This document shows, one piece after another, positions 1 through 64,000 of a stretch of DNA of 64,000 bases. Source of the stretch: Halarcobacter sp. (GTDB lineage Bacteria > Campylobacterota > Campylobacteria > Campylobacterales > Arcobacteraceae); NCBI RefSeq assembly GCF_963676935.1, contig NZ_OY781470.1, positions 2,762,680 through 2,826,679 of the forward strand. Direction: 5' to 3'. A program made the translations under genes and the position numbers. The notes beneath the pieces are model-generated. The model searched no databases, was not told the DNA's origin, and saw only the letters and a program-made list of their open reading frames with translations. Numbering within the stretch: position 1 is the stretch's first letter; each line of letters begins with the position of its first letter.

Positions 1-201
1 GTTATCTATTTCTCTTGGAATTGCAAGCTCTCTTGTAAATAGATCATTTAATGATTTATAGAATTTTGGATTTCTAAATTCACTCATATTTAAACCCAAA
101 AATTTTACATATGCTCCATTTATAAATTTTTGAATAAATAATGGAAACTCAAATTTTGCAAACTTGCCAAAATATTGAGAAATTATATTTGTTATATGCA
201 T
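1..201 (-). CDS. psd: Phosphatidylserine decarboxylase, N-terminal part (runs off the window)
   Basis: The reverse strand from an ATG at 201 is open to the window edge, giving 67 residues. They resemble the N-terminus of proteobacterial Psd: a start like MHITNIISQYFGKFA, then MSEF and the family's YKSLNDLFTREL block. Psd is a membrane-associated, self-cleaving pyruvoyl enzyme that turns phosphatidylserine into phosphatidylethanolamine. The C-terminal LGST-type self-cleavage site lies outside the window, so activity cannot be judged. An AAGGG Shine-Dalgarno lies 5 bases before the ATG. The call rests on recognising the N-terminal block only. Confidence 0.75.
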   Translation of the reverse strand, partial: MHITNIISQYFGKFAKFEFPLFIQKFINGAYVKFLGLNMSEFRNPKFYKSLNDLFTRELAIPREIDN

Positions 202-347
202 AAACACCCTTATTAAATTTTATAATCTTTGCAAATTTTATCTAATCCCAAATTAAAATAGCTATTTAACAAAAAAATCTAAGTATTTTTAAACGCTATT
301 TAGATAATCTTCCAAAATATATTTATAATTATTTAAAGGAAATAAAA

Positions 348-587
348 ATGCACAAAATCATTGTAGAAAATCAATGTGGTTGCTTCAAAAGAAGTGACTT
401 AGAAAACAATTTAGAACTAACTTCTAAAGATGAAGCTTTAAGTAAAGCAATACAAATGAAAAATCATATGAATGCACAATTTTGTGGAAAACATGAGTTT
501 CAATTAATTGAAGATTCAGAAAATTTTGTTATCTCTTTTAGAGCGCCTCAAGAATCATCATGTTGTGGTACAGGATGCTGTAGCTAG
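348..587 (+). CDS. Small cysteine-rich protein of unknown function
   Basis: This 79-residue ORF has a good ribosome site (AAAGGA, 8 bases before ATG) and a TATAAT-like box at 324-329. The protein is hydrophilic with no signal peptide or membrane segment. It has an early CGCF motif (residues 10-13), one mid-chain Cys, and ends in CCGTGCCS. Paired cysteines at the tail suggest metal or Fe-S binding or redox chemistry, but I recognise no named family. It stands alone and converges on the next gene, sharing a bidirectional terminator. Confidence 0.7.
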   Translation: MHKIIVENQCGCFKRSDLENNLELTSKDEALSKAIQMKNHMNAQFCGKHEFQLIEDSENFVISFRAPQESSCCGTGCCS

Positions 588-611
588 GGATATGGTTAAA
601 ACCATATTCCT
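586..611. terminator. Bidirectional hairpin terminator between convergent genes
   Basis: Complementary 12-base arms at 586-597 and 600-611 (one G-U wobble) form a hairpin with an effective loop of about six bases. The stop codons of both flanking convergent genes lie inside the hairpin, so it probably ends transcription from both sides. Confidence 0.6.
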
Positions 612-1338
612 ATTTCAATTCTTTTTTTCTTTGTAAATATTTATCTATAGCTTTTTTTATCAATTCATAATTTTGACCATCACCTTGTATTCTTTGAAAA
701 CATTTTTCATAATCAGCAATAGGATCAACTTTTTCTATCTCAAACATAATATCTAAAAAAGCATGGAAAGGCACATGATCACCACTTCTTGTAAAATGTA
801 TCGCTCTTTGTAAAGATACAAATGGATTTTGATTTATTCTTGTAATATCGTTATATCTTTTTTCCATATAATCAATAAACTCTTTTCTAACTTCCCACTG
901 AATAACTTCAACTTTATTAGTTTTAGTATTTAGCTTACACTTAAATCCAATTTTTGTTGAATAAAAATCAAAAATATCTATTACAAATTTTAAATCTTTA
1001 TTTAAAAATCTTTCTCTATAAACACATTGAAAGATGTCATCCTCAAAAATAAAAGTATGCGAATTGTTTTTATATAAAAAATACTCCTCATCAATTGAAC
1101 TTACCATCTCTTTTAAATCAGAATCAGTTAAAAAAAACATATCAATATCTCTAAAAGTGTCTCTTTTTAAACACGAACCCGCTAAATAAAACTCAACAAA
1201 ATCTTCATCCATAGGATTAGAGATAACATTTCTAAAAAAATTTTCTATTCTATCAATTACATTTTTTAATCTTTTATCTAGTTTATAAGTCAATTCGTCA
1301 TTGATAAAATCATACTCTTTCCAAAATTTGTAATTCAA
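610..1338 (-). CDS. Nucleotidyltransferase-fold (pol beta superfamily) protein
   Basis: This 242-residue soluble protein carries the pol-beta-type nucleotidyltransferase signature: a GS pair followed nine residues later by DID (AGSCLKRDTFRDIDMFF, about residues 53-69). A third acidic residue could be in the FVIDIFDF strand around 118-125. Family members transfer NMP groups to proteins, RNA or small molecules. No substrate can be assigned and no antitoxin-like partner is adjacent. The start is TTG with AGAGG just upstream. It is a lone gene, convergent with the small cysteine-rich protein. Confidence 0.7.
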   Translation of the reverse strand: MNYKFWKEYDFINDELTYKLDKRLKNVIDRIENFFRNVISNPMDEDFVEFYLAGSCLKRDTFRDIDMFFLTDSDLKEMVSSIDEEYFLYKNNSHTFIFEDDIFQCVYRERFLNKDLKFVIDIFDFYSTKIGFKCKLNTKTNKVEVIQWEVRKEFIDYMEKRYNDITRINQNPFVSLQRAIHFTRSGDHVPFHAFLDIMFEIEKVDPIADYEKCFQRIQGDGQNYELIKKAIDKYLQRKKELK

Positions 1339-1382
1339 AATAACCTCTTTAAATCAATATATATTATTTTATAATATTTATG

Positions 1383-2480
1383 CTAATTATTAGGTACTAA
1401 AATTGTAAGTTTCCCACTCTCTTTCATTCCACCTGCAAAAAGTGCTGCATTTTTTCCAAATCCATAAAAAAAATCTGCCCTGATTTCTCCTGTAATTGCA
1501 CCACCAACATCTGCTGCAACCATAAGCCTATCAATTTTTTCTTGAGTAACTGAATTTTTAGTATTTATAAATACTGGCATCCCTAAGGGGATATATCTTC
1601 TATCAACAGCTAAATTTCTTCCTCCAACTAAAGGTGTACCTAATGCTCCTGTTGCCCCTGATTTTCTTTCAGAAAAGAAGATATAACTTCTATTTTTAAA
1701 AAGTACTTCATCAAGTCGTTGTGGGTTATCTTCAAAATATGCTTTAATACCTTGCATAGAAGCCCCATAATCTTTTAAAACACCCTCTTTTAATAAAAGT
1801 CCTCCTATACCACTATATTTATGACCATTTTGATTTGCATAACCTATATTTATTATTTCCCCTGTATCAAGTTCAACTTTTCCAGAACCTTGCACTTGTA
1901 AAAAGAATAATTCGATTCTATCATCAACATAACAAATTGCTTCTAAATCATCTCTTTTTACTAATTCTTCTCTATCATCATAAGAAACAATTTTACCATC
2001 AACAAGTTTTCCCCTTAATCTATATTTTTTTAATTCAGGATAAGAATCACTTAAATCAATAATAATCATATCATCGGGAGTTTTATAAATAGGATATTTG
2101 TAAACTTCATTTTGAGTTCTACTTCCTTTTAATAATGGCTCATAATAACCTGTAATTACACCCTTATCATGACCTTTGTTATCATATAATTGATATGCTG
2201 TAAAGTTTTCAGTAAAAAATTCAGAAGCATTTGTATATTCTTCTGCTTTTGTACATATATTTTTAAATAAATCAAACCTTTTTGCTCTAACACAATCTTT
2301 TTTAAATACATCAAAAGCCAAAGGAAGATTATCTTCATAAAAACCTTGGATATCTTTAAAATCTATTTGTTTAACATTTGCTTTTGAAATAGGAAGTTTT
2401 TCGAACTTTATAGGCTCTTTTTGGGTACACCCAGTAAGAATAAGTATAAATATAATTGTAATAGTTGATAAATAATTCAT
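1383..2480 (-). CDS. mltA: Membrane-bound lytic murein transglycosylase A
   Basis: This 365-residue lipoprotein has an N-terminal signal with lipobox LTGC (Cys at about residue 18). MltA landmarks follow: GYYEPLLKGS, VQGSGKVELDTGE, GIGGLLLKEG, then a C-terminal 3D domain with GATGALGTPLVGGRNLAVD, RRYIPLGMPVF and ADVGGAITG, which carries the conserved catalytic-region Asp. MltA cleaves the MurNAc-GlcNAc bond of peptidoglycan to give 1,6-anhydro ends, acting from the periplasmic face. It has its own ATG start. Confidence 0.93.
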   Translation of the reverse strand: MNYLSTITIIFILILTGCTQKEPIKFEKLPISKANVKQIDFKDIQGFYEDNLPLAFDVFKKDCVRAKRFDLFKNICTKAEEYTNASEFFTENFTAYQLYDNKGHDKGVITGYYEPLLKGSRTQNEVYKYPIYKTPDDMIIIDLSDSYPELKKYRLRGKLVDGKIVSYDDREELVKRDDLEAICYVDDRIELFFLQVQGSGKVELDTGEIINIGYANQNGHKYSGIGGLLLKEGVLKDYGASMQGIKAYFEDNPQRLDEVLFKNRSYIFFSERKSGATGALGTPLVGGRNLAVDRRYIPLGMPVFINTKNSVTQEKIDRLMVAADVGGAITGEIRADFFYGFGKNAALFAGGMKESGKLTILVPNN

Positions 2481-2531
2481 TTAATCCCTTTATAATTTAA
2501 GGAATTTTAACATTTAAAAGTTAATAAAAAA

Positions 2532-2834
2532 TTACATACCACAATTAGAAAATGAAGATTGAGAATATACCTCTTTTAAACCACACACTTTACATCTATA
2601 TTCAATATCATTTACTCCAGAACAACCATGATTTTTCAATACTCTTGTAGAGATAACATCTTGTTTAAAAGTTCTTTGAGTATTTTCATCATAGAAAACT
2701 CTTGGCTTTGCTCCACAAGATGGACATTCGCCAGAATTTAATTTATCAACTCTTTTGTGCTTGTTTTTATAATAAAGAAGTATTGAAAATACTACTATTA
2801 AAAAAAGTAGTAATAAGAAGATTATTGTTTGCAT
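2532..2834 (-). CDS. Membrane-anchored zinc-ribbon protein, unknown function
   Basis: This 100-residue protein starts with one hydrophobic helix (residues 3-21) followed by basic residues, which fits an N-terminal membrane anchor. The rest has two CxxC pairs, CPSCGAK (about 38-44) and CKVCGLKE (about 81-88), which likely bind one zinc, plus lone Cys residues near HGC and at the tail. It lies 12 bases downstream of dnaK and may be co-transcribed with the heat-shock operon. I know of no assigned function. Confidence 0.65.
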   Translation of the reverse strand: MQTIIFLLLLFLIVVFSILLYYKNKHKRVDKLNSGECPSCGAKPRVFYDENTQRTFKQDVISTRVLKNHGCSGVNDIEYRCKVCGLKEVYSQSSFSNCGM

Positions 2835-2846
2835 GAAGTAGAGTTA

Positions 2847-4739
2847 TTACTCTACTTCTGCATCGATAACATCGTCATCGTCTTTTTTAGCTTTTTGATT
2901 TGGTTGACCTTGTGCCGCGCCTCCAGCTTGTTGCTCTTTTGCATACATAGCTTCAGCTAATTTATGAGATTTTTCAGTTAATGCTTTAACTTTCTCTTCA
3001 ATTTGCTCTTTTGTTGCATTTTCATCTTTTAGAACTTCTTCTAACTGGGCTGCTGCATCAATAATTGCTTTTTTCTCATCTTCAGAAACTGCATTTTCAT
3101 TTTCTTCTAATGTTTTTTTAGTTGAGTGTAATAAAGCATCTGCTTGATTTCTTACATCAATTAATTCTTTTTTCTTAGCATCAGCTTCTTTATTTGATTC
3201 TGCTTCTTGAACCATTTTTTCAATCTCTTCATCACTTAATCCAGATGAACCAGAGATAGTAATTTTGTTCTCTTTTCCTGTACCTTTATCTTTAGCAGAT
3301 ACATTTAGAACACCATTTGCATCAATATCAAATGTTACTTCAATTTGAGGAACACCTCTTGGAGCAGCTGGGATATCAGAAAGTTCAAACATACCTAAAG
3401 ATTTGTTGTCTTTAGCAAATTCTCTTTCCCCTTGTACAACATGAATTGATACTGCTGGTTGGTTATCTTCAGCAGTCGAGAATGTTTGTGATTTTTTAAC
3501 TGGAATAGTTGTACCTTTTTCAATAAGTTTAGTAGCAACTCCACCTAAAGTCTCAATTCCTAATGATAATGGTGTAACATCAAGTAATAATACATCTTTA
3601 ACATCACCTCTTAATACACCTGCTTGAACTGCTGCACCTGCTGCAACAACTTCATCAGGATTAACACCTTTATTTAAATCTTTTCCAAAGAACTCTTTTA
3701 CAACTGCATTTGCTTTTGGAAGTCTAGTTGAACCACCAACCATAATTACTTCTTGAATCTCACCTTTATCTAATCCTGCATCTTTTAATGCAGTTTTAAT
3801 ATGTTGAAGAGTTTCATTAATTAAATTCTCAGTCATAGACTCAAATTTAGCTCTTGTTAATGATTTAACTAAGTGAACTGGACCAGCATTACCCATTGAG
3901 ATAAATGGTAAGTTGATTTCAGTTGATTCAGCAGAAGAAAGCTCTTTTTTAGCATTTTCAGCTGCATCTTTTAATCTTTGTAATGCCATTTTGTCATTTT
4001 TAATATCAAATCCATTTTCAGATTCAAACTCTTTTGCTAACCAATCAATAATTGCGTTATCAAAGTCATCTCCACCTAAGAATGCATTACCATCTGTTGA
4101 AAGTACTTCAAATGTTCCATCACCAATCTCTAAAACAGTAACGTCAAATGTACCACCACCTAAATCGTATACAAGAACTTTTTCTTCACCTTTTTTATCT
4201 AAACCATATGCTAATGAAGCTGCTGTTGGCTCATTGATAATTCTTAATACATTTAATCCTGCAATTGTTCCCGCTTCTTGAGTTGCTTTTCTTTGAGCAT
4301 CATTGAAGTATGCTGGAACAGTAATAACTGCATCAGTTACAGGAGAACCTAAATACTCTTCTGCATCTGCTTTTAATTTTCCTAAAATTTTAGCTGAAAT
4401 CTCTTGTGGAGTATAAACTTTATCTCCAATTTCAACTGCTGCTGCGCCATTTCTATTTACAATTTTGTATCCAACTTTTGCTTGTGCTTCTTTAGCATTC
4501 TCTTCATCCATCATTAAACCCATAATTCTTTTTACAGAATAGATAGTTTTTTCAGGGTTTGTAATAGCTTGTCTTTTTGCTGGATCACCAACTAGAACTT
4601 CACCTTTGTCTGTAAATGCAACAATAGATGGAGTAGTGTTTTTACCCTCTTTATTAGGAATAACTTTCGCTTCACCACCTTCATAAACTGCCATACAAGA
4701 GTTTGTTGTACCTAAATCTATACCAATAACTTTACTCAT
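2847..4739 (-). CDS. dnaK: Chaperone DnaK (Hsp70)
   Basis: This is a full-length 630-residue Hsp70. It has the N-terminal ATPase domain ([18 protein letters not shown] at 5-22, phosphate-2 motif [18 protein letters not shown], adenosine motif [12 protein letters not shown]), the linker [16 protein letters not shown], the substrate-binding beta domain and a helical lid ending in [11 protein letters not shown]. It folds proteins with DnaJ and its exchange factor GrpE. It is the last gene of hrcA-grpE-dnaK, 76 bases after grpE. The short gap may let it be tuned separately. Confidence 0.98.
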
Positions 4740-4815
4740 TTTATTATCCTTCTTTGTCTTTATTATTAATTTTTAGTTTTATTCAATAGTTTATAGACAT
4801 TACGGTCATTTTCAA

Positions 4816-5388
4816 TTAGTTAGCAATACTAACCATTGATGCTCTTAAAAGTCTGTCTTTAAACTTATAACCTTTTTGCATCACTTGTACAATTTGACCA
4901 CTTTCATGTTCAGGGCTATCTACTTGCATAACTGCATCATGGAAATTTGGATCAAACTCACCATCTGTTTCAATAATTGAAATATCGTGCTTTTCAAATG
5001 CAGCATAAAAATTTTTAATTGTTAATTCAACACCCTCTTTTAGTTTTGCCAATAACTCTTCAGCTGGTAAATCAGCAGCTTCTTCAGCTGCTAAAGCCAT
5101 TTCAAGAGTATCAATTGGAGCTAATAAGTCTTTTGCAAACTTTTCAGATGCATAATCTATTGCTTGATATTTTTCTTTTTCTAATCTTTTTTTAATATTT
5201 TCAAAATCTGCATGAACTCTAAAATATTTATCTTCACTCTCTTTTAACTTTGCTTCAAGTTCAGCAATCTTATCTTCATCACTTAATTGTGCAGATTCAT
5301 TTGAATCAACAGTTTCGCTAACCTCATCTTGAGTTTGCTCTTCTTGTACTTGCTCTTCGTTATTTAATTCTTCTTGTTTTTCACTCAA
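4816..5388 (-). CDS. grpE: Nucleotide exchange factor GrpE
   Basis: This is a 190-residue GrpE with an acidic, Glu/Gln-rich N-terminal tail, a long coiled coil (about 40-100, with YFRVHADFENIKKRLEKEK) and the C-terminal beta domain ending MQKGYKFKDRLLRASMVSIAN-like. It releases ADP from DnaK. The start is TTG at 5388 rather than ATG, chosen because GGAG lies 8-11 bases upstream and no in-frame ATG precedes the conserved region. It starts 10 bases after the hrcA stop. Confidence 0.96.
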   Translation of the reverse strand: MSEKQEELNNEEQVQEEQTQDEVSETVDSNESAQLSDEDKIAELEAKLKESEDKYFRVHADFENIKKRLEKEKYQAIDYASEKFAKDLLAPIDTLEMALAAEEAADLPAEELLAKLKEGVELTIKNFYAAFEKHDISIIETDGEFDPNFHDAVMQVDSPEHESGQIVQVMQKGYKFKDRLLRASMVSIAN

Positions 5389-5398
5389 AGTAATTCTC

Positions 5399-6190
5399 CT
5401 AAATCATACTAATCTTATTGTAGAAGTATTCATAATCTCTTGACAACTCACCAACGACTAACATTTTTACTTCTTTTTGTCCAACTTTACAGTTATGACA
5501 TATTCCAATGTAACCTTCAGGTACTATATTGTCAAAATATAAACCTTCATCAATAGAGTCTAAAACTATCCCTTTTAAAAAAGAGTTAATGTTCTCTTCA
5601 TTAAGGTTATATTTAAGTGCTAAAGAGAAAAACTCTTTTGTATTATAAATATGGAAATTTTTATTTTGTAAATGTTGACTAACCTTTTCATATATTTCAA
5701 AAGCTCCAACTTGTTTAGAGATATTTACAATATGAACTAACTCTAAACCTAGCATATCACTTAAAAATCTATATAAAGCATCAGTGAACTTTACTGTAAT
5801 TGCAAATGACGAAAACTCTAAAATCATATATCTGTTTTCTACATTTAAAATATTTTTTAAAATGTCAGATTTTTGGTCTTGAATAAAAACAGATAATCCA
5901 ATATCTTTTGAAAGATATTCTATAGCTTTTTCATCAACAAAATTGAGTCTAAAATTAAGCTTATTACTCCAATACATTTTTAAAGCTTCTGTTGTAGGAG
6001 TTCTTCCTGAACTTACATGTTCTTGTGCTAAGAATCCCTCGTCACCCAACTTTTTAAAATACCCTCTAATAGTAGCAGGCGAATATGTAATATCATACAT
6101 ATTTTTAAGTTGTGTAGAACCAATAGGCTCTAAATGCTCGATATAAGCTTTAATAATTGAATGTAATAAAAACTCTTTTTTGTCAATCAT
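5399..6190 (-). CDS. hrcA: Heat-inducible transcription repressor HrcA
   Basis: This 263-residue protein has the HrcA N-terminal winged-helix DNA-binding domain (residues 1-70, with YSPATIRGYFKKLGDEGFL and SSGRTPT) and a reduced ligand/dimer domain. It is shorter than the roughly 340 residues of Bacillus HrcA; a short form is usual in this phylum as far as I recall. It represses the operon through the CIRCE element just upstream, so it is autoregulated. Loss of the central insert could change how GroEL modulates it. Confidence 0.93.
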   Translation of the reverse strand: MIDKKEFLLHSIIKAYIEHLEPIGSTQLKNMYDITYSPATIRGYFKKLGDEGFLAQEHVSSGRTPTTEALKMYWSNKLNFRLNFVDEKAIEYLSKDIGLSVFIQDQKSDILKNILNVENRYMILEFSSFAITVKFTDALYRFLSDMLGLELVHIVNISKQVGAFEIYEKVSQHLQNKNFHIYNTKEFFSLALKYNLNEENINSFLKGIVLDSIDEGLYFDNIVPEGYIGICHNCKVGQKEVKMLVVGELSRDYEYFYNKISMI

Positions 6191-6211
6191 TTTATATCCA
6201 CTTTCTATTTT

Positions 6212-6238
6212 TTAGCACTTAAAATCTTAAACTGCTAA
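6212..6238. promoter_or_regulatory. Degenerate CIRCE operator (HrcA binding site)
   Basis: TTAGCACTT, nine bases, then AACTGCTAA. The consensus is TTAGCACTC-N9-GAGTGCTAA; 15 of 18 arm positions match and the spacer is exact. It lies between the promoter -10 box and the hrcA start, where bound HrcA would block transcription. Confidence 0.8.
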
Positions 6239-6242
6239 AAAT

Positions 6243-6271
6243 ATTATACTATATGAGTGAGTAAATGTCAA
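6243..6271 (-). promoter_or_regulatory. Sigma70 promoter of the hrcA-grpE-dnaK operon
   Basis: On the minus strand TTGACA (6271-6266) and TATAAT (6248-6243) are both perfect and 17 bases apart. The CIRCE element begins five bases after the -10 box. A near-consensus promoter held down by a repressor is the expected layout for class I heat-shock genes. Confidence 0.85.
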
Positions 6272-6390
6272 GTTCTTTTTTGGCAAATGATTTATAAAAG
6301 TGCTAAATTTTAAATAATTACCATTTTTTATATACTTTTTTCCAATTATTTCAACTTTTTTCAATATAATAAAATAAAAAGAGTTGTTCA

Positions 6391-7332
6391 ATGAAGAAAT
6401 CTATTTTGTTACTTTTAATATTTAATATACTTGCTTTTAGTTCAGAATTCATAACAATAGGAACAGGTAGTGTTACAGGAACTTATTATCCAACTGGTGG
6501 AGCAATATGTAAACTTGTAAATAAATATAAAAAAGAAACAAAGATTAGATGTTCTGTTGAAGCAACTGATGCATCTGTATATAATATTAGAGCTATAGAT
6601 GAAGGTGAATTAGATTTTGGGATTGCACAATCTGATGCAGTTTATCAAGCTATAAATGGAATAAAAAAATTTAAAAATCACCCTATAAAAGAGTTAAGAT
6701 CTGTAATGTCAATCTACACAGAACTATTTACTCTTGTAACAAGAAAAGATGCTAATATAAAAACTATTGATGATATTGTTGGAAAAAGAATCAACTTAGG
6801 AAATGTAGGTTCAGGAAATGAAGCTACAGCAATGACTTTATTAAATGACTTAAAGATAAAACCTTCTGATTTCTCTTATGTAGGTAGATTAAAGGCTGGA
6901 GAGGCACCTGATGCTTTAAGAGATAATTTAATAGATGGGTATTTTTATATGGTTGGGCATCCAACAGCAAATATAAAGGATGCTTCTAATACTTCTGATA
7001 TCTTTTTAACTCCAATTAGTGGAGCTAAGATTGATAATTTTATAAAAAGAAATCCATATTATATAAAAGATGTAATTCCTGCAAATTTATATAAAGGGGT
7101 TAAAAAGCCTGTTCCTACGTTTGGAGCAAAAGCAGTATTAGTTACTAGTTCAGATGTAAGTTCAAAAGCAGTTTACACTTTAGTAAAAGCTATATTAGAA
7201 GATTTTGAAGAGTTTAAAAAACTTCATCCTGTTTATAAGTATATAACAAAAAAATCTTTATTAGAAGGATTAGGTGCACCTTTACATGAAGGTGCAGCTA
7301 AATATTTTAAAGAGAATAATTTTATAAAATAA
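6391..7332 (+). CDS. TAXI-family TRAP solute-binding protein
   Basis: This 313-residue protein has a Sec signal peptide (about 1-18, cleavage near FSS) and the TAXI pattern IGTGSVTGTYYPTGGAIC at the start of the mature chain. ATDASVYNIRAIDEGELDFGIAQSD and GSGNEATAM follow, typical of this periplasmic ligand-binding family. TAXI proteins normally deliver ligands to fused DctQM permeases, but none is present in the window. It converges on a response regulator/histidine kinase pair, so a role in ligand sensing is possible. That link is inferred from position only. Confidence 0.88.
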   Translation: MKKSILLLLIFNILAFSSEFITIGTGSVTGTYYPTGGAICKLVNKYKKETKIRCSVEATDASVYNIRAIDEGELDFGIAQSDAVYQAINGIKKFKNHPIKELRSVMSIYTELFTLVTRKDANIKTIDDIVGKRINLGNVGSGNEATAMTLLNDLKIKPSDFSYVGRLKAGEAPDALRDNLIDGYFYMVGHPTANIKDASNTSDIFLTPISGAKIDNFIKRNPYYIKDVIPANLYKGVKKPVPTFGAKAVLVTSSDVSSKAVYTLVKAILEDFEEFKKLHPVYKYITKKSLLEGLGAPLHEGAAKYFKENNFIK

Positions 7333-7360
7333 AATCTCTATTTTTTTAGAGGTTTTTCTA
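7332..7360. terminator. Hairpin terminator between the TAXI protein and the response regulator
   Basis: Arms at 7332-7340 and 7347-7355 pair over nine bases (one G-U) around a T-rich loop, followed on the plus strand by TTTTTC. It also covers the 3' end of the convergent response-regulator gene. Confidence 0.6.
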
Positions 7361-8054
7361 TAATATACCCATAACCTTTATGAGAGATTATAAAGTCATC
7401 ATCTTTTACTTTATCTTTTAATCTTTTCATAACTGTTCTAAATGCAGAATCATTTGTATTAATATCATTCCATACAAGCTCTTTAAATTTTGTAACTGGA
7501 ACTACATCACCTAAATTATCAATTAATACTTTTAAGATATCAAGCTCTTTTTTTGATAATTTAACAATTGTTTCTTCATTATAAAGTTTGTCATTTATAG
7601 TATTGTATGTATATCTTTTATTTAAAGTGATTAAATCAGTTTTTTCTAAACTTCCATTATCTGCTAAAACCTCTTCTTTTGCTTTTTTAAGCATCTCCAT
7701 CATATTATCAATATTTAAAGGTTTTACAAAATATCCTAAAACCCTTAAGTTTATAAGTTTTAGTAAGTCTTCTTCATTTTTATGGGCACTTACTATTATA
7801 AATCTTTGATTAGGAACTATCTCTCTAATATCATCAATCATAGAGATACCATCTTTATTTGGCATTTTTAAATCTGTAAGTACTAAATCAAATTTTTTCT
7901 TTTCTTCAAAATCATTTTTAAAAATTGAAGCACCCTCTTCTCCATCTTTTGCAACAACAACTTCATCAAAAATTGTATTAAGATAAAAAGAGAGAGTTTT
8001 TCTTGCAACATCCTCATCTTCTACTAATAAAACTCTTGTAGAATAGTTTTTCAT
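7338..8054 (-). CDS. OmpR/PhoB-family response regulator
   Basis: This 238-residue protein has a receiver domain (about 5-125) with acidic pocket VEDED (11-15), phosphoacceptor D61 in TDLKMP, conserved Ser in IVSAHK and Lys in YFVKPL. A C-terminal winged-helix DNA-binding domain follows (about 145-235, with KELDILKVLI and SHKGYGYII). It lies directly downstream of the large histidine kinase gene, separated by 46 bases, and is probably phosphorylated by it. Target genes cannot be read from the sequence. Confidence 0.9.
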   Translation of the reverse strand: MKNYSTRVLLVEDEDVARKTLSFYLNTIFDEVVVAKDGEEGASIFKNDFEEKKKFDLVLTDLKMPNKDGISMIDDIREIVPNQRFIIVSAHKNEEDLLKLINLRVLGYFVKPLNIDNMMEMLKKAKEEVLADNGSLEKTDLITLNKRYTYNTINDKLYNEETIVKLSKKELDILKVLIDNLGDVVPVTKFKELVWNDINTNDSAFRTVMKRLKDKVKDDDFIISHKGYGYIIEKPLKK

Positions 8055-8100
8055 CTCTGTTCCTATTTCATAATTTCTCTTATTATATCAAAAAATGATT

Positions 8101-10674
8101 TTAAAGTGGTAAATATATTGTAAATAAAACACCCTCTTTGATATTCTTTACAGATATTTTTCCATTCATATTTTTTTCTATAATAGTTTTCGCCATATAT
8201 AAACCTATGCCTGTACCTTGGTTTTCAAATTTAGTTGTGAAGTATGGTTCAAATATTCTATCAATAATATTTGAAGGTATCTCTCCACAATTATTTGAAA
8301 GAGTTATCTCTACACTATCATCTTTTCTTTTTATAGTTATATTAATAACTGGATCAAATTCAATCTCTTCTTTTTTTACTTTTGCAGCATCATTTGCATT
8401 ATTTAAAATATTTAAGATTACTTGTTCAAATTCATTTTTATAATTAAATATATTTACACTATCCCCATCAATTTTTAATAAAACCTTATATTTTTCTAAT
8501 TGAGTTTCAACTATATTAGAGCACTCTATAAGTGCTTCTTTTATATCAAACTCTATTTTATCTTTATTTGGTTGGTAAAAGTTTCTAAAGTCATCAATAG
8601 TTTGAGACATATAATCAATTTGAACTTTTGAATCTTTTATAATATCATTTACCTCTTCTTTTGAAAGAGTGCCATAACTATCTCTAATAAAATGGATAAG
8701 AAGGTTAATATTATTTAGTGGTTGTCTCCATTGATGAGCAATATTTCCTAACATTTCACCCATTGCAGCAAGCTTACTTTGTTGAACAAGAATTCTATCT
8801 TTTTCAATATTTTTAGCTACCTCTTCATTAATCTTTTGTTTTAATTCCTCTTCAGTTAACTTCATCTCAGTTATATCATTTACATATCCATACAAATGAG
8901 TTATATTTCCAAAATCATCTTTTAAGAAAATTGTTCTATTAAACACCCATCTTATTTCGCCATCTTTATCTTTAACCCTATGAAATTTAGTAAAAGATTT
9001 ATCATCATTTTTCATGGCAGTATTTAAATCTTTAACTAAATCTTTTACATCTTCTTCATAAACAAAATCAAAATATTTTACTCTTTTACTTTCAAAATCC
9101 TCTACAATATACCCATAAGAACTAATCGATTTAGACAAATACTCAACTGTAAGATTTTCATCGTTTTTCCACTTAAAAATAACTATTCTTCCATATTCAA
9201 CAAGTAAATCAACATATTGTAACTCTTTTGTAAGTTTTTTTCTTTGTTCTATATCCATTGACATCATAAGCATTCTTTTATGATGATTATCATCAAAGGC
9301 TTTCCCCCTTACAAAAATCCATTTAAATTTATTTGATTTGTCTTTAATTCTATACTCACAAATAAAATGTTCACTCTTTCCTTGTAAATGGGTTTCAAAT
9401 TTTTGTCTAACAATAGAAACATCATCTTTATGTATTAAATCAAACCACTCATTTAATGTATTAATGTCTCCATCTTCATAACCAAACATATCTAACCATT
9501 TTTTTGAAAAATAGATATGCTTAGTCTTTAAATCAATATCCCACAAACCATCATTTGAAGCGATAATTGCAAGTTCATATCTTTCTTTCCATTTTTTATA
9601 CATAATATTTCGTGTTTCTAGTCTTTTATTGTACCTATGAAAAATTTTATTTATAAATTTTGCAAATAAAGATGAAGCAACTATTAGAAATAAAGAGATT
9701 AAACCAATTACTGCAATAGATACTGATAACTTTGAGTTATAGTCGAATTTAATTTGTGATACTTTAGCTGGTAAAAAATTGCTTTTTATCGAAACAAGAT
9801 AATTATATTTTCTAAAATCATATGTATCAACAGAAGAACTATCCTGAACATCTTTATTGTATTTTTCTAAAATTTTATTTGAACTATTTAAAGTATCGTT
9901 TTTTAAAATATAATCTATATTAAGTTTTTTACCCTTGTTATAATAATTAAAAACATATCCTGAACTATAATCATAAAACCAAAAATAACTATCATTGTAA
10001 TACTTACTTTTTTGAACAATAGAGTTTTCAATAACCTTTCTTGTAGTCTCTTTCATATCATCAATTTTTGAAAAAGCACCTAAATAAAGATTTTTTTTAT
10101 CTAAAAGTTTAAAATAGCTTAATCTAATTTTTCTTTTCTCTTTATCTATCCAGTAAAAAAGGTTATCAACCCCAATATAAGATATATTTCTTAACATATG
10201 GTGTCTAAAGTTACTGATTTCTAGACTTGAACCAGTAAGGGTTTTAAGATAGTCAATAATATCTTGTCCATACAAAATATCATCAGAATCTTTTTTAAAT
10301 AAAACAAATTCAAAATCTGTATTATTTTCTATCTCTTTTATCTTTTCTCTTATTTTATCTATTTTAATATCTTCTTTTACATAGTTTATAAAACCATAAA
10401 GAGAGATTACCGCTTCTCTTAAAGCAATCTCTTCACTGTCAAAAGAAGCACTTGCATTAAACTTTATATCATCAATAAATTGAGTTAAAATTTTATCTTT
10501 TTGAAAGGTATCTTCTTGCTTTACCAAGGATATTTCATTGTTCTTTTTAAATTCTAAAACAAAGGTAGTAACAATTATAGAAACTATTGCACTTATAAAT
10601 ACAAATATTAAAGGTGTAAATACTAAATGTTTTTTTATATCGGAAAGGTTATAAAACTTTCTTTTTTTAAACAT
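8101..10674 (-). CDS. Sensor histidine kinase with periplasmic Cache-like and two PAS domains
   Basis: This 857-residue kinase has TM1 at about 17-40, a periplasmic region of about 280 residues resembling a Cache sensor (DSYFWFYDYSSGYVFNYY near 230), and TM2 at about 318-340. Two PAS domains with PAC tails follow (about 365-485 and 495-610), then a HisKA domain with GNIAHQWRQPLN (His about 647), an N box (NILNNANDAA, about 755-764) and a G box (GTGIGLYMAK). The HQWRQPLN H-box is common in large Campylobacterota kinases. Its likely partner is the downstream response regulator. The neighbouring TAXI protein could present its ligand, but nothing proves it. Confidence 0.9.
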   Translation of the reverse strand: MFKKRKFYNLSDIKKHLVFTPLIFVFISAIVSIIVTTFVLEFKKNNEISLVKQEDTFQKDKILTQFIDDIKFNASASFDSEEIALREAVISLYGFINYVKEDIKIDKIREKIKEIENNTDFEFVLFKKDSDDILYGQDIIDYLKTLTGSSLEISNFRHHMLRNISYIGVDNLFYWIDKEKRKIRLSYFKLLDKKNLYLGAFSKIDDMKETTRKVIENSIVQKSKYYNDSYFWFYDYSSGYVFNYYNKGKKLNIDYILKNDTLNSSNKILEKYNKDVQDSSSVDTYDFRKYNYLVSIKSNFLPAKVSQIKFDYNSKLSVSIAVIGLISLFLIVASSLFAKFINKIFHRYNKRLETRNIMYKKWKERYELAIIASNDGLWDIDLKTKHIYFSKKWLDMFGYEDGDINTLNEWFDLIHKDDVSIVRQKFETHLQGKSEHFICEYRIKDKSNKFKWIFVRGKAFDDNHHKRMLMMSMDIEQRKKLTKELQYVDLLVEYGRIVIFKWKNDENLTVEYLSKSISSYGYIVEDFESKRVKYFDFVYEEDVKDLVKDLNTAMKNDDKSFTKFHRVKDKDGEIRWVFNRTIFLKDDFGNITHLYGYVNDITEMKLTEEELKQKINEEVAKNIEKDRILVQQSKLAAMGEMLGNIAHQWRQPLNNINLLIHFIRDSYGTLSKEEVNDIIKDSKVQIDYMSQTIDDFRNFYQPNKDKIEFDIKEALIECSNIVETQLEKYKVLLKIDGDSVNIFNYKNEFEQVILNILNNANDAAKVKKEEIEFDPVINITIKRKDDSVEITLSNNCGEIPSNIIDRIFEPYFTTKFENQGTGIGLYMAKTIIEKNMNGKISVKNIKEGVLFTIYLPL

Positions 10675-11396
10675 TAATAAAAAACCTTAGCCAAATACAG
10701 ACCATAAGGCGATGCAGGTATTCTATGAATAAATTTTTTTCTACTTAATTGAAGTTTTAAATCTTCAATTGATAATTTTCCTTCGCCTATTTTTATTAAT
10801 ACAGCAACCATTAGTCTTATTTGTGAACGCAAATATGAATTTGCAGTAAATTTAAAAACATAAATACCTTTATATTTATAAAACTTCGCATCAAAAACTT
10901 CTCTAACTGTATTATCCTTATCACTACCTTTTTTATGAAAATACTCGAAATCATGAACTCCAATAAAACATTTTATGGCTTCTTTAATTTTATCTTCATC
11001 AAACTCTTTTGTATGTGAAATATATTTTGAATTAAATACAGTAGGTTCTTTTTTTGAAAGTAAATATCTATAAACTCTTTTTTTAGCATGAAACCTTGAA
11101 TGAAATTCATCATTTACAAATTTAATACTATTTATTTTTATAGATAAAGGTAGATGCCGATTTAAAACATCTTTCAGTTTTTCCAAATCCTTCCAGTAAG
11201 CAGGAAGTATACAATTAAACACTTGTCCTGAAGCATGAACATTTTTATCGGTTCTACCACTTAAAATGATTTTTGTATCTATATTTAATGATTTAAAAGT
11301 TTCCTGAATACTATCCTCTACACTTGAGCCATCAGGCTGTGTTTGACTCCCCTTAAAATAAGTTCCATCATAAGATATTGTAAATTTCGCATTCAT
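10674..11396 (-). CDS. truA: tRNA pseudouridine(38-40) synthase TruA
   Basis: This is a 240-residue TruA with ISYDGTYFKGSQ at the N-terminus and the catalytic motif SGRTDKNVHASGQV (nucleophile Asp about 50). It also has FHSRFHAKKRVYRYLL and the C-terminal ASPYGLYLAKVFY. It makes pseudouridine at positions 38-40 of the tRNA anticodon arm. Its stop overlaps the histidine kinase start by one base, and it follows the LptF/G-type gene after one base, so it sits in a compact minus-strand run. Confidence 0.95.
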   Translation of the reverse strand: MNAKFTISYDGTYFKGSQTQPDGSSVEDSIQETFKSLNIDTKIILSGRTDKNVHASGQVFNCILPAYWKDLEKLKDVLNRHLPLSIKINSIKFVNDEFHSRFHAKKRVYRYLLSKKEPTVFNSKYISHTKEFDEDKIKEAIKCFIGVHDFEYFHKKGSDKDNTVREVFDAKFYKYKGIYVFKFTANSYLRSQIRLMVAVLIKIGEGKLSIEDLKLQLSRKKFIHRIPASPYGLYLAKVFY

Positions 11397-11397
11397 T

Positions 11398-12420
11398 TTA
11401 ATACTGCTTTTTTACACTCTTAGTATATAAGTAATAAGTCCAAGCCACCCAGACAATAGGTATAATATAAATAGAATGTAGATATAATTCTTTACTTAGA
11501 AAACTGATTAAAGAATAATAGATTACTATATAAAAAGCACACCATTGTACAACTCTACTCTTCTCGTATCTAGGGTTATAATACCCATATGTAACAGTTA
11601 AAAAAAGTGATAATAAAGGGAATAATGATAAAAGAATATAATATGCAAACTCGTCAGTTACTATATTTGTTTTAGTTAAATAAAACTTCCAAAAAGAGTA
11701 TGAATCTGTAAATTGATATAAGGCTTCGTCATTCTTTATATTATTGAAAATAGTCATTGTTGAATAATCTATTTGATTAAACTCTTCATCTTTTATATTA
11801 AAAGATTTTCCATCAAAAAGTTTAAAACTAAGCTCTCCATCTTTATTATCTAAAACTGCTTTATCAGCAATAATAAATTGATCTTCATTATCTTGAGTTT
11901 GAAATAGTTTAACTTTATTATAAATCTTATCATCTCTTTCATTTATAAAGATAAGCCATTCTCCAAAGTTTTGACCAAATTCAGAGGCTTTAATATTAAA
12001 ATTTGCTTCACTTTTTTTCTTTTCCATAAAAGTTTCATTTTCAAATTGCGCTTTAGGAATAAGACCTAAAGATACAATAAGTAAAGAGATTGAGACAAAT
12101 AAAGTCACAGGCAAAAACATCTTTAATATATTTATTGGATTTAAACCAAATGAAGTTACAACAATCAACTCGTACTCATTTGAAAGTTTTGATAAAGTGA
12201 TTGCAATAGATATAAAAAATGTTATTGGTAAAGTATAAAAAACAATTGTAGGAACAACATAACTATATAGTTTCAATAATTCAAAAAAATCCATAGTAAT
12301 AACAGAAGTTAATGAAGCAATCTTCACTAAAAAAATTATTGATGTGATAAAGTACAATCCAAAAAATATTGGGAAAAATGTATGTGCTAATTGACTAAAT
12401 AAATACTCTTTTAATTTCAA
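11398..12420 (-). CDS. LptF/LptG-family (YjgP/YjgQ) LPS export permease
   Basis: This 340-residue inner-membrane protein has transmembrane segments near 15-35, 52-75 and 95-117, a periplasmic beta-jellyroll part (about 130-240) and further helices at about 260-330, the LptF/G layout. LptFG with LptB2 extract LPS and hand it to LptC. The sequence does not decide between F and G. The start is TTG at 12420, since no early ATG exists and AAAGG precedes it. It overlaps the prepilin peptidase stop as TTGA. Confidence 0.88.
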   Translation of the reverse strand: MKLKEYLFSQLAHTFFPIFFGLYFITSIIFLVKIASLTSVITMDFFELLKLYSYVVPTIVFYTLPITFFISIAITLSKLSNEYELIVVTSFGLNPINILKMFLPVTLFVSISLLIVSLGLIPKAQFENETFMEKKKSEANFNIKASEFGQNFGEWLIFINERDDKIYNKVKLFQTQDNEDQFIIADKAVLDNKDGELSFKLFDGKSFNIKDEEFNQIDYSTMTIFNNIKNDEALYQFTDSYSFWKFYLTKTNIVTDEFAYYILLSLFPLLSLFLTVTYGYYNPRYEKSRVVQWCAFYIVIYYSLISFLSKELYLHSIYIIPIVWVAWTYYLYTKSVKKQY

Positions 12421-13178
12421 CTAAAAACCTTTGATAAATTTAAAAAATATTCAACAACTAAACCTAAAGCTAAATATGGGATATATGGCGTTTGAATATC
12501 TTTTTTCTTGTAACTAAAATAAAGTGATGGTATTATAGCAAAAAGTGAAGATAAAAAAATAGCCACTAAAGATGCTTTTAATCCAAGTATTATACCAATG
12601 GCAGCTAATATTGGAATATCGCCTTCCCCTAAAGCTTCCTGTGTTTTTAAAGAATCATCTTTTAAAACTCTAGCTTTTATATTTTGAATATAAAAACTTA
12701 TTAAAAAATTCAATAACACAAAAGCTCCTGAAATCATTAAGGCTGCTTTAAATGCATCTATTAAAGAAAGTGGTGTTACTAAAAACGAACTAACAAATGC
12801 TATTAATAACAAATAATCAGGTACTGCTTTATATTTAAAATCTATAAAAGATAGAACTATAAGGTTATAAAAAAATATTAATGCAAATAAAAGTTCAAAA
12901 GATATTGAAAGTTTTAAATATAAAAAAACAGTTATAATTGCTGATATTAACTCCACAATAATATATTGTTTTGAAATTTCATCTTTGCAATAAGCACACT
13001 TCCCTTTTAATAAAAAATAGGAAATTATAGGGATATTATGATACCAGTATATCAAATGATTACAACTTGGGCATTGACTTCTTGGCAATACTATTGATTT
13101 TCCTAAAGGTAGTCGTAGAATTAAAACATTTAAAAATGATCCCATTAAGCATCCAAAAATAAAACTAAATACCTCCAA
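12417..13178 (-). CDS. Type IV prepilin peptidase (A24 family)
   Basis: This 253-residue integral membrane protein has GSFLNVLILRLP at the N-terminus, then the methylase-type zinc motif with two CxxC pairs (CPSCNH and CAYCKD). The two A24 aspartates appear in DFKYKAVPD and the GEGD motif GEGDIPILAAIG. It cleaves, and probably N-methylates, type IV pilin or type II pseudopilin leaders at the membrane. The likely start is TTG at 13178, inside the end of uppS (14-base overlap). No pilin gene is in the window. Confidence 0.92.
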   Translation of the reverse strand: MEVFSFIFGCLMGSFLNVLILRLPLGKSIVLPRSQCPSCNHLIYWYHNIPIISYFLLKGKCAYCKDEISKQYIIVELISAIITVFLYLKLSISFELLFALIFFYNLIVLSFIDFKYKAVPDYLLLIAFVSSFLVTPLSLIDAFKAALMISGAFVLLNFLISFYIQNIKARVLKDDSLKTQEALGEGDIPILAAIGIILGLKASLVAIFLSSLFAIIPSLYFSYKKKDIQTPYIPYLALGLVVEYFLNLSKVFS

Positions 13179-13851
13179 ATCTTCGCTCTCTTTGATTAAA
13201 ATCGCTAATTAAATCATCTAAATCATTTGTTGAAAACTCTGGCCAGTAGGTGTTTGTGAAAAATAGTTCTGCATAGGCATTTTGCCACAATAGATAATTG
13301 GATAAACGTACTTCACCACTAGTTCTAATTAACATATCTACATTTGGAATTCCAGCTGTATCAAGACATGATTCAAAATTTTCTTTTGTAATTTCAAGTT
13401 TTTTTTCGTTTAGTTTTTTTATTGCTCTTAAGATTTCATCTTGAGAACCATAATTCAAAGCTAGAACTTGCGTAAGATTTTTACCATTTTTAGTTTTTTC
13501 TTCAACATCTAAAATAGTTTTTTGTAAAGATTTAGAAAACTTTGAGATATCTCCTATTGATTTAAATTTAATCCCATTTTCCAAATAAGTTGAAAGTTCA
13601 CTTTTTAAATATTTATCTAAAAGCTTCATCAGATATTCAACTTCAAGTTTGGGTCTACTCCAATTTTCTGTAGAAAAAGCATATAATGTTAAATACTTAA
13701 TCCCCAATTTAGCACAATATTTTGTTATCTCCCTTACAGTTTTTGCACCCTCTTCATGTCCTGCAGTTCTTTTTAAACCTCGCTCCTTTGCCCATCTTCC
13801 ATTTCCATCCATTATAATGGCAATATGCTCTGGATTTCTTTTTTCAGTCAT
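13165..13851 (-). CDS. uppS: Undecaprenyl diphosphate synthase (cis-prenyltransferase)
   Basis: This is a 228-residue UppS with the family signature HIAIIMDGNGRWAKERGL (catalytic Asp about 15) and GAKTVREITKYC. It also has the C-terminal DMLIRTSGEVRLSNYLLWQ and the ER-rich tail FNQRERRFGGI. It adds isopentenyl units to farnesyl-PP to build the lipid carrier for peptidoglycan and surface sugars. It overlaps coaBC by eight bases. Confidence 0.96.
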   Translation of the reverse strand: MTEKRNPEHIAIIMDGNGRWAKERGLKRTAGHEEGAKTVREITKYCAKLGIKYLTLYAFSTENWSRPKLEVEYLMKLLDKYLKSELSTYLENGIKFKSIGDISKFSKSLQKTILDVEEKTKNGKNLTQVLALNYGSQDEILRAIKKLNEKKLEITKENFESCLDTAGIPNVDMLIRTSGEVRLSNYLLWQNAYAELFFTNTYWPEFSTNDLDDLISDFNQRERRFGGI

Positions 13852-15115
13852 CTAAATTAAACTCTTTTTGCAATTTTTCTAATATATCAAGAGAAAGATT
13901 AAGTTTTTCACCCTTTAAACTATAGGCATTATTTTCCAAAATAAGTTCTATCTCATTTGTGTTTGAACCAAAAGATGAAGAATCGTTTAAAATATTTAAA
14001 CAAACTGCATCTATATTTTTTTTCTCAATCATATTTTTTGCATTATCGAAAGCTACAGTATCATCCATTTCTGCTTTAAAACCTACTGTAAAAATTCCAT
14101 CCTTTGGTAAAGATGCTAAGATATCCATATTTTGAACTAAATCAAGATTCCACGAAGAGCCTAAAACCTCTTTTTTTAACTTACCATCTTGGGGAAAATT
14201 TGGAATATAATCACTGATTGCAGCAACCATAAATAAAAATGGTTTTTTTTCAATTAATGTTTGTTTTGAATTATCCATTAAAGTGGTTTTACTTAATTTA
14301 CCCTTCTTCGCAACCCTTAATGAATCAACTAGATACTCATACATTTGTGCCGATGATTCTACAGGGATAATATGAATATCTTTTGGTAAATTATAATATC
14401 CTCTAGTACTTACTAGACAAACATCCGCTCCTTTTAGAAAAAGAGCCAAAGCTAAAGATGAAGCCATTTTCCCTGATGAAAAATTAGATATATATCGTAT
14501 ATCATCTATCTTTTCAATTGTTCCTCCACCACTTAAAACAACTTTTCTATCAATCCAATAATTATCTTTTAGAAGTTCTCTTGCTGTTGCATAAAATATT
14601 TCTGAAGGTTCTGCCATAGCGCCATCACCCACATCTTTACACGCTAACTCTTTTACCTGAGAAGAAACAACTTCATAATTACATAATTTTAATAATTTTA
14701 AATTTGCTTGAGTGATTGGATTTTTTAACATATTTGTATTAGCTGCTGGGGCTAATAATTTAACTCTAGGGTAAGCTAAAGCTGTTTGAGTTAATAGATT
14801 ATCTGATATTCCATTTGCAAGTTTATTTATTGTATTCGCAGTTGCAGGAGCTATAACAAAAACATCTGCCCACTTTCCAATATCAATATGATTATATTCT
14901 TGATTTTTTTCCCAACTCTCTGTAGTTTCACATAATACTTTATTTTGAGAAATTGCTTCAAAAGTTAAAGGAGTAATAAATTTTTGAGAAGCTTCTGTCA
15001 TTATTACTTTAACATTTGCTCCTGCTTTTATATAAAGTCTTATTAACTCTAAACTTTTATATATAGCAATAGAACTTGTAACTGCTAAAAGAATATTTTT
15101 ATCTTTTAAAAGCAT
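13844..15115 (-). CDS. coaBC: Bifunctional phosphopantothenoylcysteine decarboxylase / synthetase
   Basis: This 423-residue protein carries an N-terminal flavoprotein decarboxylase (CoaC; His in YNHIDIGKWAD, APAANTNM, Cys-loop LACKDVGDGAMAEP) and a C-terminal CoaB ligase (LSGGGTIEKIDDIRYISNFSSG, then FMVAAISDYIPN). It converts 4'-phosphopantothenate plus Cys to 4'-phosphopantetheine for CoA. The Cys loop has Lys where Gly is common after the catalytic Cys. Its start overlaps the glmU stop by one base. Confidence 0.95.
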   Translation of the reverse strand: MLLKDKNILLAVTSSIAIYKSLELIRLYIKAGANVKVIMTEASQKFITPLTFEAISQNKVLCETTESWEKNQEYNHIDIGKWADVFVIAPATANTINKLANGISDNLLTQTALAYPRVKLLAPAANTNMLKNPITQANLKLLKLCNYEVVSSQVKELACKDVGDGAMAEPSEIFYATARELLKDNYWIDRKVVLSGGGTIEKIDDIRYISNFSSGKMASSLALALFLKGADVCLVSTRGYYNLPKDIHIIPVESSAQMYEYLVDSLRVAKKGKLSKTTLMDNSKQTLIEKKPFLFMVAAISDYIPNFPQDGKLKKEVLGSSWNLDLVQNMDILASLPKDGIFTVGFKAEMDDTVAFDNAKNMIEKKNIDAVCLNILNDSSSFGSNTNEIELILENNAYSLKGEKLNLSLDILEKLQKEFNLDD

Positions 15116-16413
15116 TATCTTTTTCCAAAAAATTTATAATAAAAATTTTTTATTAACTTAATAGGTGCTCTGTTTATAGCTAAACTTCCTTTTGAAATAT
15201 TTTTTGTAGCACAAGTTCCTGCTGCAAGTATAACATCATCTTCAATTGTTATTGGAGCTACTAATTGACAATCGGAACCTATAAATACATTTTTACCAAT
15301 TATTGTTTTATGTTTATTTATACCATCATAATTACAAGTAATACAACCAGCACCTACATTTGTACCCTCATCAATTTCACAATCTCCAAGATAAGAAAGA
15401 TGTCCCGCTTTTACCCCTGTTAATATGGCTTTTTTTGTTTCGACAAAGTTTCCTAAATGTGTATTTTTTAATCTACTTCCAGGTCTAACTCTAGCCATTG
15501 GTCCAATGTCAGAATCTTCAAGAGTTGAGTTTTCTACAATAGAGTTTGTTTTTATATGAGAGTTTATAATCACTGCATTATCCAATAGTGAAACCCCATT
15601 TTCAATGATAGATTCCCCTTTTATTGAAACACCCTCTTCTATATAAATTGTTTCAGGCATTCTCATAATAACACCCTCTTTTAAAAACTGTTGTTTTATT
15701 CTTTTTTGATGGATAACTTCTGCATCTGCTAATTCAATTTTTGAATTAACCCCTTTAAAGTTTTCCTCATTTACAACTATTGGCTTTAAAACTTTTCCTT
15801 GTTCTATTGCCATCTCTATTAAGTCTGTAATATAATATTCTTTTTGGGCATTGTTATTTGAAAGTTTTGGAAGGTTTTCTAAAAGATATTTTGTTTCAAA
15901 TTGATATATCCCTGCATTTGCAGTATTAATTTTCAATTCCTCTTCAGTTGCATCTTTTTGCTCAACAATTCTTTTGACATTACCATTTTCTATTACAACT
16001 CTACCGTAACCATCTGCACTTTTTAATTCTAGTACAGACATTACTATTGTTGCATCTAAGTCAAATTTTTCTAATTCTGAAGATTGAATTAAAGGCATAT
16101 CTGCATTTAATACTAATGTTTTATCATATTTTGGAGTAATTCCCATTACTGCACCACCAGTTCCAGGATACTTTTCATGGTCTTGAATTACAAAATTTAT
16201 TTTTATCTCTTTAAAAAGTTTTTCAATCTCTTCTTTTACTTTTTGAGCTTGATGGTATAAAACCACTGTAATATCATCACTAAGTTTTAATGACTCTTTT
16301 ATAGAAAAATATAACATTGGCTTCCCTGAAATCTTATGTAACACCTTTGGTGTTGTTGATTTCATTCTAGTTCCTGCACCTGCTGCTAAAATAATAATTG
16401 ATTTGTTTAACAT
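15115..16413 (-). CDS. glmU: Bifunctional GlmU (GlcNAc-1-P uridylyltransferase / GlcN-1-P acetyltransferase)
   Basis: This is a 432-residue GlmU. The N-terminal uridylyltransferase has [19 protein letters not shown] and the C-terminal left-handed beta helix has [37 protein letters not shown] and CNYDG. It makes UDP-GlcNAc in the cytoplasm, the precursor of peptidoglycan, lipid A and, here, of the pseudaminic-acid pathway starting at PseB. Confidence 0.96.
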
Positions 16414-16419
16414 ATAAAT

Positions 16420-18360
16420 TTAATTCTCCAATGCTTCATTTATCTCTTTTTTAAGGTTTTCAATCACCTCTTCTATTGCTCTTCGCATCTTTTCATCTGT
16501 AATGTTTGCATGTAATAGTTTTTCTAAATTTCCTTCTCTTTCTTTAAAGAATTTTGCTACAGATTTACTCTTTTTTCTATGGTTATACATTAATACACCT
16601 GAAAGAATTAAAACCACTACTAATTTTGTATGACCTAAAATAGCAGCATAATTTAAAATACTAAATCCTGCATAATCTGGTTCATTTATATCTGCACCAG
16701 CTGATATCAATAATCTGGCAATTTTATAATTGCCTTTCCATTGAGTGTGGTGAAGTGCCGTTCTTCCTTGTTTGTCTTTTATATTTAAATCAACTTTTTT
16801 TGTTAAAAGTTTTTCTACTACTTCAATATTATTTGCTAAAACAGCTTTATGGATAACTGTTCTACCATCATTATCAATTGTATTTACATCAACTCTATAT
16901 TTAAGAATAAATACTAATCTCTCTAAAAAGTTATCTTTTTCTTTTTGATTAGTTATTTCTAATCCTTTATCCACCATATAAGATAAGGGAGTATTGTTAT
17001 TGTTGTCAATAATATTTAAATCTGCACCCGCATTTACAAGTACTTTAATTAGTTCTAAATTGTTCTCAACAACAACATCAAATATTATAGTTTTGCCATC
17101 AGTTCTTTGGTCGTTGATTCGAGGCTTAAATAAAAGCATTTTTTTAAGCATTGGAATATAGTTTTCATATTCATTTATTTCAAAAAATCTTCTTGAACTT
17201 GGTTTTTTATTATTCATAGTGATTAGTACAGCTTCTGCTAAATCATCAATAACTGTTCTCTCACTATAATCTTTATGGTCTATATCTGCTCCGTGAGCAA
17301 TTAGATGATCAATCATAGCCATATTTTGTGCGCCTTTTAGAACTGCATCAAAAAGAACTGTTTTCCCCTCTTTATCTTGTGCATTAATATCTGCACCAGA
17401 AGCTATTAAAAAATCAATTGTGTCGTAGTTATCTCTCTCAACCTCTTTATAAAGTACTGTTTTGCCATTTTCATCAACCCTATCAATTGCTAAACCTAAA
17501 TCGATTAAAATACCTGTTAGTTTTAAGTAGTTTCTCTCTTCTCTAACCAACTTATATTTTCCATCAACTTTTGCATCTGGATCTTTTACTATTGATAATA
17601 TTTTTAAAATTTCATCTAATAAAGTTTTTTCTGCATAATCTTTTATATTTAACTTAACGCCTTTTTCAAGTAAAAGTTCAATAATACTTAGATTTTGTGC
17701 TCCTAAAACAACTGCATTAAATAAAACATTTTGTCTTTTTTTATCTAAAATATTTACATCAATACCATTTGAAATCAAAAATTTTGCTACATCTGGGTCT
17801 TCTTTTAATACAGCATAAAATAGTGCAGATTGTCCATTGTTATCAACTACATTAATATCATCGATATTATTGATTATCTCTTTTATTATTTCTAAATTTC
17901 CACCCTCAACAGCATCAAAAAGTACTGTTTTCCCATAATGGTCAGTAATTGTTAAATCGGGATTTTGAGTCATTAATATTTTGAAGACTTTTTCATTTTC
18001 TTCTAGAGCTGCATCATGCATAACTGTTCTACCTGATGAGTTTATATGATTTATTGAAGCCCCATTTTCCAATAAAAACCTAATCATCATTCCATCAATT
18101 TTATCAACGGCTTCTGTTAAAACAGTCTTTCCATAATTATCTTCTGCATTTACATCAATACCATTTTTAATGAGCATTTTAATAGATTCTATTCTTCTTT
18201 TTGCAGCTAAATCAAATAAAAGAGTTCTACCTTTTGCATCTCTTCTATTTATATTTACTCCACTATCAATAAGAGCTTGTATCTTCTTTTCATCTATATA
18301 ATTTTTCAATAGCTCTTTTTGAAGCGCTTCAGCTCCATCACTTTTGAATATACCTAACAT
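16420..18360 (-). CDS. Large ankyrin-repeat protein
   Basis: This 646-residue protein is made almost entirely of ankyrin repeats, about 14-15, recognisable by recurrent G-T-x-LxxAxxxxxxxxxxxLLxxGADxNxxD units (GKTVLFDAV, GADINAQDKEGKTV, GRTALHHTQWKGNY). A hydrophobic stretch near 575-590 may just be the last helices. A basic, charged tail follows. No signal peptide is seen, so a cytoplasmic protein-binding scaffold is likely. The start is ATG at 18360, with a GGGG-type ribosome site. Repeats favour the motif KTVLFDAV, suggesting internal duplication. Confidence 0.85.
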   Translation of the reverse strand: MLGIFKSDGAEALQKELLKNYIDEKKIQALIDSGVNINRRDAKGRTLLFDLAAKRRIESIKMLIKNGIDVNAEDNYGKTVLTEAVDKIDGMMIRFLLENGASINHINSSGRTVMHDAALEENEKVFKILMTQNPDLTITDHYGKTVLFDAVEGGNLEIIKEIINNIDDINVVDNNGQSALFYAVLKEDPDVAKFLISNGIDVNILDKKRQNVLFNAVVLGAQNLSIIELLLEKGVKLNIKDYAEKTLLDEILKILSIVKDPDAKVDGKYKLVREERNYLKLTGILIDLGLAIDRVDENGKTVLYKEVERDNYDTIDFLIASGADINAQDKEGKTVLFDAVLKGAQNMAMIDHLIAHGADIDHKDYSERTVIDDLAEAVLITMNNKKPSSRRFFEINEYENYIPMLKKMLLFKPRINDQRTDGKTIIFDVVVENNLELIKVLVNAGADLNIIDNNNNTPLSYMVDKGLEITNQKEKDNFLERLVFILKYRVDVNTIDNDGRTVIHKAVLANNIEVVEKLLTKKVDLNIKDKQGRTALHHTQWKGNYKIARLLISAGADINEPDYAGFSILNYAAILGHTKLVVVLILSGVLMYNHRKKSKSVAKFFKEREGNLEKLLHANITDEKMRRAIEEVIENLKKEINEALEN

Positions 18361-18411
18361 CAAAAACCCCTAAAACTAGTCAATTCTAAGATTATACCAA
18401 AAAAAAGTTAA

Positions 18412-19944
18412 TTAATCTCTTCGCCTAGGTCTTCTTTTTTGATTAAAATAATTATCTGATTTGTATTTAGGTCTTTCTAATTTTAAATTCATCTTTAAAG
18501 ACTTTTCTATAAAAGAGTTAAAACTATTTCTTAAAATAACAGCTTTATTATAATCTGGAAAGATATCAGGAAACTTATAAGATAACCATAAATATAAAGA
18601 TATTTTTTTCACCTCATCTTCAACTAACAATAAATCTTTTTGGGTAATAGCTTTTTTAGGCAAAGTAATAGATGGCTTATATCTACATACTCTTTTTTTT
18701 ATAATTGCAGCAACATAAGCCTCAAAAGCTTGCAAAATAATTGTTGATTTCATAGTAATTGGAGCTTGTGAAAGTAGATATTTTTCTTCTAAACTTAACT
18801 TATCTCTTTTATCTATTATAACTGATGTTTCAATCATTGATGAGATATTAGCTGCTTTAAAAGGACCATTAAATTTCATATTTTTATTAAAATAACTCAA
18901 AATTCTTGTTATAGAGTTTGTTTTTATATGTGAGGCTAAATCTAATAATTGTTCATTACTCATTTTTACACTGTAAGGAGGTTTGATTGTTCGAATCGGT
19001 TGTTCAAACTCCTCTTTAATATAATTTAAAACATCTCTTCTTGTTGCACCTAAAAATCCAACTTGGTGATGACCATACCTTCCTGCACGCCCTGCAATTT
19101 GTACAATTTCATTAACAGTTAATTTTCTTCTACTTTTACCATCAAATTTTGTATCTGTTGTGAAAAGTAGATTTTTAATAGGAAGGTTAAGTCCCATGGC
19201 AATTGCATCTGTTGCAATTAAAATATCACTTTTCTTTTCTCTAAACCTTTTTGCTTCATCACGTCTAACTTCTGGAGAGAGGTTTCCATAGATTACTGAA
19301 ACCTTATATTTTTTTTGAAGTCTTTGTTTTAATTTTAAAACATCTGACCGAGAAAATGCAATAAGAGCCGTACCCTCTTCAAGATTTTCTAAAGAGGTAT
19401 GTCTAGCCATTGTTTTTAAAGGAGTTTTTCTTTTATGTTTTACTATCTCTAACTCTTCACCTAAATATTGTGCTATTTTTTTTACTGCATCAAGTGCATT
19501 TACACTTCCAGTCATAATAACAGTTTTAGCTGGCACTCCAATAATCGCATTTACCCAAGCCCAACCTCTATCTTCATCTTCTAACATTTGAACTTCGTCT
19601 ATAATCGCTAAATCAACATCTAAATTAAAGTCCAGCATCTCAATAGTAGAACAAACATGCGCTGCTTCTTCATGAATCATTTGCTCTTCACCTGTAATCA
19701 AAGTAGCATCAATATTGTTTTCTTTTAGATCTTCATACCCTTCTAAAGCGAGTAATCTTAATGGAGCTAAATATAACCCACTATTTGATTTTTTTAACTC
19801 CTGCATAGCATTGTAAGTTTTTCCTGAGTTTGTGGGACCTACAAAAAATTTTAGTTTTCTATTCATACTTCTTGCAAGAGGAAAAAGTGATTTTAAATCG
19901 CAGTACAATAAAGACTGCAGCTGTTGTTGGAAAGTTTCATTCAT
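18412..19944 (-). CDS. SUV3-like superfamily 2 RNA helicase
   Basis: This 510-residue helicase has motif I GPTNSGKTYNAMQEL (about 36-50), motif II DEVQM, motif III MTGSVNA, motif V ATDAIAMGLNLP and motif VI QIAGRAGRYG. The GPTNSGKT form and overall order match SUV3/SUPV3L1, known from mitochondrial RNA degradosomes and found in some Campylobacterota. The C-terminus is very basic (QKRRPRRRD), fitting RNA binding. The partner nuclease is not in the window. It is the first gene of the minus-strand run, divergent from trmA. Confidence 0.85.
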   Translation of the reverse strand: MNETFQQQLQSLLYCDLKSLFPLARSMNRKLKFFVGPTNSGKTYNAMQELKKSNSGLYLAPLRLLALEGYEDLKENNIDATLITGEEQMIHEEAAHVCSTIEMLDFNLDVDLAIIDEVQMLEDEDRGWAWVNAIIGVPAKTVIMTGSVNALDAVKKIAQYLGEELEIVKHKRKTPLKTMARHTSLENLEEGTALIAFSRSDVLKLKQRLQKKYKVSVIYGNLSPEVRRDEAKRFREKKSDILIATDAIAMGLNLPIKNLLFTTDTKFDGKSRRKLTVNEIVQIAGRAGRYGHHQVGFLGATRRDVLNYIKEEFEQPIRTIKPPYSVKMSNEQLLDLASHIKTNSITRILSYFNKNMKFNGPFKAANISSMIETSVIIDKRDKLSLEEKYLLSQAPITMKSTIILQAFEAYVAAIIKKRVCRYKPSITLPKKAITQKDLLLVEDEVKKISLYLWLSYKFPDIFPDYNKAVILRNSFNSFIEKSLKMNLKLERPKYKSDNYFNQKRRPRRRD

Positions 19945-20006
19945 AAAGGTATTATAGTAAATAGAATATAATATTAGATTAAATCGTATAATAATTAGGA
20001 CTTTTT

Positions 20007-21128
20007 ATGGAATGTAAATATTTTGGTGTTTGTGGAAGCTGTACTTTATTTGATAAAAATTATGAAGAACAATTAAATTATAAAATTTCAAGAGAAAAAG
20101 AAAGATTCTCGGATTTAATAGATTTTGACTTTGAAATAATCAAAAGTAAAGAACAAAACTTTAGAAACCGTGCAGAGTTTAGGATATGGAAAAATTTTGA
20201 TGAAAATGAGAATCCTACTATCTCATATACAATGACTAGTTTTGAAAAAAGTTCTGTAGAAATAGATTCCTGTCAAATTGTAACAACTCATATTCAAGAG
20301 ATTATGGAAAACTTATTAGTACTTTTACAAGAAGATGAGAAATTAAGATTTAAATTATATGCGGTTGAATTTTTAAACTCAACTACAAATGATATGCTTG
20401 TAACTTTAATTTATCATAAAAAATTAGATGAAAACTGGAATGAAAAAGCTAAAAAGATAGAAGAGAAATTAAATATAAAAATTATTGGAAGAAGCCGAGG
20501 ACAAAAAGTAATTATCAGTGATGAGTTCATAAATGAAACATTAAATATTTCAAATAAAGATTTTAATTTTTTATACCAAGAAGGTGGTTTTACACAGCCA
20601 AATAGTGGGGTAAATATTAAAATGATTGAATGGGTTTTAGATAAACTTGAAAAGCAAGATAATGACCTATGTGAACTTTATTGTGGAGGAGGAAACTTTA
20701 CAATCCCCCTAAGTCAAAAATTTAGAAAAGTTTTAGCTACAGAGATTTCAAAAACTTCTATAAAATCAGCATTAAAAAACTGTGAATTAAATAACATAGA
20801 AAATATAGATTTTATTCGTATGAGCGCGGAAGATTTTGTTGAAGCTTTAGAAGGGAAAAGAGAGTTTAGAAGATTAAAAGATATAGATTTAAAAAGCTAC
20901 AATTTTGATACAATTTTTGTAGATCCTCCAAGAGCTGGACTTGATGATACAACAAGAAATTTAGTAAAAAATTTTGATCAAATAATTTATATCTCTTGTA
21001 ATCCAGAAACTTTACACAGAGATTTAAAAGAGTTAACTAAAACACATAAAATAATAAATTTCGCACTTTTTGATCAGTTTGCATACACAGAACATATAGA
21101 ATCTGGGCTTTTCTTAAACAAAATTTAA
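20007..21128 (+). CDS. trmA: tRNA (uracil-5-)-methyltransferase TrmA
   Basis: This is a 373-residue SAM-dependent enzyme that methylates U54 of tRNA. It has TrmA/RlmD-type motifs: GGFTQPNSGVN, LYCGGGNFTIPL, VDPPRAGLDD, catalytic SCNPETLHRDL and C-terminal FDQFAYTEHIESGLFL with the catalytic Glu. It has an N-terminal Cys cluster (CKYFGVCGSCTLF), which many TrmA lack; the cluster could hold a metal. It is divergent from the helicase gene. Confidence 0.88.
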   Translation: MECKYFGVCGSCTLFDKNYEEQLNYKISREKERFSDLIDFDFEIIKSKEQNFRNRAEFRIWKNFDENENPTISYTMTSFEKSSVEIDSCQIVTTHIQEIMENLLVLLQEDEKLRFKLYAVEFLNSTTNDMLVTLIYHKKLDENWNEKAKKIEEKLNIKIIGRSRGQKVIISDEFINETLNISNKDFNFLYQEGGFTQPNSGVNIKMIEWVLDKLEKQDNDLCELYCGGGNFTIPLSQKFRKVLATEISKTSIKSALKNCELNNIENIDFIRMSAEDFVEALEGKREFRRLKDIDLKSYNFDTIFVDPPRAGLDDTTRNLVKNFDQIIYISCNPETLHRDLKELTKTHKIINFALFDQFAYTEHIESGLFLNKI

Positions 21129-21174
21129 AGTTAGCTTAGATAATATATAAAAATATTAAAAAAAAGGAACAAGC

Positions 21175-22029
21175 ATGAGAATAAATACTAACGTTTCTTC
21201 TCTTACTGCACAAGAAGCATCTACAAACACTAATAATGCTTTAAAAAGCTCTTTAGAAAAATTAAGTACAGGTCTTAAAATCAATAAAGCAGCGGATGAT
21301 GCTTCTGGTTTAGCAATTGCTGATAAATTAAGAACACAAGCTACTTCAATTATTCAGGCAGTTGATAATGGTAACTCGGCAGTATCTCTACTTCAAATTG
21401 CAGATAAATCTATGGCAGAGCAATCAAATATCCTTGATACCATTAAAGCAAAAATGATTCAAGCAAATACAAATACTACATCAACTGATGGTGTTGCATC
21501 AATAAAAAGTGATGTCCGAAAACTATTAGAACAATTAAATAATATTGCTGAGCAAACTAATTATAATGGTACAGCTTTATTACAAGCTTCAACTGGTTCT
21601 TCTGGTACAGGAACAATGCCAGGTCTAACTTTCCAAGTAGGTGAAACTGCTGCAGATACTATTACTGTAGGTAATATTCAATCAAATACTTCTGGGTTAG
21701 GTTTAACTTCAATTGTTAACAATGTAAGTGCCGGTGCAACTTTTACATCATATGGTGCAACTGCACAAGGATTAGTTGATGATGCAATTACAAAACTAAA
21801 TGAGTTTAGATCTGAAATCGGTTCTACTCAAAACCAAGTTGAAAGTGCAGTTAGAAACTTAATGACTCAATCAACAAATGTAAAAGCTGCTGAATCTGTT
21901 ATTAGAGATGTTGACTATGCTAAAGAATCAGCAAATTTCAACAAACAAAATATTATAGCACAAGCAGGTTCTTATGCTATTTCTCAAGCTAACAATGTTC
22001 AGCAAAACGTATTAAAACTATTACAATAA
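21175..22029 (+). CDS. Flagellin, first copy
   Basis: This 284-residue flagellin consists of the D0/D1 domains only: N-terminal RINTNVSSLTAQE and LSTGLKINKAADDASGLAIA, and C-terminal DVDYAKESANFNKQNIIAQ with AISQANNVQQNVLKLLQ. A short Ser/Thr/Gly-rich centre (about 133-190) replaces the exposed D2/D3 domains. These Ser/Thr residues would be candidate glycosylation sites for the neighbouring Maf/Pse machinery. It is about 92-93% identical to the next flagellin. The ribosome site AAAGGAAC precedes the ATG and a terminator follows. A flaA/flaB assignment would be arbitrary. Confidence 0.96.
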   Translation: MRINTNVSSLTAQEASTNTNNALKSSLEKLSTGLKINKAADDASGLAIADKLRTQATSIIQAVDNGNSAVSLLQIADKSMAEQSNILDTIKAKMIQANTNTTSTDGVASIKSDVRKLLEQLNNIAEQTNYNGTALLQASTGSSGTGTMPGLTFQVGETAADTITVGNIQSNTSGLGLTSIVNNVSAGATFTSYGATAQGLVDDAITKLNEFRSEIGSTQNQVESAVRNLMTQSTNVKAAESVIRDVDYAKESANFNKQNIIAQAGSYAISQANNVQQNVLKLLQ

Positions 22030-22048
22030 CCCTACTCTTAAATAGCAT

Positions 22049-22090
22049 ACCATAGAGAGTTAAAAATCTCTGTGGTTATTTCTCTTTTTA
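22049..22090 (+). terminator. Rho-independent terminator of the first flagellin gene
   Basis: Arms ACCATAGAGA (22049-22058) and TCTCTGTGGT (22067-22076) form a 10-bp stem with one U-G wobble and an 8-base loop, followed by a T-rich run. Each flagellin is therefore probably transcribed on its own. Confidence 0.75.
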
Positions 22091-22165
22091 AACAACCTAT
22101 TCTTAAAGTTTTATTTTGAATAAAATGTTTTATCTTTTATAATTTAAACTAATTTTAAGAATTGG

Positions 22166-22288
22166 TGTGTCATAATTTCATTACAAACATAGGGAGCAAT
22201 GGCTTCCGAGAAGTTTAAAACTTCATGCTTGGTAAAACAAGAATGTTAAGAGGAAGTAAATTTTTTAAAATTTACAATGTGTCATAAT
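22166..22288 (+). repeat. 11-bp direct repeats bracketing the second flagellin leader
   Basis: TGTGTCATAAT occurs at 22166-22176 and again at 22278-22288, with 101 bases between. Each contains TG-T-CATAAT, which resembles an extended -10 box, so they may be tandem promoters. Alternatively they are target-site copies around a small insertion. No clear -35 or sigma28/sigma54 box was found with either. Confidence 0.5.
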
Positions 22289-22290
22289 AT
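22177..22290 (+). promoter_or_regulatory. Foldable leader with a 16-codon ORF upstream of the second flagellin
   Basis: Between the direct repeats, CTTCC (22203-22207) can pair with GGAAG (22252-22256), enclosing two small hairpins (22210-22224 and 22228-22241). A 9-bp hairpin (22256-22275) follows just before the flagellin ribosome site, though it shares one base with the outer stem. A short ORF MASEKFKTSCLVKQEC (22199-22249) starts four bases after an AGGGAG ribosome site. It could be a leader peptide or structured 5' UTR. Pairing was done by eye only. Confidence 0.35.
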
Positions 22291-22304
22291 AGAAAGGATC
22301 TATT

Positions 22305-23159
22305 ATGAGAATTAATACAAACGTTTCATCGTTAAATGCACAAGAATCTGCAGTTAACACAAATAATGTACTTAAAAGTTCATTAGAAAAATTAAGTTCA
22401 GGTTTAAGAATCAATAAAGCAGCGGATGATGCTTCTGGTTTAGCAATTGCTGATAAATTAAGAACACAAGCTACTTCAATTAATCAAGCAGCAGATAATG
22501 GTAACTCAGCAATATCTTTACTTCAAATTGCAGATAAATCTATGGCAGAGCAATCAAATATCCTTGATACTATTAAAGCAAAAATGATTCAAGCAAATAC
22601 AAATACTACATCAACTGATGGTATCGCATCAATAAAAAATGATGTTCGAAAACTATTAGAACAATTAAATAATATTGCTGAGCAAACTAATTATAACGGT
22701 ACAGCTTTATTACAAGCTTCAACTGGTTCTTCTGGTACAGGAACAATGCCAGGTCTAACTTTCCAAGTAGGTGAAACTGCTGCAGATACTATTACTGTAG
22801 GTAATATTCAATCAAATACTTCTGGGTTAGGTTTGACTTCAATTGTTAACAATGTAAGTGCCGGTGCAACTTTTAATTCATATGGTGCAACTGGACAAGG
22901 ATTAGTTGATAGTGCAATTACAAAACTAAATGAGTTTAGATCTGAAATCGGTTCTACTCAAAACCAAGTTGAAAGTGCAGTTAGAAACTTAATGACTCAA
23001 GCAACTAACGTAAATGCTGCTGAATCTGTTATTAGAGATGTTGACTATGCTAAAGAATCAGCAAATTTCAACAAACAAAATATTATAGCACAAGCAGGTT
23101 CTTATGCTATTTCTCAAGCTAATACAGTACAACAAAACGTATTGAAATTATTACAATAG
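22305..23159 (+). CDS. Flagellin, second copy
   Basis: This 284-residue flagellin has the same D0/D1-only layout as the copy 1130 bases upstream. Differences cluster in the first 36 residues, around TSINQAADNGNS, and in the last third (SYGATGQGLVDSA, TQATNVNAAES). Long central stretches match even at silent sites. The ribosome site AGAAAGGAT lies before ATG. The upstream gap contains a foldable leader and direct repeats that the first copy lacks, so the two are probably controlled differently. It ends at a strong hairpin shared with the convergent maf gene. Confidence 0.96.
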   Translation: MRINTNVSSLNAQESAVNTNNVLKSSLEKLSSGLRINKAADDASGLAIADKLRTQATSINQAADNGNSAISLLQIADKSMAEQSNILDTIKAKMIQANTNTTSTDGIASIKNDVRKLLEQLNNIAEQTNYNGTALLQASTGSSGTGTMPGLTFQVGETAADTITVGNIQSNTSGLGLTSIVNNVSAGATFNSYGATGQGLVDSAITKLNEFRSEIGSTQNQVESAVRNLMTQATNVNAAESVIRDVDYAKESANFNKQNIIAQAGSYAISQANTVQQNVLKLLQ

Positions 23160-23180
23160 TAATAAATATTAACTTATTTT

Positions 23181-23207
23181 ATAAAGTAGAGATTTTCTCT
23201 ACTTTAT
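23181..23207. terminator. Bidirectional terminator between second flagellin and maf
   Basis: A perfect 12-bp stem (ATAAAGTAGAGA and its complement) with a TTT loop, followed by AT-rich DNA on both sides. The maf stop codon (23199-23201) lies in the right arm. Confidence 0.8.
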
Positions 23208-25235
23208 ATTTATTAAATAACTTCTATACTCTTTTAATATCATTTCAAATTGTTTTATCCAAAAATATTTAACTTTTTTGATTTTTGATTTTTCATGTTT
23301 TAACTCTTTTAAATTAAAACAATAAAAGATATATCTATTAATTATAAGAAGATAATTAATTGTTAATTCAAATAAAAATAATAAAGAGTTATCCCTTATA
23401 TAATCTATCAATAAATCTACTTCTGCCTCAAACTGTTCAACTTTTGATATGTTTGTATTTTCAAACTTTTTTAATCTATTTAGTATTTTATCTATTAAAT
23501 CAATTTCCGCATGCAGATTCTTTTTGCTTTTTAACTTTTCATCACAAAGTTCCGTAAATGATTTCTTTATTTTTTGTAAAATATGTTCTTTATTAATTTG
23601 AGGTAAACATTTTATTCTCTCATCTTTTATTTCCAAAGGTATAGTTTTTTCAATATATGCACCATTTTCACTTAAGTTATATATTGTAGTTTCTCCTTTT
23701 TTGAAATACTTAATTATTTGATTCATTTCTATTAATGATGTATAAAATAGTCTTGTGGTATAGACTTTATCAAAAAAATTTCCTTTTACTTTCATATAAT
23801 CATCTCTTAAAGAATAACTACCTTTTTCAATAGAACTTTTATTTTTTGAAATTTTTTCAATACTATTCTCCATATAAGAGTAATGAGTATCAATATGTGA
23901 ACGTCCAGTTTTTTGATCTAAAGCTAAATCAAGACCTAACATATATATTTTTTTAGCATTAAAAAGAATAGATATTAATAAAGATGCTTCACCAACACTA
24001 ACTCCAGTTATTGCAGTTGAATTATCAAATAAACTTCTATAAGTTTCAAAAGTAAATAAATTTTTATCATTTTCAAATAAATTTAAAACAGAATCATCAC
24101 TGGAAACGGATATAAGTTTAATCTTTTCATTGATTAAAGACCTGTATGGCCCCCTTAAAAAATGATTTTTTACAATTTCTTGGGGGTCATATGATATTAT
24201 TATATCAGGAATAATATTATTTACTGTTAACTTATTTAAAGTTACAGCTAATGCAACAATTATAAACTTATTTTGGTTCTCTTTTATCCACTCTATATTC
24301 TTCCCCATTGAAGGCCCAGCTCCAAGAAGCAGGATAGGATTATCTTCAAAAAGATTATCAATATTTTTAGAAAAATTCAATAACTTATATTTTTCACTGT
24401 TTTTTGAAGTTCTTTTTATTATATTATCTAAAACAGCTCTATAGTTAAACTTATAAGGGTCAAATTTATAAATAGCATTTAAAATCAAATCAAAATAATT
24501 ACTTACATTGTAATCTGTTGTATGATATTTTAATAAGATATTTTTTGAAATTTTATAGTTAAAAAACAGCATGAATTTCTCTATAAAATCATTTTCATCA
24601 TCCATTATTGAGAAATAGGCTCTTCTATTTTCAGAAAATAGAAGAGTATAATCAAAGACAAATAAAGAGAGTCTAAAAATTTCTAGATTTGATTCACACA
24701 CAAATATTGTTTTACAATTAATCTTTTTTATAATAGACGAAAAATGCCGCCCCAGTAAAGTTCCTATAAAAATAAACTTATCAAAATTTTTTACTTTTTT
24801 CACTCTATTAAAGTCTGTCTCATTTAAAACTTTTTTAAAAGGTTGAATATCTACAGCTGTTTTAACGTTAGATAAAGAAAATAATGAAAAATCTTCTTCA
24901 CTTAAATCAACAATATTTTTTTGATATAAAGCAGCATTAAAGAGATTAAAAGTTCCCAAGGTATCTAAATTTGTATTTAATGTTGCTCTTTTATTCCACT
25001 CTTTTGGTTTTTTATCATATAAAAACTTTTGCTCATGCTCATCGTAAATATCAAAATCACCTGATTCTTTTATGAATTCTAAAAAATATCTTTCTTTATA
25101 TTCTCCACTATTTATTGCATTTGATAAAAAAAATATTCTTTGATATAAACTCTGATCAACTATACTAAATAACTCCAAATTTTTTTTATAAGTAGTTATC
25201 AAGGCTTCTTGCAGAATTTGTTCTTCTTTTGTCAT
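23199..25235 (-). CDS. Motility accessory factor (Maf/PseE type, DUF115) - probable flagellin nonulosonate transferase
   Basis: This 678-residue protein has the Maf core: PILLLGAGPSMGKNIEWI (about 300-317), then VALAVTLNKL, PDIIISYDPQE, and TAITGVSVGEASLLISILF with KIYMLGLDLAL, the DUF115/MAF_flag10 region (about 190-500). Maf proteins (PseE, Maf1) attach pseudaminic or legionaminic acid to flagellin Ser/Thr in the cytoplasm before export. A long helical C-terminus follows. It abuts pseI, whose stop lies directly before its start, and faces the flagellin genes, which fits that job. The sugar transferred is inferred. Confidence 0.88.
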   Translation of the reverse strand: MTKEEQILQEALITTYKKNLELFSIVDQSLYQRIFFLSNAINSGEYKERYFLEFIKESGDFDIYDEHEQKFLYDKKPKEWNKRATLNTNLDTLGTFNLFNAALYQKNIVDLSEEDFSLFSLSNVKTAVDIQPFKKVLNETDFNRVKKVKNFDKFIFIGTLLGRHFSSIIKKINCKTIFVCESNLEIFRLSLFVFDYTLLFSENRRAYFSIMDDENDFIEKFMLFFNYKISKNILLKYHTTDYNVSNYFDLILNAIYKFDPYKFNYRAVLDNIIKRTSKNSEKYKLLNFSKNIDNLFEDNPILLLGAGPSMGKNIEWIKENQNKFIIVALAVTLNKLTVNNIIPDIIISYDPQEIVKNHFLRGPYRSLINEKIKLISVSSDDSVLNLFENDKNLFTFETYRSLFDNSTAITGVSVGEASLLISILFNAKKIYMLGLDLALDQKTGRSHIDTHYSYMENSIEKISKNKSSIEKGSYSLRDDYMKVKGNFFDKVYTTRLFYTSLIEMNQIIKYFKKGETTIYNLSENGAYIEKTIPLEIKDERIKCLPQINKEHILQKIKKSFTELCDEKLKSKKNLHAEIDLIDKILNRLKKFENTNISKVEQFEAEVDLLIDYIRDNSLLFLFELTINYLLIINRYIFYCFNLKELKHEKSKIKKVKYFWIKQFEMILKEYRSYLINIK

Positions 25236-26273
25236 TTATCCCTCTTTCGTATCTTCTATAGACTCTTCTCTCAAAGGCATACCGTATTCTAAATCCATTT
25301 TTGCTTTTTTCCCTATTATTTGATTTAATGATTTTGGTTTTATACCTAAATTTGGTCTAAGAGACTTGATGTTTTCGCTGGTAAAAACTTCACCTTTTTT
25401 TATTTTTTTTACTACAAAAAGTGATCGGCTGTAATATTTTCCTTCTCCTTGTTTTTTTGTTAATTTAAACTTATATTCTCCCAACATTTTTTCTACATCT
25501 CTAATTGAGTTGACCATATTTTTTAACTCATTTTTATCTAAAGAAAAAGAAGAATCTGCACTAGGAATTGATTTATCTAAAATAAAATGCTTTTCTATTA
25601 TTTTAGCACCTAAACTTACTGCAACAATAGGTGCCGTAATACCTAAAGTATGATCTGAGTATCCTACAGGTAAATTGAATCTATCCTCCAAATATTTAAT
25701 AGAATTTAAGTTTGCATCTTCTAAAGGTGCAGGATAAGAACTTGTACACTTTAACAAAGAAATATTATGATTTCCCATCTTTTTACAACTATTTATCGCT
25801 TCTTCTATATCTTCAATAGAGGCTATACCTGTTGAAATTATAAGAGGTTTTTGTTTTGAAGCAGTATATTCAATCAAAGGTAAATCTGTAATTTCATAAG
25901 AAGCTATTTTATACACTGGAACATCTATAGTTTCTAAAAAATCAACCGCACTACAGTCAAAAGGAGAAGAGAAGCAATCAATTTTAAGCTCATCGGCATA
26001 TTCCTTCAACTCTTTTTGCCATTCCCAAGGCATGTAGGCTTTTTCATAAAGCTGATATAAATATTGATCATCCCAAATATTCCCGGCACTATAATGGCTA
26101 TTTTTTATATTCAATGTCATTGTATCAGCTGTATAAGTTTGAAATTTTATTGCATCAGCTCCTGCTTCTTTTGCCGCATAAATACTATCTTTGGCTATTT
26201 GAAAACTTTGATTATGGTTTGCAGATAGTTCAGCGATTATATAAGTATATTTATTTTTTAAGTAGTTTTGCAC
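25236..26273 (-). CDS. pseI: Pseudaminic acid synthase (NeuB family with SAF domain)
   Basis: This is about 345 residues from the GTG at 26273, chosen because AAGGA lies seven to eight bases upstream. A longer TTG reading from 26315 would add 14 lysine-rich residues. It has the NeuB-type TIM barrel (YIIAELSANHNQ, GADAIKFQTYTADTMT, CTSSYPAPLEDANL, GYSDHTLG, IEKHFILD) and a C-terminal SAF domain (about 285-345, RSLFVVKKIKKGE). It condenses PEP with a 6-deoxy diacylamino-hexose to give a nonulosonic acid. It is called PseI over LegI or NeuB from the ELSANHNQ/TYTADTMT motifs and the pse genes at 46-50 kb. Confidence 0.88.
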   Translation of the reverse strand: MQNYLKNKYTYIIAELSANHNQSFQIAKDSIYAAKEAGADAIKFQTYTADTMTLNIKNSHYSAGNIWDDQYLYQLYEKAYMPWEWQKELKEYADELKIDCFSSPFDCSAVDFLETIDVPVYKIASYEITDLPLIEYTASKQKPLIISTGIASIEDIEEAINSCKKMGNHNISLLKCTSSYPAPLEDANLNSIKYLEDRFNLPVGYSDHTLGITAPIVAVSLGAKIIEKHFILDKSIPSADSSFSLDKNELKNMVNSIRDVEKMLGEYKFKLTKKQGEGKYYSRSLFVVKKIKKGEVFTSENIKSLRPNLGIKPKSLNQIIGKKAKMDLEYGMPLREESIEDTKEG

Positions 26274-26441
26274 TCTCTTTCCTTTTTTTCTCTGTAGTAT
26301 TTTATTGTTATTCAACTAACAAATATATAAATGATTTATATTAATCTAATATTAAGAATTGTATGCTAATATTCTTTATAGTTTAACTTATCATAATTTA
26401 GTTATAATTTTTCCTAAATTTTGAAATAAATTGGAGTTTCA

Positions 26442-27425
26442 ATGCTCATACCAGCAAAAGATGCAAAAAGCTATGGTGCAATACATGTTGACAATTATCT
26501 AAGCTTTATTGGCTTTTGTAAAAAAGTTGATAATGAAGATATTCAAACCGTAGACGTATATTTAGATAATAAAAGAATTGATTCAATCCAAGCAGATAAA
26601 AATATAGAAAAAATAGAAAAACTGTATGATGTAAAAAATCATGCTTTTGAGTTTGAATTACCAGAAGAGTACATCGGGAAAGTACATTTACTACAATTTA
26701 AATGTAGAGAAGAAGAACTTGTAAACTCACCTATAAAAACTATATCTGAAGATAACCCTAAATTTAATGAGTATAGATTTTTACATAGTTTAGAGAAAGT
26801 AGATCCAGAAGAAGTTAAAGATTTATATTGTCCTAATTCAATAGGTTTTTTGGGGACTGAAGAAAACTTAAAAAATGTTGTATTTATGAATTATATAAGA
26901 GAAATCAAAATAAGATTTCCACTAGTAGAAATTAAATGTTTTTACATAAATAATAAACAAAAAAAGTTATTAGATATTGTTTTATCAAATTTTGATTTTA
27001 AAGTTACAACTTTTAAACTTTCAAATATTTATGATTTAGCTAAAGAAACTGAAATAATTATTTGTAATGAAACTAGTTCTATTGACAAAAAAGTATTAAA
27101 TACTACAATAGCAATTAATTGTATAAATATTCTAGTAATATATATTTATTTACCTCACGCTAAGTTATCATTAACCGACTATGATAACATCTTAATTAAC
27201 ACAAATCACCCCATAATATCGTGCCCTGACAAATTTAATTTAAATAACCATGATATTAAGAAATTCAATTCATCAGTAACACAAATTTTTAAAAATAAAT
27301 TTAATCTTGAAAATGAAAATTTTAATTATGTTGAAGACCTGTATTATTACAAATTTATTGAACTTGGGTTAAGTAATAATCATATAAAAAAATATCATAA
27401 TTTGATTTTCAGAGAAATCTTTTAA
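26442..27425 (+). CDS. Unknown protein with an N-terminal beta-sandwich domain often seen in glycan loci
   Basis: This 327-residue protein has a ribosome site TTGGAG before its ATG and a TATAAT at 26403-26408. Residues about 10-105 follow a pattern I have seen in surface-glycan proteins: FIGFCKKVDN, then VDVYLDNKRIDSIQAD, HAFEFELPEEYIG, and a final LVNSP. The C-terminal 200 residues (FLGTEENLKNVVFMNYIREI onward) look alpha/beta and could be a divergent glycosyltransferase-like fold, but no catalytic motif is visible. It stands alone, divergent from pseI. Confidence 0.55.
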   Translation: MLIPAKDAKSYGAIHVDNYLSFIGFCKKVDNEDIQTVDVYLDNKRIDSIQADKNIEKIEKLYDVKNHAFEFELPEEYIGKVHLLQFKCREEELVNSPIKTISEDNPKFNEYRFLHSLEKVDPEEVKDLYCPNSIGFLGTEENLKNVVFMNYIREIKIRFPLVEIKCFYINNKQKKLLDIVLSNFDFKVTTFKLSNIYDLAKETEIIICNETSSIDKKVLNTTIAINCINILVIYIYLPHAKLSLTDYDNILINTNHPIISCPDKFNLNNHDIKKFNSSVTQIFKNKFNLENENFNYVEDLYYYKFIELGLSNNHIKKYHNLIFREIF

Positions 27426-27473
27426 TTAAAATTACTTTTCAGAATTAGATTGTTATCTCAAAATAATAATTTT

Positions 27474-28544
27474 TTATTGATTAACAATATTTTCAAAATC
27501 TACTCTAGGAAATACTTCAAGACTACCCCCTCTAGTGGCATTAAAAATTCTTACATTATTACTTTTTGCATAGTCATTAATTATCTCAAATTGATATGTT
27601 ATATTATCAATTCTTGGCTCAGCCCACAAATCTCCTTTCTTTCTATAATCTTTATGAAAATGATTTTGCTCTCCACATGATACTTTGTATAATGCATCAG
27701 AATTTTTTGTTGGAAAAATATAATTATGATCAAATCCTATTAAGTAAATTTCTTTAGCTTTTAAGAACATAGCAAACTGAAACATTGTAAAAACTACACT
27801 CTCACCACTATAAAATCCAGAGATAGGATTATTTGAAATCTTAACATTTTTGTAATTATTTAATGTCAATTGTTTATAATATAAACTATTCTTTAATTTT
27901 TTACTAATCGTGGTAAAAGGAAAAAACTTTTGACCTAATTCAAATTCACTTAAGCTATCATAATATTCTTTTAAGTCTAATGGGTCTTCGATTGTATAAT
28001 AAGTTGGTCTCCAGGATGTATTCTGAAAAGCTAAAAATATTTTATTTGCAGCAATTGTAGTTTCCATTTTAAGCTTTTCTAGATCATGAACATTTAAACT
28101 TGGGCCGTTACCTACTATAAATATTCTTTTGTGTGTTTTTTGAAATTTTTTAATATTAAAATAATTTCTTGATAAAGGTAAAAAGTTGATTAACACTTTA
28201 ATTTTAAATAAAATTTTACTAATTCTATCTTTGCATAGAATACTTAAAATATCATAATACTTAGGATTATAAATGCCATTTTCACTATTAATTAAAACAA
28301 ATATTTTATTTGAATTTATACTTTTTAAAATTTCTCTTAAATACTTTGTTTTAACAATAATTATTAAATCATGTTCACTTATATCTTTTGCACTAACAAC
28401 ATCACAGTCATTTGAGAAATTATCAATATATGATAAAAAATTTGCACCTTTCAATTTAATATATGATTCCATATATTTTGAATTGATATTTTTGGGTGCT
28501 AAATATACTTTTTTATTTTTCAAATTTAAATTTTTAATTAACAT
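27474..28544 (-). CDS. DUF115/Maf-like protein with N-terminal Rossmann-like module
   Basis: This 356-residue protein has two parts. Residues 1-85 form a small alpha/beta module (KKVYLAPKNI, LSYIDNF, DLIIIVKTKYLREI) that recurs in other proteins of this island. From about 140, RIFIVGNGPSLNVHDLEKL, TIAANKIFLAF, SGFYSGESVVFTMFQFA and KEIYLIGFDHNYIF match the DUF115 (MptE-like/Maf) fold. Related proteins transfer nonulosonates or bind nucleotides. It is divergent from the cyclitol-like operon and may use its product; that is positional inference. It has an ATG start. Confidence 0.75.
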   Translation of the reverse strand: MLIKNLNLKNKKVYLAPKNINSKYMESYIKLKGANFLSYIDNFSNDCDVVSAKDISEHDLIIIVKTKYLREILKSINSNKIFVLINSENGIYNPKYYDILSILCKDRISKILFKIKVLINFLPLSRNYFNIKKFQKTHKRIFIVGNGPSLNVHDLEKLKMETTIAANKIFLAFQNTSWRPTYYTIEDPLDLKEYYDSLSEFELGQKFFPFTTISKKLKNSLYYKQLTLNNYKNVKISNNPISGFYSGESVVFTMFQFAMFLKAKEIYLIGFDHNYIFPTKNSDALYKVSCGEQNHFHKDYRKKGDLWAEPRIDNITYQFEIINDYAKSNNVRIFNATRGGSLEVFPRVDFENIVNQ

Positions 28545-28583
28545 ATTTCACTCAATTTAATCTTCACTACCATTACTATATGA

Positions 28584-28589
28584 TATAAT
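28584..28589 (+). promoter_or_regulatory. Probable promoter (-10) of the 28.6-37.0 kb operon
   Basis: TGATATAAT gives an extended -10 (TG-N-TATAAT) 33 bases before the first start codon, in the short divergent gap. There is no good -35, as is common for extended -10 promoters and for this phylum. Confidence 0.5.
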
Positions 28590-28622
28590 ACTTTATTTTA
28601 ATAAAACTCAGGTTAAGCAATA

Positions 28623-29216
28623 ATGGAAAAATTTATAAATAATTACACAAACTCATTAATAAATTTACTAAATCAAATTGATCAAAAAAGTATAGTAAAA
28701 ATAGTTGAGTCATTAGAATACACTCTGCAAAAAAGTTCGAAAATTTATATAATTGGAAATGGAGGAAGTGCTGCAACTGCTTCACACATGGCAAATGATC
28801 TAGATGTTGGTTTAAAACTTAGAGAAATAAGAAACTTTAATGTTGAAAGCTTAAGTGATAATCCATCAGTATGTACAGCAATTGCTAATGATATAGGCTA
28901 TGAAAATATTTTTTATGCTCAAATTAAGAATAAAATAAACAAAGATGATTTACTAATAGCTATTTCATGTAGTGGAAATAGTCCAAATATTTTAAAAGCT
29001 GTAAAATATGCTAAACAAAAGGGTTCAACAATTATCAGCATGACTGGCTTTGATGGTGGAGAATTAAAAAACTTATCAGACATTAAGTTCCATGTGCAAA
29101 CAGATAAAGGTGAATATGGATTAGTTGAAGATATTCACATGATTTTAGATCATATTATTTTTTCTTATTATATCTCTTTAAAGCCAAATTCCAAATCAAA
29201 TTATACAATGGAATAA
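28623..29216 (+). CDS. SIS-domain isomerase, GmhA-like (phosphoheptose isomerase family)
   Basis: This 197-residue SIS protein has IIGNGGSAATASHMANDL (about 40-57), VCTAIANDIGYENIF, ISCSGNSPNILKAVKYA and a C-terminal GLVEDIHMILDH with the Glu/His of the GmhA site. GmhA converts sedoheptulose 7-phosphate to a heptose 7-phosphate. Here it opens an operon with a cyclase that could also use a C7 sugar phosphate, and no GmhB or HldE follows. Its true substrate is therefore open. Confidence 0.82.
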   Translation: MEKFINNYTNSLINLLNQIDQKSIVKIVESLEYTLQKSSKIYIIGNGGSAATASHMANDLDVGLKLREIRNFNVESLSDNPSVCTAIANDIGYENIFYAQIKNKINKDDLLIAISCSGNSPNILKAVKYAKQKGSTIISMTGFDGGELKNLSDIKFHVQTDKGEYGLVEDIHMILDHIIFSYYISLKPNSKSNYTME

Positions 29217-29219
29217 TTT

Positions 29220-30227
29220 ATGTTAAGAATAGGGATAGCTGGTTTTGGTAAAATGGGTCAAATTCGAGCTGATGAAATATTAAAAAATCCAAATACTAAA
29301 CTAGTAGCTATTTATGAACAAATTGGTGAAGTTAGCAATAAACTTTATACAGATGCCATAATATGTAAAAGCTATGAAGAACTATTAGAACAAAAACTGG
29401 ATGCAATATTCATATGTGCTTATAATAATGTAGCAAAACCATATACAATAAAAGCTTTGCAAAAAAATATTCATGTATTTTGTGAAAAGCCCCCTGCTCA
29501 TACTTGTGAAGAATTAAAAGAAGTTATTGATGTTGAAAAAAATAGCAATTTAATTTTAAAATATGGATTTAATCATAGATTACATTACTCTGTTATTGAA
29601 GCTAAAAAATTAATTGATTCCAAAAAGTTTGGTAAACTTTTATCAATAAGAGGAGTTTATGGAAAAGCTGGAAGTATAGATTACCATAAAAACTGGAGAA
29701 ACTATAAAAAATACTCTGGTGGAGGAATTCTTTTAGATCAAGGAATTCATATGCTTGATTTAATCTGCTACTTTACAAATAGTACTTTTGATGTATTAAA
29801 TGCTACCTTAGATAATTCATATTGGGATATTGAAGTTGAAGATAATGCTTTTATAACTTTAAAAAAAGATAATATAATTGCAACTATGCATTCTAGTGCA
29901 ACTCAATGGAGACATAAGTTTTTATTAGAATTATGCTTTGAAGAGGGCTATATTAATCTTGATGGCATACTATCAAATTCCAGATCTTATGCTCCAGAAA
30001 CCCTGATTGTAGGGAGAAGAGAGTTTGAAGATATTACACATGCAATGGGCAAACCAAAAGAGAGTATAACTTGGTTTGAAAATGATGATTCATGGAAATT
30101 AGAACTTGAAGAGTTTATCGATGGAATATTAAATAAAAAAGATATTATTCATGGTACAAGCCAAGAAGCATATAGAGTACTTAATTTAGTAGAAACAATT
30201 TATAATAAAAGTGGATTCTATAAATGA
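29220..30227 (+). CDS. Gfo/Idh/MocA-family NAD(P)-dependent dehydrogenase
   Basis: This 335-residue protein has an N-terminal Rossmann fold (RIGIAGFGKMGQIRADEIL, 3-21), the family's EKPPAHTCEEL (about 92-102) and GFNHRLHYSVIEAKKL. The C-terminal half contains GGGILLDQGIHMLDL with the catalytic His region. Members oxidise sugars, inositols or aminocyclitols at one hydroxyl. The order SIS, dehydrogenase, SDR, AroB-like cyclase suggests work on a cyclised sugar. It starts three bases after the previous stop. Confidence 0.86.
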   Translation: MLRIGIAGFGKMGQIRADEILKNPNTKLVAIYEQIGEVSNKLYTDAIICKSYEELLEQKLDAIFICAYNNVAKPYTIKALQKNIHVFCEKPPAHTCEELKEVIDVEKNSNLILKYGFNHRLHYSVIEAKKLIDSKKFGKLLSIRGVYGKAGSIDYHKNWRNYKKYSGGGILLDQGIHMLDLICYFTNSTFDVLNATLDNSYWDIEVEDNAFITLKKDNIIATMHSSATQWRHKFLLELCFEEGYINLDGILSNSRSYAPETLIVGRREFEDITHAMGKPKESITWFENDDSWKLELEEFIDGILNKKDIIHGTSQEAYRVLNLVETIYNKSGFYK

Positions 30228-30877
30228 AAAGAGTTTTATTAACAGGCGGAAGTAGAGGAATAGGAAAAGCGATTTTTGAGGAGCTTAAAAATAACTATGA
30301 AGTTATTGCACCAACAAGAGAACAACTTAATTTATCATCTTTAAAATCAATTGAAACCTACTTTGAAAGTGACAAAAAAATTGATATATTAATAAATAGT
30401 GCGGGTATTAATATTATAAAAGATATTGAATCAATTTTAGATAATGATATTGAAAAGATAAATCAAATAAATTTGATTGCCCCTTTAAAATTAATTCAAA
30501 AAGTTATACCAAATATGAAAAAAAATAATTTTGGTAAAATTATAAATATTAGCTCCATTTGGGGAGTAAAAAGTAAAGAGAAGCGAACTTTATACAGTGG
30601 TACTAAATTTGGTATAATTGGTCAAACAAAAGCACTCTCAAAAGAACTTGGGGAATACAATATCTTAGTAAATGCTGTATGTCCAGGATTTACTGCAACT
30701 GATTTAACTATGCAAAGTTTATCTGAAACTGAATTATTAGATATTCAAAATCAAATTCCACTTAAAAGACTAGCCAAACCAAGAGAGATAGCAAAAGCAA
30801 TTAAATTTTTAATTAGTGATGATAATAGTTATATAACGGGACAAACTTTAATTATTGACGGAGGATTCACGTCATGA
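30224..30877 (+). CDS. Short-chain dehydrogenase/reductase
   Basis: This 217-residue classical SDR has TGGSRGIGKAIFEEL (7-21), INSAGINI (NAG-type), Ser in INISSIWG, YSGTKFGIIGQT (YxxxK) and NAVCPGFTATDL, ending ITGQTLIIDGGFTS. It reduces or oxidises a keto group using NAD(P)H. It overlaps the neighbours on both sides by four bases (ATGA), showing tight translational coupling. The substrate is unknown, probably an intermediate of the same pathway. Confidence 0.9.
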   Translation: MKRVLLTGGSRGIGKAIFEELKNNYEVIAPTREQLNLSSLKSIETYFESDKKIDILINSAGINIIKDIESILDNDIEKINQINLIAPLKLIQKVIPNMKKNNFGKIINISSIWGVKSKEKRTLYSGTKFGIIGQTKALSKELGEYNILVNAVCPGFTATDLTMQSLSETELLDIQNQIPLKRLAKPREIAKAIKFLISDDNSYITGQTLIIDGGFTS

Positions 30878-31950
30878 AAAAATTAATATTAAACTCCAAT
30901 ATTCATAACTATGAAGTGAAATTTAAGAACGACTTGGAATTTATTAATAAATTAATAGATATAAAAAAGAAAGTATTTATTATTGATAAAAATATTTATA
31001 ATTTATATAAACAATATTTTACTAAAATCCAAGAAAATAGACTTTATATTTTTGATGCCATTGAAGAGAAAAAAACTCTAGAAAGTGTACAAAATATGTA
31101 TAAATTCTTAGCAAAATTTGATGAAAAAAGAAATATTACCCTCATATCAATTGGGGGAGGGATAACTCAAGATGTAACAGGTTTTGTTGCATCAACATTA
31201 TATAGAGGGATCCATTGGATTTTTATCCCTACTACTTTTTTAGCCCAAGCAGATAGTTCTATTGGAAGTAAAACATCACTAAATTTTGAAACTTATAAAA
31301 ATATTTTAGGTGGTTTTTATCCTCCAAACACAATATATATAGCACCTATTTTTTTAAAAACATTAACAAAAAAAGATTTTTTTAGTGGGATAGGAGAGGT
31401 TATAAAGTTCGCTCTTTTAGAAGAATCTTATCCTAAAAAAATCGATTCAATAATCAAAACAATTGAAGATTTAAAAAATGACAAAAATATTTTAAAGACT
31501 ATTTTCAATACTATGAAAATCAAAAAAGCATATATTGATGAAGATGAATTTGATATAGGGAAAAGAAATCTTTTTAACTATGGTCATTGTTTTGGACATG
31601 CACTAGAAAATAGTTCTTCATATAAAATTCCCCATGGAATTGCCGTAACAATAGGTATGATTTTTGCTAATATTATCTCTTTTAATAGAGGCTTAATAAG
31701 CAAAAATATTTTTAATAAACTTAATAAAAAGCTATTTTTACCAAACATACCAATTAAACTCAAAGATACTTATTTCAACCCAAAAGTTTTATTAGAATCT
31801 ATGAAAAATGATAAAAAAAGAATTGGTAAAGATTTAACAATTATTATACCTATAGATAATGATATTAGAGCAACAAAAATAGATAATTTAACATTTGAAG
31901 AATTTAATAAAACTCTAGATGAACTTATAAAAATCTTAGGACTAAAATAA
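30874..31950 (+). CDS. AroB-like sugar-phosphate cyclase (3-dehydroquinate synthase superfamily)
   Basis: This 358-residue protein has the DHQS fold landmarks: SIGGGITQDVTGFVAS, YRGIHWIFIPTTFLAQADSS, GIGEVIKFALLEE (Zn-ligand Glu), NYGHCFGHALE (Zn His) and PHGIAV (Zn His). The usual GGK of DHQS is GSK (SSIGSKTSLN). Related cyclases make dehydroquinate, 2-deoxy-scyllo-inosose or valiolone-type C7 cyclitols. Because it sits among a dehydrogenase, SDR, aminotransferase and cytidylyltransferase, a special cyclitol role is more likely than the shikimate pathway. Specificity cannot be read from sequence alone. Confidence 0.8.
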   Translation: MKKLILNSNIHNYEVKFKNDLEFINKLIDIKKKVFIIDKNIYNLYKQYFTKIQENRLYIFDAIEEKKTLESVQNMYKFLAKFDEKRNITLISIGGGITQDVTGFVASTLYRGIHWIFIPTTFLAQADSSIGSKTSLNFETYKNILGGFYPPNTIYIAPIFLKTLTKKDFFSGIGEVIKFALLEESYPKKIDSIIKTIEDLKNDKNILKTIFNTMKIKKAYIDEDEFDIGKRNLFNYGHCFGHALENSSSYKIPHGIAVTIGMIFANIISFNRGLISKNIFNKLNKKLFLPNIPIKLKDTYFNPKVLLESMKNDKKRIGKDLTIIIPIDNDIRATKIDNLTFEEFNKTLDELIKILGLK

Positions 31951-31952
31951 CA

Positions 31953-32903
31953 ATGTTTGAAAAATTTTATAACAAAAAAATATTTATAACTCCTAAAACA
32001 CAATTTAATGAATATTTAAAATATCTACTAGTAACCAGTGGACATAATTTTATAGGTTTTATAGATTCATATAAAAAAGATTCTGATATTGTAAATAAAA
32101 ATACTATAGAAGATGAAGATATCATTTTAATTTTTAGTCCAAATTATTATGAAGAAATAGCAAATTCATTGAAAAGAGGTAGAAAATTTATAATTAATTA
32201 TGAAAATGACAACTTTACTTACATAGATTTTAATTCATTTAAAGGTTATAAAACTATCCCAAAATTAAATACAAACTATTTACAAACACAAAGATGGTAT
32301 TGGGAAAATCATCTAAAAAAATATGACTTAAATAACGCTATAGAAGAATGTGGTTATGATTGGGGCAATCCAACAAATATGAATGACCCTTTAGGTAACT
32401 ATTTAAATATCTTAAATAAATTAAATAGCCTTATAGATAAAAATACTTCTATCCTTGAAATTGGAACATTAAGTGGCAAATGGACTAAGTTTATGCTTGA
32501 GGCAAAAATAATATATTGTGTTGATATTAATAAGTATTTTATAGATGTAATAAAAAAAAGATTCTCCGAAAGAGCTAATAAATTTAAATTTTATATCTCT
32601 AAAGGTAATGAATTAAATGGTATTAAAAATAACAGTATTGATTTAGTCTTTTGTATGGATACCCTAGTTAGAGTAGAGAAAAAATACATTTTTGACTATA
32701 TAAAAGAAATTTCTAGAATCTTGAAACTAAGTGGACAAGCAATACTTCATTTGCCAAATACAGATATTGAAGATTGTAGAAATAGAAATTTTACTGATAT
32801 AAATACCTATGAAATTTCAAATGAATTGAAAAAATATTTTAATCACTTTAAATTAGATTCTCAAACAATTGTTCATGGGACATTAGTTTATATCAATTGT
32901 TAG
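31953..32903 (+). CDS. SAM-dependent methyltransferase with N-terminal Rossmann-like module
   Basis: This 316-residue protein has residues 1-75 (KKIFITPKTQF, FIGFIDSYKKDSDIV, DIILIFSPNYYEEIANSL) matching the module shared with three other island proteins. The C-terminal half is a class I methyltransferase: SILEIGTLSGKWTKFML (motif I), YCVDINKYFIDVI (motif II), NSIDLVFCMDTLVRV and LKLSGQAILHLPN. It probably methylates the sugar or cyclitol made by this operon. It is two bases downstream of the cyclase gene. Confidence 0.78.
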   Translation: MFEKFYNKKIFITPKTQFNEYLKYLLVTSGHNFIGFIDSYKKDSDIVNKNTIEDEDIILIFSPNYYEEIANSLKRGRKFIINYENDNFTYIDFNSFKGYKTIPKLNTNYLQTQRWYWENHLKKYDLNNAIEECGYDWGNPTNMNDPLGNYLNILNKLNSLIDKNTSILEIGTLSGKWTKFMLEAKIIYCVDINKYFIDVIKKRFSERANKFKFYISKGNELNGIKNNSIDLVFCMDTLVRVEKKYIFDYIKEISRILKLSGQAILHLPNTDIEDCRNRNFTDINTYEISNELKKYFNHFKLDSQTIVHGTLVYINC

Positions 32904-32914
32904 GATAATAATAG

Positions 32915-33835
32915 ATGAAAATAGCAGTTACGTCTAAAGCATTTAGTAAGAATGAAATTTTAATAAGTGAATTAAGAAAATATTTTAAAGATATAAAACT
33001 TAATCATGGGACAAGAAAATTAACAGAAAAAGAAGTTATTGACTTCTTAGAAGATTGTGATGGAGCGATAGTTGCATTAGAAGATATAAATAGAAATGTA
33101 GTAGATAATTTACCTAAATTAAAAGTTATAGCAAAATTTGGTGTAGGACTAGACAATATAGATATAAAATACTGTAAAGAAAAAAATATTAAAATTGGAT
33201 GGACGGCAGGAGTAAATAAAAGAAGTGTAGCTGAAATGACACTAGGATTTATGTTAATGTTAATTAGAAACTTATATACAACTTCCAATAAGTTATCAGA
33301 ATCAATTTGGGATAAAAATGGAGGATGTAATTTATATGGTAAAACAATAGGTATTATTGGTATAGGGAATATTGGAAAAGAACTAATAAAAATACTTAAT
33401 GTATTTAACTGTAAAATTCTAGTTAATGATATTATTGAACAAAATGATTATTATAAAAAGAATAATCTTATAGAATCTACAAAAGAAGAAATATTTAGAC
33501 AAAGTGATATTATTACCTTACATATTCCATTAGATAAAATGACAACAAATTTGATTAATAAGAATACTCTACAAATGATGAAACAAACATCTTTCCTTAT
33601 AAATACAGCTAGAGGTGACTTAGTTAACCTTACTGATTTAAAATATGCTTTACAAAATAATATAATAGCTGGAGCCGCAATCGATGTTTATGACCAAGAG
33701 CCACCTAGCGATAAAGAGCTTTTATCTCTAGAAAATCTTATTTGTACTCCTCATATTGGCGGCAACTCAAAAGAGTCTACTTTAGCAATGGGAGTAAGTG
33801 CAATAAAACATATAAAGGAATTACTTAATGATTAA
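32915..33835 (+). CDS. D-isomer specific 2-hydroxyacid dehydrogenase (SerA-like)
   Basis: This 306-residue protein has the family catalytic set: KFGVGLDNIDI, TIGIIGIGNIGKELIKIL (NAD-binding), LINTARGDLVN with catalytic Arg region, DQEPP (Glu) and CTPHIGGNSKES (His). It resembles 3-phosphoglycerate dehydrogenase without the ACT domain. In this operon it may act on a hydroxyacid side group or a sugar acid. It overlaps the next gene by eight bases. Confidence 0.85.
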   Translation: MKIAVTSKAFSKNEILISELRKYFKDIKLNHGTRKLTEKEVIDFLEDCDGAIVALEDINRNVVDNLPKLKVIAKFGVGLDNIDIKYCKEKNIKIGWTAGVNKRSVAEMTLGFMLMLIRNLYTTSNKLSESIWDKNGGCNLYGKTIGIIGIGNIGKELIKILNVFNCKILVNDIIEQNDYYKKNNLIESTKEEIFRQSDIITLHIPLDKMTTNLINKNTLQMMKQTSFLINTARGDLVNLTDLKYALQNNIIAGAAIDVYDQEPPSDKELLSLENLICTPHIGGNSKESTLAMGVSAIKHIKELLND

Positions 33836-34970
33836 TGGGAAAAAAATTGTAGCAATGATACCTGCACGATTGGGAAGCCAAAGAATACCTAAAAAAAATT
33901 TAAGATTATTAGGAAATAAAGTTTTAACCCAATGGGTAGGAGAATCTTGTAAAAAAACAAATATTTTTGATGAAATATATATAAATTCTGAATCTGAAAT
34001 TTTTGAAAGAATTGCAACAGATATAGGAATAAAGTTTTATAAACGACCTAATGAATTAGCTTCAAATAGTGCTACGAATGATGATTTCAGTCTTGATTTT
34101 ATAAATAATGTAGAATGTGATATTCTAGTTCAAGTAAACCCTACTTCACCATTTACAACACCGGAAGATATAGAAGGTGTTGTAAAAATGTTTATAAATG
34201 GAGATTATAAAACAGTTCATACTGTAAAAGATGAACAAATTGAAGGACTTTTTAATGATATACCCTTAAACTTTGATCCACTTAAACAAATGCCTCCTTC
34301 TCAAGAGTTAACCCCTGTAAAAATATTTACCTCATCAATTATGGCGTGGGATACTCAAAAATTTAAAGAAAATATGAAAAAAAATGGCTGTGCAGTTTAC
34401 GGTGGGAACGGGAAGATTGGTTACTATACAATTAAAGGTGCCGGAATGATTGATATAGATAATGAAAAGGATTTTTATCTAGCAGAAGCTGTTATAAAAA
34501 TGAATGAAGAAAAACAAAATAAAAAATATTATGACTTAAGTAATCAATTAACGGCTGATGCAAATGTACCAAAGATATTAAAACAAGATGGTGTAGAAAA
34601 ATCAATATTTGATATGGCAAACCAAGGTATAACTCATGTACCTAACTTAATTCAGAAATATGGTAAAAACTCATCCTGGTCTCATACTCTTGTTGACACA
34701 GAATCAAATTCTGCTACACTTATATGTCAACTACCAGGAGAAGGGAACAGAAGGCATTACCATCCTGATTGGAATGAATGGTGGTTTATCATAGATGGAA
34801 CCTGGCAATGGGATATTGACAATGAAGTTAAAACTATACAAAAAGGTGATCTTGTATTTATACAAAAAGGAATAAAACATAAAATTACTGCAATTGGAAA
34901 TGAAGCCGCTATAAGAATTGCAGTAAGTAGATATGATGTAGATCATGTGTATGATAATGAGGATTACTAA
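33828..34970 (+). CDS. Cytidylyltransferase-cupin fusion protein
   Basis: This 380-residue two-domain protein has residues 1-225 as a CMP-sugar synthetase type nucleotidyltransferase (MIPARLGSQRIPKKNL, QVNPTSPFTTPEDI, DIDNEKDFYLAEA). Residues about 245-380 are a cupin with GEGNRRHYHPDWNEWWFIIDG, the two-motif His/Glu metal site, and KGIKHKI. The first part would activate an acid sugar or cyclitol with CTP. The cupin might bind, isomerise or oxidise the same product. The fusion suggests sequential steps. Confidence 0.82.
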   Translation: MINGKKIVAMIPARLGSQRIPKKNLRLLGNKVLTQWVGESCKKTNIFDEIYINSESEIFERIATDIGIKFYKRPNELASNSATNDDFSLDFINNVECDILVQVNPTSPFTTPEDIEGVVKMFINGDYKTVHTVKDEQIEGLFNDIPLNFDPLKQMPPSQELTPVKIFTSSIMAWDTQKFKENMKKNGCAVYGGNGKIGYYTIKGAGMIDIDNEKDFYLAEAVIKMNEEKQNKKYYDLSNQLTADANVPKILKQDGVEKSIFDMANQGITHVPNLIQKYGKNSSWSHTLVDTESNSATLICQLPGEGNRRHYHPDWNEWWFIIDGTWQWDIDNEVKTIQKGDLVFIQKGIKHKITAIGNEAAIRIAVSRYDVDHVYDNEDY

Positions 34971-34973
34971 TTA

Positions 34974-36101
34974 ATGAATTATCTTTTACCGTTAAAAATA
35001 GATTTTAGAAAATCTAATGGTTCATATCTTTTTGATAAAAATACACAAACTAAATATTTAGATTTTTTTAGTATGTATTCATCTTTACCATTAGGTTACA
35101 ACCACACTATTTTTGATGATAGTTTTAAATCCAAAATAAATGAAATATCTTATATCAAAATGACAAATAATGTCTGTCAAAGTGATGAATTTCTAGATAT
35201 GATTAATATATTTAAGCAATACACCTTTAGTAAAAATTTTCATTTTACATGTACCGGTGCTTTGGCAGTTGAATCGGCATTGAAAGCTGCTATGGAATAT
35301 AAAAAAATTGATAATCCACTAATACTAAGTGTGAAAAACTCATTTCATGGAGTAAATAGTTGGGGGTTTACAACCAGTAGAGTAGGAGTTACTGCAAAAA
35401 GAATGGAATATTTTCCAAAAAATAATTGGCTTGATTTAAGCTTAGATGATATTATTAAATATTTGGAAAGAAAAAACTTAAAAAATTTAACTGCAATAAT
35501 AATAGAACCTATTCAAGCTACAAATGGAGATATTTATCTCGATAAAAATAAATTAAAAATAATAAGAAATTTATGTATAGAAAAAGATATATGTTTTATA
35601 TTAGATGAAATACAAACAGGATTTGGGACTACTGGTAAAATGTGGTATTATGAATATTTAGATTTAATACCTGATATTTTAGTATTTGGTAAAAAATCTC
35701 AAGTTTCAGGTATAGTTATAAGCAACAAATATAAAGGGATACTGGAAAGTACTTATCAAAAACTTGATGTGACTTTTGATGGAGATTTAATAGATATTGT
35801 AAGGTCAACTTATATTTTGAAAGCGTTCGAAAAATATAATATATTAAATAATGTAAAAAATAATTCAAATAAATTGAAACAAAATTTAGAATCACATGTC
35901 TTAAACTATAGATCAATTGGTCATTTAATTGCGTTTGATTTTAAAAATTCAAAGCTACGCGATAATTTTGTAAAAAAATGTTTTGATAATAAGTTATTAA
36001 TTAACAAAGGTGGAGAAACTTCTGTTAGATTACGACCAAACTTAGCTTTAAACCAAAAAGAAATTAATGAATTTATACAAAAAGTAAAAGAGTTAATTTA
36101 A
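34974..36101 (+). CDS. Class III PLP aminotransferase, lysine 6-aminotransferase-like
   Basis: This 375-residue protein has CTGALAVESALKAAMEY (about 93-109), NSFHGVNSWGF, IIIEPIQATNGD, LDEIQTGFGTTG (Asp about 211) and DILVFGKKSQVSGIV with the PLP Lys at 240 or 241. The FGKK-QV-G form is typical of L-lysine epsilon-aminotransferases. Its length is below the roughly 430-450 usual for the class. In this setting it may aminate a keto-cyclitol or sugar, or make an amino-acid-like substituent. Confidence 0.83.
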   Translation: MNYLLPLKIDFRKSNGSYLFDKNTQTKYLDFFSMYSSLPLGYNHTIFDDSFKSKINEISYIKMTNNVCQSDEFLDMINIFKQYTFSKNFHFTCTGALAVESALKAAMEYKKIDNPLILSVKNSFHGVNSWGFTTSRVGVTAKRMEYFPKNNWLDLSLDDIIKYLERKNLKNLTAIIIEPIQATNGDIYLDKNKLKIIRNLCIEKDICFILDEIQTGFGTTGKMWYYEYLDLIPDILVFGKKSQVSGIVISNKYKGILESTYQKLDVTFDGDLIDIVRSTYILKAFEKYNILNNVKNNSNKLKQNLESHVLNYRSIGHLIAFDFKNSKLRDNFVKKCFDNKLLINKGGETSVRLRPNLALNQKEINEFIQKVKELI

Positions 36102-37022
36102 ATGAATATTTTAATTACAGGTTGTGCAGGATTTATAGGTTCTCATTTAGCAGAAGAACTATTAAAAGATAAAAAGAATACAATAATAGGAATAGATAAT
36201 TTATCTAGTGGAAATAAAGAAAATTTAGAACTTATCAATTCATTTGATGAATACAATAATTTTCTATTTATCAAAGCAGATATTAGAGATTTTTATGAAT
36301 TAACTAAAATAATTAAAAACCACAATATACAATATATTTACCACCTAGCAGCAATTGCTTCTGTACAAATATCTATAAGAAATCCTCTTTTATCTAATGA
36401 AGTTAATGTAAAAGGGACATTAAACGTATTAGAAGCTTCAAAACAAAATGGCGTTAAAAGAATTGTATTCTCTAGTTCTGCTGCAGTTTACGGTGATGAA
36501 AATAGTGTATTAAAATCGGAGAAAACCCCAACTAAACCTATTTCATCGTATGGATATGAAAAACTAATCAGTGAATACCATATGAAACTTTACAATGATC
36601 AATATAACTTAGAAACAGTTATCCTAAGATATTTTAATGTTTTTGGAGAAAGACAAAATACCAATAGTAACTATAGCGGAGTAATAACTATTTTTAATGA
36701 TAAATTTAAGAATAATGAAATTCCAAATATCTATGGAGATGGCGAACAATATAGAGATTTTATATATGTAAAAGATATTGTAAAAATAACAATAAAAGCA
36801 ATGAATATACAAAATATTTCAGGAGAACTATTTTGTGTAGGTAGCTCAAAAAAAACGACTATTAATGAACTCTTTAATCTCATGAATAAAAAATATAATA
36901 AAAATTTCAAAGCTAATTATTTAAAAACAAAAAATGGAGATATAAAAAAATCTATTTGTGATAATAGTAAATTAATGTCTACATTCAACATAAAACTGTC
37001 TAAAATAGACAATTTTATTTAG
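36102..37022 (+). CDS. NAD-dependent epimerase/dehydratase (extended SDR)
   Basis: This 306-residue protein has NILITGCAGFIGSHLAEEL (NAD-binding), YHLAAIASVQISIRNP, FSSSAAVYGD (catalytic Ser), YGYEKLISEY (YxxxK) and RYFNVFGERQ, close to UDP-glucose 4-epimerase/UDP-GlcNAc epimerases. The C-terminus stops about 10-15 residues earlier than usual, and the 3' end overlaps the convergent methyltransferase by eight bases. That suggests end erosion or a recombination boundary. It is the last gene of the plus-strand operon. Confidence 0.86.
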   Translation: MNILITGCAGFIGSHLAEELLKDKKNTIIGIDNLSSGNKENLELINSFDEYNNFLFIKADIRDFYELTKIIKNHNIQYIYHLAAIASVQISIRNPLLSNEVNVKGTLNVLEASKQNGVKRIVFSSSAAVYGDENSVLKSEKTPTKPISSYGYEKLISEYHMKLYNDQYNLETVILRYFNVFGERQNTNSNYSGVITIFNDKFKNNEIPNIYGDGEQYRDFIYVKDIVKITIKAMNIQNISGELFCVGSSKKTTINELFNLMNKKYNKNFKANYLKTKNGDIKKSICDNSKLMSTFNIKLSKIDNFI

Positions 37023-37611
37023 TACATATTATCATTTGTGTAGCTTGATGTAAATTTGTTACTCTATGATCAATAATATTAAAATATTGAGAAATGTAAT
37101 CCTTAAATTCGTTAAAATTCCATTCCCTTTGATGGGCTGGATTTCTTGGTGGACCATCTAAATACTTAGAATCTTTAGGATAAACCAAATCTCTTTCAGG
37201 AGTAGATAATACTAAGTATTTAAAATTTATCTTTTTTATATATTCAATTAATTCATTAGGATTAACTAAATGTTCAATAACATCAGAGCAAATTAATACA
37301 TCCACGTCTAAATCATAGTTTTTAGTAAAGTCAGATTCAAGCCATTTCTTTTTAGGATACTTATTTTTAAGAAAATCAAGATTTTCATCTAATTCTAGGC
37401 CAATTGTTTTATATTCACCTAAATATGTAACTAATTTATATCCTGAACCACATCCTATATCACATACTTTAGATAACTTATTTTTTTTCATTAATCCTAA
37501 GGCATGCAGATATATTTCAAGTTGCCAATCATCAGTTTCATTTTGATCATTATAGTGTACATATTTATCTCTTGATTTATAGTTATCTTTTAAAAAATAG
37601 TTATTTTTCAT
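37015..37611 (-). CDS. SAM-dependent methyltransferase
   Basis: This 198-residue class I methyltransferase has VCDIGCGSGYKLVTYL (motif I, about 43-58), TIGLELDENL (motif II), DVLICSDVIEHLVNPNEL and FKYLVLSTPERDLV. The C-terminal part has NPAHQREWNFNEF, typical of methyltransferases in sugar loci. It overlaps the upstream GT-like gene by four bases and is probably translated with it. The acceptor is unknown. Confidence 0.8.
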   Translation of the reverse strand: MKNNYFLKDNYKSRDKYVHYNDQNETDDWQLEIYLHALGLMKKNKLSKVCDIGCGSGYKLVTYLGEYKTIGLELDENLDFLKNKYPKKKWLESDFTKNYDLDVDVLICSDVIEHLVNPNELIEYIKKINFKYLVLSTPERDLVYPKDSKYLDGPPRNPAHQREWNFNEFKDYISQYFNIIDHRVTNLHQATQMIICTK

Positions 37612-38906
37612 ATTCTACCTTTTTCTATTATGTTTTTTATTTTTGTTGCTGCTACATCAATGGGATTCTTTCTTGATAATATATTAAATTGATCATCTAA
37701 GAACTCTTTTGCCCGTTGTCTAATATTTAATCTATTAGATAATTCATACCTTATCATTTTAACCAATGAATTAGTATCTGTACTAATGCTGTAAGCACCT
37801 TTAGGATTTTTATATAATTTCACCAATTCATTATGAGGATTATGATAAACAACTGGCTTTCCATATGCTAAAGATTCACAAATTATAGTACTAAACCTAC
37901 TTATAACAATTGTTGATTTCTTTATCGTTGTATATATATCATCCTCACTTACATTATAAAAAGTAGATAACTCACCTTTGTCAGCATGATGTTGTGCTAT
38001 TATATAGTTTAAATTTAAAATATTACAAGCTTCAATTACTTGTTCTAACCATAATTCTCTAACTTCTTCATAAGTTCCATACGTGAAATTTACATTTATC
38101 ATTACTAAATGTTCATCAGGAAAAGTTACAGGGCTATTCCACATATCAAACATTTTAGGCAATCCAACTATAGCACATTTATCTTTTTTATTTTGTAAAA
38201 ACTTCATATCATTTCGACCACAAGTTAAAACAAATTCTGTTGTCTGATATGGATATCTTTTTATTTTATAATCTTTATCTTCAAAGTCTTCTATTCCATC
38301 AACTAAACCTATAGTTTTTATACCTTTTTCTTTAGATTGAACAATAATATCTCTATCTATCCAATCTACAAGACAAACCAATGCCTCAAAATTGATAAAA
38401 TGTATGGCATCAATACTCACTGTTTCAATATCTGAGTTTTCTTCTAATCCAATCTTTACATTAATATAATCATAATGACTAGGGTTAATAATAATTGCAA
38501 CTCTAAATCCTAGTTTAATTAAGGCTCTACTTACTAAACTTGAATCTATAACATTCGATCTATTATATGCAAAAAATAATATATCATATTTATTTTTATA
38601 TATAGATATTAAGAACTTTTTATAATCATTATAAAGTATTAGTCCTAATGATTTATTATGAGATACAATTACTTTAGATAAATCAAAACTATTTGATATT
38701 TCATTCCAATATTTAGGAGAATCTATTATAATATAGTCGAACCTAGAAATATTCTCTTTCTTATAAATATTTTTTCCTATTTTAAAATTATCTACAAAAC
38801 CAAGAATATCAATACCATACTCTTTTAATTGTGAACTAAGTTCAATAGTCAAATTATTATATGGTGCTAAATATATTCTCTTATTTTTTAAATTATCTAA
38901 TTCCAT
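37608..38906 (-). CDS. GT-B-like glycosyl/glycerophosphotransferase with N-terminal Rossmann-like module
   Basis: This is a 432-residue protein. Residues 1-80 (KRIYLAPYNNL, ILGFVDNFK, DYIIIDSPKYWNEISNSF) are the island's shared module. Then DILFFAYNRSNVIDSSLVSRAL, LVMINVNFTYGTYEEV, YIIAQHHADKGE and VISRFSTIICESLAYGKPVVYHNP fit a GT-B fold related to CDP-glycerol or UDP-GlcNAc epimerase-like transferases. Donor and acceptor are unknown. It lies next to the gene-free stretch with the mobile-element remnant. Confidence 0.65.
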   Translation of the reverse strand: MELDNLKNKRIYLAPYNNLTIELSSQLKEYGIDILGFVDNFKIGKNIYKKENISRFDYIIIDSPKYWNEISNSFDLSKVIVSHNKSLGLILYNDYKKFLISIYKNKYDILFFAYNRSNVIDSSLVSRALIKLGFRVAIIINPSHYDYINVKIGLEENSDIETVSIDAIHFINFEALVCLVDWIDRDIIVQSKEKGIKTIGLVDGIEDFEDKDYKIKRYPYQTTEFVLTCGRNDMKFLQNKKDKCAIVGLPKMFDMWNSPVTFPDEHLVMINVNFTYGTYEEVRELWLEQVIEACNILNLNYIIAQHHADKGELSTFYNVSEDDIYTTIKKSTIVISRFSTIICESLAYGKPVVYHNPHNELVKLYKNPKGAYSISTDTNSLVKMIRYELSNRLNIRQRAKEFLDDQFNILSRKNPIDVAATKIKNIIEKGRI

Positions 38907-38920
38907 TTAATTACCTAAAT

Positions 38921-39304
38921 TAATTTTCACACATAAAAAATCATAAATTTTTTATACTTAAAAGCTTTGTCAAACCCCATAAGCATGAACTTTTAGTGAT
39001 AATTAGATCGACAAAAGAACTATTATAAAGGTTTTTTATAGGAGTTGTCAATTTTATCAAAACTGCTATAAATAATGTATTAATAGATCTGATTATATAA
39101 ATTTCAATTAATCTTGAAATTTAAGTGTGATCTGTCAACAATTTATAGGGCACAAAATTTTTAATTTAACTAACCGTTATTCTAAATATAACATTTTTCT
39201 TCAAAATCACTTGGAGATATTTTTCAATCACAAGAGATTGTCAAGACAAATAAAGATTTATACGTGTTCACATGAAAAATAACTTAGTTTTATGTGCGAA
39301 AGTT
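38921..39304. mobile_element. Decayed mobile-element remnant with terminal inverted repeats; no intact gene
   Basis: This covers most of the only gene-free stretch over 300 bases (38907-39325). Its ends carry 18-base inverted repeats matching at 15 positions (core TTTCRCACATAAAA at 38925-38938 and 39301-39288). On the minus strand, 39182-39223 encodes KISPSDFEEKCYI-stop, like the extreme C-terminus of IS3-family transposases, with an in-frame stop just upstream. The rest is non-coding. No target duplication is evident. The repeats and the fragment may come from different elements. Confidence 0.4.
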
Positions 39305-39325
39305 GAGTTATAAAATTTAATATTT

Positions 39326-40687
39326 TTAAAATAAATTACAAATACTTAAAATATTTATATTAAAATTTTTTTTCTTTGCATAGTTTTCTATTAGATTCTG
39401 AATCTCTATTGCATAAGCGATACTTGTAATTAAAATATTTTTATTATTCAAGTCCAATGTTATATCTTCTAATTTAGACACCTTAAACTCATTTAAAAAG
39501 TTAGAATCATTTCTATCTATAACAGCTAAGACTTTTACTCTATTCTTTTCTAGCTTTTTTAATAAATCACTAGCCAGCTTTCCTGCTCCATAAAGAATCA
39601 CTTCTTTTATATTTCTATACTCTAATATACTTATAAACATTTCACTATCTATTTCATTAATATTAATATTTTTTATTTTATATTCCAGATTAGTAAGACT
39701 TTTTGAATCTAAAAATTTTATCATTCCTATATCTAGCTTATTTATTAATATAACTTTTAAAAAATTGTATGAAAAATTTATAAAATATACAGGATTTTCT
39801 TTTTTTACTATTTCTATTATATCTTTTTGAGGAGTAGTTAATTTACTTAACTTATATAATATTAGTTGTAAGTAAATTTTTGTATCAATATTAAATATAC
39901 ATAAACTAGATAATAAATGTGTAGTTATAATATATAAAGATCTTGAATAAAAAAAACCTTCATATCTATTAAATAAACTATTATCTATTAAAAAATTTTT
40001 AATTGAAGATAAACTAAAAAACATATCTTCAATATGCTTATTAGATATTGATTGAGTAATAGAGTTTTCTCTTACAAACCAATTATACAATATGTTTTCA
40101 ATACTTAAATTTTTCTTTGAATAAAAAAATAATTGTAGAGTAACAAATTGATCTTCATAAAATCTTTTTTCGGGAAAAAAGATTTTATTCTCAATAAAAA
40201 GATTTTTTTTATATATTTTATTACAAACCATTAGAGATATATTAGAAGTCATAAAATCTGATATAGGGTTATTTACAGAATATTCTTTGGGAGATATTGA
40301 TAAAACCTCTTCTGAAGAATTTACTCTTTTATATCGACAAGTAACAATATCACATTTCTTATAAAAGGCCTCATTGTAAAGAAGCTCAACCATCTTCGGA
40401 TGTATAGTATCATCACTATCTATAAAAATCAAATATCTTGTTTTTGAGTATTTAATCCCTGTATTTCTGGCTCCCCCTAGTCCTTTATTTTCTTGATTTA
40501 TTATTTTTATACGAGAATCTTTTTCTTTATAATTTCGTGCAATACTTAAACTATTATCAGGTGACCCATCATTTATAATTAAAATTTCTATTTCTTTAAA
40601 TGATTGTTTTATTACAGAGTCTAAACATTTTTTTAAATATTTTTCAACATTATAAATAGGAATTATCACACTCACAAGCTTATTCAT
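39326..40687 (-). CDS. Family 2 glycosyltransferase with C-terminal Rossmann-like domain
   Basis: This is a 453-residue protein. The N-terminal GT2 domain (1-220) has VSVIIPIYNVEKYLKKCLDSV, IEILIINDGSPDNSL, GGARNTGI and a DxD-like FIDSDDTIHP, then EDQFVTLQLF. A helical linker follows. The last 95 residues (EVILYGAGKLASDLLKKLE, VLAVIDRND, NILITSIAYAIEIQNLI) form a small NAD-type Rossmann domain resembling the N-terminal module of other island proteins, here with an intact GxGxxG-like loop. It is the last gene of the pse operon. Sugar specificity is unknown. Confidence 0.82.
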   Translation of the reverse strand: MNKLVSVIIPIYNVEKYLKKCLDSVIKQSFKEIEILIINDGSPDNSLSIARNYKEKDSRIKIINQENKGLGGARNTGIKYSKTRYLIFIDSDDTIHPKMVELLYNEAFYKKCDIVTCRYKRVNSSEEVLSISPKEYSVNNPISDFMTSNISLMVCNKIYKKNLFIENKIFFPEKRFYEDQFVTLQLFFYSKKNLSIENILYNWFVRENSITQSISNKHIEDMFFSLSSIKNFLIDNSLFNRYEGFFYSRSLYIITTHLLSSLCIFNIDTKIYLQLILYKLSKLTTPQKDIIEIVKKENPVYFINFSYNFLKVILINKLDIGMIKFLDSKSLTNLEYKIKNININEIDSEMFISILEYRNIKEVILYGAGKLASDLLKKLEKNRVKVLAVIDRNDSNFLNEFKVSKLEDITLDLNNKNILITSIAYAIEIQNLIENYAKKKNFNINILSICNLF

Positions 40688-40708
40688 AACTATTTAATCA
40701 CTCACTTC

Positions 40709-41710
40709 TCAAGCATATGCATTTTTACATATTAATTCTAAATTATCATACATAGATTTCCACCCCTTACTCTCAATGATTTTATTATTATTTGCTCCTG
40801 AAAAGAAGGGGTATCCTTCTCTTCTTTTATCTATCTTTTGATTCAATTCTTTTTGAATAACTTTTTCCATAGTAGATATAATCTCTTTTACACTATATCC
40901 CTTTCCAAATCCTGAATTAAAAATATCACTATCATTTAAATCTAAATATTCTATAGCTTCAACATGAGCATTTGCCAAATCTTCAACATGGATATAATCC
41001 CTGATACAAGTCCCATCTTTAGTATCAAAATCATCTCTATATATAGACAAAGTATCTTTTTTACCAGTTATAACTTTTACAATAAGTGAGATAAAATGTA
41101 TTTCAGGTTCATGTTTTTCACCTATTCTTGGGCTAAGTTCACCTTTATCATAAAAAATATCTACGCCAGCTATATTAAAATATCTAAAAATAATATATTT
41201 AAAATCTCTATTTTTTGAGAAACTATCTTTTAATATATCCTCACTCATTAATTTACTCATACCATAAGGATTTATAAGTTTTGTTTCAAAACTTTCTTCT
41301 ATTTCTTTATTATTTTTAAGCTCTCCATAAACAGCAGCTAAACTTGAAAATATAAACTTTTTTACATTGTTATAAATAGTACACTTTATCAAGTTTGCTG
41401 TATTAAAAGTATTGTTTGTATAGTATTTTATAAGATTTTTTATTGATTCAGAAACAATACTACTACCTGCAAAATGTATTATCACATCAAATTTTTCTTT
41501 TTTAAATAATCCATTAAGTAAAAAGTATTGAGATAAATCTAATTCAACAAATCTAAAATCTTTTATCTCTTTTAATTTTTTAATTGTATCAATATGTCCT
41601 GTTGATAGATTATCAACAATAATTACATTATGACTAATTTTTTCAAGTAATTGCTTAGCAACATGACTACCAATATATCCAGCACCACCTGTAATTTTAC
41701 AACTGCTCAA
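40709..41710 (-). CDS. galE: UDP-glucose 4-epimerase-like protein with an abnormal 5' end
   Basis: This 333-residue extended SDR has ITGGAGYIGSHVAKQLLE, VIIVDNLSTGH, IHFAGSSIVSES, FSSLAAVYGE, NPYGMSKLMSE (YxxxK), RYFNIAGVD and a C-terminal GWKSMYDNLE, all GalE-like. The conserved beta1 residues before TGGAGYIGSH are altered (SSCK in place of a form like MKILV) and no ATG exists. The only start is TTG at 41710, inside the last codons of the DJ-1 gene. A deletion that fused the two genes would explain this. The FSSLAAVYG Ser is kept. Confidence 0.8.
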   Translation of the reverse strand: MSSCKITGGAGYIGSHVAKQLLEKISHNVIIVDNLSTGHIDTIKKLKEIKDFRFVELDLSQYFLLNGLFKKEKFDVIIHFAGSSIVSESIKNLIKYYTNNTFNTANLIKCTIYNNVKKFIFSSLAAVYGELKNNKEIEESFETKLINPYGMSKLMSEDILKDSFSKNRDFKYIIFRYFNIAGVDIFYDKGELSPRIGEKHEPEIHFISLIVKVITGKKDTLSIYRDDFDTKDGTCIRDYIHVEDLANAHVEAIEYLDLNDSDIFNSGFGKGYSVKEIISTMEKVIQKELNQKIDKRREGYPFFSGANNNKIIESKGWKSMYDNLELICKNAYA

Positions 41711-42203
41711 TCAAAGCCCTCATCCACTGATGATTATTTCTAAAATGAGGTGAAGACACAAAATGTCCATCTACAACTACATCTTCATCTAGATATTCAC
41801 ATCCACTATTTATAAGGTCATCTTTCATTCCTTTATAACAAGTTGCTTTTTTGCCTTTCATTATTTTTGCAGAGATTGCAACCCAAGAGCCATGACAGAT
41901 TGTTGCTATTAGCTTTTTCTTCTCATCCATCTCTTTTACAAAATCAAGTATCTCTTTTACTTGTCTTGCTCTATCCGGTCCTTCGTGTCCTCCGGGAATG
42001 ACGACAATATCAAAATCCTTTTCCTTTAATTCACTGCATTTTATAGTTGGAGTTGCTTCTTGTCCAAGTTTACCACTTACACTTTTATCTCCTGCAATTG
42101 CCACATCAACTTTTATATTCTCTTCTTGCAGTCTATAAAAAGGGTAGGTAAACTCACTATCTTCAAACCCTTTCCCTATAATTATTACAGCTCTTTTTTC
42201 CAT
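41697..42203 (-). CDS. DJ-1/PfpI family protein
   Basis: This 168-residue protein has AVIIIGKGFEDSEFTYP (conserved Glu in the DJ-1 position), VVIPGGHEGPDRAR and the nucleophile elbow ATICHGSWVAISA with Cys-His. Family members are glyoxalase/deglycase-like hydrolases or chaperones. It starts immediately after the frameshifted cupin gene, within a sugar operon, where such a protein is unexpected. It may have been inserted here together with the galE truncation. Its function in this pathway is unknown. Confidence 0.85.
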   Translation of the reverse strand: MEKRAVIIIGKGFEDSEFTYPFYRLQEENIKVDVAIAGDKSVSGKLGQEATPTIKCSELKEKDFDIVVIPGGHEGPDRARQVKEILDFVKEMDEKKKLIATICHGSWVAISAKIMKGKKATCYKGMKDDLINSGCEYLDEDVVVDGHFVSSPHFRNNHQWMRALIEQL

Positions 42204-42898
42204 TTATATCTCCTTTGAAAGCAACAAAATAGTATTTCCTACTTTCATATTACTCATATCTTTTAATCTAAATATTTTACCAACATTTTTATCATTATTC
42301 AAAATAGATATTATTGAATTTTCATCATAAGTATTTAATTGTTTTAAATCATCTATTTTAAGTATTTCAACTTTTGTAGTTCCAAATTTTTTTATAGTAT
42401 TATTGGGGAAAGACAAAGATAAATTTTTTACATCTTCATAGCAGTTTTTATTCTCATACTCTTTGCCTTGTCTTCCATAAGTATCATTTATCCTTGCTAA
42501 ATCAAACTTATTTACAGGAGTTTCAATTTCCAGTACAAAGCACCTTCTTCATTAATTGCTTGTGTTTGATGAAAAATCTTTTTTTCAAAAAACAATCCAT
42601 CTAAATTTTTTAATAAATTTGTTTTGTTTAGAGTACCACACATAACCTCACCATCTAAGCATACTAAAGAGGTTTGTTTTTTCACATGGCAATGCATTGA
42701 TGTATTTTGCATATATCTTATATTTAATATCCATATTGCACAATACTCATTTTCATAAAGAAGATATTCACTTCCCCAAGGTTTTTTTACTAAAATATCT
42801 TTAAAATCAATATCACACTCTAAATCATTGTAAATTAACCCATCTAAGTTTTCTTTATCTTCTAATGCTGGTTCTAATATGTATTTTATATCTTTCAT
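42204..42898 (-). pseudogene. Cupin-domain protein gene broken by a one-base frameshift
   Basis: The cupin reading frame runs from ATG 42898 (VKKPWGSEYLLYE, TSMHCHVKKQTSLVCLDGE) to an apparent end at 42512. After residue EGAL the conserved-looking continuation VLEIETPVNKFDLARIND is in another frame. It stays open through GRQGKEYENKN to LLLSKEI and the stop at 42204. Restoring one base near 42535-42537 gives one 231-residue protein: cupin plus a small C-terminal domain. It could be a recent null mutation, phase-variable state or base-calling error. It overlaps the ATP-grasp gene by four bases. Confidence 0.75.
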
Positions 42899-44091
42899 TC
42901 TGTCTCTATTTTTATCAATTTTATTGCTTGTTTCAGGATACTATTTGCTTCTTGTAAAGATTTATCTGATACTAATACAAAACATACTCTTGACGTCCCA
43001 TCTTTATACTCTTTAATTGTATCACCCTTTTTTGCAAAAAGAAATATTTGCTCAACACCTTGTAATTTTTTTGCCTCTTCTATACCTTGAATATTTTTTA
43101 TAATACCAGGTTTAGGGAAAGGTGATCCAGTAAGAGCATATTTATTTTTACTATTTTCTAATGCTTCATTTTTAAGCTTCTTACCTAATGCTGTTAAAAT
43201 AGCATTTTGCATAATATTTTTACCTGTTGAAGCTGGAACTAAAAAGTACGGGTCTAAACCACCTGCAACTCTAACTGTTGCCTCAATAATTCTTACTCCC
43301 TTTTTAGTAACTATTGAATCTAATTTTACAGTACCTGATTTGATCCCTAAAACTTCACCTGTTTTTTTTGCCAAATCAAATAATTCTTCTTGGATATTTT
43401 TAGCTAAAGAACTAGGATTTTGCAATCCAATCTCTACAGGATAAATATCTCTTGTAAAAAATCTATCCGTGATATATTCAGGTACAAAATTTCCATTACA
43501 ATCAAATATACATTGAACTGTTTGTTCTTCCCCTATATAAAACTCTTCTACTAAAATTTTTTCAAATGAGTTTAGCAATTCATCAATATGTTCTTTTATC
43601 CCTGTTTGATTATGAAATATTTTAGCACCTACACTACCAAAACCATTGTTTGGTTTAATGATTATAGGAAAATCAATATCAAGATTTAATTCTTTATCCT
43701 CTTTGGTCAAAATCTTAAATTTTGCATTTGGTATTATAGAATTTTCTATCTCTTTTCTAAATCTGGTCTTATCTTTACAAATAGTTGCTATCTCTTCACT
43801 TACTCCACAAAAACCAAAATAATCATTTACCGCGCCCATTGTAATTGCAGCATCAACAGCAATACATACTATTCCTTTTATATTGATGCCTTCTTTTTTT
43901 AATCGTTTTATATTTTCAATATGAGCCTCTTTATCATAAATACTAATATTTACAAAAATATCAACCTCATCTTTGGCTACACAATTACTATTATAGTCAC
44001 TGCAAACAATCCCTAATCCCAAATTTTTTGCCTCTTCTATTGCAGGTATTTGATGAATAGAACCTCCAATTATCCAAATATACTCTTTCAT
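42895..44091 (-). CDS. ATP-grasp ligase (second of a pair)
   Basis: This 398-residue protein has an N-terminal preATP-grasp fold (IWIIGGSIHQIPAIEEAKN), then ATP-grasp motifs FPIIIKPNNGFGSVGAKIF (Gly-rich loop), ILVEEFYIGEEQTVQC and IIEATVRVAGGLDPYF with metal/phosphate residues. It ends in a carboxylase-like small domain. Such enzymes form amide or peptide bonds through acyl-phosphates. With the paired ligase and the PIG-L deacetylase it may acylate an amino group of the nonulosonate precursor. The substrate is inferred only. Confidence 0.8.
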   Translation of the reverse strand: MKEYIWIIGGSIHQIPAIEEAKNLGLGIVCSDYNSNCVAKDEVDIFVNISIYDKEAHIENIKRLKKEGINIKGIVCIAVDAAITMGAVNDYFGFCGVSEEIATICKDKTRFRKEIENSIIPNAKFKILTKEDKELNLDIDFPIIIKPNNGFGSVGAKIFHNQTGIKEHIDELLNSFEKILVEEFYIGEEQTVQCIFDCNGNFVPEYITDRFFTRDIYPVEIGLQNPSSLAKNIQEELFDLAKKTGEVLGIKSGTVKLDSIVTKKGVRIIEATVRVAGGLDPYFLVPASTGKNIMQNAILTALGKKLKNEALENSKNKYALTGSPFPKPGIIKNIQGIEEAKKLQGVEQIFLFAKKGDTIKEYKDGTSRVCFVLVSDKSLQEANSILKQAIKLIKIETE

Positions 44092-45212
44092 TTATGCTCT
44101 TTTATAAAATTTTCCAACTGCTTTTTATCTTGTATATGTAAAAAATAAAAACCATTTAAATCACTTAAATGTTTAGATTCTTTTATTTTATCTATTTTTA
44201 CTCTTGAAAAAACATTGGAAGGAAAATTATTTAAGTAATATTCATACTCTTCAAAATCTTTTTGAGATAAAATTAATTTAACAATTGCAAAATCTTTTCT
44301 TGATTTTTCAAACTCTATTTTTTTATTTAGAGCTGAGAATATAAGTAGTTGACAATAACTAATTCCAAAAGCCAAATTTATCAATTCACTTCTCCAACCT
44401 CCAACTCTGGAAGCTATTTCAATCAAATATATTTCACCTTTATCATCGATCTTTATTTCAATATGACAGGCTCCAAAAGATATATTAAAAGCTTTTAAAA
44501 CATTTAAAGCAAACTCTTCAATCTTTTTTTCTAACTCTTTGTCAATTCTTGCAGGTAGTAATTGCTGTGTTTCTATTACTCTAGGTGGTTTACTTATATA
44601 CTCTTCTGTTATGGCAATGATATGATGTTTTTTATCAACACTAATTGTTTCAATGCTAAATTGGACTCCCTTTATATATTCCTCAACTAAAACTGTTTTT
44701 GTTCTTGAATAAGGAACTGCCAATTTAATTGCATCTTCAAAATCCTCAGAAGAGTTTATAAAACTAACTCCTCTCCCTGCTGAACTATCAACCGGTTTTA
44801 TAATGCAAGGGAAAAAATTCCAAGAGAGATCTTCTTTTAAAGACACTTTTTTATAAAGTGCTGTTTTTATGTAATTATCTTTAGCTATTTCTTTCATCTT
44901 TAGCTTATTTGTTGTATTCAATGCAACATTATATCCATTTGTTGGAAGATTCAATTTTTCACTTACATAACATGATGTGATATTGCCTATTTCCGTTGCA
45001 ATTGTCAAAACTGCTACAGGTTTTATTTCTAAAGCTTTTTGTAAAATAGCCTCTTTATCTGCAATATCAATATGATAAAAGAAATCCGCATAGTTTTTAC
45101 CTAAGCACTCTTTATCTGCATCAAAAAGATGAACAATAAAACACAATCTTTTTGCTTCGAAAATAAGTTCAAACTGCTCTTCACTTCCTGCTAATATAAA
45201 AATATCTTTCAT
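44088..45212 (-). CDS. ATP-grasp ligase (first of a pair)
   Basis: This 374-residue protein has a preATP-grasp N-terminus (DIFILAGSEEQFELIFEAKR), then FPCIIKPVDSSAGRGVSF, VLVEEYIKGVQFSIETISVD and YLIEIASRVGGWRSELI, a standard ATP-grasp set. It is similar in plan to the next gene but clearly diverged, so the two are not a recent duplication and may act on different bonds. It has four-base overlaps with both neighbours. Confidence 0.8.
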   Translation of the reverse strand: MKDIFILAGSEEQFELIFEAKRLCFIVHLFDADKECLGKNYADFFYHIDIADKEAILQKALEIKPVAVLTIATEIGNITSCYVSEKLNLPTNGYNVALNTTNKLKMKEIAKDNYIKTALYKKVSLKEDLSWNFFPCIIKPVDSSAGRGVSFINSSEDFEDAIKLAVPYSRTKTVLVEEYIKGVQFSIETISVDKKHHIIAITEEYISKPPRVIETQQLLPARIDKELEKKIEEFALNVLKAFNISFGACHIEIKIDDKGEIYLIEIASRVGGWRSELINLAFGISYCQLLIFSALNKKIEFEKSRKDFAIVKLILSQKDFEEYEYYLNNFPSNVFSRVKIDKIKESKHLSDLNGFYFLHIQDKKQLENFIKEHK

Positions 45213-45889
45213 TTAATAACTCTTACCGTTTTAAAAGCTTCAACACATTTTTTCCCTACTCTCATTCCTTGATATCGGGCATTTAATCTTATTCCCTCTA
45301 TACTTCTTGGATGAGGGTATTCACGAAGTTCAGAATTATACTTTTTCATAGCCTCAATTTTTAATTCAATACTACTTTCCACATCAACAAAAAAATCAGG
45401 ATAAAAAGAGAGAGGATAGCTCCATTCAGTGGAAGATAATATTTCAAAACTATAAATCTCTTTTACACTCTCCTTTTCCATTGGTCTAGTTGCAGTAAGC
45501 ACTGCTTTATAAGTTATTTGATGGTCTATATTTAGATCATTTTCATAATGAGTAAAAATTATATCAGGCTTTATCTCTTCTTTCACTTTAGTTACCGCTT
45601 TTACGATATCAAGAAGAGCCACACTGTCAAAGCGGTTATCAGGAAAATTTTCCGTATATACTTTTTTTATTCCTATAAGATTATTTGCCTCTATTATTTC
45701 TTTATTTAAAAGCTTAAGCTCATTTTTTCTTTTTTCTATAACTCTTTTTTCATCTCTGCTTGTTTTTCCTTCTCCTAAAATCAAAGTATAAGCTTCATTC
45801 CCTTGATTTATAAGTTTTGAAACTGTTGCAAAGCAACCTAAAACCTCATCATCAGGATGTGCGGCTACAATCAATATCTTTTTATTCAT
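45209..45889 (-). CDS. PIG-L family (LmbE-like) deacetylase
   Basis: This is about 226 residues from ATG 45889, chosen because GAGG lies ten bases upstream; a TTG 15 bases earlier is less likely. It has the zinc motif AHPDDEVLG (about 9-17) and the second site THYENDLNIDH. PIG-L enzymes remove acetyl groups from N-acetylated sugars. Inside a pse operon it probably exposes an amino group on a nonulosonic acid or its UDP-sugar precursor, which the ATP-grasp ligases could then acylate. Confidence 0.87.
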   Translation of the reverse strand: MNKKILIVAAHPDDEVLGCFATVSKLINQGNEAYTLILGEGKTSRDEKRVIEKRKNELKLLNKEIIEANNLIGIKKVYTENFPDNRFDSVALLDIVKAVTKVKEEIKPDIIFTHYENDLNIDHQITYKAVLTATRPMEKESVKEIYSFEILSSTEWSYPLSFYPDFFVDVESSIELKIEAMKKYNSELREYPHPRSIEGIRLNARYQGMRVGKKCVEAFKTVRVIK

Positions 45890-46577
45890 TTTCAATAACC
45901 TCAAATCTTCCTATAACTTTATCACCTTTTTTATGTACTTCACTAAACTCTATTTTTAATGAATTAAAAGGGATAAAGGCTTTGGGATAACCCTCTGCAT
46001 CTAACATTCTTACGAAATCATAAACTTTGTTTATAGTCAAATTGTCTTGTTCCAAAAGATTGCTTTGAAAAGGTTTTCTTCTTTTAAAAATTGTAACTTC
46101 CCCTTCTTGAGGAGTTGCTTTTAAATCTTTTTTCAGAAATTTGGGAATTATCTTTTGAAAAGTGATATTTGAAGCATTAATAAATATCTCTTCGGCACTG
46201 CCAATAGCAATATTCAAATCCTCTTTTAAATATATATCTCCACTATCTAACTCATTATTAACTCTTATTGCACTTATTTTAGTGTCATAAATTTCATTAA
46301 CAATCAAATTTTGTAAAGGACTTCCTCCTCTGCCAAAGGGTAAGTCCGTCATATGAAAAACCACACATTCATATTTTTCATAAATAGTTTTAGGAATAAT
46401 CCACGACCAATGCGGGAAAAATATATATTTCGGTTTTATCTTTTCTATAGCTTCATAAGTCAACTCTTCCACAGAAGTAAACAAAAAAAATTGGAACTCT
46501 TTTTCATATTTAGCTTTTAACTCAAAATAGTTTTTTATATTCCACTCTTTTATCGTGACAATTACTATACTTCTCAA
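45882..46577 (-). CDS. Formyltransferase-fold protein (methionyl-tRNA formyltransferase-like), probable sugar N-formyltransferase
   Basis: This 231-residue protein has the formyltransferase core: PKYIFFPHWSWIIP, VVFHMTDLPFGRGGSPLQNLI (family HxTDLPxGRGGSP region) and INNELDSGDIYLKEDL-like strands with the catalytic Asp. The C-terminal extension continues to the stop. It starts with TTG right after the pseF-pseG stop, with AAAGGA upstream. No PseH acetyltransferase gene is seen in this operon, so this enzyme may formylate the 4-amino group instead, leading to a 7-N-formyl pseudaminic acid. Confidence 0.8.
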   Translation of the reverse strand: MRSIVIVTIKEWNIKNYFELKAKYEKEFQFFLFTSVEELTYEAIEKIKPKYIFFPHWSWIIPKTIYEKYECVVFHMTDLPFGRGGSPLQNLIVNEIYDTKISAIRVNNELDSGDIYLKEDLNIAIGSAEEIFINASNITFQKIIPKFLKKDLKATPQEGEVTIFKRRKPFQSNLLEQDNLTINKVYDFVRMLDAEGYPKAFIPFNSLKIEFSEVHKKGDKVIGRFEVIENE

Positions 46578-48188
46578 CTATTTTTCCTTTAAAGACTTTA
46601 TCTTTTTTTCAACTATTTTTTCTAATTTTATAGTATCAAATTTTTCCAAAACATCATAATTATTCGTTAATAAATATTCATACATATCTTGTTGATTTAA
46701 AGCTGTTTTTATTGCAATAAAAGGAGTCTTTAGGAAGAGTACTTCATGGGCAATTACACTAGGACTAATAATAGCAAAATCACAACAGTTAATAAAAGAA
46801 GCTATATTATTACTATTTATATATATTTTTATATTTTTATATTTTTTACTATAATCTTTAAGTTTTTCTATATTTTTATTTGCAGTAGTTGTAACTACAT
46901 CTATTTTTAGATTTGAAAACTTATTTAAAACATCTAAAATATTTATATTTATATTTGAGTGATCTGCTCCCCCCATAGCCAAAAAGACTTTTATCTGCTT
47001 TTCATCAAAATCGTTTTTCTTTCCTTTTTTTCTCTCTTTTTTAAACTCTTCTCTAATTAAAGTATAATTTTTTCCACATCTAAGTTCTGTAAAATTTGGA
47101 ACAAGTATTTTATATCTCTCTTTTTTAGCACATATATTATGATTGAGTAAAATATCGCAATAATGTTTTTCATATAAATCATCAAAGACTAAGAGTTTTA
47201 CTTTTGTCTCCTCTTTTACTCTTTTTTCATAATTTACATCTATGCCATAGTGATCTATTATCATAAAATCTATTTTCAGTTTTTTGATTAAGCCTATAAT
47301 TTCATCTACATTATTTGTATTTAACTCTTTTAAATCATAACCTTTTTCTAAAATTTTTTCATTGAAATTACCTTCAAGATTCAAAGAGGCAAAGAAAATT
47401 TTATCTTTTTTATACTCTTCTGCCAGAACCAAATCTCTCATAAGATGCCCTATTCCTATATCAGATGAAGAATCAACTCTAAAAAGTATATTTTTCCTGT
47501 TTTTTATTACAGCCTCATATAAAAATTCTGCTGTTTCCCAATCCTCCAAAGTATCAATATCTTGAACCAAATATCTAGGTAAAACAATCGGTATACTATC
47601 TTGACCGAAAGTTATATCTTTTGATTTTTTATTCATGTTCTGCCAATAAAATTGTCCTGCATCTTGATAGGCTTCTTCTAAATCTTGACTTCTTTTTGTA
47701 ATATTTTCAGGCCAAAACATTTGACATCTGTCATTTTTGGTAATTTTAAAAGTTCTTTGAATAGGAAAAGGCATAGAAGTAACAGAAAAAGCTCTAGATG
47801 CATCACTTTTTTTTAATTTAAAGAAACCTTGTTTAATATATTTTTCATCTATTAAAGGAGCCGTGGCATAGATTGTACAACAAAAGTCATATTCAAAACC
47901 CTTCTCTTTTAAATATCTTAATGCATGAGAAACAACAGCTCCCGTTCCCGTATAATCATCACTCAACTCTTTAGGTCTTAAAAAAGGAACTTCTGCACCG
48001 TATTTTTTTGCTATTTTACTTATCTTTTCATCATCTGTACTTACAATAATTTTATCAAAGAGTTCACTTCTTAAAGCAGCTTCAATAGAGTATGCAATTA
48101 GTGGTTTTTCATGGAAAAGTTTTATATTTTTTCTAGGTATTCTTTTACTTCCACCCCTTGCAGGAATTATGGCAATACACTTAGGCAT
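46578..48188 (-). CDS. PseF-PseG fusion (CMP-Pse synthetase + UDP-sugar hydrolase)
   Basis: This is a 536-residue fusion. Residues 1-230 are a CMP-nonulosonate synthetase (IIPARGGSKRIPRKNIKLF, FCCTIYATAPLID, QDIDTLEDWETAEFLY). Residues 235-536 are PseG-like: RVDSSSDIGIGHLMRDLVLA with the catalytic His, MIIDHYGIDVNYEKRV, VFDDLYEKHYCD, VFLAMGGADHSN and a GT-B-like end. PseG removes UDP from the diacylamino-altrose; PseF later activates the finished nonulosonate with CTP. These steps flank PseI, whose gene lies 20 kb away. It overlaps pseC by eight bases. Confidence 0.92.
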   Translation of the reverse strand: MPKCIAIIPARGGSKRIPRKNIKLFHEKPLIAYSIEAALRSELFDKIIVSTDDEKISKIAKKYGAEVPFLRPKELSDDYTGTGAVVSHALRYLKEKGFEYDFCCTIYATAPLIDEKYIKQGFFKLKKSDASRAFSVTSMPFPIQRTFKITKNDRCQMFWPENITKRSQDLEEAYQDAGQFYWQNMNKKSKDITFGQDSIPIVLPRYLVQDIDTLEDWETAEFLYEAVIKNRKNILFRVDSSSDIGIGHLMRDLVLAEEYKKDKIFFASLNLEGNFNEKILEKGYDLKELNTNNVDEIIGLIKKLKIDFMIIDHYGIDVNYEKRVKEETKVKLLVFDDLYEKHYCDILLNHNICAKKERYKILVPNFTELRCGKNYTLIREEFKKERKKGKKNDFDEKQIKVFLAMGGADHSNININILDVLNKFSNLKIDVVTTTANKNIEKLKDYSKKYKNIKIYINSNNIASFINCCDFAIISPSVIAHEVLFLKTPFIAIKTALNQQDMYEYLLTNNYDVLEKFDTIKLEKIVEKKIKSLKEK

Positions 48189-49310
48189 ATAATAAACCTT
48201 TTAAAGAGTTTATTACATAATTTTGTTTTTCTTCACTCAAGCTTGGAAAAATTGGTAAAGATAAAGCCTCTTCATAATACCTATCCATTTGAGGTGTATA
48301 TTCATCTCCATATCCCAAACTTTTATAAAAAGGTTGTTTATTTATTGGCATATAATGAAGTTGTATCCCTATATTTTTATCTCTTAACTTATTAAAAAGC
48401 TCCTCTTTTGAAATTGAGAATTTTCTAAAATCAACTCTCACAATATAAAGATGATATGCAGATTCTTTTCTAAAAGGGTATAAAGGTTTTATGTTTTCTA
48501 ATTTTTCAAAAAACTTATCATACCTTTTTGATATTGTGTATCTTTTTTCTAAAAAATTATCTAATTTTTTTAATTGTGAAATCCCTAATGCACATTGAAT
48601 ATCTGTAAGTCGATAATTAAAACCTAAATCTTGCATCTCATATTCCCAAGGTTTCATAGTTTGTGTTTTAATTATCCCATGATTTCGCAAGCTGAGCAGT
48701 TTCTCATAAATCTCTTTTGAGTTAGTTGTTATTGCTCCACCCTCACCTGTTGTAATATTTTTCACAGGATGAAAAGAGAAAATTGATATATCACTATTTT
48801 TACAACTACCAGCTTTAATTTCATTAAAACTTGCACCCAAACTGTGGGCACAATCTTCTAATATTTTTATATCATATGTTTTTTTTAAGTACTCTAATTT
48901 TTCTTGATTTACTGGATTTCCAGAAAAGTGTACCGCATAAATAGCTTTTATTGAAGAATCTTTTTTAAGTTCCTCTTCACAAAGCTCTAAGTCAATATTT
49001 CCATCCTCTTTAATATCTACAAAAATAGGTTTTGCTTCTACATAAAGTATTGAATTAGATGTGGCTAAAAAAGAGTTTGGAGTTGTTAAAACTTTATCAT
49101 TTTTATTTAGTAAAACCATAGAAGATAGATGAAGAGCTGCCGTTCCATTTGATACAACAACACAATATTTAGCTCCAGTATATTTACAAAGGGCAAACTC
49201 AAACTCTTGAACTTTTGGTCCTGTAGTTAAGAAATCTGATTCTAAAACCTTTTCAACAACACTTATATCATCTTTTAAAATAGTTTGTTTTCCATAATTA
49301 ACAATATTCA

Positions 49311-49311
<1 letters not shown>
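48181..49311 (-). CDS. pseC: UDP-4-amino-4,6-dideoxy-N-acetyl-beta-L-altrosamine transaminase
   Basis: This 376-residue DegT/DnrJ/EryC1 aminotransferase has VVSNGTAALHLSSM, TTPNSFLATSNS, HFSGNPVNQ and SFHPVKNITTGEGGAI with PLP Lys about 184. It also has LRNHGI and LGFNYRLTDIQCALGISQL. PseC aminates the 4-keto sugar from PseB. The length agrees with characterised PseC. Its start shares one base with the pseB stop. Confidence 0.94.
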
Positions 49312-50318
<1,007 letters not shown>

Positions 50319-50424
50319 CTAAATAAAAGATTTGTTTATAATATAATATCTAATAATTTATTTAACTTTGATTTTAAGAGTATATATGCAATAATTTATA
50401 ACAATTAAATTTTATAGGTTAGAT

Positions 50425-50634
50425 ATGGCAGACTATATTCCAGAAGATATAAAAAAAATTCAAAAAAAACTAGCAACTTTTGAAAAAGACTCAAGAAACT
50501 ATAAAAAATATACTAAAATATTGGCGAAACATATCAAAAGATTTAGTATGAAAAAAAGAGTTTCATCACATATCAAAACAATTGAGAATGTGGAAAAAAT
50601 GCAAAAAGAAAATAATTTAGATAAAGATGAATAA
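50425..50634 (+). CDS. Small basic protein of unknown function
   Basis: This 69-residue, lysine-rich protein (MADYIPEDIKKIQKKLATFE at the start, ending ENNLDKDE) has no signal, membrane segment or cysteine. It is predicted mostly helical. It has its own ATG and lies 88 bases before recA on the same strand. Codon use resembles its neighbours. The family is not recognised; it may be a conserved small protein of the phylum. Confidence 0.55.
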   Translation: MADYIPEDIKKIQKKLATFEKDSRNYKKYTKILAKHIKRFSMKKRVSSHIKTIENVEKMQKENNLDKDE

Positions 50635-50683
50635 AAAATTATTACATTTTGCAATATTACTACTTAGTTAAAAAAAATTTTGC

Positions 50684-50689
50684 TAAAAT
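50684..50689 (+). promoter_or_regulatory. Candidate recA -10 box
   Basis: TTTTGCTAAAAT fits the T-rich run plus TG-N-TATAAT pattern known for Campylobacter-type sigma70 promoters, 34 bases before the recA start. No SOS-type palindrome (LexA box) was seen nearby. Confidence 0.4.
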
Positions 50690-50722
50690 TCCAGCATAAA
50701 TAAAAAGAGATTAGGAAAAACA

Positions 50723-51754
50723 ATGGATGATAATCAAAAAAAATCTTTAGAGTTAGCTATCAAACAGATTGACAAAACATTTGGTAAAGGTACTCTAATA
50801 AGGCTAGGTGACAAAGAGGTTGTTCCTGTTGAATCGATTTCAACAGGTTCATTAGGTCTTGATTTAGCACTAGGTGTTGGTGGTTTACCAAAAGGTAGAG
50901 TTATAGAAATATATGGACCTGAATCTTCAGGTAAAACTACCCTTACACTTCATGCAATTGCAGAGTGTCAAAAAGCTGGTGGAGTTTGTGCTTTTATTGA
51001 TGCAGAACATGCACTTGATGTTACATATGCAAGAAACCTTGGTGTTGATACAGATAACTTACTTGTATCTCAACCAGATTTTGGAGAACAGGCTTTAGAA
51101 ATTTTAGAAACTGTTATTAGAAGTGGTGCTGTTGATTTAGTTGTTGTGGATTCTGTTGCTGCTTTAACTCCAAAAGTTGAGATTGATGGAGATATGGATG
51201 ATCAACAAGTAGGAGTACAAGCTAGGCTTATGAGTAAAGCACTTAGAAAAGTTACTGGTCTTTTAAATAAAATGAACTGTACAGTTATTTTTATTAACCA
51301 AATTAGGATGAAAATTGGGATGACAGGTTACGGAAGTCCAGAAACAACAACTGGTGGTAATGCCCTTAAGTTTTATTCTTCTGTTAGACTTGATATTAGA
51401 AGAATTGCTACTTTAAAACAAGGTGAAAATTCTATAGGAAATAGAGTTAAAGTAAAAGTTGTAAAAAATAAAGTTGCAGCACCATTTAAACTAGCTGAAT
51501 TTGATATTATGTTTGGGGAAGGTATCTCTAAAACTGGAGAATTGATTGATTATGGTGTAAAACTTGATATTGTAGATAAAGCTGGAGCTTGGTTTAGTTA
51601 TGGAGATAACAAAATAGGTCAAGGAAAAGAAAACTCAAAAGTATTCTTAAAAGAGAACCCTGAAATTGCAAAAGAAGTTGAAGAAAAAATCTTAACTGCA
51701 ATGGGTGTAAATGATGAAATCATTCAAGGTGAACCTGAAAATGATGAAGATTAG
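50723..51754 (+). CDS. recA: Recombinase RecA
   Basis: This is a 343-residue RecA with [19 protein letters not shown] (Walker A, about 65-72), [29 protein letters not shown]-like Walker [18 protein letters not shown] (loop L2 region) and an acidic tail ending PENDED. It drives homologous recombination and DNA repair. Start is ATG with AGGAAAAAC upstream. Confidence 0.98.
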
Positions 51755-51786
51755 GATTAATCCTTTTCTTCACTGATTTAATTTAT

Positions 51787-52473
51787 CTACTTATCTAACA
51801 TTTTATTTGCTATTTCAAGATATTCTTTTGTAGTTTGATTATCAGGTTCTATTTCAAGACATCTATTTATCAGTTTCAAAGCTTCTTTTGCATCTTCAAA
51901 ATCTAAAAGTGTAAGAGCATAATTTTGTAAATATTCTAACTTTTCTTCTAACTCTATAGCTTTTTGATGTGCTTCAATCGCTTTTTCTTCATTTTTTCTA
52001 CAGTTTTTATAAAATAAAGCTAAGCCATTCCATACTTCGTGTAATTTATTATTGATCTCCAAAATTGTTACATAAAGATATTCTGCTTCATTGTATCTTT
52101 CTTGTTTTTCGTAAGTATATGCTAAATAATTTGCAGCACTTAAAGAAGACTCATTTTCTACTAAATTTGAAAAAACTTTTTCTGCTTTTTGATACTCTTT
52201 TTTATGTAAATATGCTTTTCCTAATCCTAAAGATGCATCTGTTAACTTAACATTGATTCGTAAGGCTTTTTTAAAACTATCTATTGCTTCATCTAATTTA
52301 CCTAAAGCAAATAAACAATTACCATATGCAATAAATATTTCTGGAAAGTTAAATTCATAGTTGTTAATGATATATTCATATTGGATTAAAGATTCTTCAT
52401 ATTTACCTGTTTTAAACAACTCTAATGCAAACCCAATTTGTAAACCTAATGTTCTTTTATCTATACTTTCCAT
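51787..52473 (-). CDS. Tetratricopeptide-repeat protein
   Basis: This 228-residue protein is built of about six TPR units (YEESLIQYEYIINNY, GNCLFALGKLDEAIDSFKKA, GLGKAYLHKKEYQKAEKVF, AYTYEKQERYNEAEYLY). There is no signal peptide or membrane segment, so it is probably a cytoplasmic interaction scaffold. It is convergent with recA and divergent from eno. No partner can be named. Confidence 0.82.
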   Translation of the reverse strand: MESIDKRTLGLQIGFALELFKTGKYEESLIQYEYIINNYEFNFPEIFIAYGNCLFALGKLDEAIDSFKKALRINVKLTDASLGLGKAYLHKKEYQKAEKVFSNLVENESSLSAANYLAYTYEKQERYNEAEYLYVTILEINNKLHEVWNGLALFYKNCRKNEEKAIEAHQKAIELEEKLEYLQNYALTLLDFEDAKEALKLINRCLEIEPDNQTTKEYLEIANKMLDK

Positions 52474-52599
52474 AAATCATTCCTAAGTTTCAACTTCTTA
52501 ACTCTACCATTTTAAGCTATAATTTTCAAACTTTTTTACACAAAATCTAATCTTTAATTATATTATTCTTCATAAAGCAACAAAAAATAAAAAATTAAG

Positions 52600-53912
<1,313 letters not shown>

Positions 53913-53915
53913 TTT

Positions 53916-54158
53916 ATGAAAGAAAAAAAGCATACAATTAAGAAATTCTCGTTATTAGCAATATTTTCTATTGCTGTAACGATTTTTCTTGGTTATCATG
54001 TTTCTAATATTCTTTTTGGAGATAATTCTTTAGAGGTATATAGTTCTCTAAAGCACAAAAAAGCATATCTTAAAAGTGAAATAAAAAGATTGCAAGAGGA
54101 AAATGCTTATCTTCAAAAAGAGTATTTTGAACTTAAAAATTTGGAGCCTGAAGAATGA
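53916..54158 (+). CDS. FtsL/DivIC-like septum-formation protein
   Basis: This 80-residue bitopic protein has a short cytoplasmic N-terminus, one TM (about 12-34, LLAIFSIAVTIFLGYHVSNI) and a periplasmic coiled coil (about 45-75, LKSEIKRLQEENAYLQKEY). This is the FtsB/FtsL/DivIC plan of divisome bridging proteins. It overlaps the AMIN gene by four bases. The assignment rests on architecture; FtsB or FtsL cannot be told apart. Confidence 0.7.
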   Translation: MKEKKHTIKKFSLLAIFSIAVTIFLGYHVSNILFGDNSLEVYSSLKHKKAYLKSEIKRLQEENAYLQKEYFELKNLEPEE

Positions 54159-54838
54159 AAAACTTATTTACACTACTATTAGTACTATCTGTTAGCTTAA
54201 TTGCTAGAGAAAATCCTTTTGAAGCAACAAATGCTTATGAAGAAGAAGCAGCAAGAATTATTGAGATGAACGAAGTTGAAGAGGATTATGCAGTAGAGTT
54301 TCAACAAGAGCAACAATACGTAAATGAGATGTACGAGAAAATGAATAAGCCTGAAGAGGAGAAACCTAAAGTACCTGCTTTAACAGAAGAAAAAGTACAA
54401 AAAATGATTAAAAAGGCACAAAAAGAGACTGAAAAGAAAGCAAAAAATATTGCTAAAGAGGTTATTGTCGAACAACCAAAACAAGTTGAACAAGTGGTTT
54501 ATGTAAAACCAAGACTTGATGTTGTAAATGAAAAACAACTTCTTCCTTTTGTAAAAATTGAATATGATAATGATAGAATTGATATTTTTTCAAAATACTC
54601 TGTTAGCAAAAAAATAACTCTTCCAGGTGAGAAAAAAGTTGTTCTTGATTTTAATGCAAAAGAAAATTTCTATACAGTAAGAGATGAATTAAAATCTACA
54701 AATTTTCCTAAAATAGCTGTAGGAAATCACAAAGATGAAAACTTTTTTAGAATTGTAATTGAACTTGCAAGTACTCCAGATGATTATGAAGTAACTTACG
54801 ATAATGAAAAAGTTAGTGTTATAAAACTTTACGAATAA
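54155..54838 (+). CDS. AMIN-domain periplasmic protein
   Basis: This 227-residue protein has a Sec signal (about 1-16). A long charged, Lys/Glu-rich region follows (about 60-120), then a C-terminal AMIN domain (about 130-227: FVKIEYDNDRIDIFS, KVVLDFNAKENF, NFFRIVIELAS). AMIN domains localise envelope proteins by binding peptidoglycan or septal partners. No amidase catalytic domain is present. It follows an FtsL-like gene, which fits a role at the division or pole envelope. Confidence 0.75.
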   Translation: MKNLFTLLLVLSVSLIARENPFEATNAYEEEAARIIEMNEVEEDYAVEFQQEQQYVNEMYEKMNKPEEEKPKVPALTEEKVQKMIKKAQKETEKKAKNIAKEVIVEQPKQVEQVVYVKPRLDVVNEKQLLPFVKIEYDNDRIDIFSKYSVSKKITLPGEKKVVLDFNAKENFYTVRDELKSTNFPKIAVGNHKDENFFRIVIELASTPDDYEVTYDNEKVSVIKLYE

Positions 54839-56002
54839 CTATTTTAGATTATTATCAAGCTTAACAAAGTGAGATAATAATCTTATCGCTATCATTACAA
54901 ATAAAACCTCAATAATTGAAGCTAAAATAAACGCATAATAATAGTATTGTGTAATTGAATGATTATGATATGCTAAAGTTGCTACGGCAATTAATAGAGT
55001 CAATGGCATAGAATGAGAAAGACCTATCATATAAAATCTATTCCAACCAATTGTTTTAATAAATAGTGTTGAAGCTACTATTCTTATAAGAATCATTGCA
55101 AGAGCAATTAAAATAGCATGTTTTACTAAACCATCATGTAATAAAGACTCAATCTCAAAGGAAGAACCAACATAAATAAAAAATATTGGTACTAACCAAC
55201 CAAAACCAAAGTGTTCTAACTTATGAGGTAATTGTTTATTATGTTCTTCGAAAAATGTAGTAATAAAAGTTCCTGCAATAAATGCTCCAAAAGCAACCTC
55301 TAAATGTAGATACATCATAACTGTAATCATTAAAAAGAATATAGCCATAGAAACTCTAATATCTTGTTCTTGATTGTCTTTTTCTGGCATTAATACAGCT
55401 TTAATCTCAGGATACCACCAAATTGCATTATGAAACAATTTATATACAAAAAGCATAAATATTAAAAAGAAAATGAATAAAGCCATAGTTTTATAAAATT
55501 CAAAATTTAAACCAAATTCTAAAGCTGCTGAAACAGTTGTTAATGCAAAAATCGATACTATTTCACCTATAAGACCTACTGTAATAGAGAGTTTAATCCA
55601 TTCAACATCCCCATACTCTTTTTTTAGTGCAGCCAATAATCCTATTGAAATCAAAGGTAAAACAACAATAAATATTTTTCCAAGTTCAAAATAAAAAGTT
55701 ATTGCCGTAGCTAAAGAGAAAAGAATCACATTATAAAAAATTGATCTTCTAAGTAAATCGCCTGAAATATTAATCAATTTTTTTAAATCTACTTCTAAAC
55801 CTGCTAAAAACATCAAATATAAAAAACCTAGCTCTGCAACAAGTTCTAAGATAGAATGTTCAACTATAAATGCAAAATATGCAGCAATAGCACCTAAAAT
55901 TATCTCAACAGTAATAGTAGGAAGTTTTAATACACGAGAGACAAGTGGAGAAAGAAAAATAATTAATGATATTGAGATAATAATCAGTATTTCTTCACTC
56001 AT
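54839..56002 (-). CDS. Cation:proton antiporter (CPA2, KefB-type membrane domain)
   Basis: This 387-residue, very hydrophobic protein has about 12-13 TM helices. It shows PTITVEIILGAIAAYF, ELGFLYLMFLAGLEVDL and AFGAFIAGTFITTFF, and WLVPIFFIYVGSSFEI near the middle, the CPA2 Na+(K+)/H+ exchanger pattern. It lacks the C-terminal TrkA-N/RCK domain of KefB/KefC. It probably helps ion or pH homeostasis. It starts 11 bases after bioB. Confidence 0.88.
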   Translation of the reverse strand: MSEEILIIISISLIIFLSPLVSRVLKLPTITVEIILGAIAAYFAFIVEHSILELVAELGFLYLMFLAGLEVDLKKLINISGDLLRRSIFYNVILFSLATAITFYFELGKIFIVVLPLISIGLLAALKKEYGDVEWIKLSITVGLIGEIVSIFALTTVSAALEFGLNFEFYKTMALFIFFLIFMLFVYKLFHNAIWWYPEIKAVLMPEKDNQEQDIRVSMAIFFLMITVMMYLHLEVAFGAFIAGTFITTFFEEHNKQLPHKLEHFGFGWLVPIFFIYVGSSFEIESLLHDGLVKHAILIALAMILIRIVASTLFIKTIGWNRFYMIGLSHSMPLTLLIAVATLAYHNHSITQYYYYAFILASIIEVLFVMIAIRLLSHFVKLDNNLK

Positions 56003-56013
56003 CTTACTCTACC

Positions 56014-56874
56014 TTAGTTTCTTTCTCTTGTTATTTTAAAACCTAATTTTTCAAGTTCATCCATATCTTCTTTAGCAGATTTACCAGCTGTTGTTAAATA
56101 ATCACCAATAACAAAAGCATTTGCTCCATTTTCAAAGATTTTATATTGTTCTTCACCAAACATAAGTTCTCTTCCACCTGCAACCATTATTTTCATTGCA
56201 TTTGGAACCATTTTTCTAGCTAATTTAATTAAGTCAAAAGCCTCTTCTCTACTAATTGTACTAGCTTTAATAGGTAAAGCTGGATTATGAATAAAAAAGT
56301 TTAAAGGTACATTCATAGGTTCTAAAGAGGCAATAGATTCAAGCATCGAAACTCTTTGTTCTTGAGTTTCACCTAAACCAAAGATTCCCCCACATACTAA
56401 TCTTAATCCAACCTCTTTTACATTTTTACATGTTTGATATCGCTCTTCCCATGTATGAGTTGTAACAATCTCTGAATAAAAATCTTGTGCTGTCTCTAAG
56501 TTATGATTATATGCATCAACTCCAGCTTCTTTTAATGTTTGAAGTTGCTCAACACTTGCTGTACCATTACAGGCAATTAAAATTAAACCCAGATTCTCTT
56601 TTTTAACTGCACGTGCTGCTTCACAAACAAATTTTAATCTTTTGTCAGTAAGACCTTTACCTGCTGTTACAAGACAAAATCCATTTGCATTGTTTTCTCT
56701 TGCTCTTTTTGCTTCTTCAACAATTTGTTCTATCTCTTTTTGTTTATATCTTTGAATATCTGCTTTATACTTTACACTTTGTGTACAAAATTTACAGTCT
56801 TCATTACATGTACCACTTTCTATATTACAAATAGCACATAAAAAAATATCTTTATTTTTATCATTTACGCTCAT
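56014..56874 (-). CDS. bioB: Biotin synthase
   Basis: This is a 286-residue radical SAM enzyme with CNEDCKFCTQS (the CxxxCxxC cluster), FCLVTAGKGLTD, CNGTASVEQLQTLKEAG, YNHNLET and GGIFGLGETQEQRV. It inserts sulfur into dethiobiotin. It is shorter than the roughly 320-346 residues of E. coli-type BioB, as in other Campylobacterota as far as I know. Overlaps the phosphoesterase gene by 14 bases. Confidence 0.93.
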   Translation of the reverse strand: MSVNDKNKDIFLCAICNIESGTCNEDCKFCTQSVKYKADIQRYKQKEIEQIVEEAKRARENNANGFCLVTAGKGLTDKRLKFVCEAARAVKKENLGLILIACNGTASVEQLQTLKEAGVDAYNHNLETAQDFYSEIVTTHTWEERYQTCKNVKEVGLRLVCGGIFGLGETQEQRVSMLESIASLEPMNVPLNFFIHNPALPIKASTISREEAFDLIKLARKMVPNAMKIMVAGGRELMFGEEQYKIFENGANAFVIGDYLTTAGKSAKEDMDELEKLGFKITRERN

Positions 56875-57376
56875 ATTTAATCTCTTCTTTTAAAAATTTA
56901 TTTTCATTTATATCTTTTGAGTAATAGTGGATTATATACTCATTTTCATTAATATCTAACAAGATACACTCAACTAAAGGTTTCTCTCTAGCACACACTT
57001 CTCCTGGGTTTAAAAATAGTGTTCCATTTTTATAATCAGTTTCAAAAATATGTGTATGTCCATAAATTACTATATCTGTATCACCTGTTAAATAAAAAGG
57101 CAAATGCATAAGTTTGAAACTAGTATCTTTAATCTTAAAATAATAAGGTTCTTGCTTGATATTGTATTTAGAAGATAACTCAATCAAAGAAAAATCATTA
57201 TTCCCAAATACACAAACATAAGTTAATCCTGATTCTTCTAAATGTTTTAAGTTCTCTTCTTTACATAAATCACCAGCATGAATTAAGTATTCTGCTTGGT
57301 TTTCTTTTAAAAGGTTTATAACCTCTTTAGTATAGTCACTTTTATAGTGACTATCTGATAAAATTCCTACTTTCAT
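56861..57376 (-). CDS. YfcE/MJ0936-type metallophosphoesterase
   Basis: This 171-residue calcineurin-like phosphoesterase has metal motifs GILSDSHYKS (DxH), IHAGDLC (GDxx), VFGNNDF (GNxD) and IYGHTHIFE (GHTH), followed by LFLNPGEVCARE. The usual NPGS motif is NPGE. Family members cleave phosphodiesters; the natural substrate is unknown. It sits between topA and bioB, one base after topA ends in the direction of transcription. Confidence 0.88.
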   Translation of the reverse strand: MKVGILSDSHYKSDYTKEVINLLKENQAEYLIHAGDLCKEENLKHLEESGLTYVCVFGNNDFSLIELSSKYNIKQEPYYFKIKDTSFKLMHLPFYLTGDTDIVIYGHTHIFETDYKNGTLFLNPGEVCAREKPLVECILLDINENEYIIHYYSKDINENKFLKEEIKYERK

Positions 57377-59728
57377 CTATTTCTTTGTAGTTGTTTTTAC
57401 TGCTGACTTTTTTCTTGTCGTTCTTTTTGTTGTTGTTTTCTTAGCTGCTGTTTTTTTTGCTGCTGTTTTAGACTTTGGATCTTTCGCAATTATCTCTAAA
57501 GTCTGCTCTAAAGTTAAATCTTCAGCTTCAACACTTTTTGGTATTTTGAAGTTTTTTCTTCCTTGTTTTATATATGGTCCATATTGACCTATTAAAACTT
57601 GGATTTTTTCTTCAGGGAACTCTTTTATTAAAGCTTTTGCTTTTGCTTCATCAATCTCTTTTATCACTTCTAAAGCCCTTGGAAGTTCAATTGTATAAGG
57701 ATCATCTTGTTTTAAAGAATAAAACTTTGTTTTAACTTGTAAATATGGACCAAATCTTCCAATATTTGCTTTTATATCTTCACCCTCTTGCGTTTGTCCC
57801 ACAACTCTTGGCAGGGTAAATAAAAACAATGCTTCATCAAGTGTAATAGTATCCATATTTAGATGGTCAGGAATCGCAACAAACTGTGGTTTTTCCTCAT
57901 CATCTTTTGTACCTATTTGAACAAAGGGACCAAATCTTCCAACTCTTGCACTAATTGGTTTCCCAGACTTAGGATCTGTTCCTATCTCTCTTATTTGAAG
58001 ATAGTCCTCTTTATTTACACTCTCTTCTTTTTCATTAATAGTTTTTTTGAAATCCCCATAAAAATGTTGCATAACTTGTTGCCAAGCAATTTTCCCCTCT
58101 GCAATCTCATCAAAGTCTTCTTCAACTTTTGCTGTAAAACCTAAATCTACAATATGTGGGAAATGATCAACTAAAAAGCTATTTACAATCTCTCCTGTTG
58201 GAGTTGGAGCTAATTTTTTATCTTCAGTTTTTGTTACATATTCTCTTTGTTGAATAGTTGAAATAGTTGGAGCATAAGTAGATGGTCTTCCTATCCCTTC
58301 ACTCTCCAATTTTTTAACTAAACTAGCTTCTGTATATCTTGCAGGTGGCTTTGTAAAGTTTTGTTCTAAATCTAATTTTTCTAAATCTAAAACTGTTCCT
58401 ACTTTAATAGTTGGCAAAATCTTTTCACTACTATCTAAAACTGCTTCTGGATTATCACTACCTTCAGTATAAGCTTTCATGAATCCTGGGAAAATTATTC
58501 TTTGACCCTTTGATTGAAACTCATACTCTTTATCTTTTCCTGCACTTATTTTATATGTAGTATTAGCTATTTTTGCAGGTGCCATTTGAGTTGCTAGTGT
58601 TCTTTTCCAAATAAGACTATAAAGTTTAAATTGAGCTGGTTCAACATAAGATTTAATATCACTTGGTTTAAGTGCCATATTTACTGGACGAATTGCTTCG
58701 TGAGCTTCTTGTGCTCCTTTTGCTTTAGAACGATAAACTCTAGGTTTAGCTAAAGCATACTCTTTCCCATATTCATTTTCAATAACTTCTTTTGCGGCAC
58801 TTGTAGCAACTTTTGAAAGATTTAAGGAATCTGTTCTCATATAAGTTATCAAACCACCTGTATGGTTTGGTATATTCCCAACATTTCCTTCATAAAGTTG
58901 TTGAGCTATAACCATAGTTTGTCTAACAGATAATCCAAGTTTTCTACTTGCTTCTTGTTGTAATGTAGATGTTGTAAAAGGTGCTGCTGGGTTTCTGTTG
59001 CTCTCTTTTTCTTCAATATCAAAAAGTTCAAATTTACCTTGATTTATAGAAGTTTCAATCTCTTTTGCTTCTTGCTCATTTTTTACTTTTTTTGCTTTTC
59101 CATCAATTTTTGCTAATTCAGATTTCAACTCAGGATTTATAAAATCAGCTTTGATTTTCCAAAACTCTTCAGGAACGAATTCCCTAATCTCATTTTCTCT
59201 ATCAACAATTATTTTAACAGCAACAGATTGAACTCTTCCAGCACTAAGTCCATATCTAACCTTTTTCCATAATAAAGGTGAAAGCTCATAACCAACTGCT
59301 CTGTCAAGAATTCTTCTTGCTTGTTGAGCATCAACTAAGTGTTGATCAACTTCTCTTGGGTTATTAATAGCCTCTAAAATTGCACCTTTAGTGATTTCGT
59401 GGAAAACAATTCTTTTTATAGGGTTTTTTTCAATTTTAAGCGCAGGGATAAGATGCCAAGCAATAGCTTCTCCCTCTCGGTCCTCATCGGCCGCTAGGTA
59501 GATTGTAGTATCTTTAGTAATCTCTTTTTTTAAATCACTTATAACTTTTTTCTTATCTGTTGAGATAAGATATTTTGGTTCAAAATTATTTTCAGGATCA
59601 AACCCTAACTTTGATTTAGGTAAGTCTCTTACATGTCCCATTGAGGCCATAACTTTATAGTCTTTTCCTAAAAACTTTGAAATTGTTTTTGCTTTTGCTG
59701 GTGACTCCACTATTACTAAATTTTTCAC
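57377..59728 (-). CDS. topA: DNA topoisomerase I
   Basis: This is a 783-residue type IA topoisomerase: toprim (LVIVESPAKAKTISKFLG, AADEDREGEAIAWHL), then QSVAVKIIVDRE, GGLITYMRTDSLNLS with the active Tyr (about 301), and TEASLVKKLESEGIGRPSTYAP. Two to three C-terminal TopA-type repeats (GRFGPFVQIG, GRFGPYLQVK, GQYGPYIKQG) follow. A Lys-rich KKTAAKKTTTKR-like tail ends it. It relaxes negative supercoils. The start is GTG. Confidence 0.97.
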   Translation of the reverse strand: MKNLVIVESPAKAKTISKFLGKDYKVMASMGHVRDLPKSKLGFDPENNFEPKYLISTDKKKVISDLKKEITKDTTIYLAADEDREGEAIAWHLIPALKIEKNPIKRIVFHEITKGAILEAINNPREVDQHLVDAQQARRILDRAVGYELSPLLWKKVRYGLSAGRVQSVAVKIIVDRENEIREFVPEEFWKIKADFINPELKSELAKIDGKAKKVKNEQEAKEIETSINQGKFELFDIEEKESNRNPAAPFTTSTLQQEASRKLGLSVRQTMVIAQQLYEGNVGNIPNHTGGLITYMRTDSLNLSKVATSAAKEVIENEYGKEYALAKPRVYRSKAKGAQEAHEAIRPVNMALKPSDIKSYVEPAQFKLYSLIWKRTLATQMAPAKIANTTYKISAGKDKEYEFQSKGQRIIFPGFMKAYTEGSDNPEAVLDSSEKILPTIKVGTVLDLEKLDLEQNFTKPPARYTEASLVKKLESEGIGRPSTYAPTISTIQQREYVTKTEDKKLAPTPTGEIVNSFLVDHFPHIVDLGFTAKVEEDFDEIAEGKIAWQQVMQHFYGDFKKTINEKEESVNKEDYLQIREIGTDPKSGKPISARVGRFGPFVQIGTKDDEEKPQFVAIPDHLNMDTITLDEALFLFTLPRVVGQTQEGEDIKANIGRFGPYLQVKTKFYSLKQDDPYTIELPRALEVIKEIDEAKAKALIKEFPEEKIQVLIGQYGPYIKQGRKNFKIPKSVEAEDLTLEQTLEIIAKDPKSKTAAKKTAAKKTTTKRTTRKKSAVKTTTKK

Positions 59729-59782
59729 TAATACATACCCTTAATTTTTTAAATCTCGAATTCTAACATAAATATTTTAAAA

Positions 59783-60556
59783 CTAAAAAATTATAATCTC
59801 TTCCTCTAAATCTATATTAAAACTTTTTTTTACTCTTTTTTTTGCTTCATTTATAAGATAAATAGCATCTTCATATTTCCCATTTCCCAAATTCACTAAG
59901 AAATTAGAATGTACATTACTAAATGCCATATCACCTTTTCTAAAACCTTTTAAACCAACCTCTTGAATCAATCTTCCAGCAAAATTCCCTTTAGGATTTT
60001 TAAAGCAACTCCCTGCACTAGGAACTTGTGGTTGATTATCTCTCATTTTATTAAACTCTTTTAACTTATCTTTGCAAAAACCATACTCTATATTAAATAC
60101 AACTTCATAAACTATTGTATCAAGTTTTGTATCTCTATATGAATAATTTATATCCTCTTTTTTTACATATCCATCTTTAGTTTTTATTTTATTTATATAA
60201 TTAAAGATTTCCCAAGTTTTTAATCCCGCATTCATTTTTACAAGTCCACCAAGATTTCCTGGAAGTTTTGCTATAAACTCTAAATTTGCAATATTATTCT
60301 TTCTTGCATAAGTTAGAAGTTTCCCTGAACTTGTAGCACATCCAACATATAGTTTATCATCTTCTTGTTTGATATAATCAAAGGCTTCACCTAAAATTGC
60401 AAACTTTGGAGGATTATTAGATATTAAAAGATTATTTGCACGACCTATTATTTGGTACTCACTATAATCACCTATCTCTTCAATCACTTTAACCTCAACC
60501 TTTGGTCCAATTTTTATTGAAGAGTATCTTGAAAAATCTATTTGCTTAAAACTCAC
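59783..60556 (-). CDS. murB: UDP-N-acetylenolpyruvoylglucosamine reductase
   Basis: This is a 257-residue short MurB: IIGRANNLLISNNPP, FIAKLPGNLGGLVKMNAGLK (FAD binding), SYRDTKLDT, PSAGSCFKNPKGNFAGRLI with the catalytic Ser and C-terminal EEEIIIF Glu. It reduces UDP-GlcNAc-enolpyruvate to UDP-MurNAc. The start is GTG, overlapping the mqnD stop as GTGA. Confidence 0.94.
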   Translation of the reverse strand: MSFKQIDFSRYSSIKIGPKVEVKVIEEIGDYSEYQIIGRANNLLISNNPPKFAILGEAFDYIKQEDDKLYVGCATSSGKLLTYARKNNIANLEFIAKLPGNLGGLVKMNAGLKTWEIFNYINKIKTKDGYVKKEDINYSYRDTKLDTIVYEVVFNIEYGFCKDKLKEFNKMRDNQPQVPSAGSCFKNPKGNFAGRLIQEVGLKGFRKGDMAFSNVHSNFLVNLGNGKYEDAIYLINEAKKRVKKSFNIDLEEEIIIF

Positions 60557-61416
60557 TTTGCTCTTAATTCCTCATATTCACTAGGGATTAAAAAATCTTG
60601 TGCTTTTACAAGGCTTTCATAAAAACCATTTTGATAACCCAATTCATATAATTTATCTAAAGCCTTATATTGAACTTCACTAAGCATTACAGAATTATCA
60701 TTAGCATAAAGGTCTAAATAGTTATCTAGTGTATTGGCATCTACTCTTATTAGACCTTTTTCTAAAAGCATAGGAGCTAATACTTTTCTATTTTTATTTG
60801 CTACATCAACTGCTTTTATTAAAGTATTTTCATAATCAATAGCACTATGTAAAGGAAGAGATCTTCTAATACACATTCCACCTAAAGGAAGAGGTAAATC
60901 TCCTCCACTAAGTTCAACCCAAATATCCCAAATCTCACGTTCTACTTCTAACTCTTCATCATAAGTTAAAATAGATTCATGGATTAATACACCTGCATCA
61001 ATTTCACCATCTAATACAGCTTTTTCAATATCAAGAAAATTCATGTAAGTAATTCTAGCTTCTGGATAAGCTATTCTAAACAATAAAGCATTTGTTGTAA
61101 ACTCACCACTAAGAGCTACTTTAAAATTTCTTTTTAATTTCTTATCTTTTTTCTTAATAAGTTTTGGACCATATCCCTCTCCAAAAGAGACTGCAGTTTT
61201 CAATAAAGCGTAATCTTCTTTTACAAAAGGATAAAGTGCAAATGAGATAGCACAAATATCATACTCACCTTTTAATGTAGCTTGGTTCAAAGTTTCAATA
61301 TCATCTGCAATATTTTCAAATACTGCATCTTTTGGTGTAACCCATCCAAACTTAATTGCATAATACATAAAGATATCATCAGCATCAGGAGAGTGTGCAA
61401 CACTAATAGTCTTCAA
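60553..61416 (-). CDS. mqnD: 1,4-dihydroxy-6-naphthoate synthase (futalosine pathway)
   Basis: This 287-residue MqnA/MqnD fold protein has SVAHSPDADDIFMYYAI at the start, CAISFALYPFV, SFGEGYGPKLIKK and GEFTTNALLF, with GVLIHESILTYDEEL and LPLPLGGMCIRRSL. These are MqnD marks. It releases 1,4-dihydroxy-6-naphthoate from cyclic de-hypoxanthinyl-futalosine for menaquinone. The start is TTG with AAGGA upstream. Confidence 0.92.
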   Translation of the reverse strand: MKTISVAHSPDADDIFMYYAIKFGWVTPKDAVFENIADDIETLNQATLKGEYDICAISFALYPFVKEDYALLKTAVSFGEGYGPKLIKKKDKKLKRNFKVALSGEFTTNALLFRIAYPEARITYMNFLDIEKAVLDGEIDAGVLIHESILTYDEELEVEREIWDIWVELSGGDLPLPLGGMCIRRSLPLHSAIDYENTLIKAVDVANKNRKVLAPMLLEKGLIRVDANTLDNYLDLYANDNSVMLSEVQYKALDKLYELGYQNGFYESLVKAQDFLIPSEYEELRAK

Positions 61417-61586
61417 AATATATCCTTAAAATTTTTTGTACTTGGATTGTATCAAGAAGTGGATTACTTTTAGATTTAATTGTTTTACGAAATTTTAAAT
61501 TTATAAATAAAAAATGTTTAGAAAAGTAATTCTAGAGTATATTTTTTAATAAAAGTCTTCAAATTGTAATTTTTTTATGTTAATAT

Positions 61587-61598
61587 ATGAATATTCAT
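61587..61598. promoter_or_regulatory. Palindrome ATGAATATTCAT, candidate operator
   Basis: A perfect 12-bp palindrome 20 bases before the start of the FMN reductase gene, in AT-rich DNA. It could bind a HxlR, MarR or TetR-type redox regulator, but no regulator gene is adjacent. Confidence 0.3.
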
Positions 61599-61617
61599 TT
61601 ATTAATTGGAGCTTCTC

Positions 61618-62220
61618 ATGAATATTACATTTATAGATTGTTCAGAACAGTACCATAGTGAGATAAATACAATAATTAATTATTTAGATCAATACTTTAA
61701 TTCAATTAATATAGATACTAATATACTAACTATAAATCAATATAAAATTGCAAAATGTACTCAATGTAGATGCTGTACTCAAAAAAAGGGTGAAAACCCA
61801 ATTAAATGTGTCATAAAAGATGAGATGAGTGATTTGATTGATAAGATAGAAAAATCTGATGCTTATGTTATCTTAGCAGATAGAAACTCCTTATTTGAAA
61901 GAAATAAAATACATGAGAAGTTTTCCGAAAGGTTAGTTGCATACTACTATTGGCCTTATGGTCAAGTTGAAGCTAAACCAAGAAGAGGATATTTTTCTAA
62001 AAACTCTATTCTTATAAATCTTAACACTACAAAATATTTTATGAATCATAGTTTTTATACTTCAAAACTATATATGGAACACACCTCAGCATCTATTGGG
62101 GCAAGAGTTATTGATTGGGTTGCATTAACACCAAAAGAGAATTTGTTAGAAAATTATGAGTCAAGATTAAAACAGATGGCTTATAGACTTATAGCCTCAA
62201 TTAATCAAAAAGCTTCTTAA
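61618..62220 (+). CDS. NADPH-dependent FMN reductase-type flavoprotein with Cys cluster
   Basis: This is 200 residues from ATG 61618, since GGAG falls eight to eleven bases before it. It has a flavodoxin-like fold (ITFIDCSEQYHSEINTIINYL), a cluster CTQCRCCTQKKGENPIKC (about 48-65) resembling the compact Fe-S motif of iron-sulfur flavoproteins, and VIKDEMSDLIDKIEKSDAYV typical of the family. It may be an oxidoreductase for quinones or metals. It is followed by a terminator. Confidence 0.78.
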   Translation: MNITFIDCSEQYHSEINTIINYLDQYFNSINIDTNILTINQYKIAKCTQCRCCTQKKGENPIKCVIKDEMSDLIDKIEKSDAYVILADRNSLFERNKIHEKFSERLVAYYYWPYGQVEAKPRRGYFSKNSILINLNTTKYFMNHSFYTSKLYMEHTSASIGARVIDWVALTPKENLLENYESRLKQMAYRLIASINQKAS

Positions 62221-62254
62221 CTCAGCTACTAGGAAAAAATCCTAGTAACCTGAG
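62221..62254. terminator. Bidirectional terminator between FMN reductase and nuoN
   Basis: CTCAG and TACTAGGA pair with TCCTAGTA and CTGAG around an A-rich loop (13 bp with a small internal bulge). The nuoN stop codon lies within the right arm. Confidence 0.7.
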
Positions 62255-63729
62255 ATTTGTACATAATATGAAATCACATTAAGTAGTGGTTCTACTAAAA
62301 AGATAGAAAGTATAGTTACAATAGCACAAAAACCAATAACTGTTTTAATTGGTCCTGTTGCATTAACCATACATTTTACACCATCTTCAACTGGCTCTTT
62401 TAAGAAGATATATACTATTGGTTTTAAATAATAGTATGCTGCTATTGCAGAGTTAATTGCCATAATAAGTGCAAGAATAATATATCCGGCATTTACAGCA
62501 CTTCCTATTAAATACATTTTCCCCCAAAATAAAGAAAATGGAGGTACACCAGCTAAAGATAAGAAAAATAGTCCCATCATAGTAGCTGTAAATGGTGAAG
62601 TTTTAATAATTCCAGAATATTTTTCAAGGGAATGGTCACTTGCAAAGCTATAATCTTTGTTTCTATTTAACCATAACATTGTAAATCCACCAAGGTTTGT
62701 AATAAAGAACATAATCCAATATAAGAATAAAGCATTTGTAGCTTGTGTAGTTCCTATTAAAATTGCTCCCATTGCAAAACCTGCATTAGAAATAGATGAA
62801 TAAGCTAACATTCTTTTTATATCTGTTTGAACTAAAGCTATAATATTTGGAATAGTCATAGTTAAAACTACCGTTGCATAAAGGATAATCTCTACAAACA
62901 TATCTCCACTTGCAACAAAGATTTCAAAAAATCTTAAAGCTACAACAAAACCAGCTATTTTGGGAACAACAGATAAAAATCCTGCTAGAGAAGCAGTTGA
63001 CCCTTCATAAACATCTGCAACCCAAGTATGATATGGTACCAATGAAAGTTTAAACCCAAGTGCACCTAGTAAGAAAACAACTCCAAGTAAGATTACAGGA
63101 TAGTTTTCAAAATTTGATTCAGTTAAAACCTCAGAGATTTGTCCCAGTTCAACTGTACCTGTAACTGCATAAAATAACATAGACCCAAATGCAAAAAATG
63201 CCGTTGCTAATGCACCCATTGTAAAGTATTTAATTGCTGCTTCAATTGCATTTTTTCTATTATGCATTGCAATTAGTGTATATAAAGCCATTGATGCAGT
63301 TTCAAGTCCAACAAAAATAAGAATCAATGAATCTGAACTTACCATAAATTGGAAACCAGCTACAACAAATAAATATAAAGCAAAATATTCTGGATATCTA
63401 TACTCTTGGAATCTTAATTTATTCATTGCAGTTAAAATAAATAAAATCGAAGCAAATACAATAATAGCCTGAGATAAAATTGCAATACCATCAACTAATA
63501 ACAGATCAAAGAAACCTCTAACATTTCCTGAGTAACCAATTAATGTACCTAAGTCTACAAAAAGGAATAATACAGTTAACATCACATAAAGTGACTTATC
63601 AAGTTTTTTATTTACTAAATCAACACAAAGAATAACTAAAGCACCAACTATTGCCATAAGCATTGGTACAATTGTAGTAAAATTTAAACTAGCAAAATCA
63701 ATTGCTACTGGTGGGATAACACTAGTCAT
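62242..63729 (-). CDS. nuoN: NADH-quinone oxidoreductase subunit N
   Basis: This is a 495-residue polytopic protein of the proton-pumping complex I arm. It shows about 14 TM helices, [19 protein letters not shown] (Glu of the TM5 type), [20 protein letters not shown] (conserved Lys), [17 protein letters not shown] and [14 protein letters not shown]. It overlaps the nuoM end by eight bases, so nuoM-nuoN are co-translated. It is the last gene of the nuo operon. Confidence 0.95.
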
Positions 63730-64000
63730 TTTTCACCTCCCCAATGCTATTAGACTCTAAGAGTCTAGTCTTTGTTGTTTGATTTACTGCTTTTATTTGC
63801 ATAATCTCTACAAGTTGAGAAACTGATTTATCAACAGGTTTTAATATAGGTTTTGGATAAACCCCTAAGATAATAACCAATGCAACTAATGGTACAAGTG
63901 CTGCAATCTCTCTACCTTTGATATCTTCAAGTTTTTTATTCTCTTCATTTGTAATTGGTCCAAAGAAAGATTTTTTGTACATCACAAGCATATAAACAGC
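63722..64000 (-). CDS. nuoM: NADH-quinone oxidoreductase subunit M, C-terminal part
   Basis: The reading frame is open to the window end; the C-terminal 92 residues are present. MYKKSFFGP and [23 protein letters not shown] match the last helix of NuoM, followed by a short polar tail. Subunit M is an antiporter-like proton channel of complex I. The ATG near 63991 is internal to the gene. Confidence 0.88.

Follow-up and report, generated by a model that had tools for sequence, protein, structure and literature searches.

Most of what is known about sugar phosphate cyclases comes from primary metabolism and small natural products. In the routes to acarbose and validamycin, which are C7-cyclitol (valiolone-type) pathways, a cyclitol kinase precedes nucleotidyl transfer. 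A conserved operon, ebo, surrounds EboD, which belongs to an uncharacterised clade of sugar phosphate cyclases (PMC5133447). In the tree published in the same study (PMC5133447), the 2-epi-valiolone synthases (EVS), which are true sedoheptulose 7-phosphate (S7P) cyclases, group near dehydroquinate synthase (DHQS). The family TIGR04425 is named "AroB-related putative sugar phosphate phospholyase (cyclizing)" in NCBIfam; it is a hypothetical family, for which we found no substrate, pathway or paper in the literature. No relevant publication was found that connects a dehydroquinate synthase to flagellin glycosylation, to O-antigen or to the other families of the operon described below; these names occur in a paper on B. 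pseudomallei, at unrelated loci.

The window, i.e. the whole 64-kb stretch of DNA analysed here, belongs to a genome of 3.1 Mb (a single contig). At 2.79 Mb, this genome carries an operon of nine ORFs (28623-37022 of the window), all on the plus strand. We propose, with a probability of about 0.42, that it is a horizontally mobile cassette producing a quinate-like carbocyclic sugar acid that would be activated with CMP and used for flagellin glycosylation. According to Pfam, it encodes successively a SIS isomerase (gene A, 28623-29216; SIS_2, 70 bits), a Gfo/Idh/MocA dehydrogenase (B, 29220-30227), a short-chain dehydrogenase (SDR; C, 30224-30877), an AroB-like putative sugar phosphate cyclase (D, 30874-31950; DHQ_synthase), a SAM methyltransferase (E, 31953-32903), a PGDH-like D-2-hydroxyacid dehydrogenase (2HDH; F, 32915-33835; 2-Hacid_dh), a NeuA/PseF-type CMP transferase fused to a cupin (G, 33828-34970; CTP_transf_3 and Cupin_2), a class III aminotransferase (H, 34974-36101; Aminotran_3) and a NAD-dependent epimerase/dehydratase (I, 36102-37022). 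The preliminary description of this locus had named these nine close-set genes and their families; all the ORFs were recovered at their positions and the Pfam and NCBIfam assignments agree with it. The genes are separated by 3, -4, -4, 2, 11, -8, 3 and 0 bp, and a scan of positions 28400-39400 detected no terminator. Judging from their spacing, the nine genes likely form a single transcription unit; spacing is what makes this case, since a promoter scan did no better than shuffled sequence (86 found for 89 expected from shuffles) and was not counted as evidence. The GC content of the operon is about 0.25 and that of its flanks is slightly higher, an observation that is not used in the argument.

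TIGR04425 members are rare and patchily distributed. They occur in four of the 104 genomes of the window's family, with a clear score gap, and in 5 of 397 genomes of its phylum. They were also found in 5 of the 228 genomes of the Sulfurimonas family and in the phyla of a Cycloclasticus symbiont (5/398 genomes), of Denitrovibrio (2/51) and of a Gracilibacteria genome (2/192). This distribution fits the horizontal transfer of surface-glycan genes. Two loci retained in a first scan (L007 and L008) encode ordinary AroB and were excluded as cassette loci. The relatives of D found in a plasmid collection are only AroB, DOIS and S7P cyclases, none of them close, and they served as reference sequences.

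Gene neighbourhoods were compared for 18 informative loci from several phyla, the window included. The SDR gene adjoins the cyclase gene in all 18 of them. Eleven (type 1, including the window) carry the SIS, Gfo/Idh/MocA and 2HDH genes, two of these loci being cut by contig ends (L003 without SIS and L066 without 2HDH). The seven others (type 2) encode, according to Pfam, an HpcH/HpaI aldolase in place of these three enzymes; its only PDB match, a weak one (0.0013), is YfaU, a 2-keto-3-deoxy sugar aldolase. Both supply sets were never found together (0/18; naive Fisher 3e-5, for loci that are not independent), and L064, also a TIGR04425 locus, has neither module within about 10 kb. Type-2 D proteins nest within the type-1 diversity, a six-row aldolase clade being sister to the clade of the window, and the supply-set labels require two to three changes on the tree. 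Furthermore, a block of six core genes reappears in several phyla with a shuffled gene order, together with Pse genes in L065/L087 and L086 and, elsewhere, without them in the stretch examined. The nine genes are not a chance neighbourhood, since five to six of them recur jointly in other phyla. Lack of conservation, which the preliminary description had named as grounds against its proposal, is thus not what is observed, and the existence of a cassette, as a conserved set of genes, is well supported.

Residues of A, B, C and F, including the catalytic ones of B and F, are invariant. Orthologues of A occur in nine other type-1 loci, with H55 and D59 invariant; those of B in 10 loci (41-77% identity), with invariant E89-K90-P91 (EKP), D173 and H177 (D..H); and those of F in nine loci, with invariant R233, E262 and H280. 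S111, Y124 and K128 are invariant among the orthologues of C. A is a GmhA-like second copy: it scores 117 bits against the GmhA equivalog TIGR00441, below the cut-off of 209.45, and a housekeeping gmhA that exceeds this cut-off lies elsewhere in the genome, at 1958889. G scores 73.7 bits against CTP_transf_3 (gathering score 22.6) and 55 bits against the PseF equivalog, far below its cut-off of 205.7, the genuine PseF of the island being encoded at 46578-48188. A fused relative of G is found in L065, and its two parts are separate genes in L051 and L082; no counterpart was found in L063, and L006 has only a weak relative. With the thresholds used here, 8 of the 11 type-1 loci and one type-2 locus have a CMP transferase.

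E, H and I are accessory. Among the cassettes compared, H and E have relatives solely in L082 (48% and 41%, respectively), beside the same core, and I has no close relative in any other cassette. Cross-hits in the locus comparison indicate that the N-terminal domain of E is common to MptE-like and K proteins. Thus, although the preliminary description was right that an aminotransferase is present, the amination that it held possible is not a core feature: H recurs in only one of the 10 other type-1 loci, amination is optional, and the aminotransferase was dropped as the pathway-defining gene after this comparison.

D is a member of TIGR04425 (431.9 bits, curated cut-off 400) and scores 268.6 bits against the aroB equivalog TIGR01357, under its cut-off of 305. 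It is not the sole AroB of the genome, the situation that the preliminary description had singled out as fatal to its proposal: a separate housekeeping aroB (375.8 bits) is located far from the cassette, at position 1180531 (1.18 Mb). In a maximum-likelihood tree, D and 18 relatives form one 19-row clade (support 100/100) apart from AroB (100/100), DOIS, EboD and two annotated S7P cyclases. The best match of the AlphaFold model of D (pLDDT 92.1) is the DHQS structure 5hvn, and the best sequence matches are also DHQS; the fold does not discriminate, since the TM score is 0.84 with DHQS and 0.81 with ValA.

Eleven residues form the DAHP pocket of the S. aureus DHQS (PMC6262012). In A. nidulans numbering, these are D146, K152, N162, E194, K197, K250, R264, N268, H271, H275 and K356. 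D retains all 11, as do 14 of 16 TIGR04425 proteins; in the remaining two, K197 is replaced by His. In the A. nidulans structure of Carpenter et al. 1998, the substrate carboxylate is reportedly held by K250, R264 and K356. Because these three residues are kept, the substrate of D is probably a 2-keto acid. The pocket also sets D apart from the reference cyclases. R264 and N268 are missing from two annotated DOIS proteins (G or A264, E268), and EboD is without K250, R264, N268 and K356; D has neither pattern. The two annotated S7P cyclases used as references, among which there is no EVS, lose K250, R264, N268, H275 and K356 (M250, K or A264, D268, P275, R or E356), and D does not show this EEVS-type pocket (M250, D268, P275, loss of R264/K356). 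Other changes are found throughout TIGR04425: GGK becomes GSK beside the catalytic K152, HGE becomes HGI beside the zinc ligand H287, and the NAD loop has QD in place of GD; they argue against a plain DHQS.

The cassette lies in a flagellar island. The window jointly contains flagellin, Maf and CMP-nonulosonate genes, as does L065/L087, and this combination is that of a flagellin glycosylation island. Upstream of the operon, on the minus strand, are a divergent gene encoding an MptE-like protein (DUF115; 27474-28544, PF01973, 50.8 bits), which is a candidate Maf-like transferase, the pseudaminic acid synthase gene pseI (25236-26315, TIGR03586, 480 bits for a cut-off of 340) and a gene encoding a Maf flagellin glycosyltransferase (23199-25235, Maf_flag10_N and PF01973). 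The CMP-pseudaminic acid pathway is also encoded on the minus strand by a PseF-PseG fusion, PseC and PseB (46578-50303), all over their NCBIfam cut-offs. Just downstream of the operon, again on the minus strand, are J (37015-37611), a SAM methyltransferase that moves together with the cassette, and K (37608-38906), a predicted GT-B-fold protein and candidate dedicated transferase. Relatives of K, 41-45% identical, adjoin the cassette in two Pseudomonadota, where they are fused to J (58% identity for the J part in L065, 60% in L086); none was found elsewhere in the 104 genomes of the window's family. The model of K gives weak matches to TagF and an epimerase. With a TM of about 0.45-0.5, the TagF match reflects the GT-B fold in general, and we do not claim K as a TagF-type polyol-phosphate transferase.

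The flagellar setting recurs in distant genomes, in agreement with the surface or flagellar decoration suggested in the preliminary description. Two Pseudomonadota loci (L065/L087 and L082/L086) carry nearly the whole island, i.e. the cassette, the fused K-J, pseudaminic-acid genes (PseB, PseC and PseF in both) and FleQ; L065/L087 additionally encodes PseI, flagellin and a Maf-type protein, and L086 extends into FliF. Moreover, the cassette of a congener (L053) lies beside flagellin and a 71% relative of the window gene at 20007-21128, and the cassettes of L051, L052, L053, L067 and L082 have PF01973 proteins beside them. The link of the cassette with flagella is thus well supported, and the near-complete island of the two Pseudomonadota loci supports flagellar decoration.

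We infer the substrates, the order of the steps, the CMP product and the acceptor as follows. From a ketose phosphate, for instance S7P, the SIS isomerase would form an aldose phosphate, which the Gfo/Idh/MocA enzyme would oxidise at C1 to an aldonate, and the 2HDH would then yield a 2-keto-aldonate phosphate. Starting from S7P, these three type-1 steps would turn C1 into a carboxylate. D would then close the ring as DHQS does, with loss of the phosphate, and the SDR would reduce the ring ketone. The SIS isomerase is placed before D since it needs a phosphorylated open-chain sugar and D would remove the phosphate; so is the 2HDH, since it interconverts 2-hydroxy and 2-keto acids and the expected product of D has no 2-keto acid. 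The SDR, which is kept whichever supply set is present, probably works together with D or after it. G would attach CMP without any kinase because the phosphate would already be gone at D; the substrates of NeuA/KdsB-type enzymes are sugar acids that carry no phosphate, in keeping with the absence of a kinase. The aminotransferase and methyltransferases would decorate the product, and K and/or the MptE/Maf-type protein would transfer it. In type-2 loci, the aldolase would add pyruvate to an aldehyde and give a 2-keto-3-deoxy acid directly. Hence, both supply sets, from loci that are not fully independent by descent, could yield a 2-keto-aldonic-acid phosphate, the class of substrate predicted from the pocket of D. 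The expected product would carry a hydroxyl and a carboxylate on one ring carbon, like ulosonic acids. A point against this scheme is that, to our knowledge, no glycosyl donor has its CMP on the tertiary hydroxyl of a carbocycle. A bolder version, which we regard as doubtful, is that such products are carbocyclic counterparts of ulosonic acids: S7P would give 2-keto-heptonate-7-P and then a hydroxylated dehydroquinate, ending in the first CMP-activated carbasugar on flagellin, with a pyruvate aldolase replacing the three steps elsewhere.

The preliminary description had compared the operon with C7-cyclitol routes such as those to acarbose and validamycin; on such a route, D would cyclise S7P into a valiolone-type cyclitol, then aminated and activated with a nucleotide. 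D indeed belongs to the superfamily of the S7P cyclases, A resembles GmhA, whose family handles S7P, and the operon contains an aminotransferase and a nucleotidyltransferase; since EVS group near DHQS, a DHQS-like pocket is still compatible with S7P. However, D retains the DAHP pocket and differs from both S7P-cyclase references at five of its positions, its clade is separate, no sugar or cyclitol kinase family is found by Pfam among the nine genes, the aminotransferase is not core, and no role is left for the 2HDH. The comparison finds no support at the active site and is thereby weakened, and we judge an aminated cyclitol of this type unlikely.

The complete pocket and the best fold and sequence matches could also mean that D is a true dehydroquinate synthase acting on DAHP, the dehydroquinate being diverted to a glycan residue that resembles quinate or shikimate. 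We hold this to be slightly more improbable still: D falls under the aroB equivalog cut-off and forms its own clade with the family-wide GSK and HGI changes, the genome has a separate aroB, and neither the SIS/Gfo/2HDH set nor its swap for an aldolase would be explained. Lastly, the nine genes might belong to several short decoration pathways, acting on pseudaminic acid or its N-acyl group, in a variable island. The complete Pse pathway and other modifiers of the island would accord with this, as would the accessory nature of E, H and I, but the recurrence of the six-gene core block in several phyla, with or without Pse genes, makes it the least probable of these explanations. If the reading as a cassette for a CMP-activated carbocyclic acid holds, TIGR04425 gains a function tied to flagellar glycans, a carbocyclic residue joins the repertoire of bacterial surface sugars, and two unrelated precursor modules feed one ring-closing step.

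Compared with known systems, D is closest to its TIGR04425 relatives, with which it shares the pocket, the clade and a score above the cut-off. It has the fold, zinc ligands, NAD site and DAHP-pocket residues (11/11) of AroB, but differs from it by its separate clade, its score below the equivalog cut-off, its glycan-locus setting and the changes beside K152 and H287. As in C7-cyclitol clusters, a cyclase, dehydrogenases, an aminotransferase and a nucleotidyltransferase are clustered; unlike in these clusters, there is no kinase, the transferase is of the KdsB/NeuA CMP type, a 2HDH is present and five pocket positions differ. The ebo operon is also conserved around a sugar phosphate cyclase, but EboD is without four pocket residues, its partner genes are others and it is not linked to glycans. 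Finally, the operon shares with CMP-pseudaminic acid/Maf flagellin glycosylation its island, a CMP-transferase superfamily and DUF115/Maf-type transferases, whereas it has no NeuB-type condensation and G scores far below the PseF cut-off.

The flagellin region includes two tandem genes (21175-22029 and 22305-23159) encoding nearly identical flagellins of 284 residues each, and a 647-residue ankyrin-repeat protein is encoded upstream of it (16420-18363). The protein encoded at 26442-27425 has no match in Pfam; its relatives adjoin both Maf, the flagellin glycosyltransferase, and the cyclase cassette in two loci from other genomes (L052 and the congener L053) and lie close to the cassette in a third (L051). 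Furthermore, the MptE-like protein (27474-28544), the methyltransferase E (31953-32903) and the GT-B-fold transferase K (37608-38906) resemble one another in an N-terminal domain about 100 residues long, which also occurs in several L051 proteins.

Further genes (42895-46577) lie between the cassette and the pseudaminic acid (Pse) genes, which include a PseF-PseG fusion encoded as a single protein of 536 residues (46578-48188). Of their products, two are ATP-grasp-like, one is a BshB1-like deacetylase and another is a protein of 231 residues; they may be involved in glycan modification.

Some cassettes from other genomes differ in their content. In L052 (11869-12390) and L053 (11335-11844), a YhcH/YjgK/YiaL (DUF386) protein takes the place held by the cupin in other cassettes. 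Immediately past the L082 cassette, a carbamoyltransferase (7427-9265) is likely an additional decoration enzyme. Moreover, in five type-2 loci, i.e. those encoding an HpcH/HpaI aldolase (L083 and, from Sulfurimonas-family genomes, L054, L055, L056 and L084), a thiamine-diphosphate enzyme accompanies the cyclase and the aldolase. Several of them also carry CDP-glucose-pathway-like genes, and this gene content suggests a branched CDP-sugar within the same polysaccharide.
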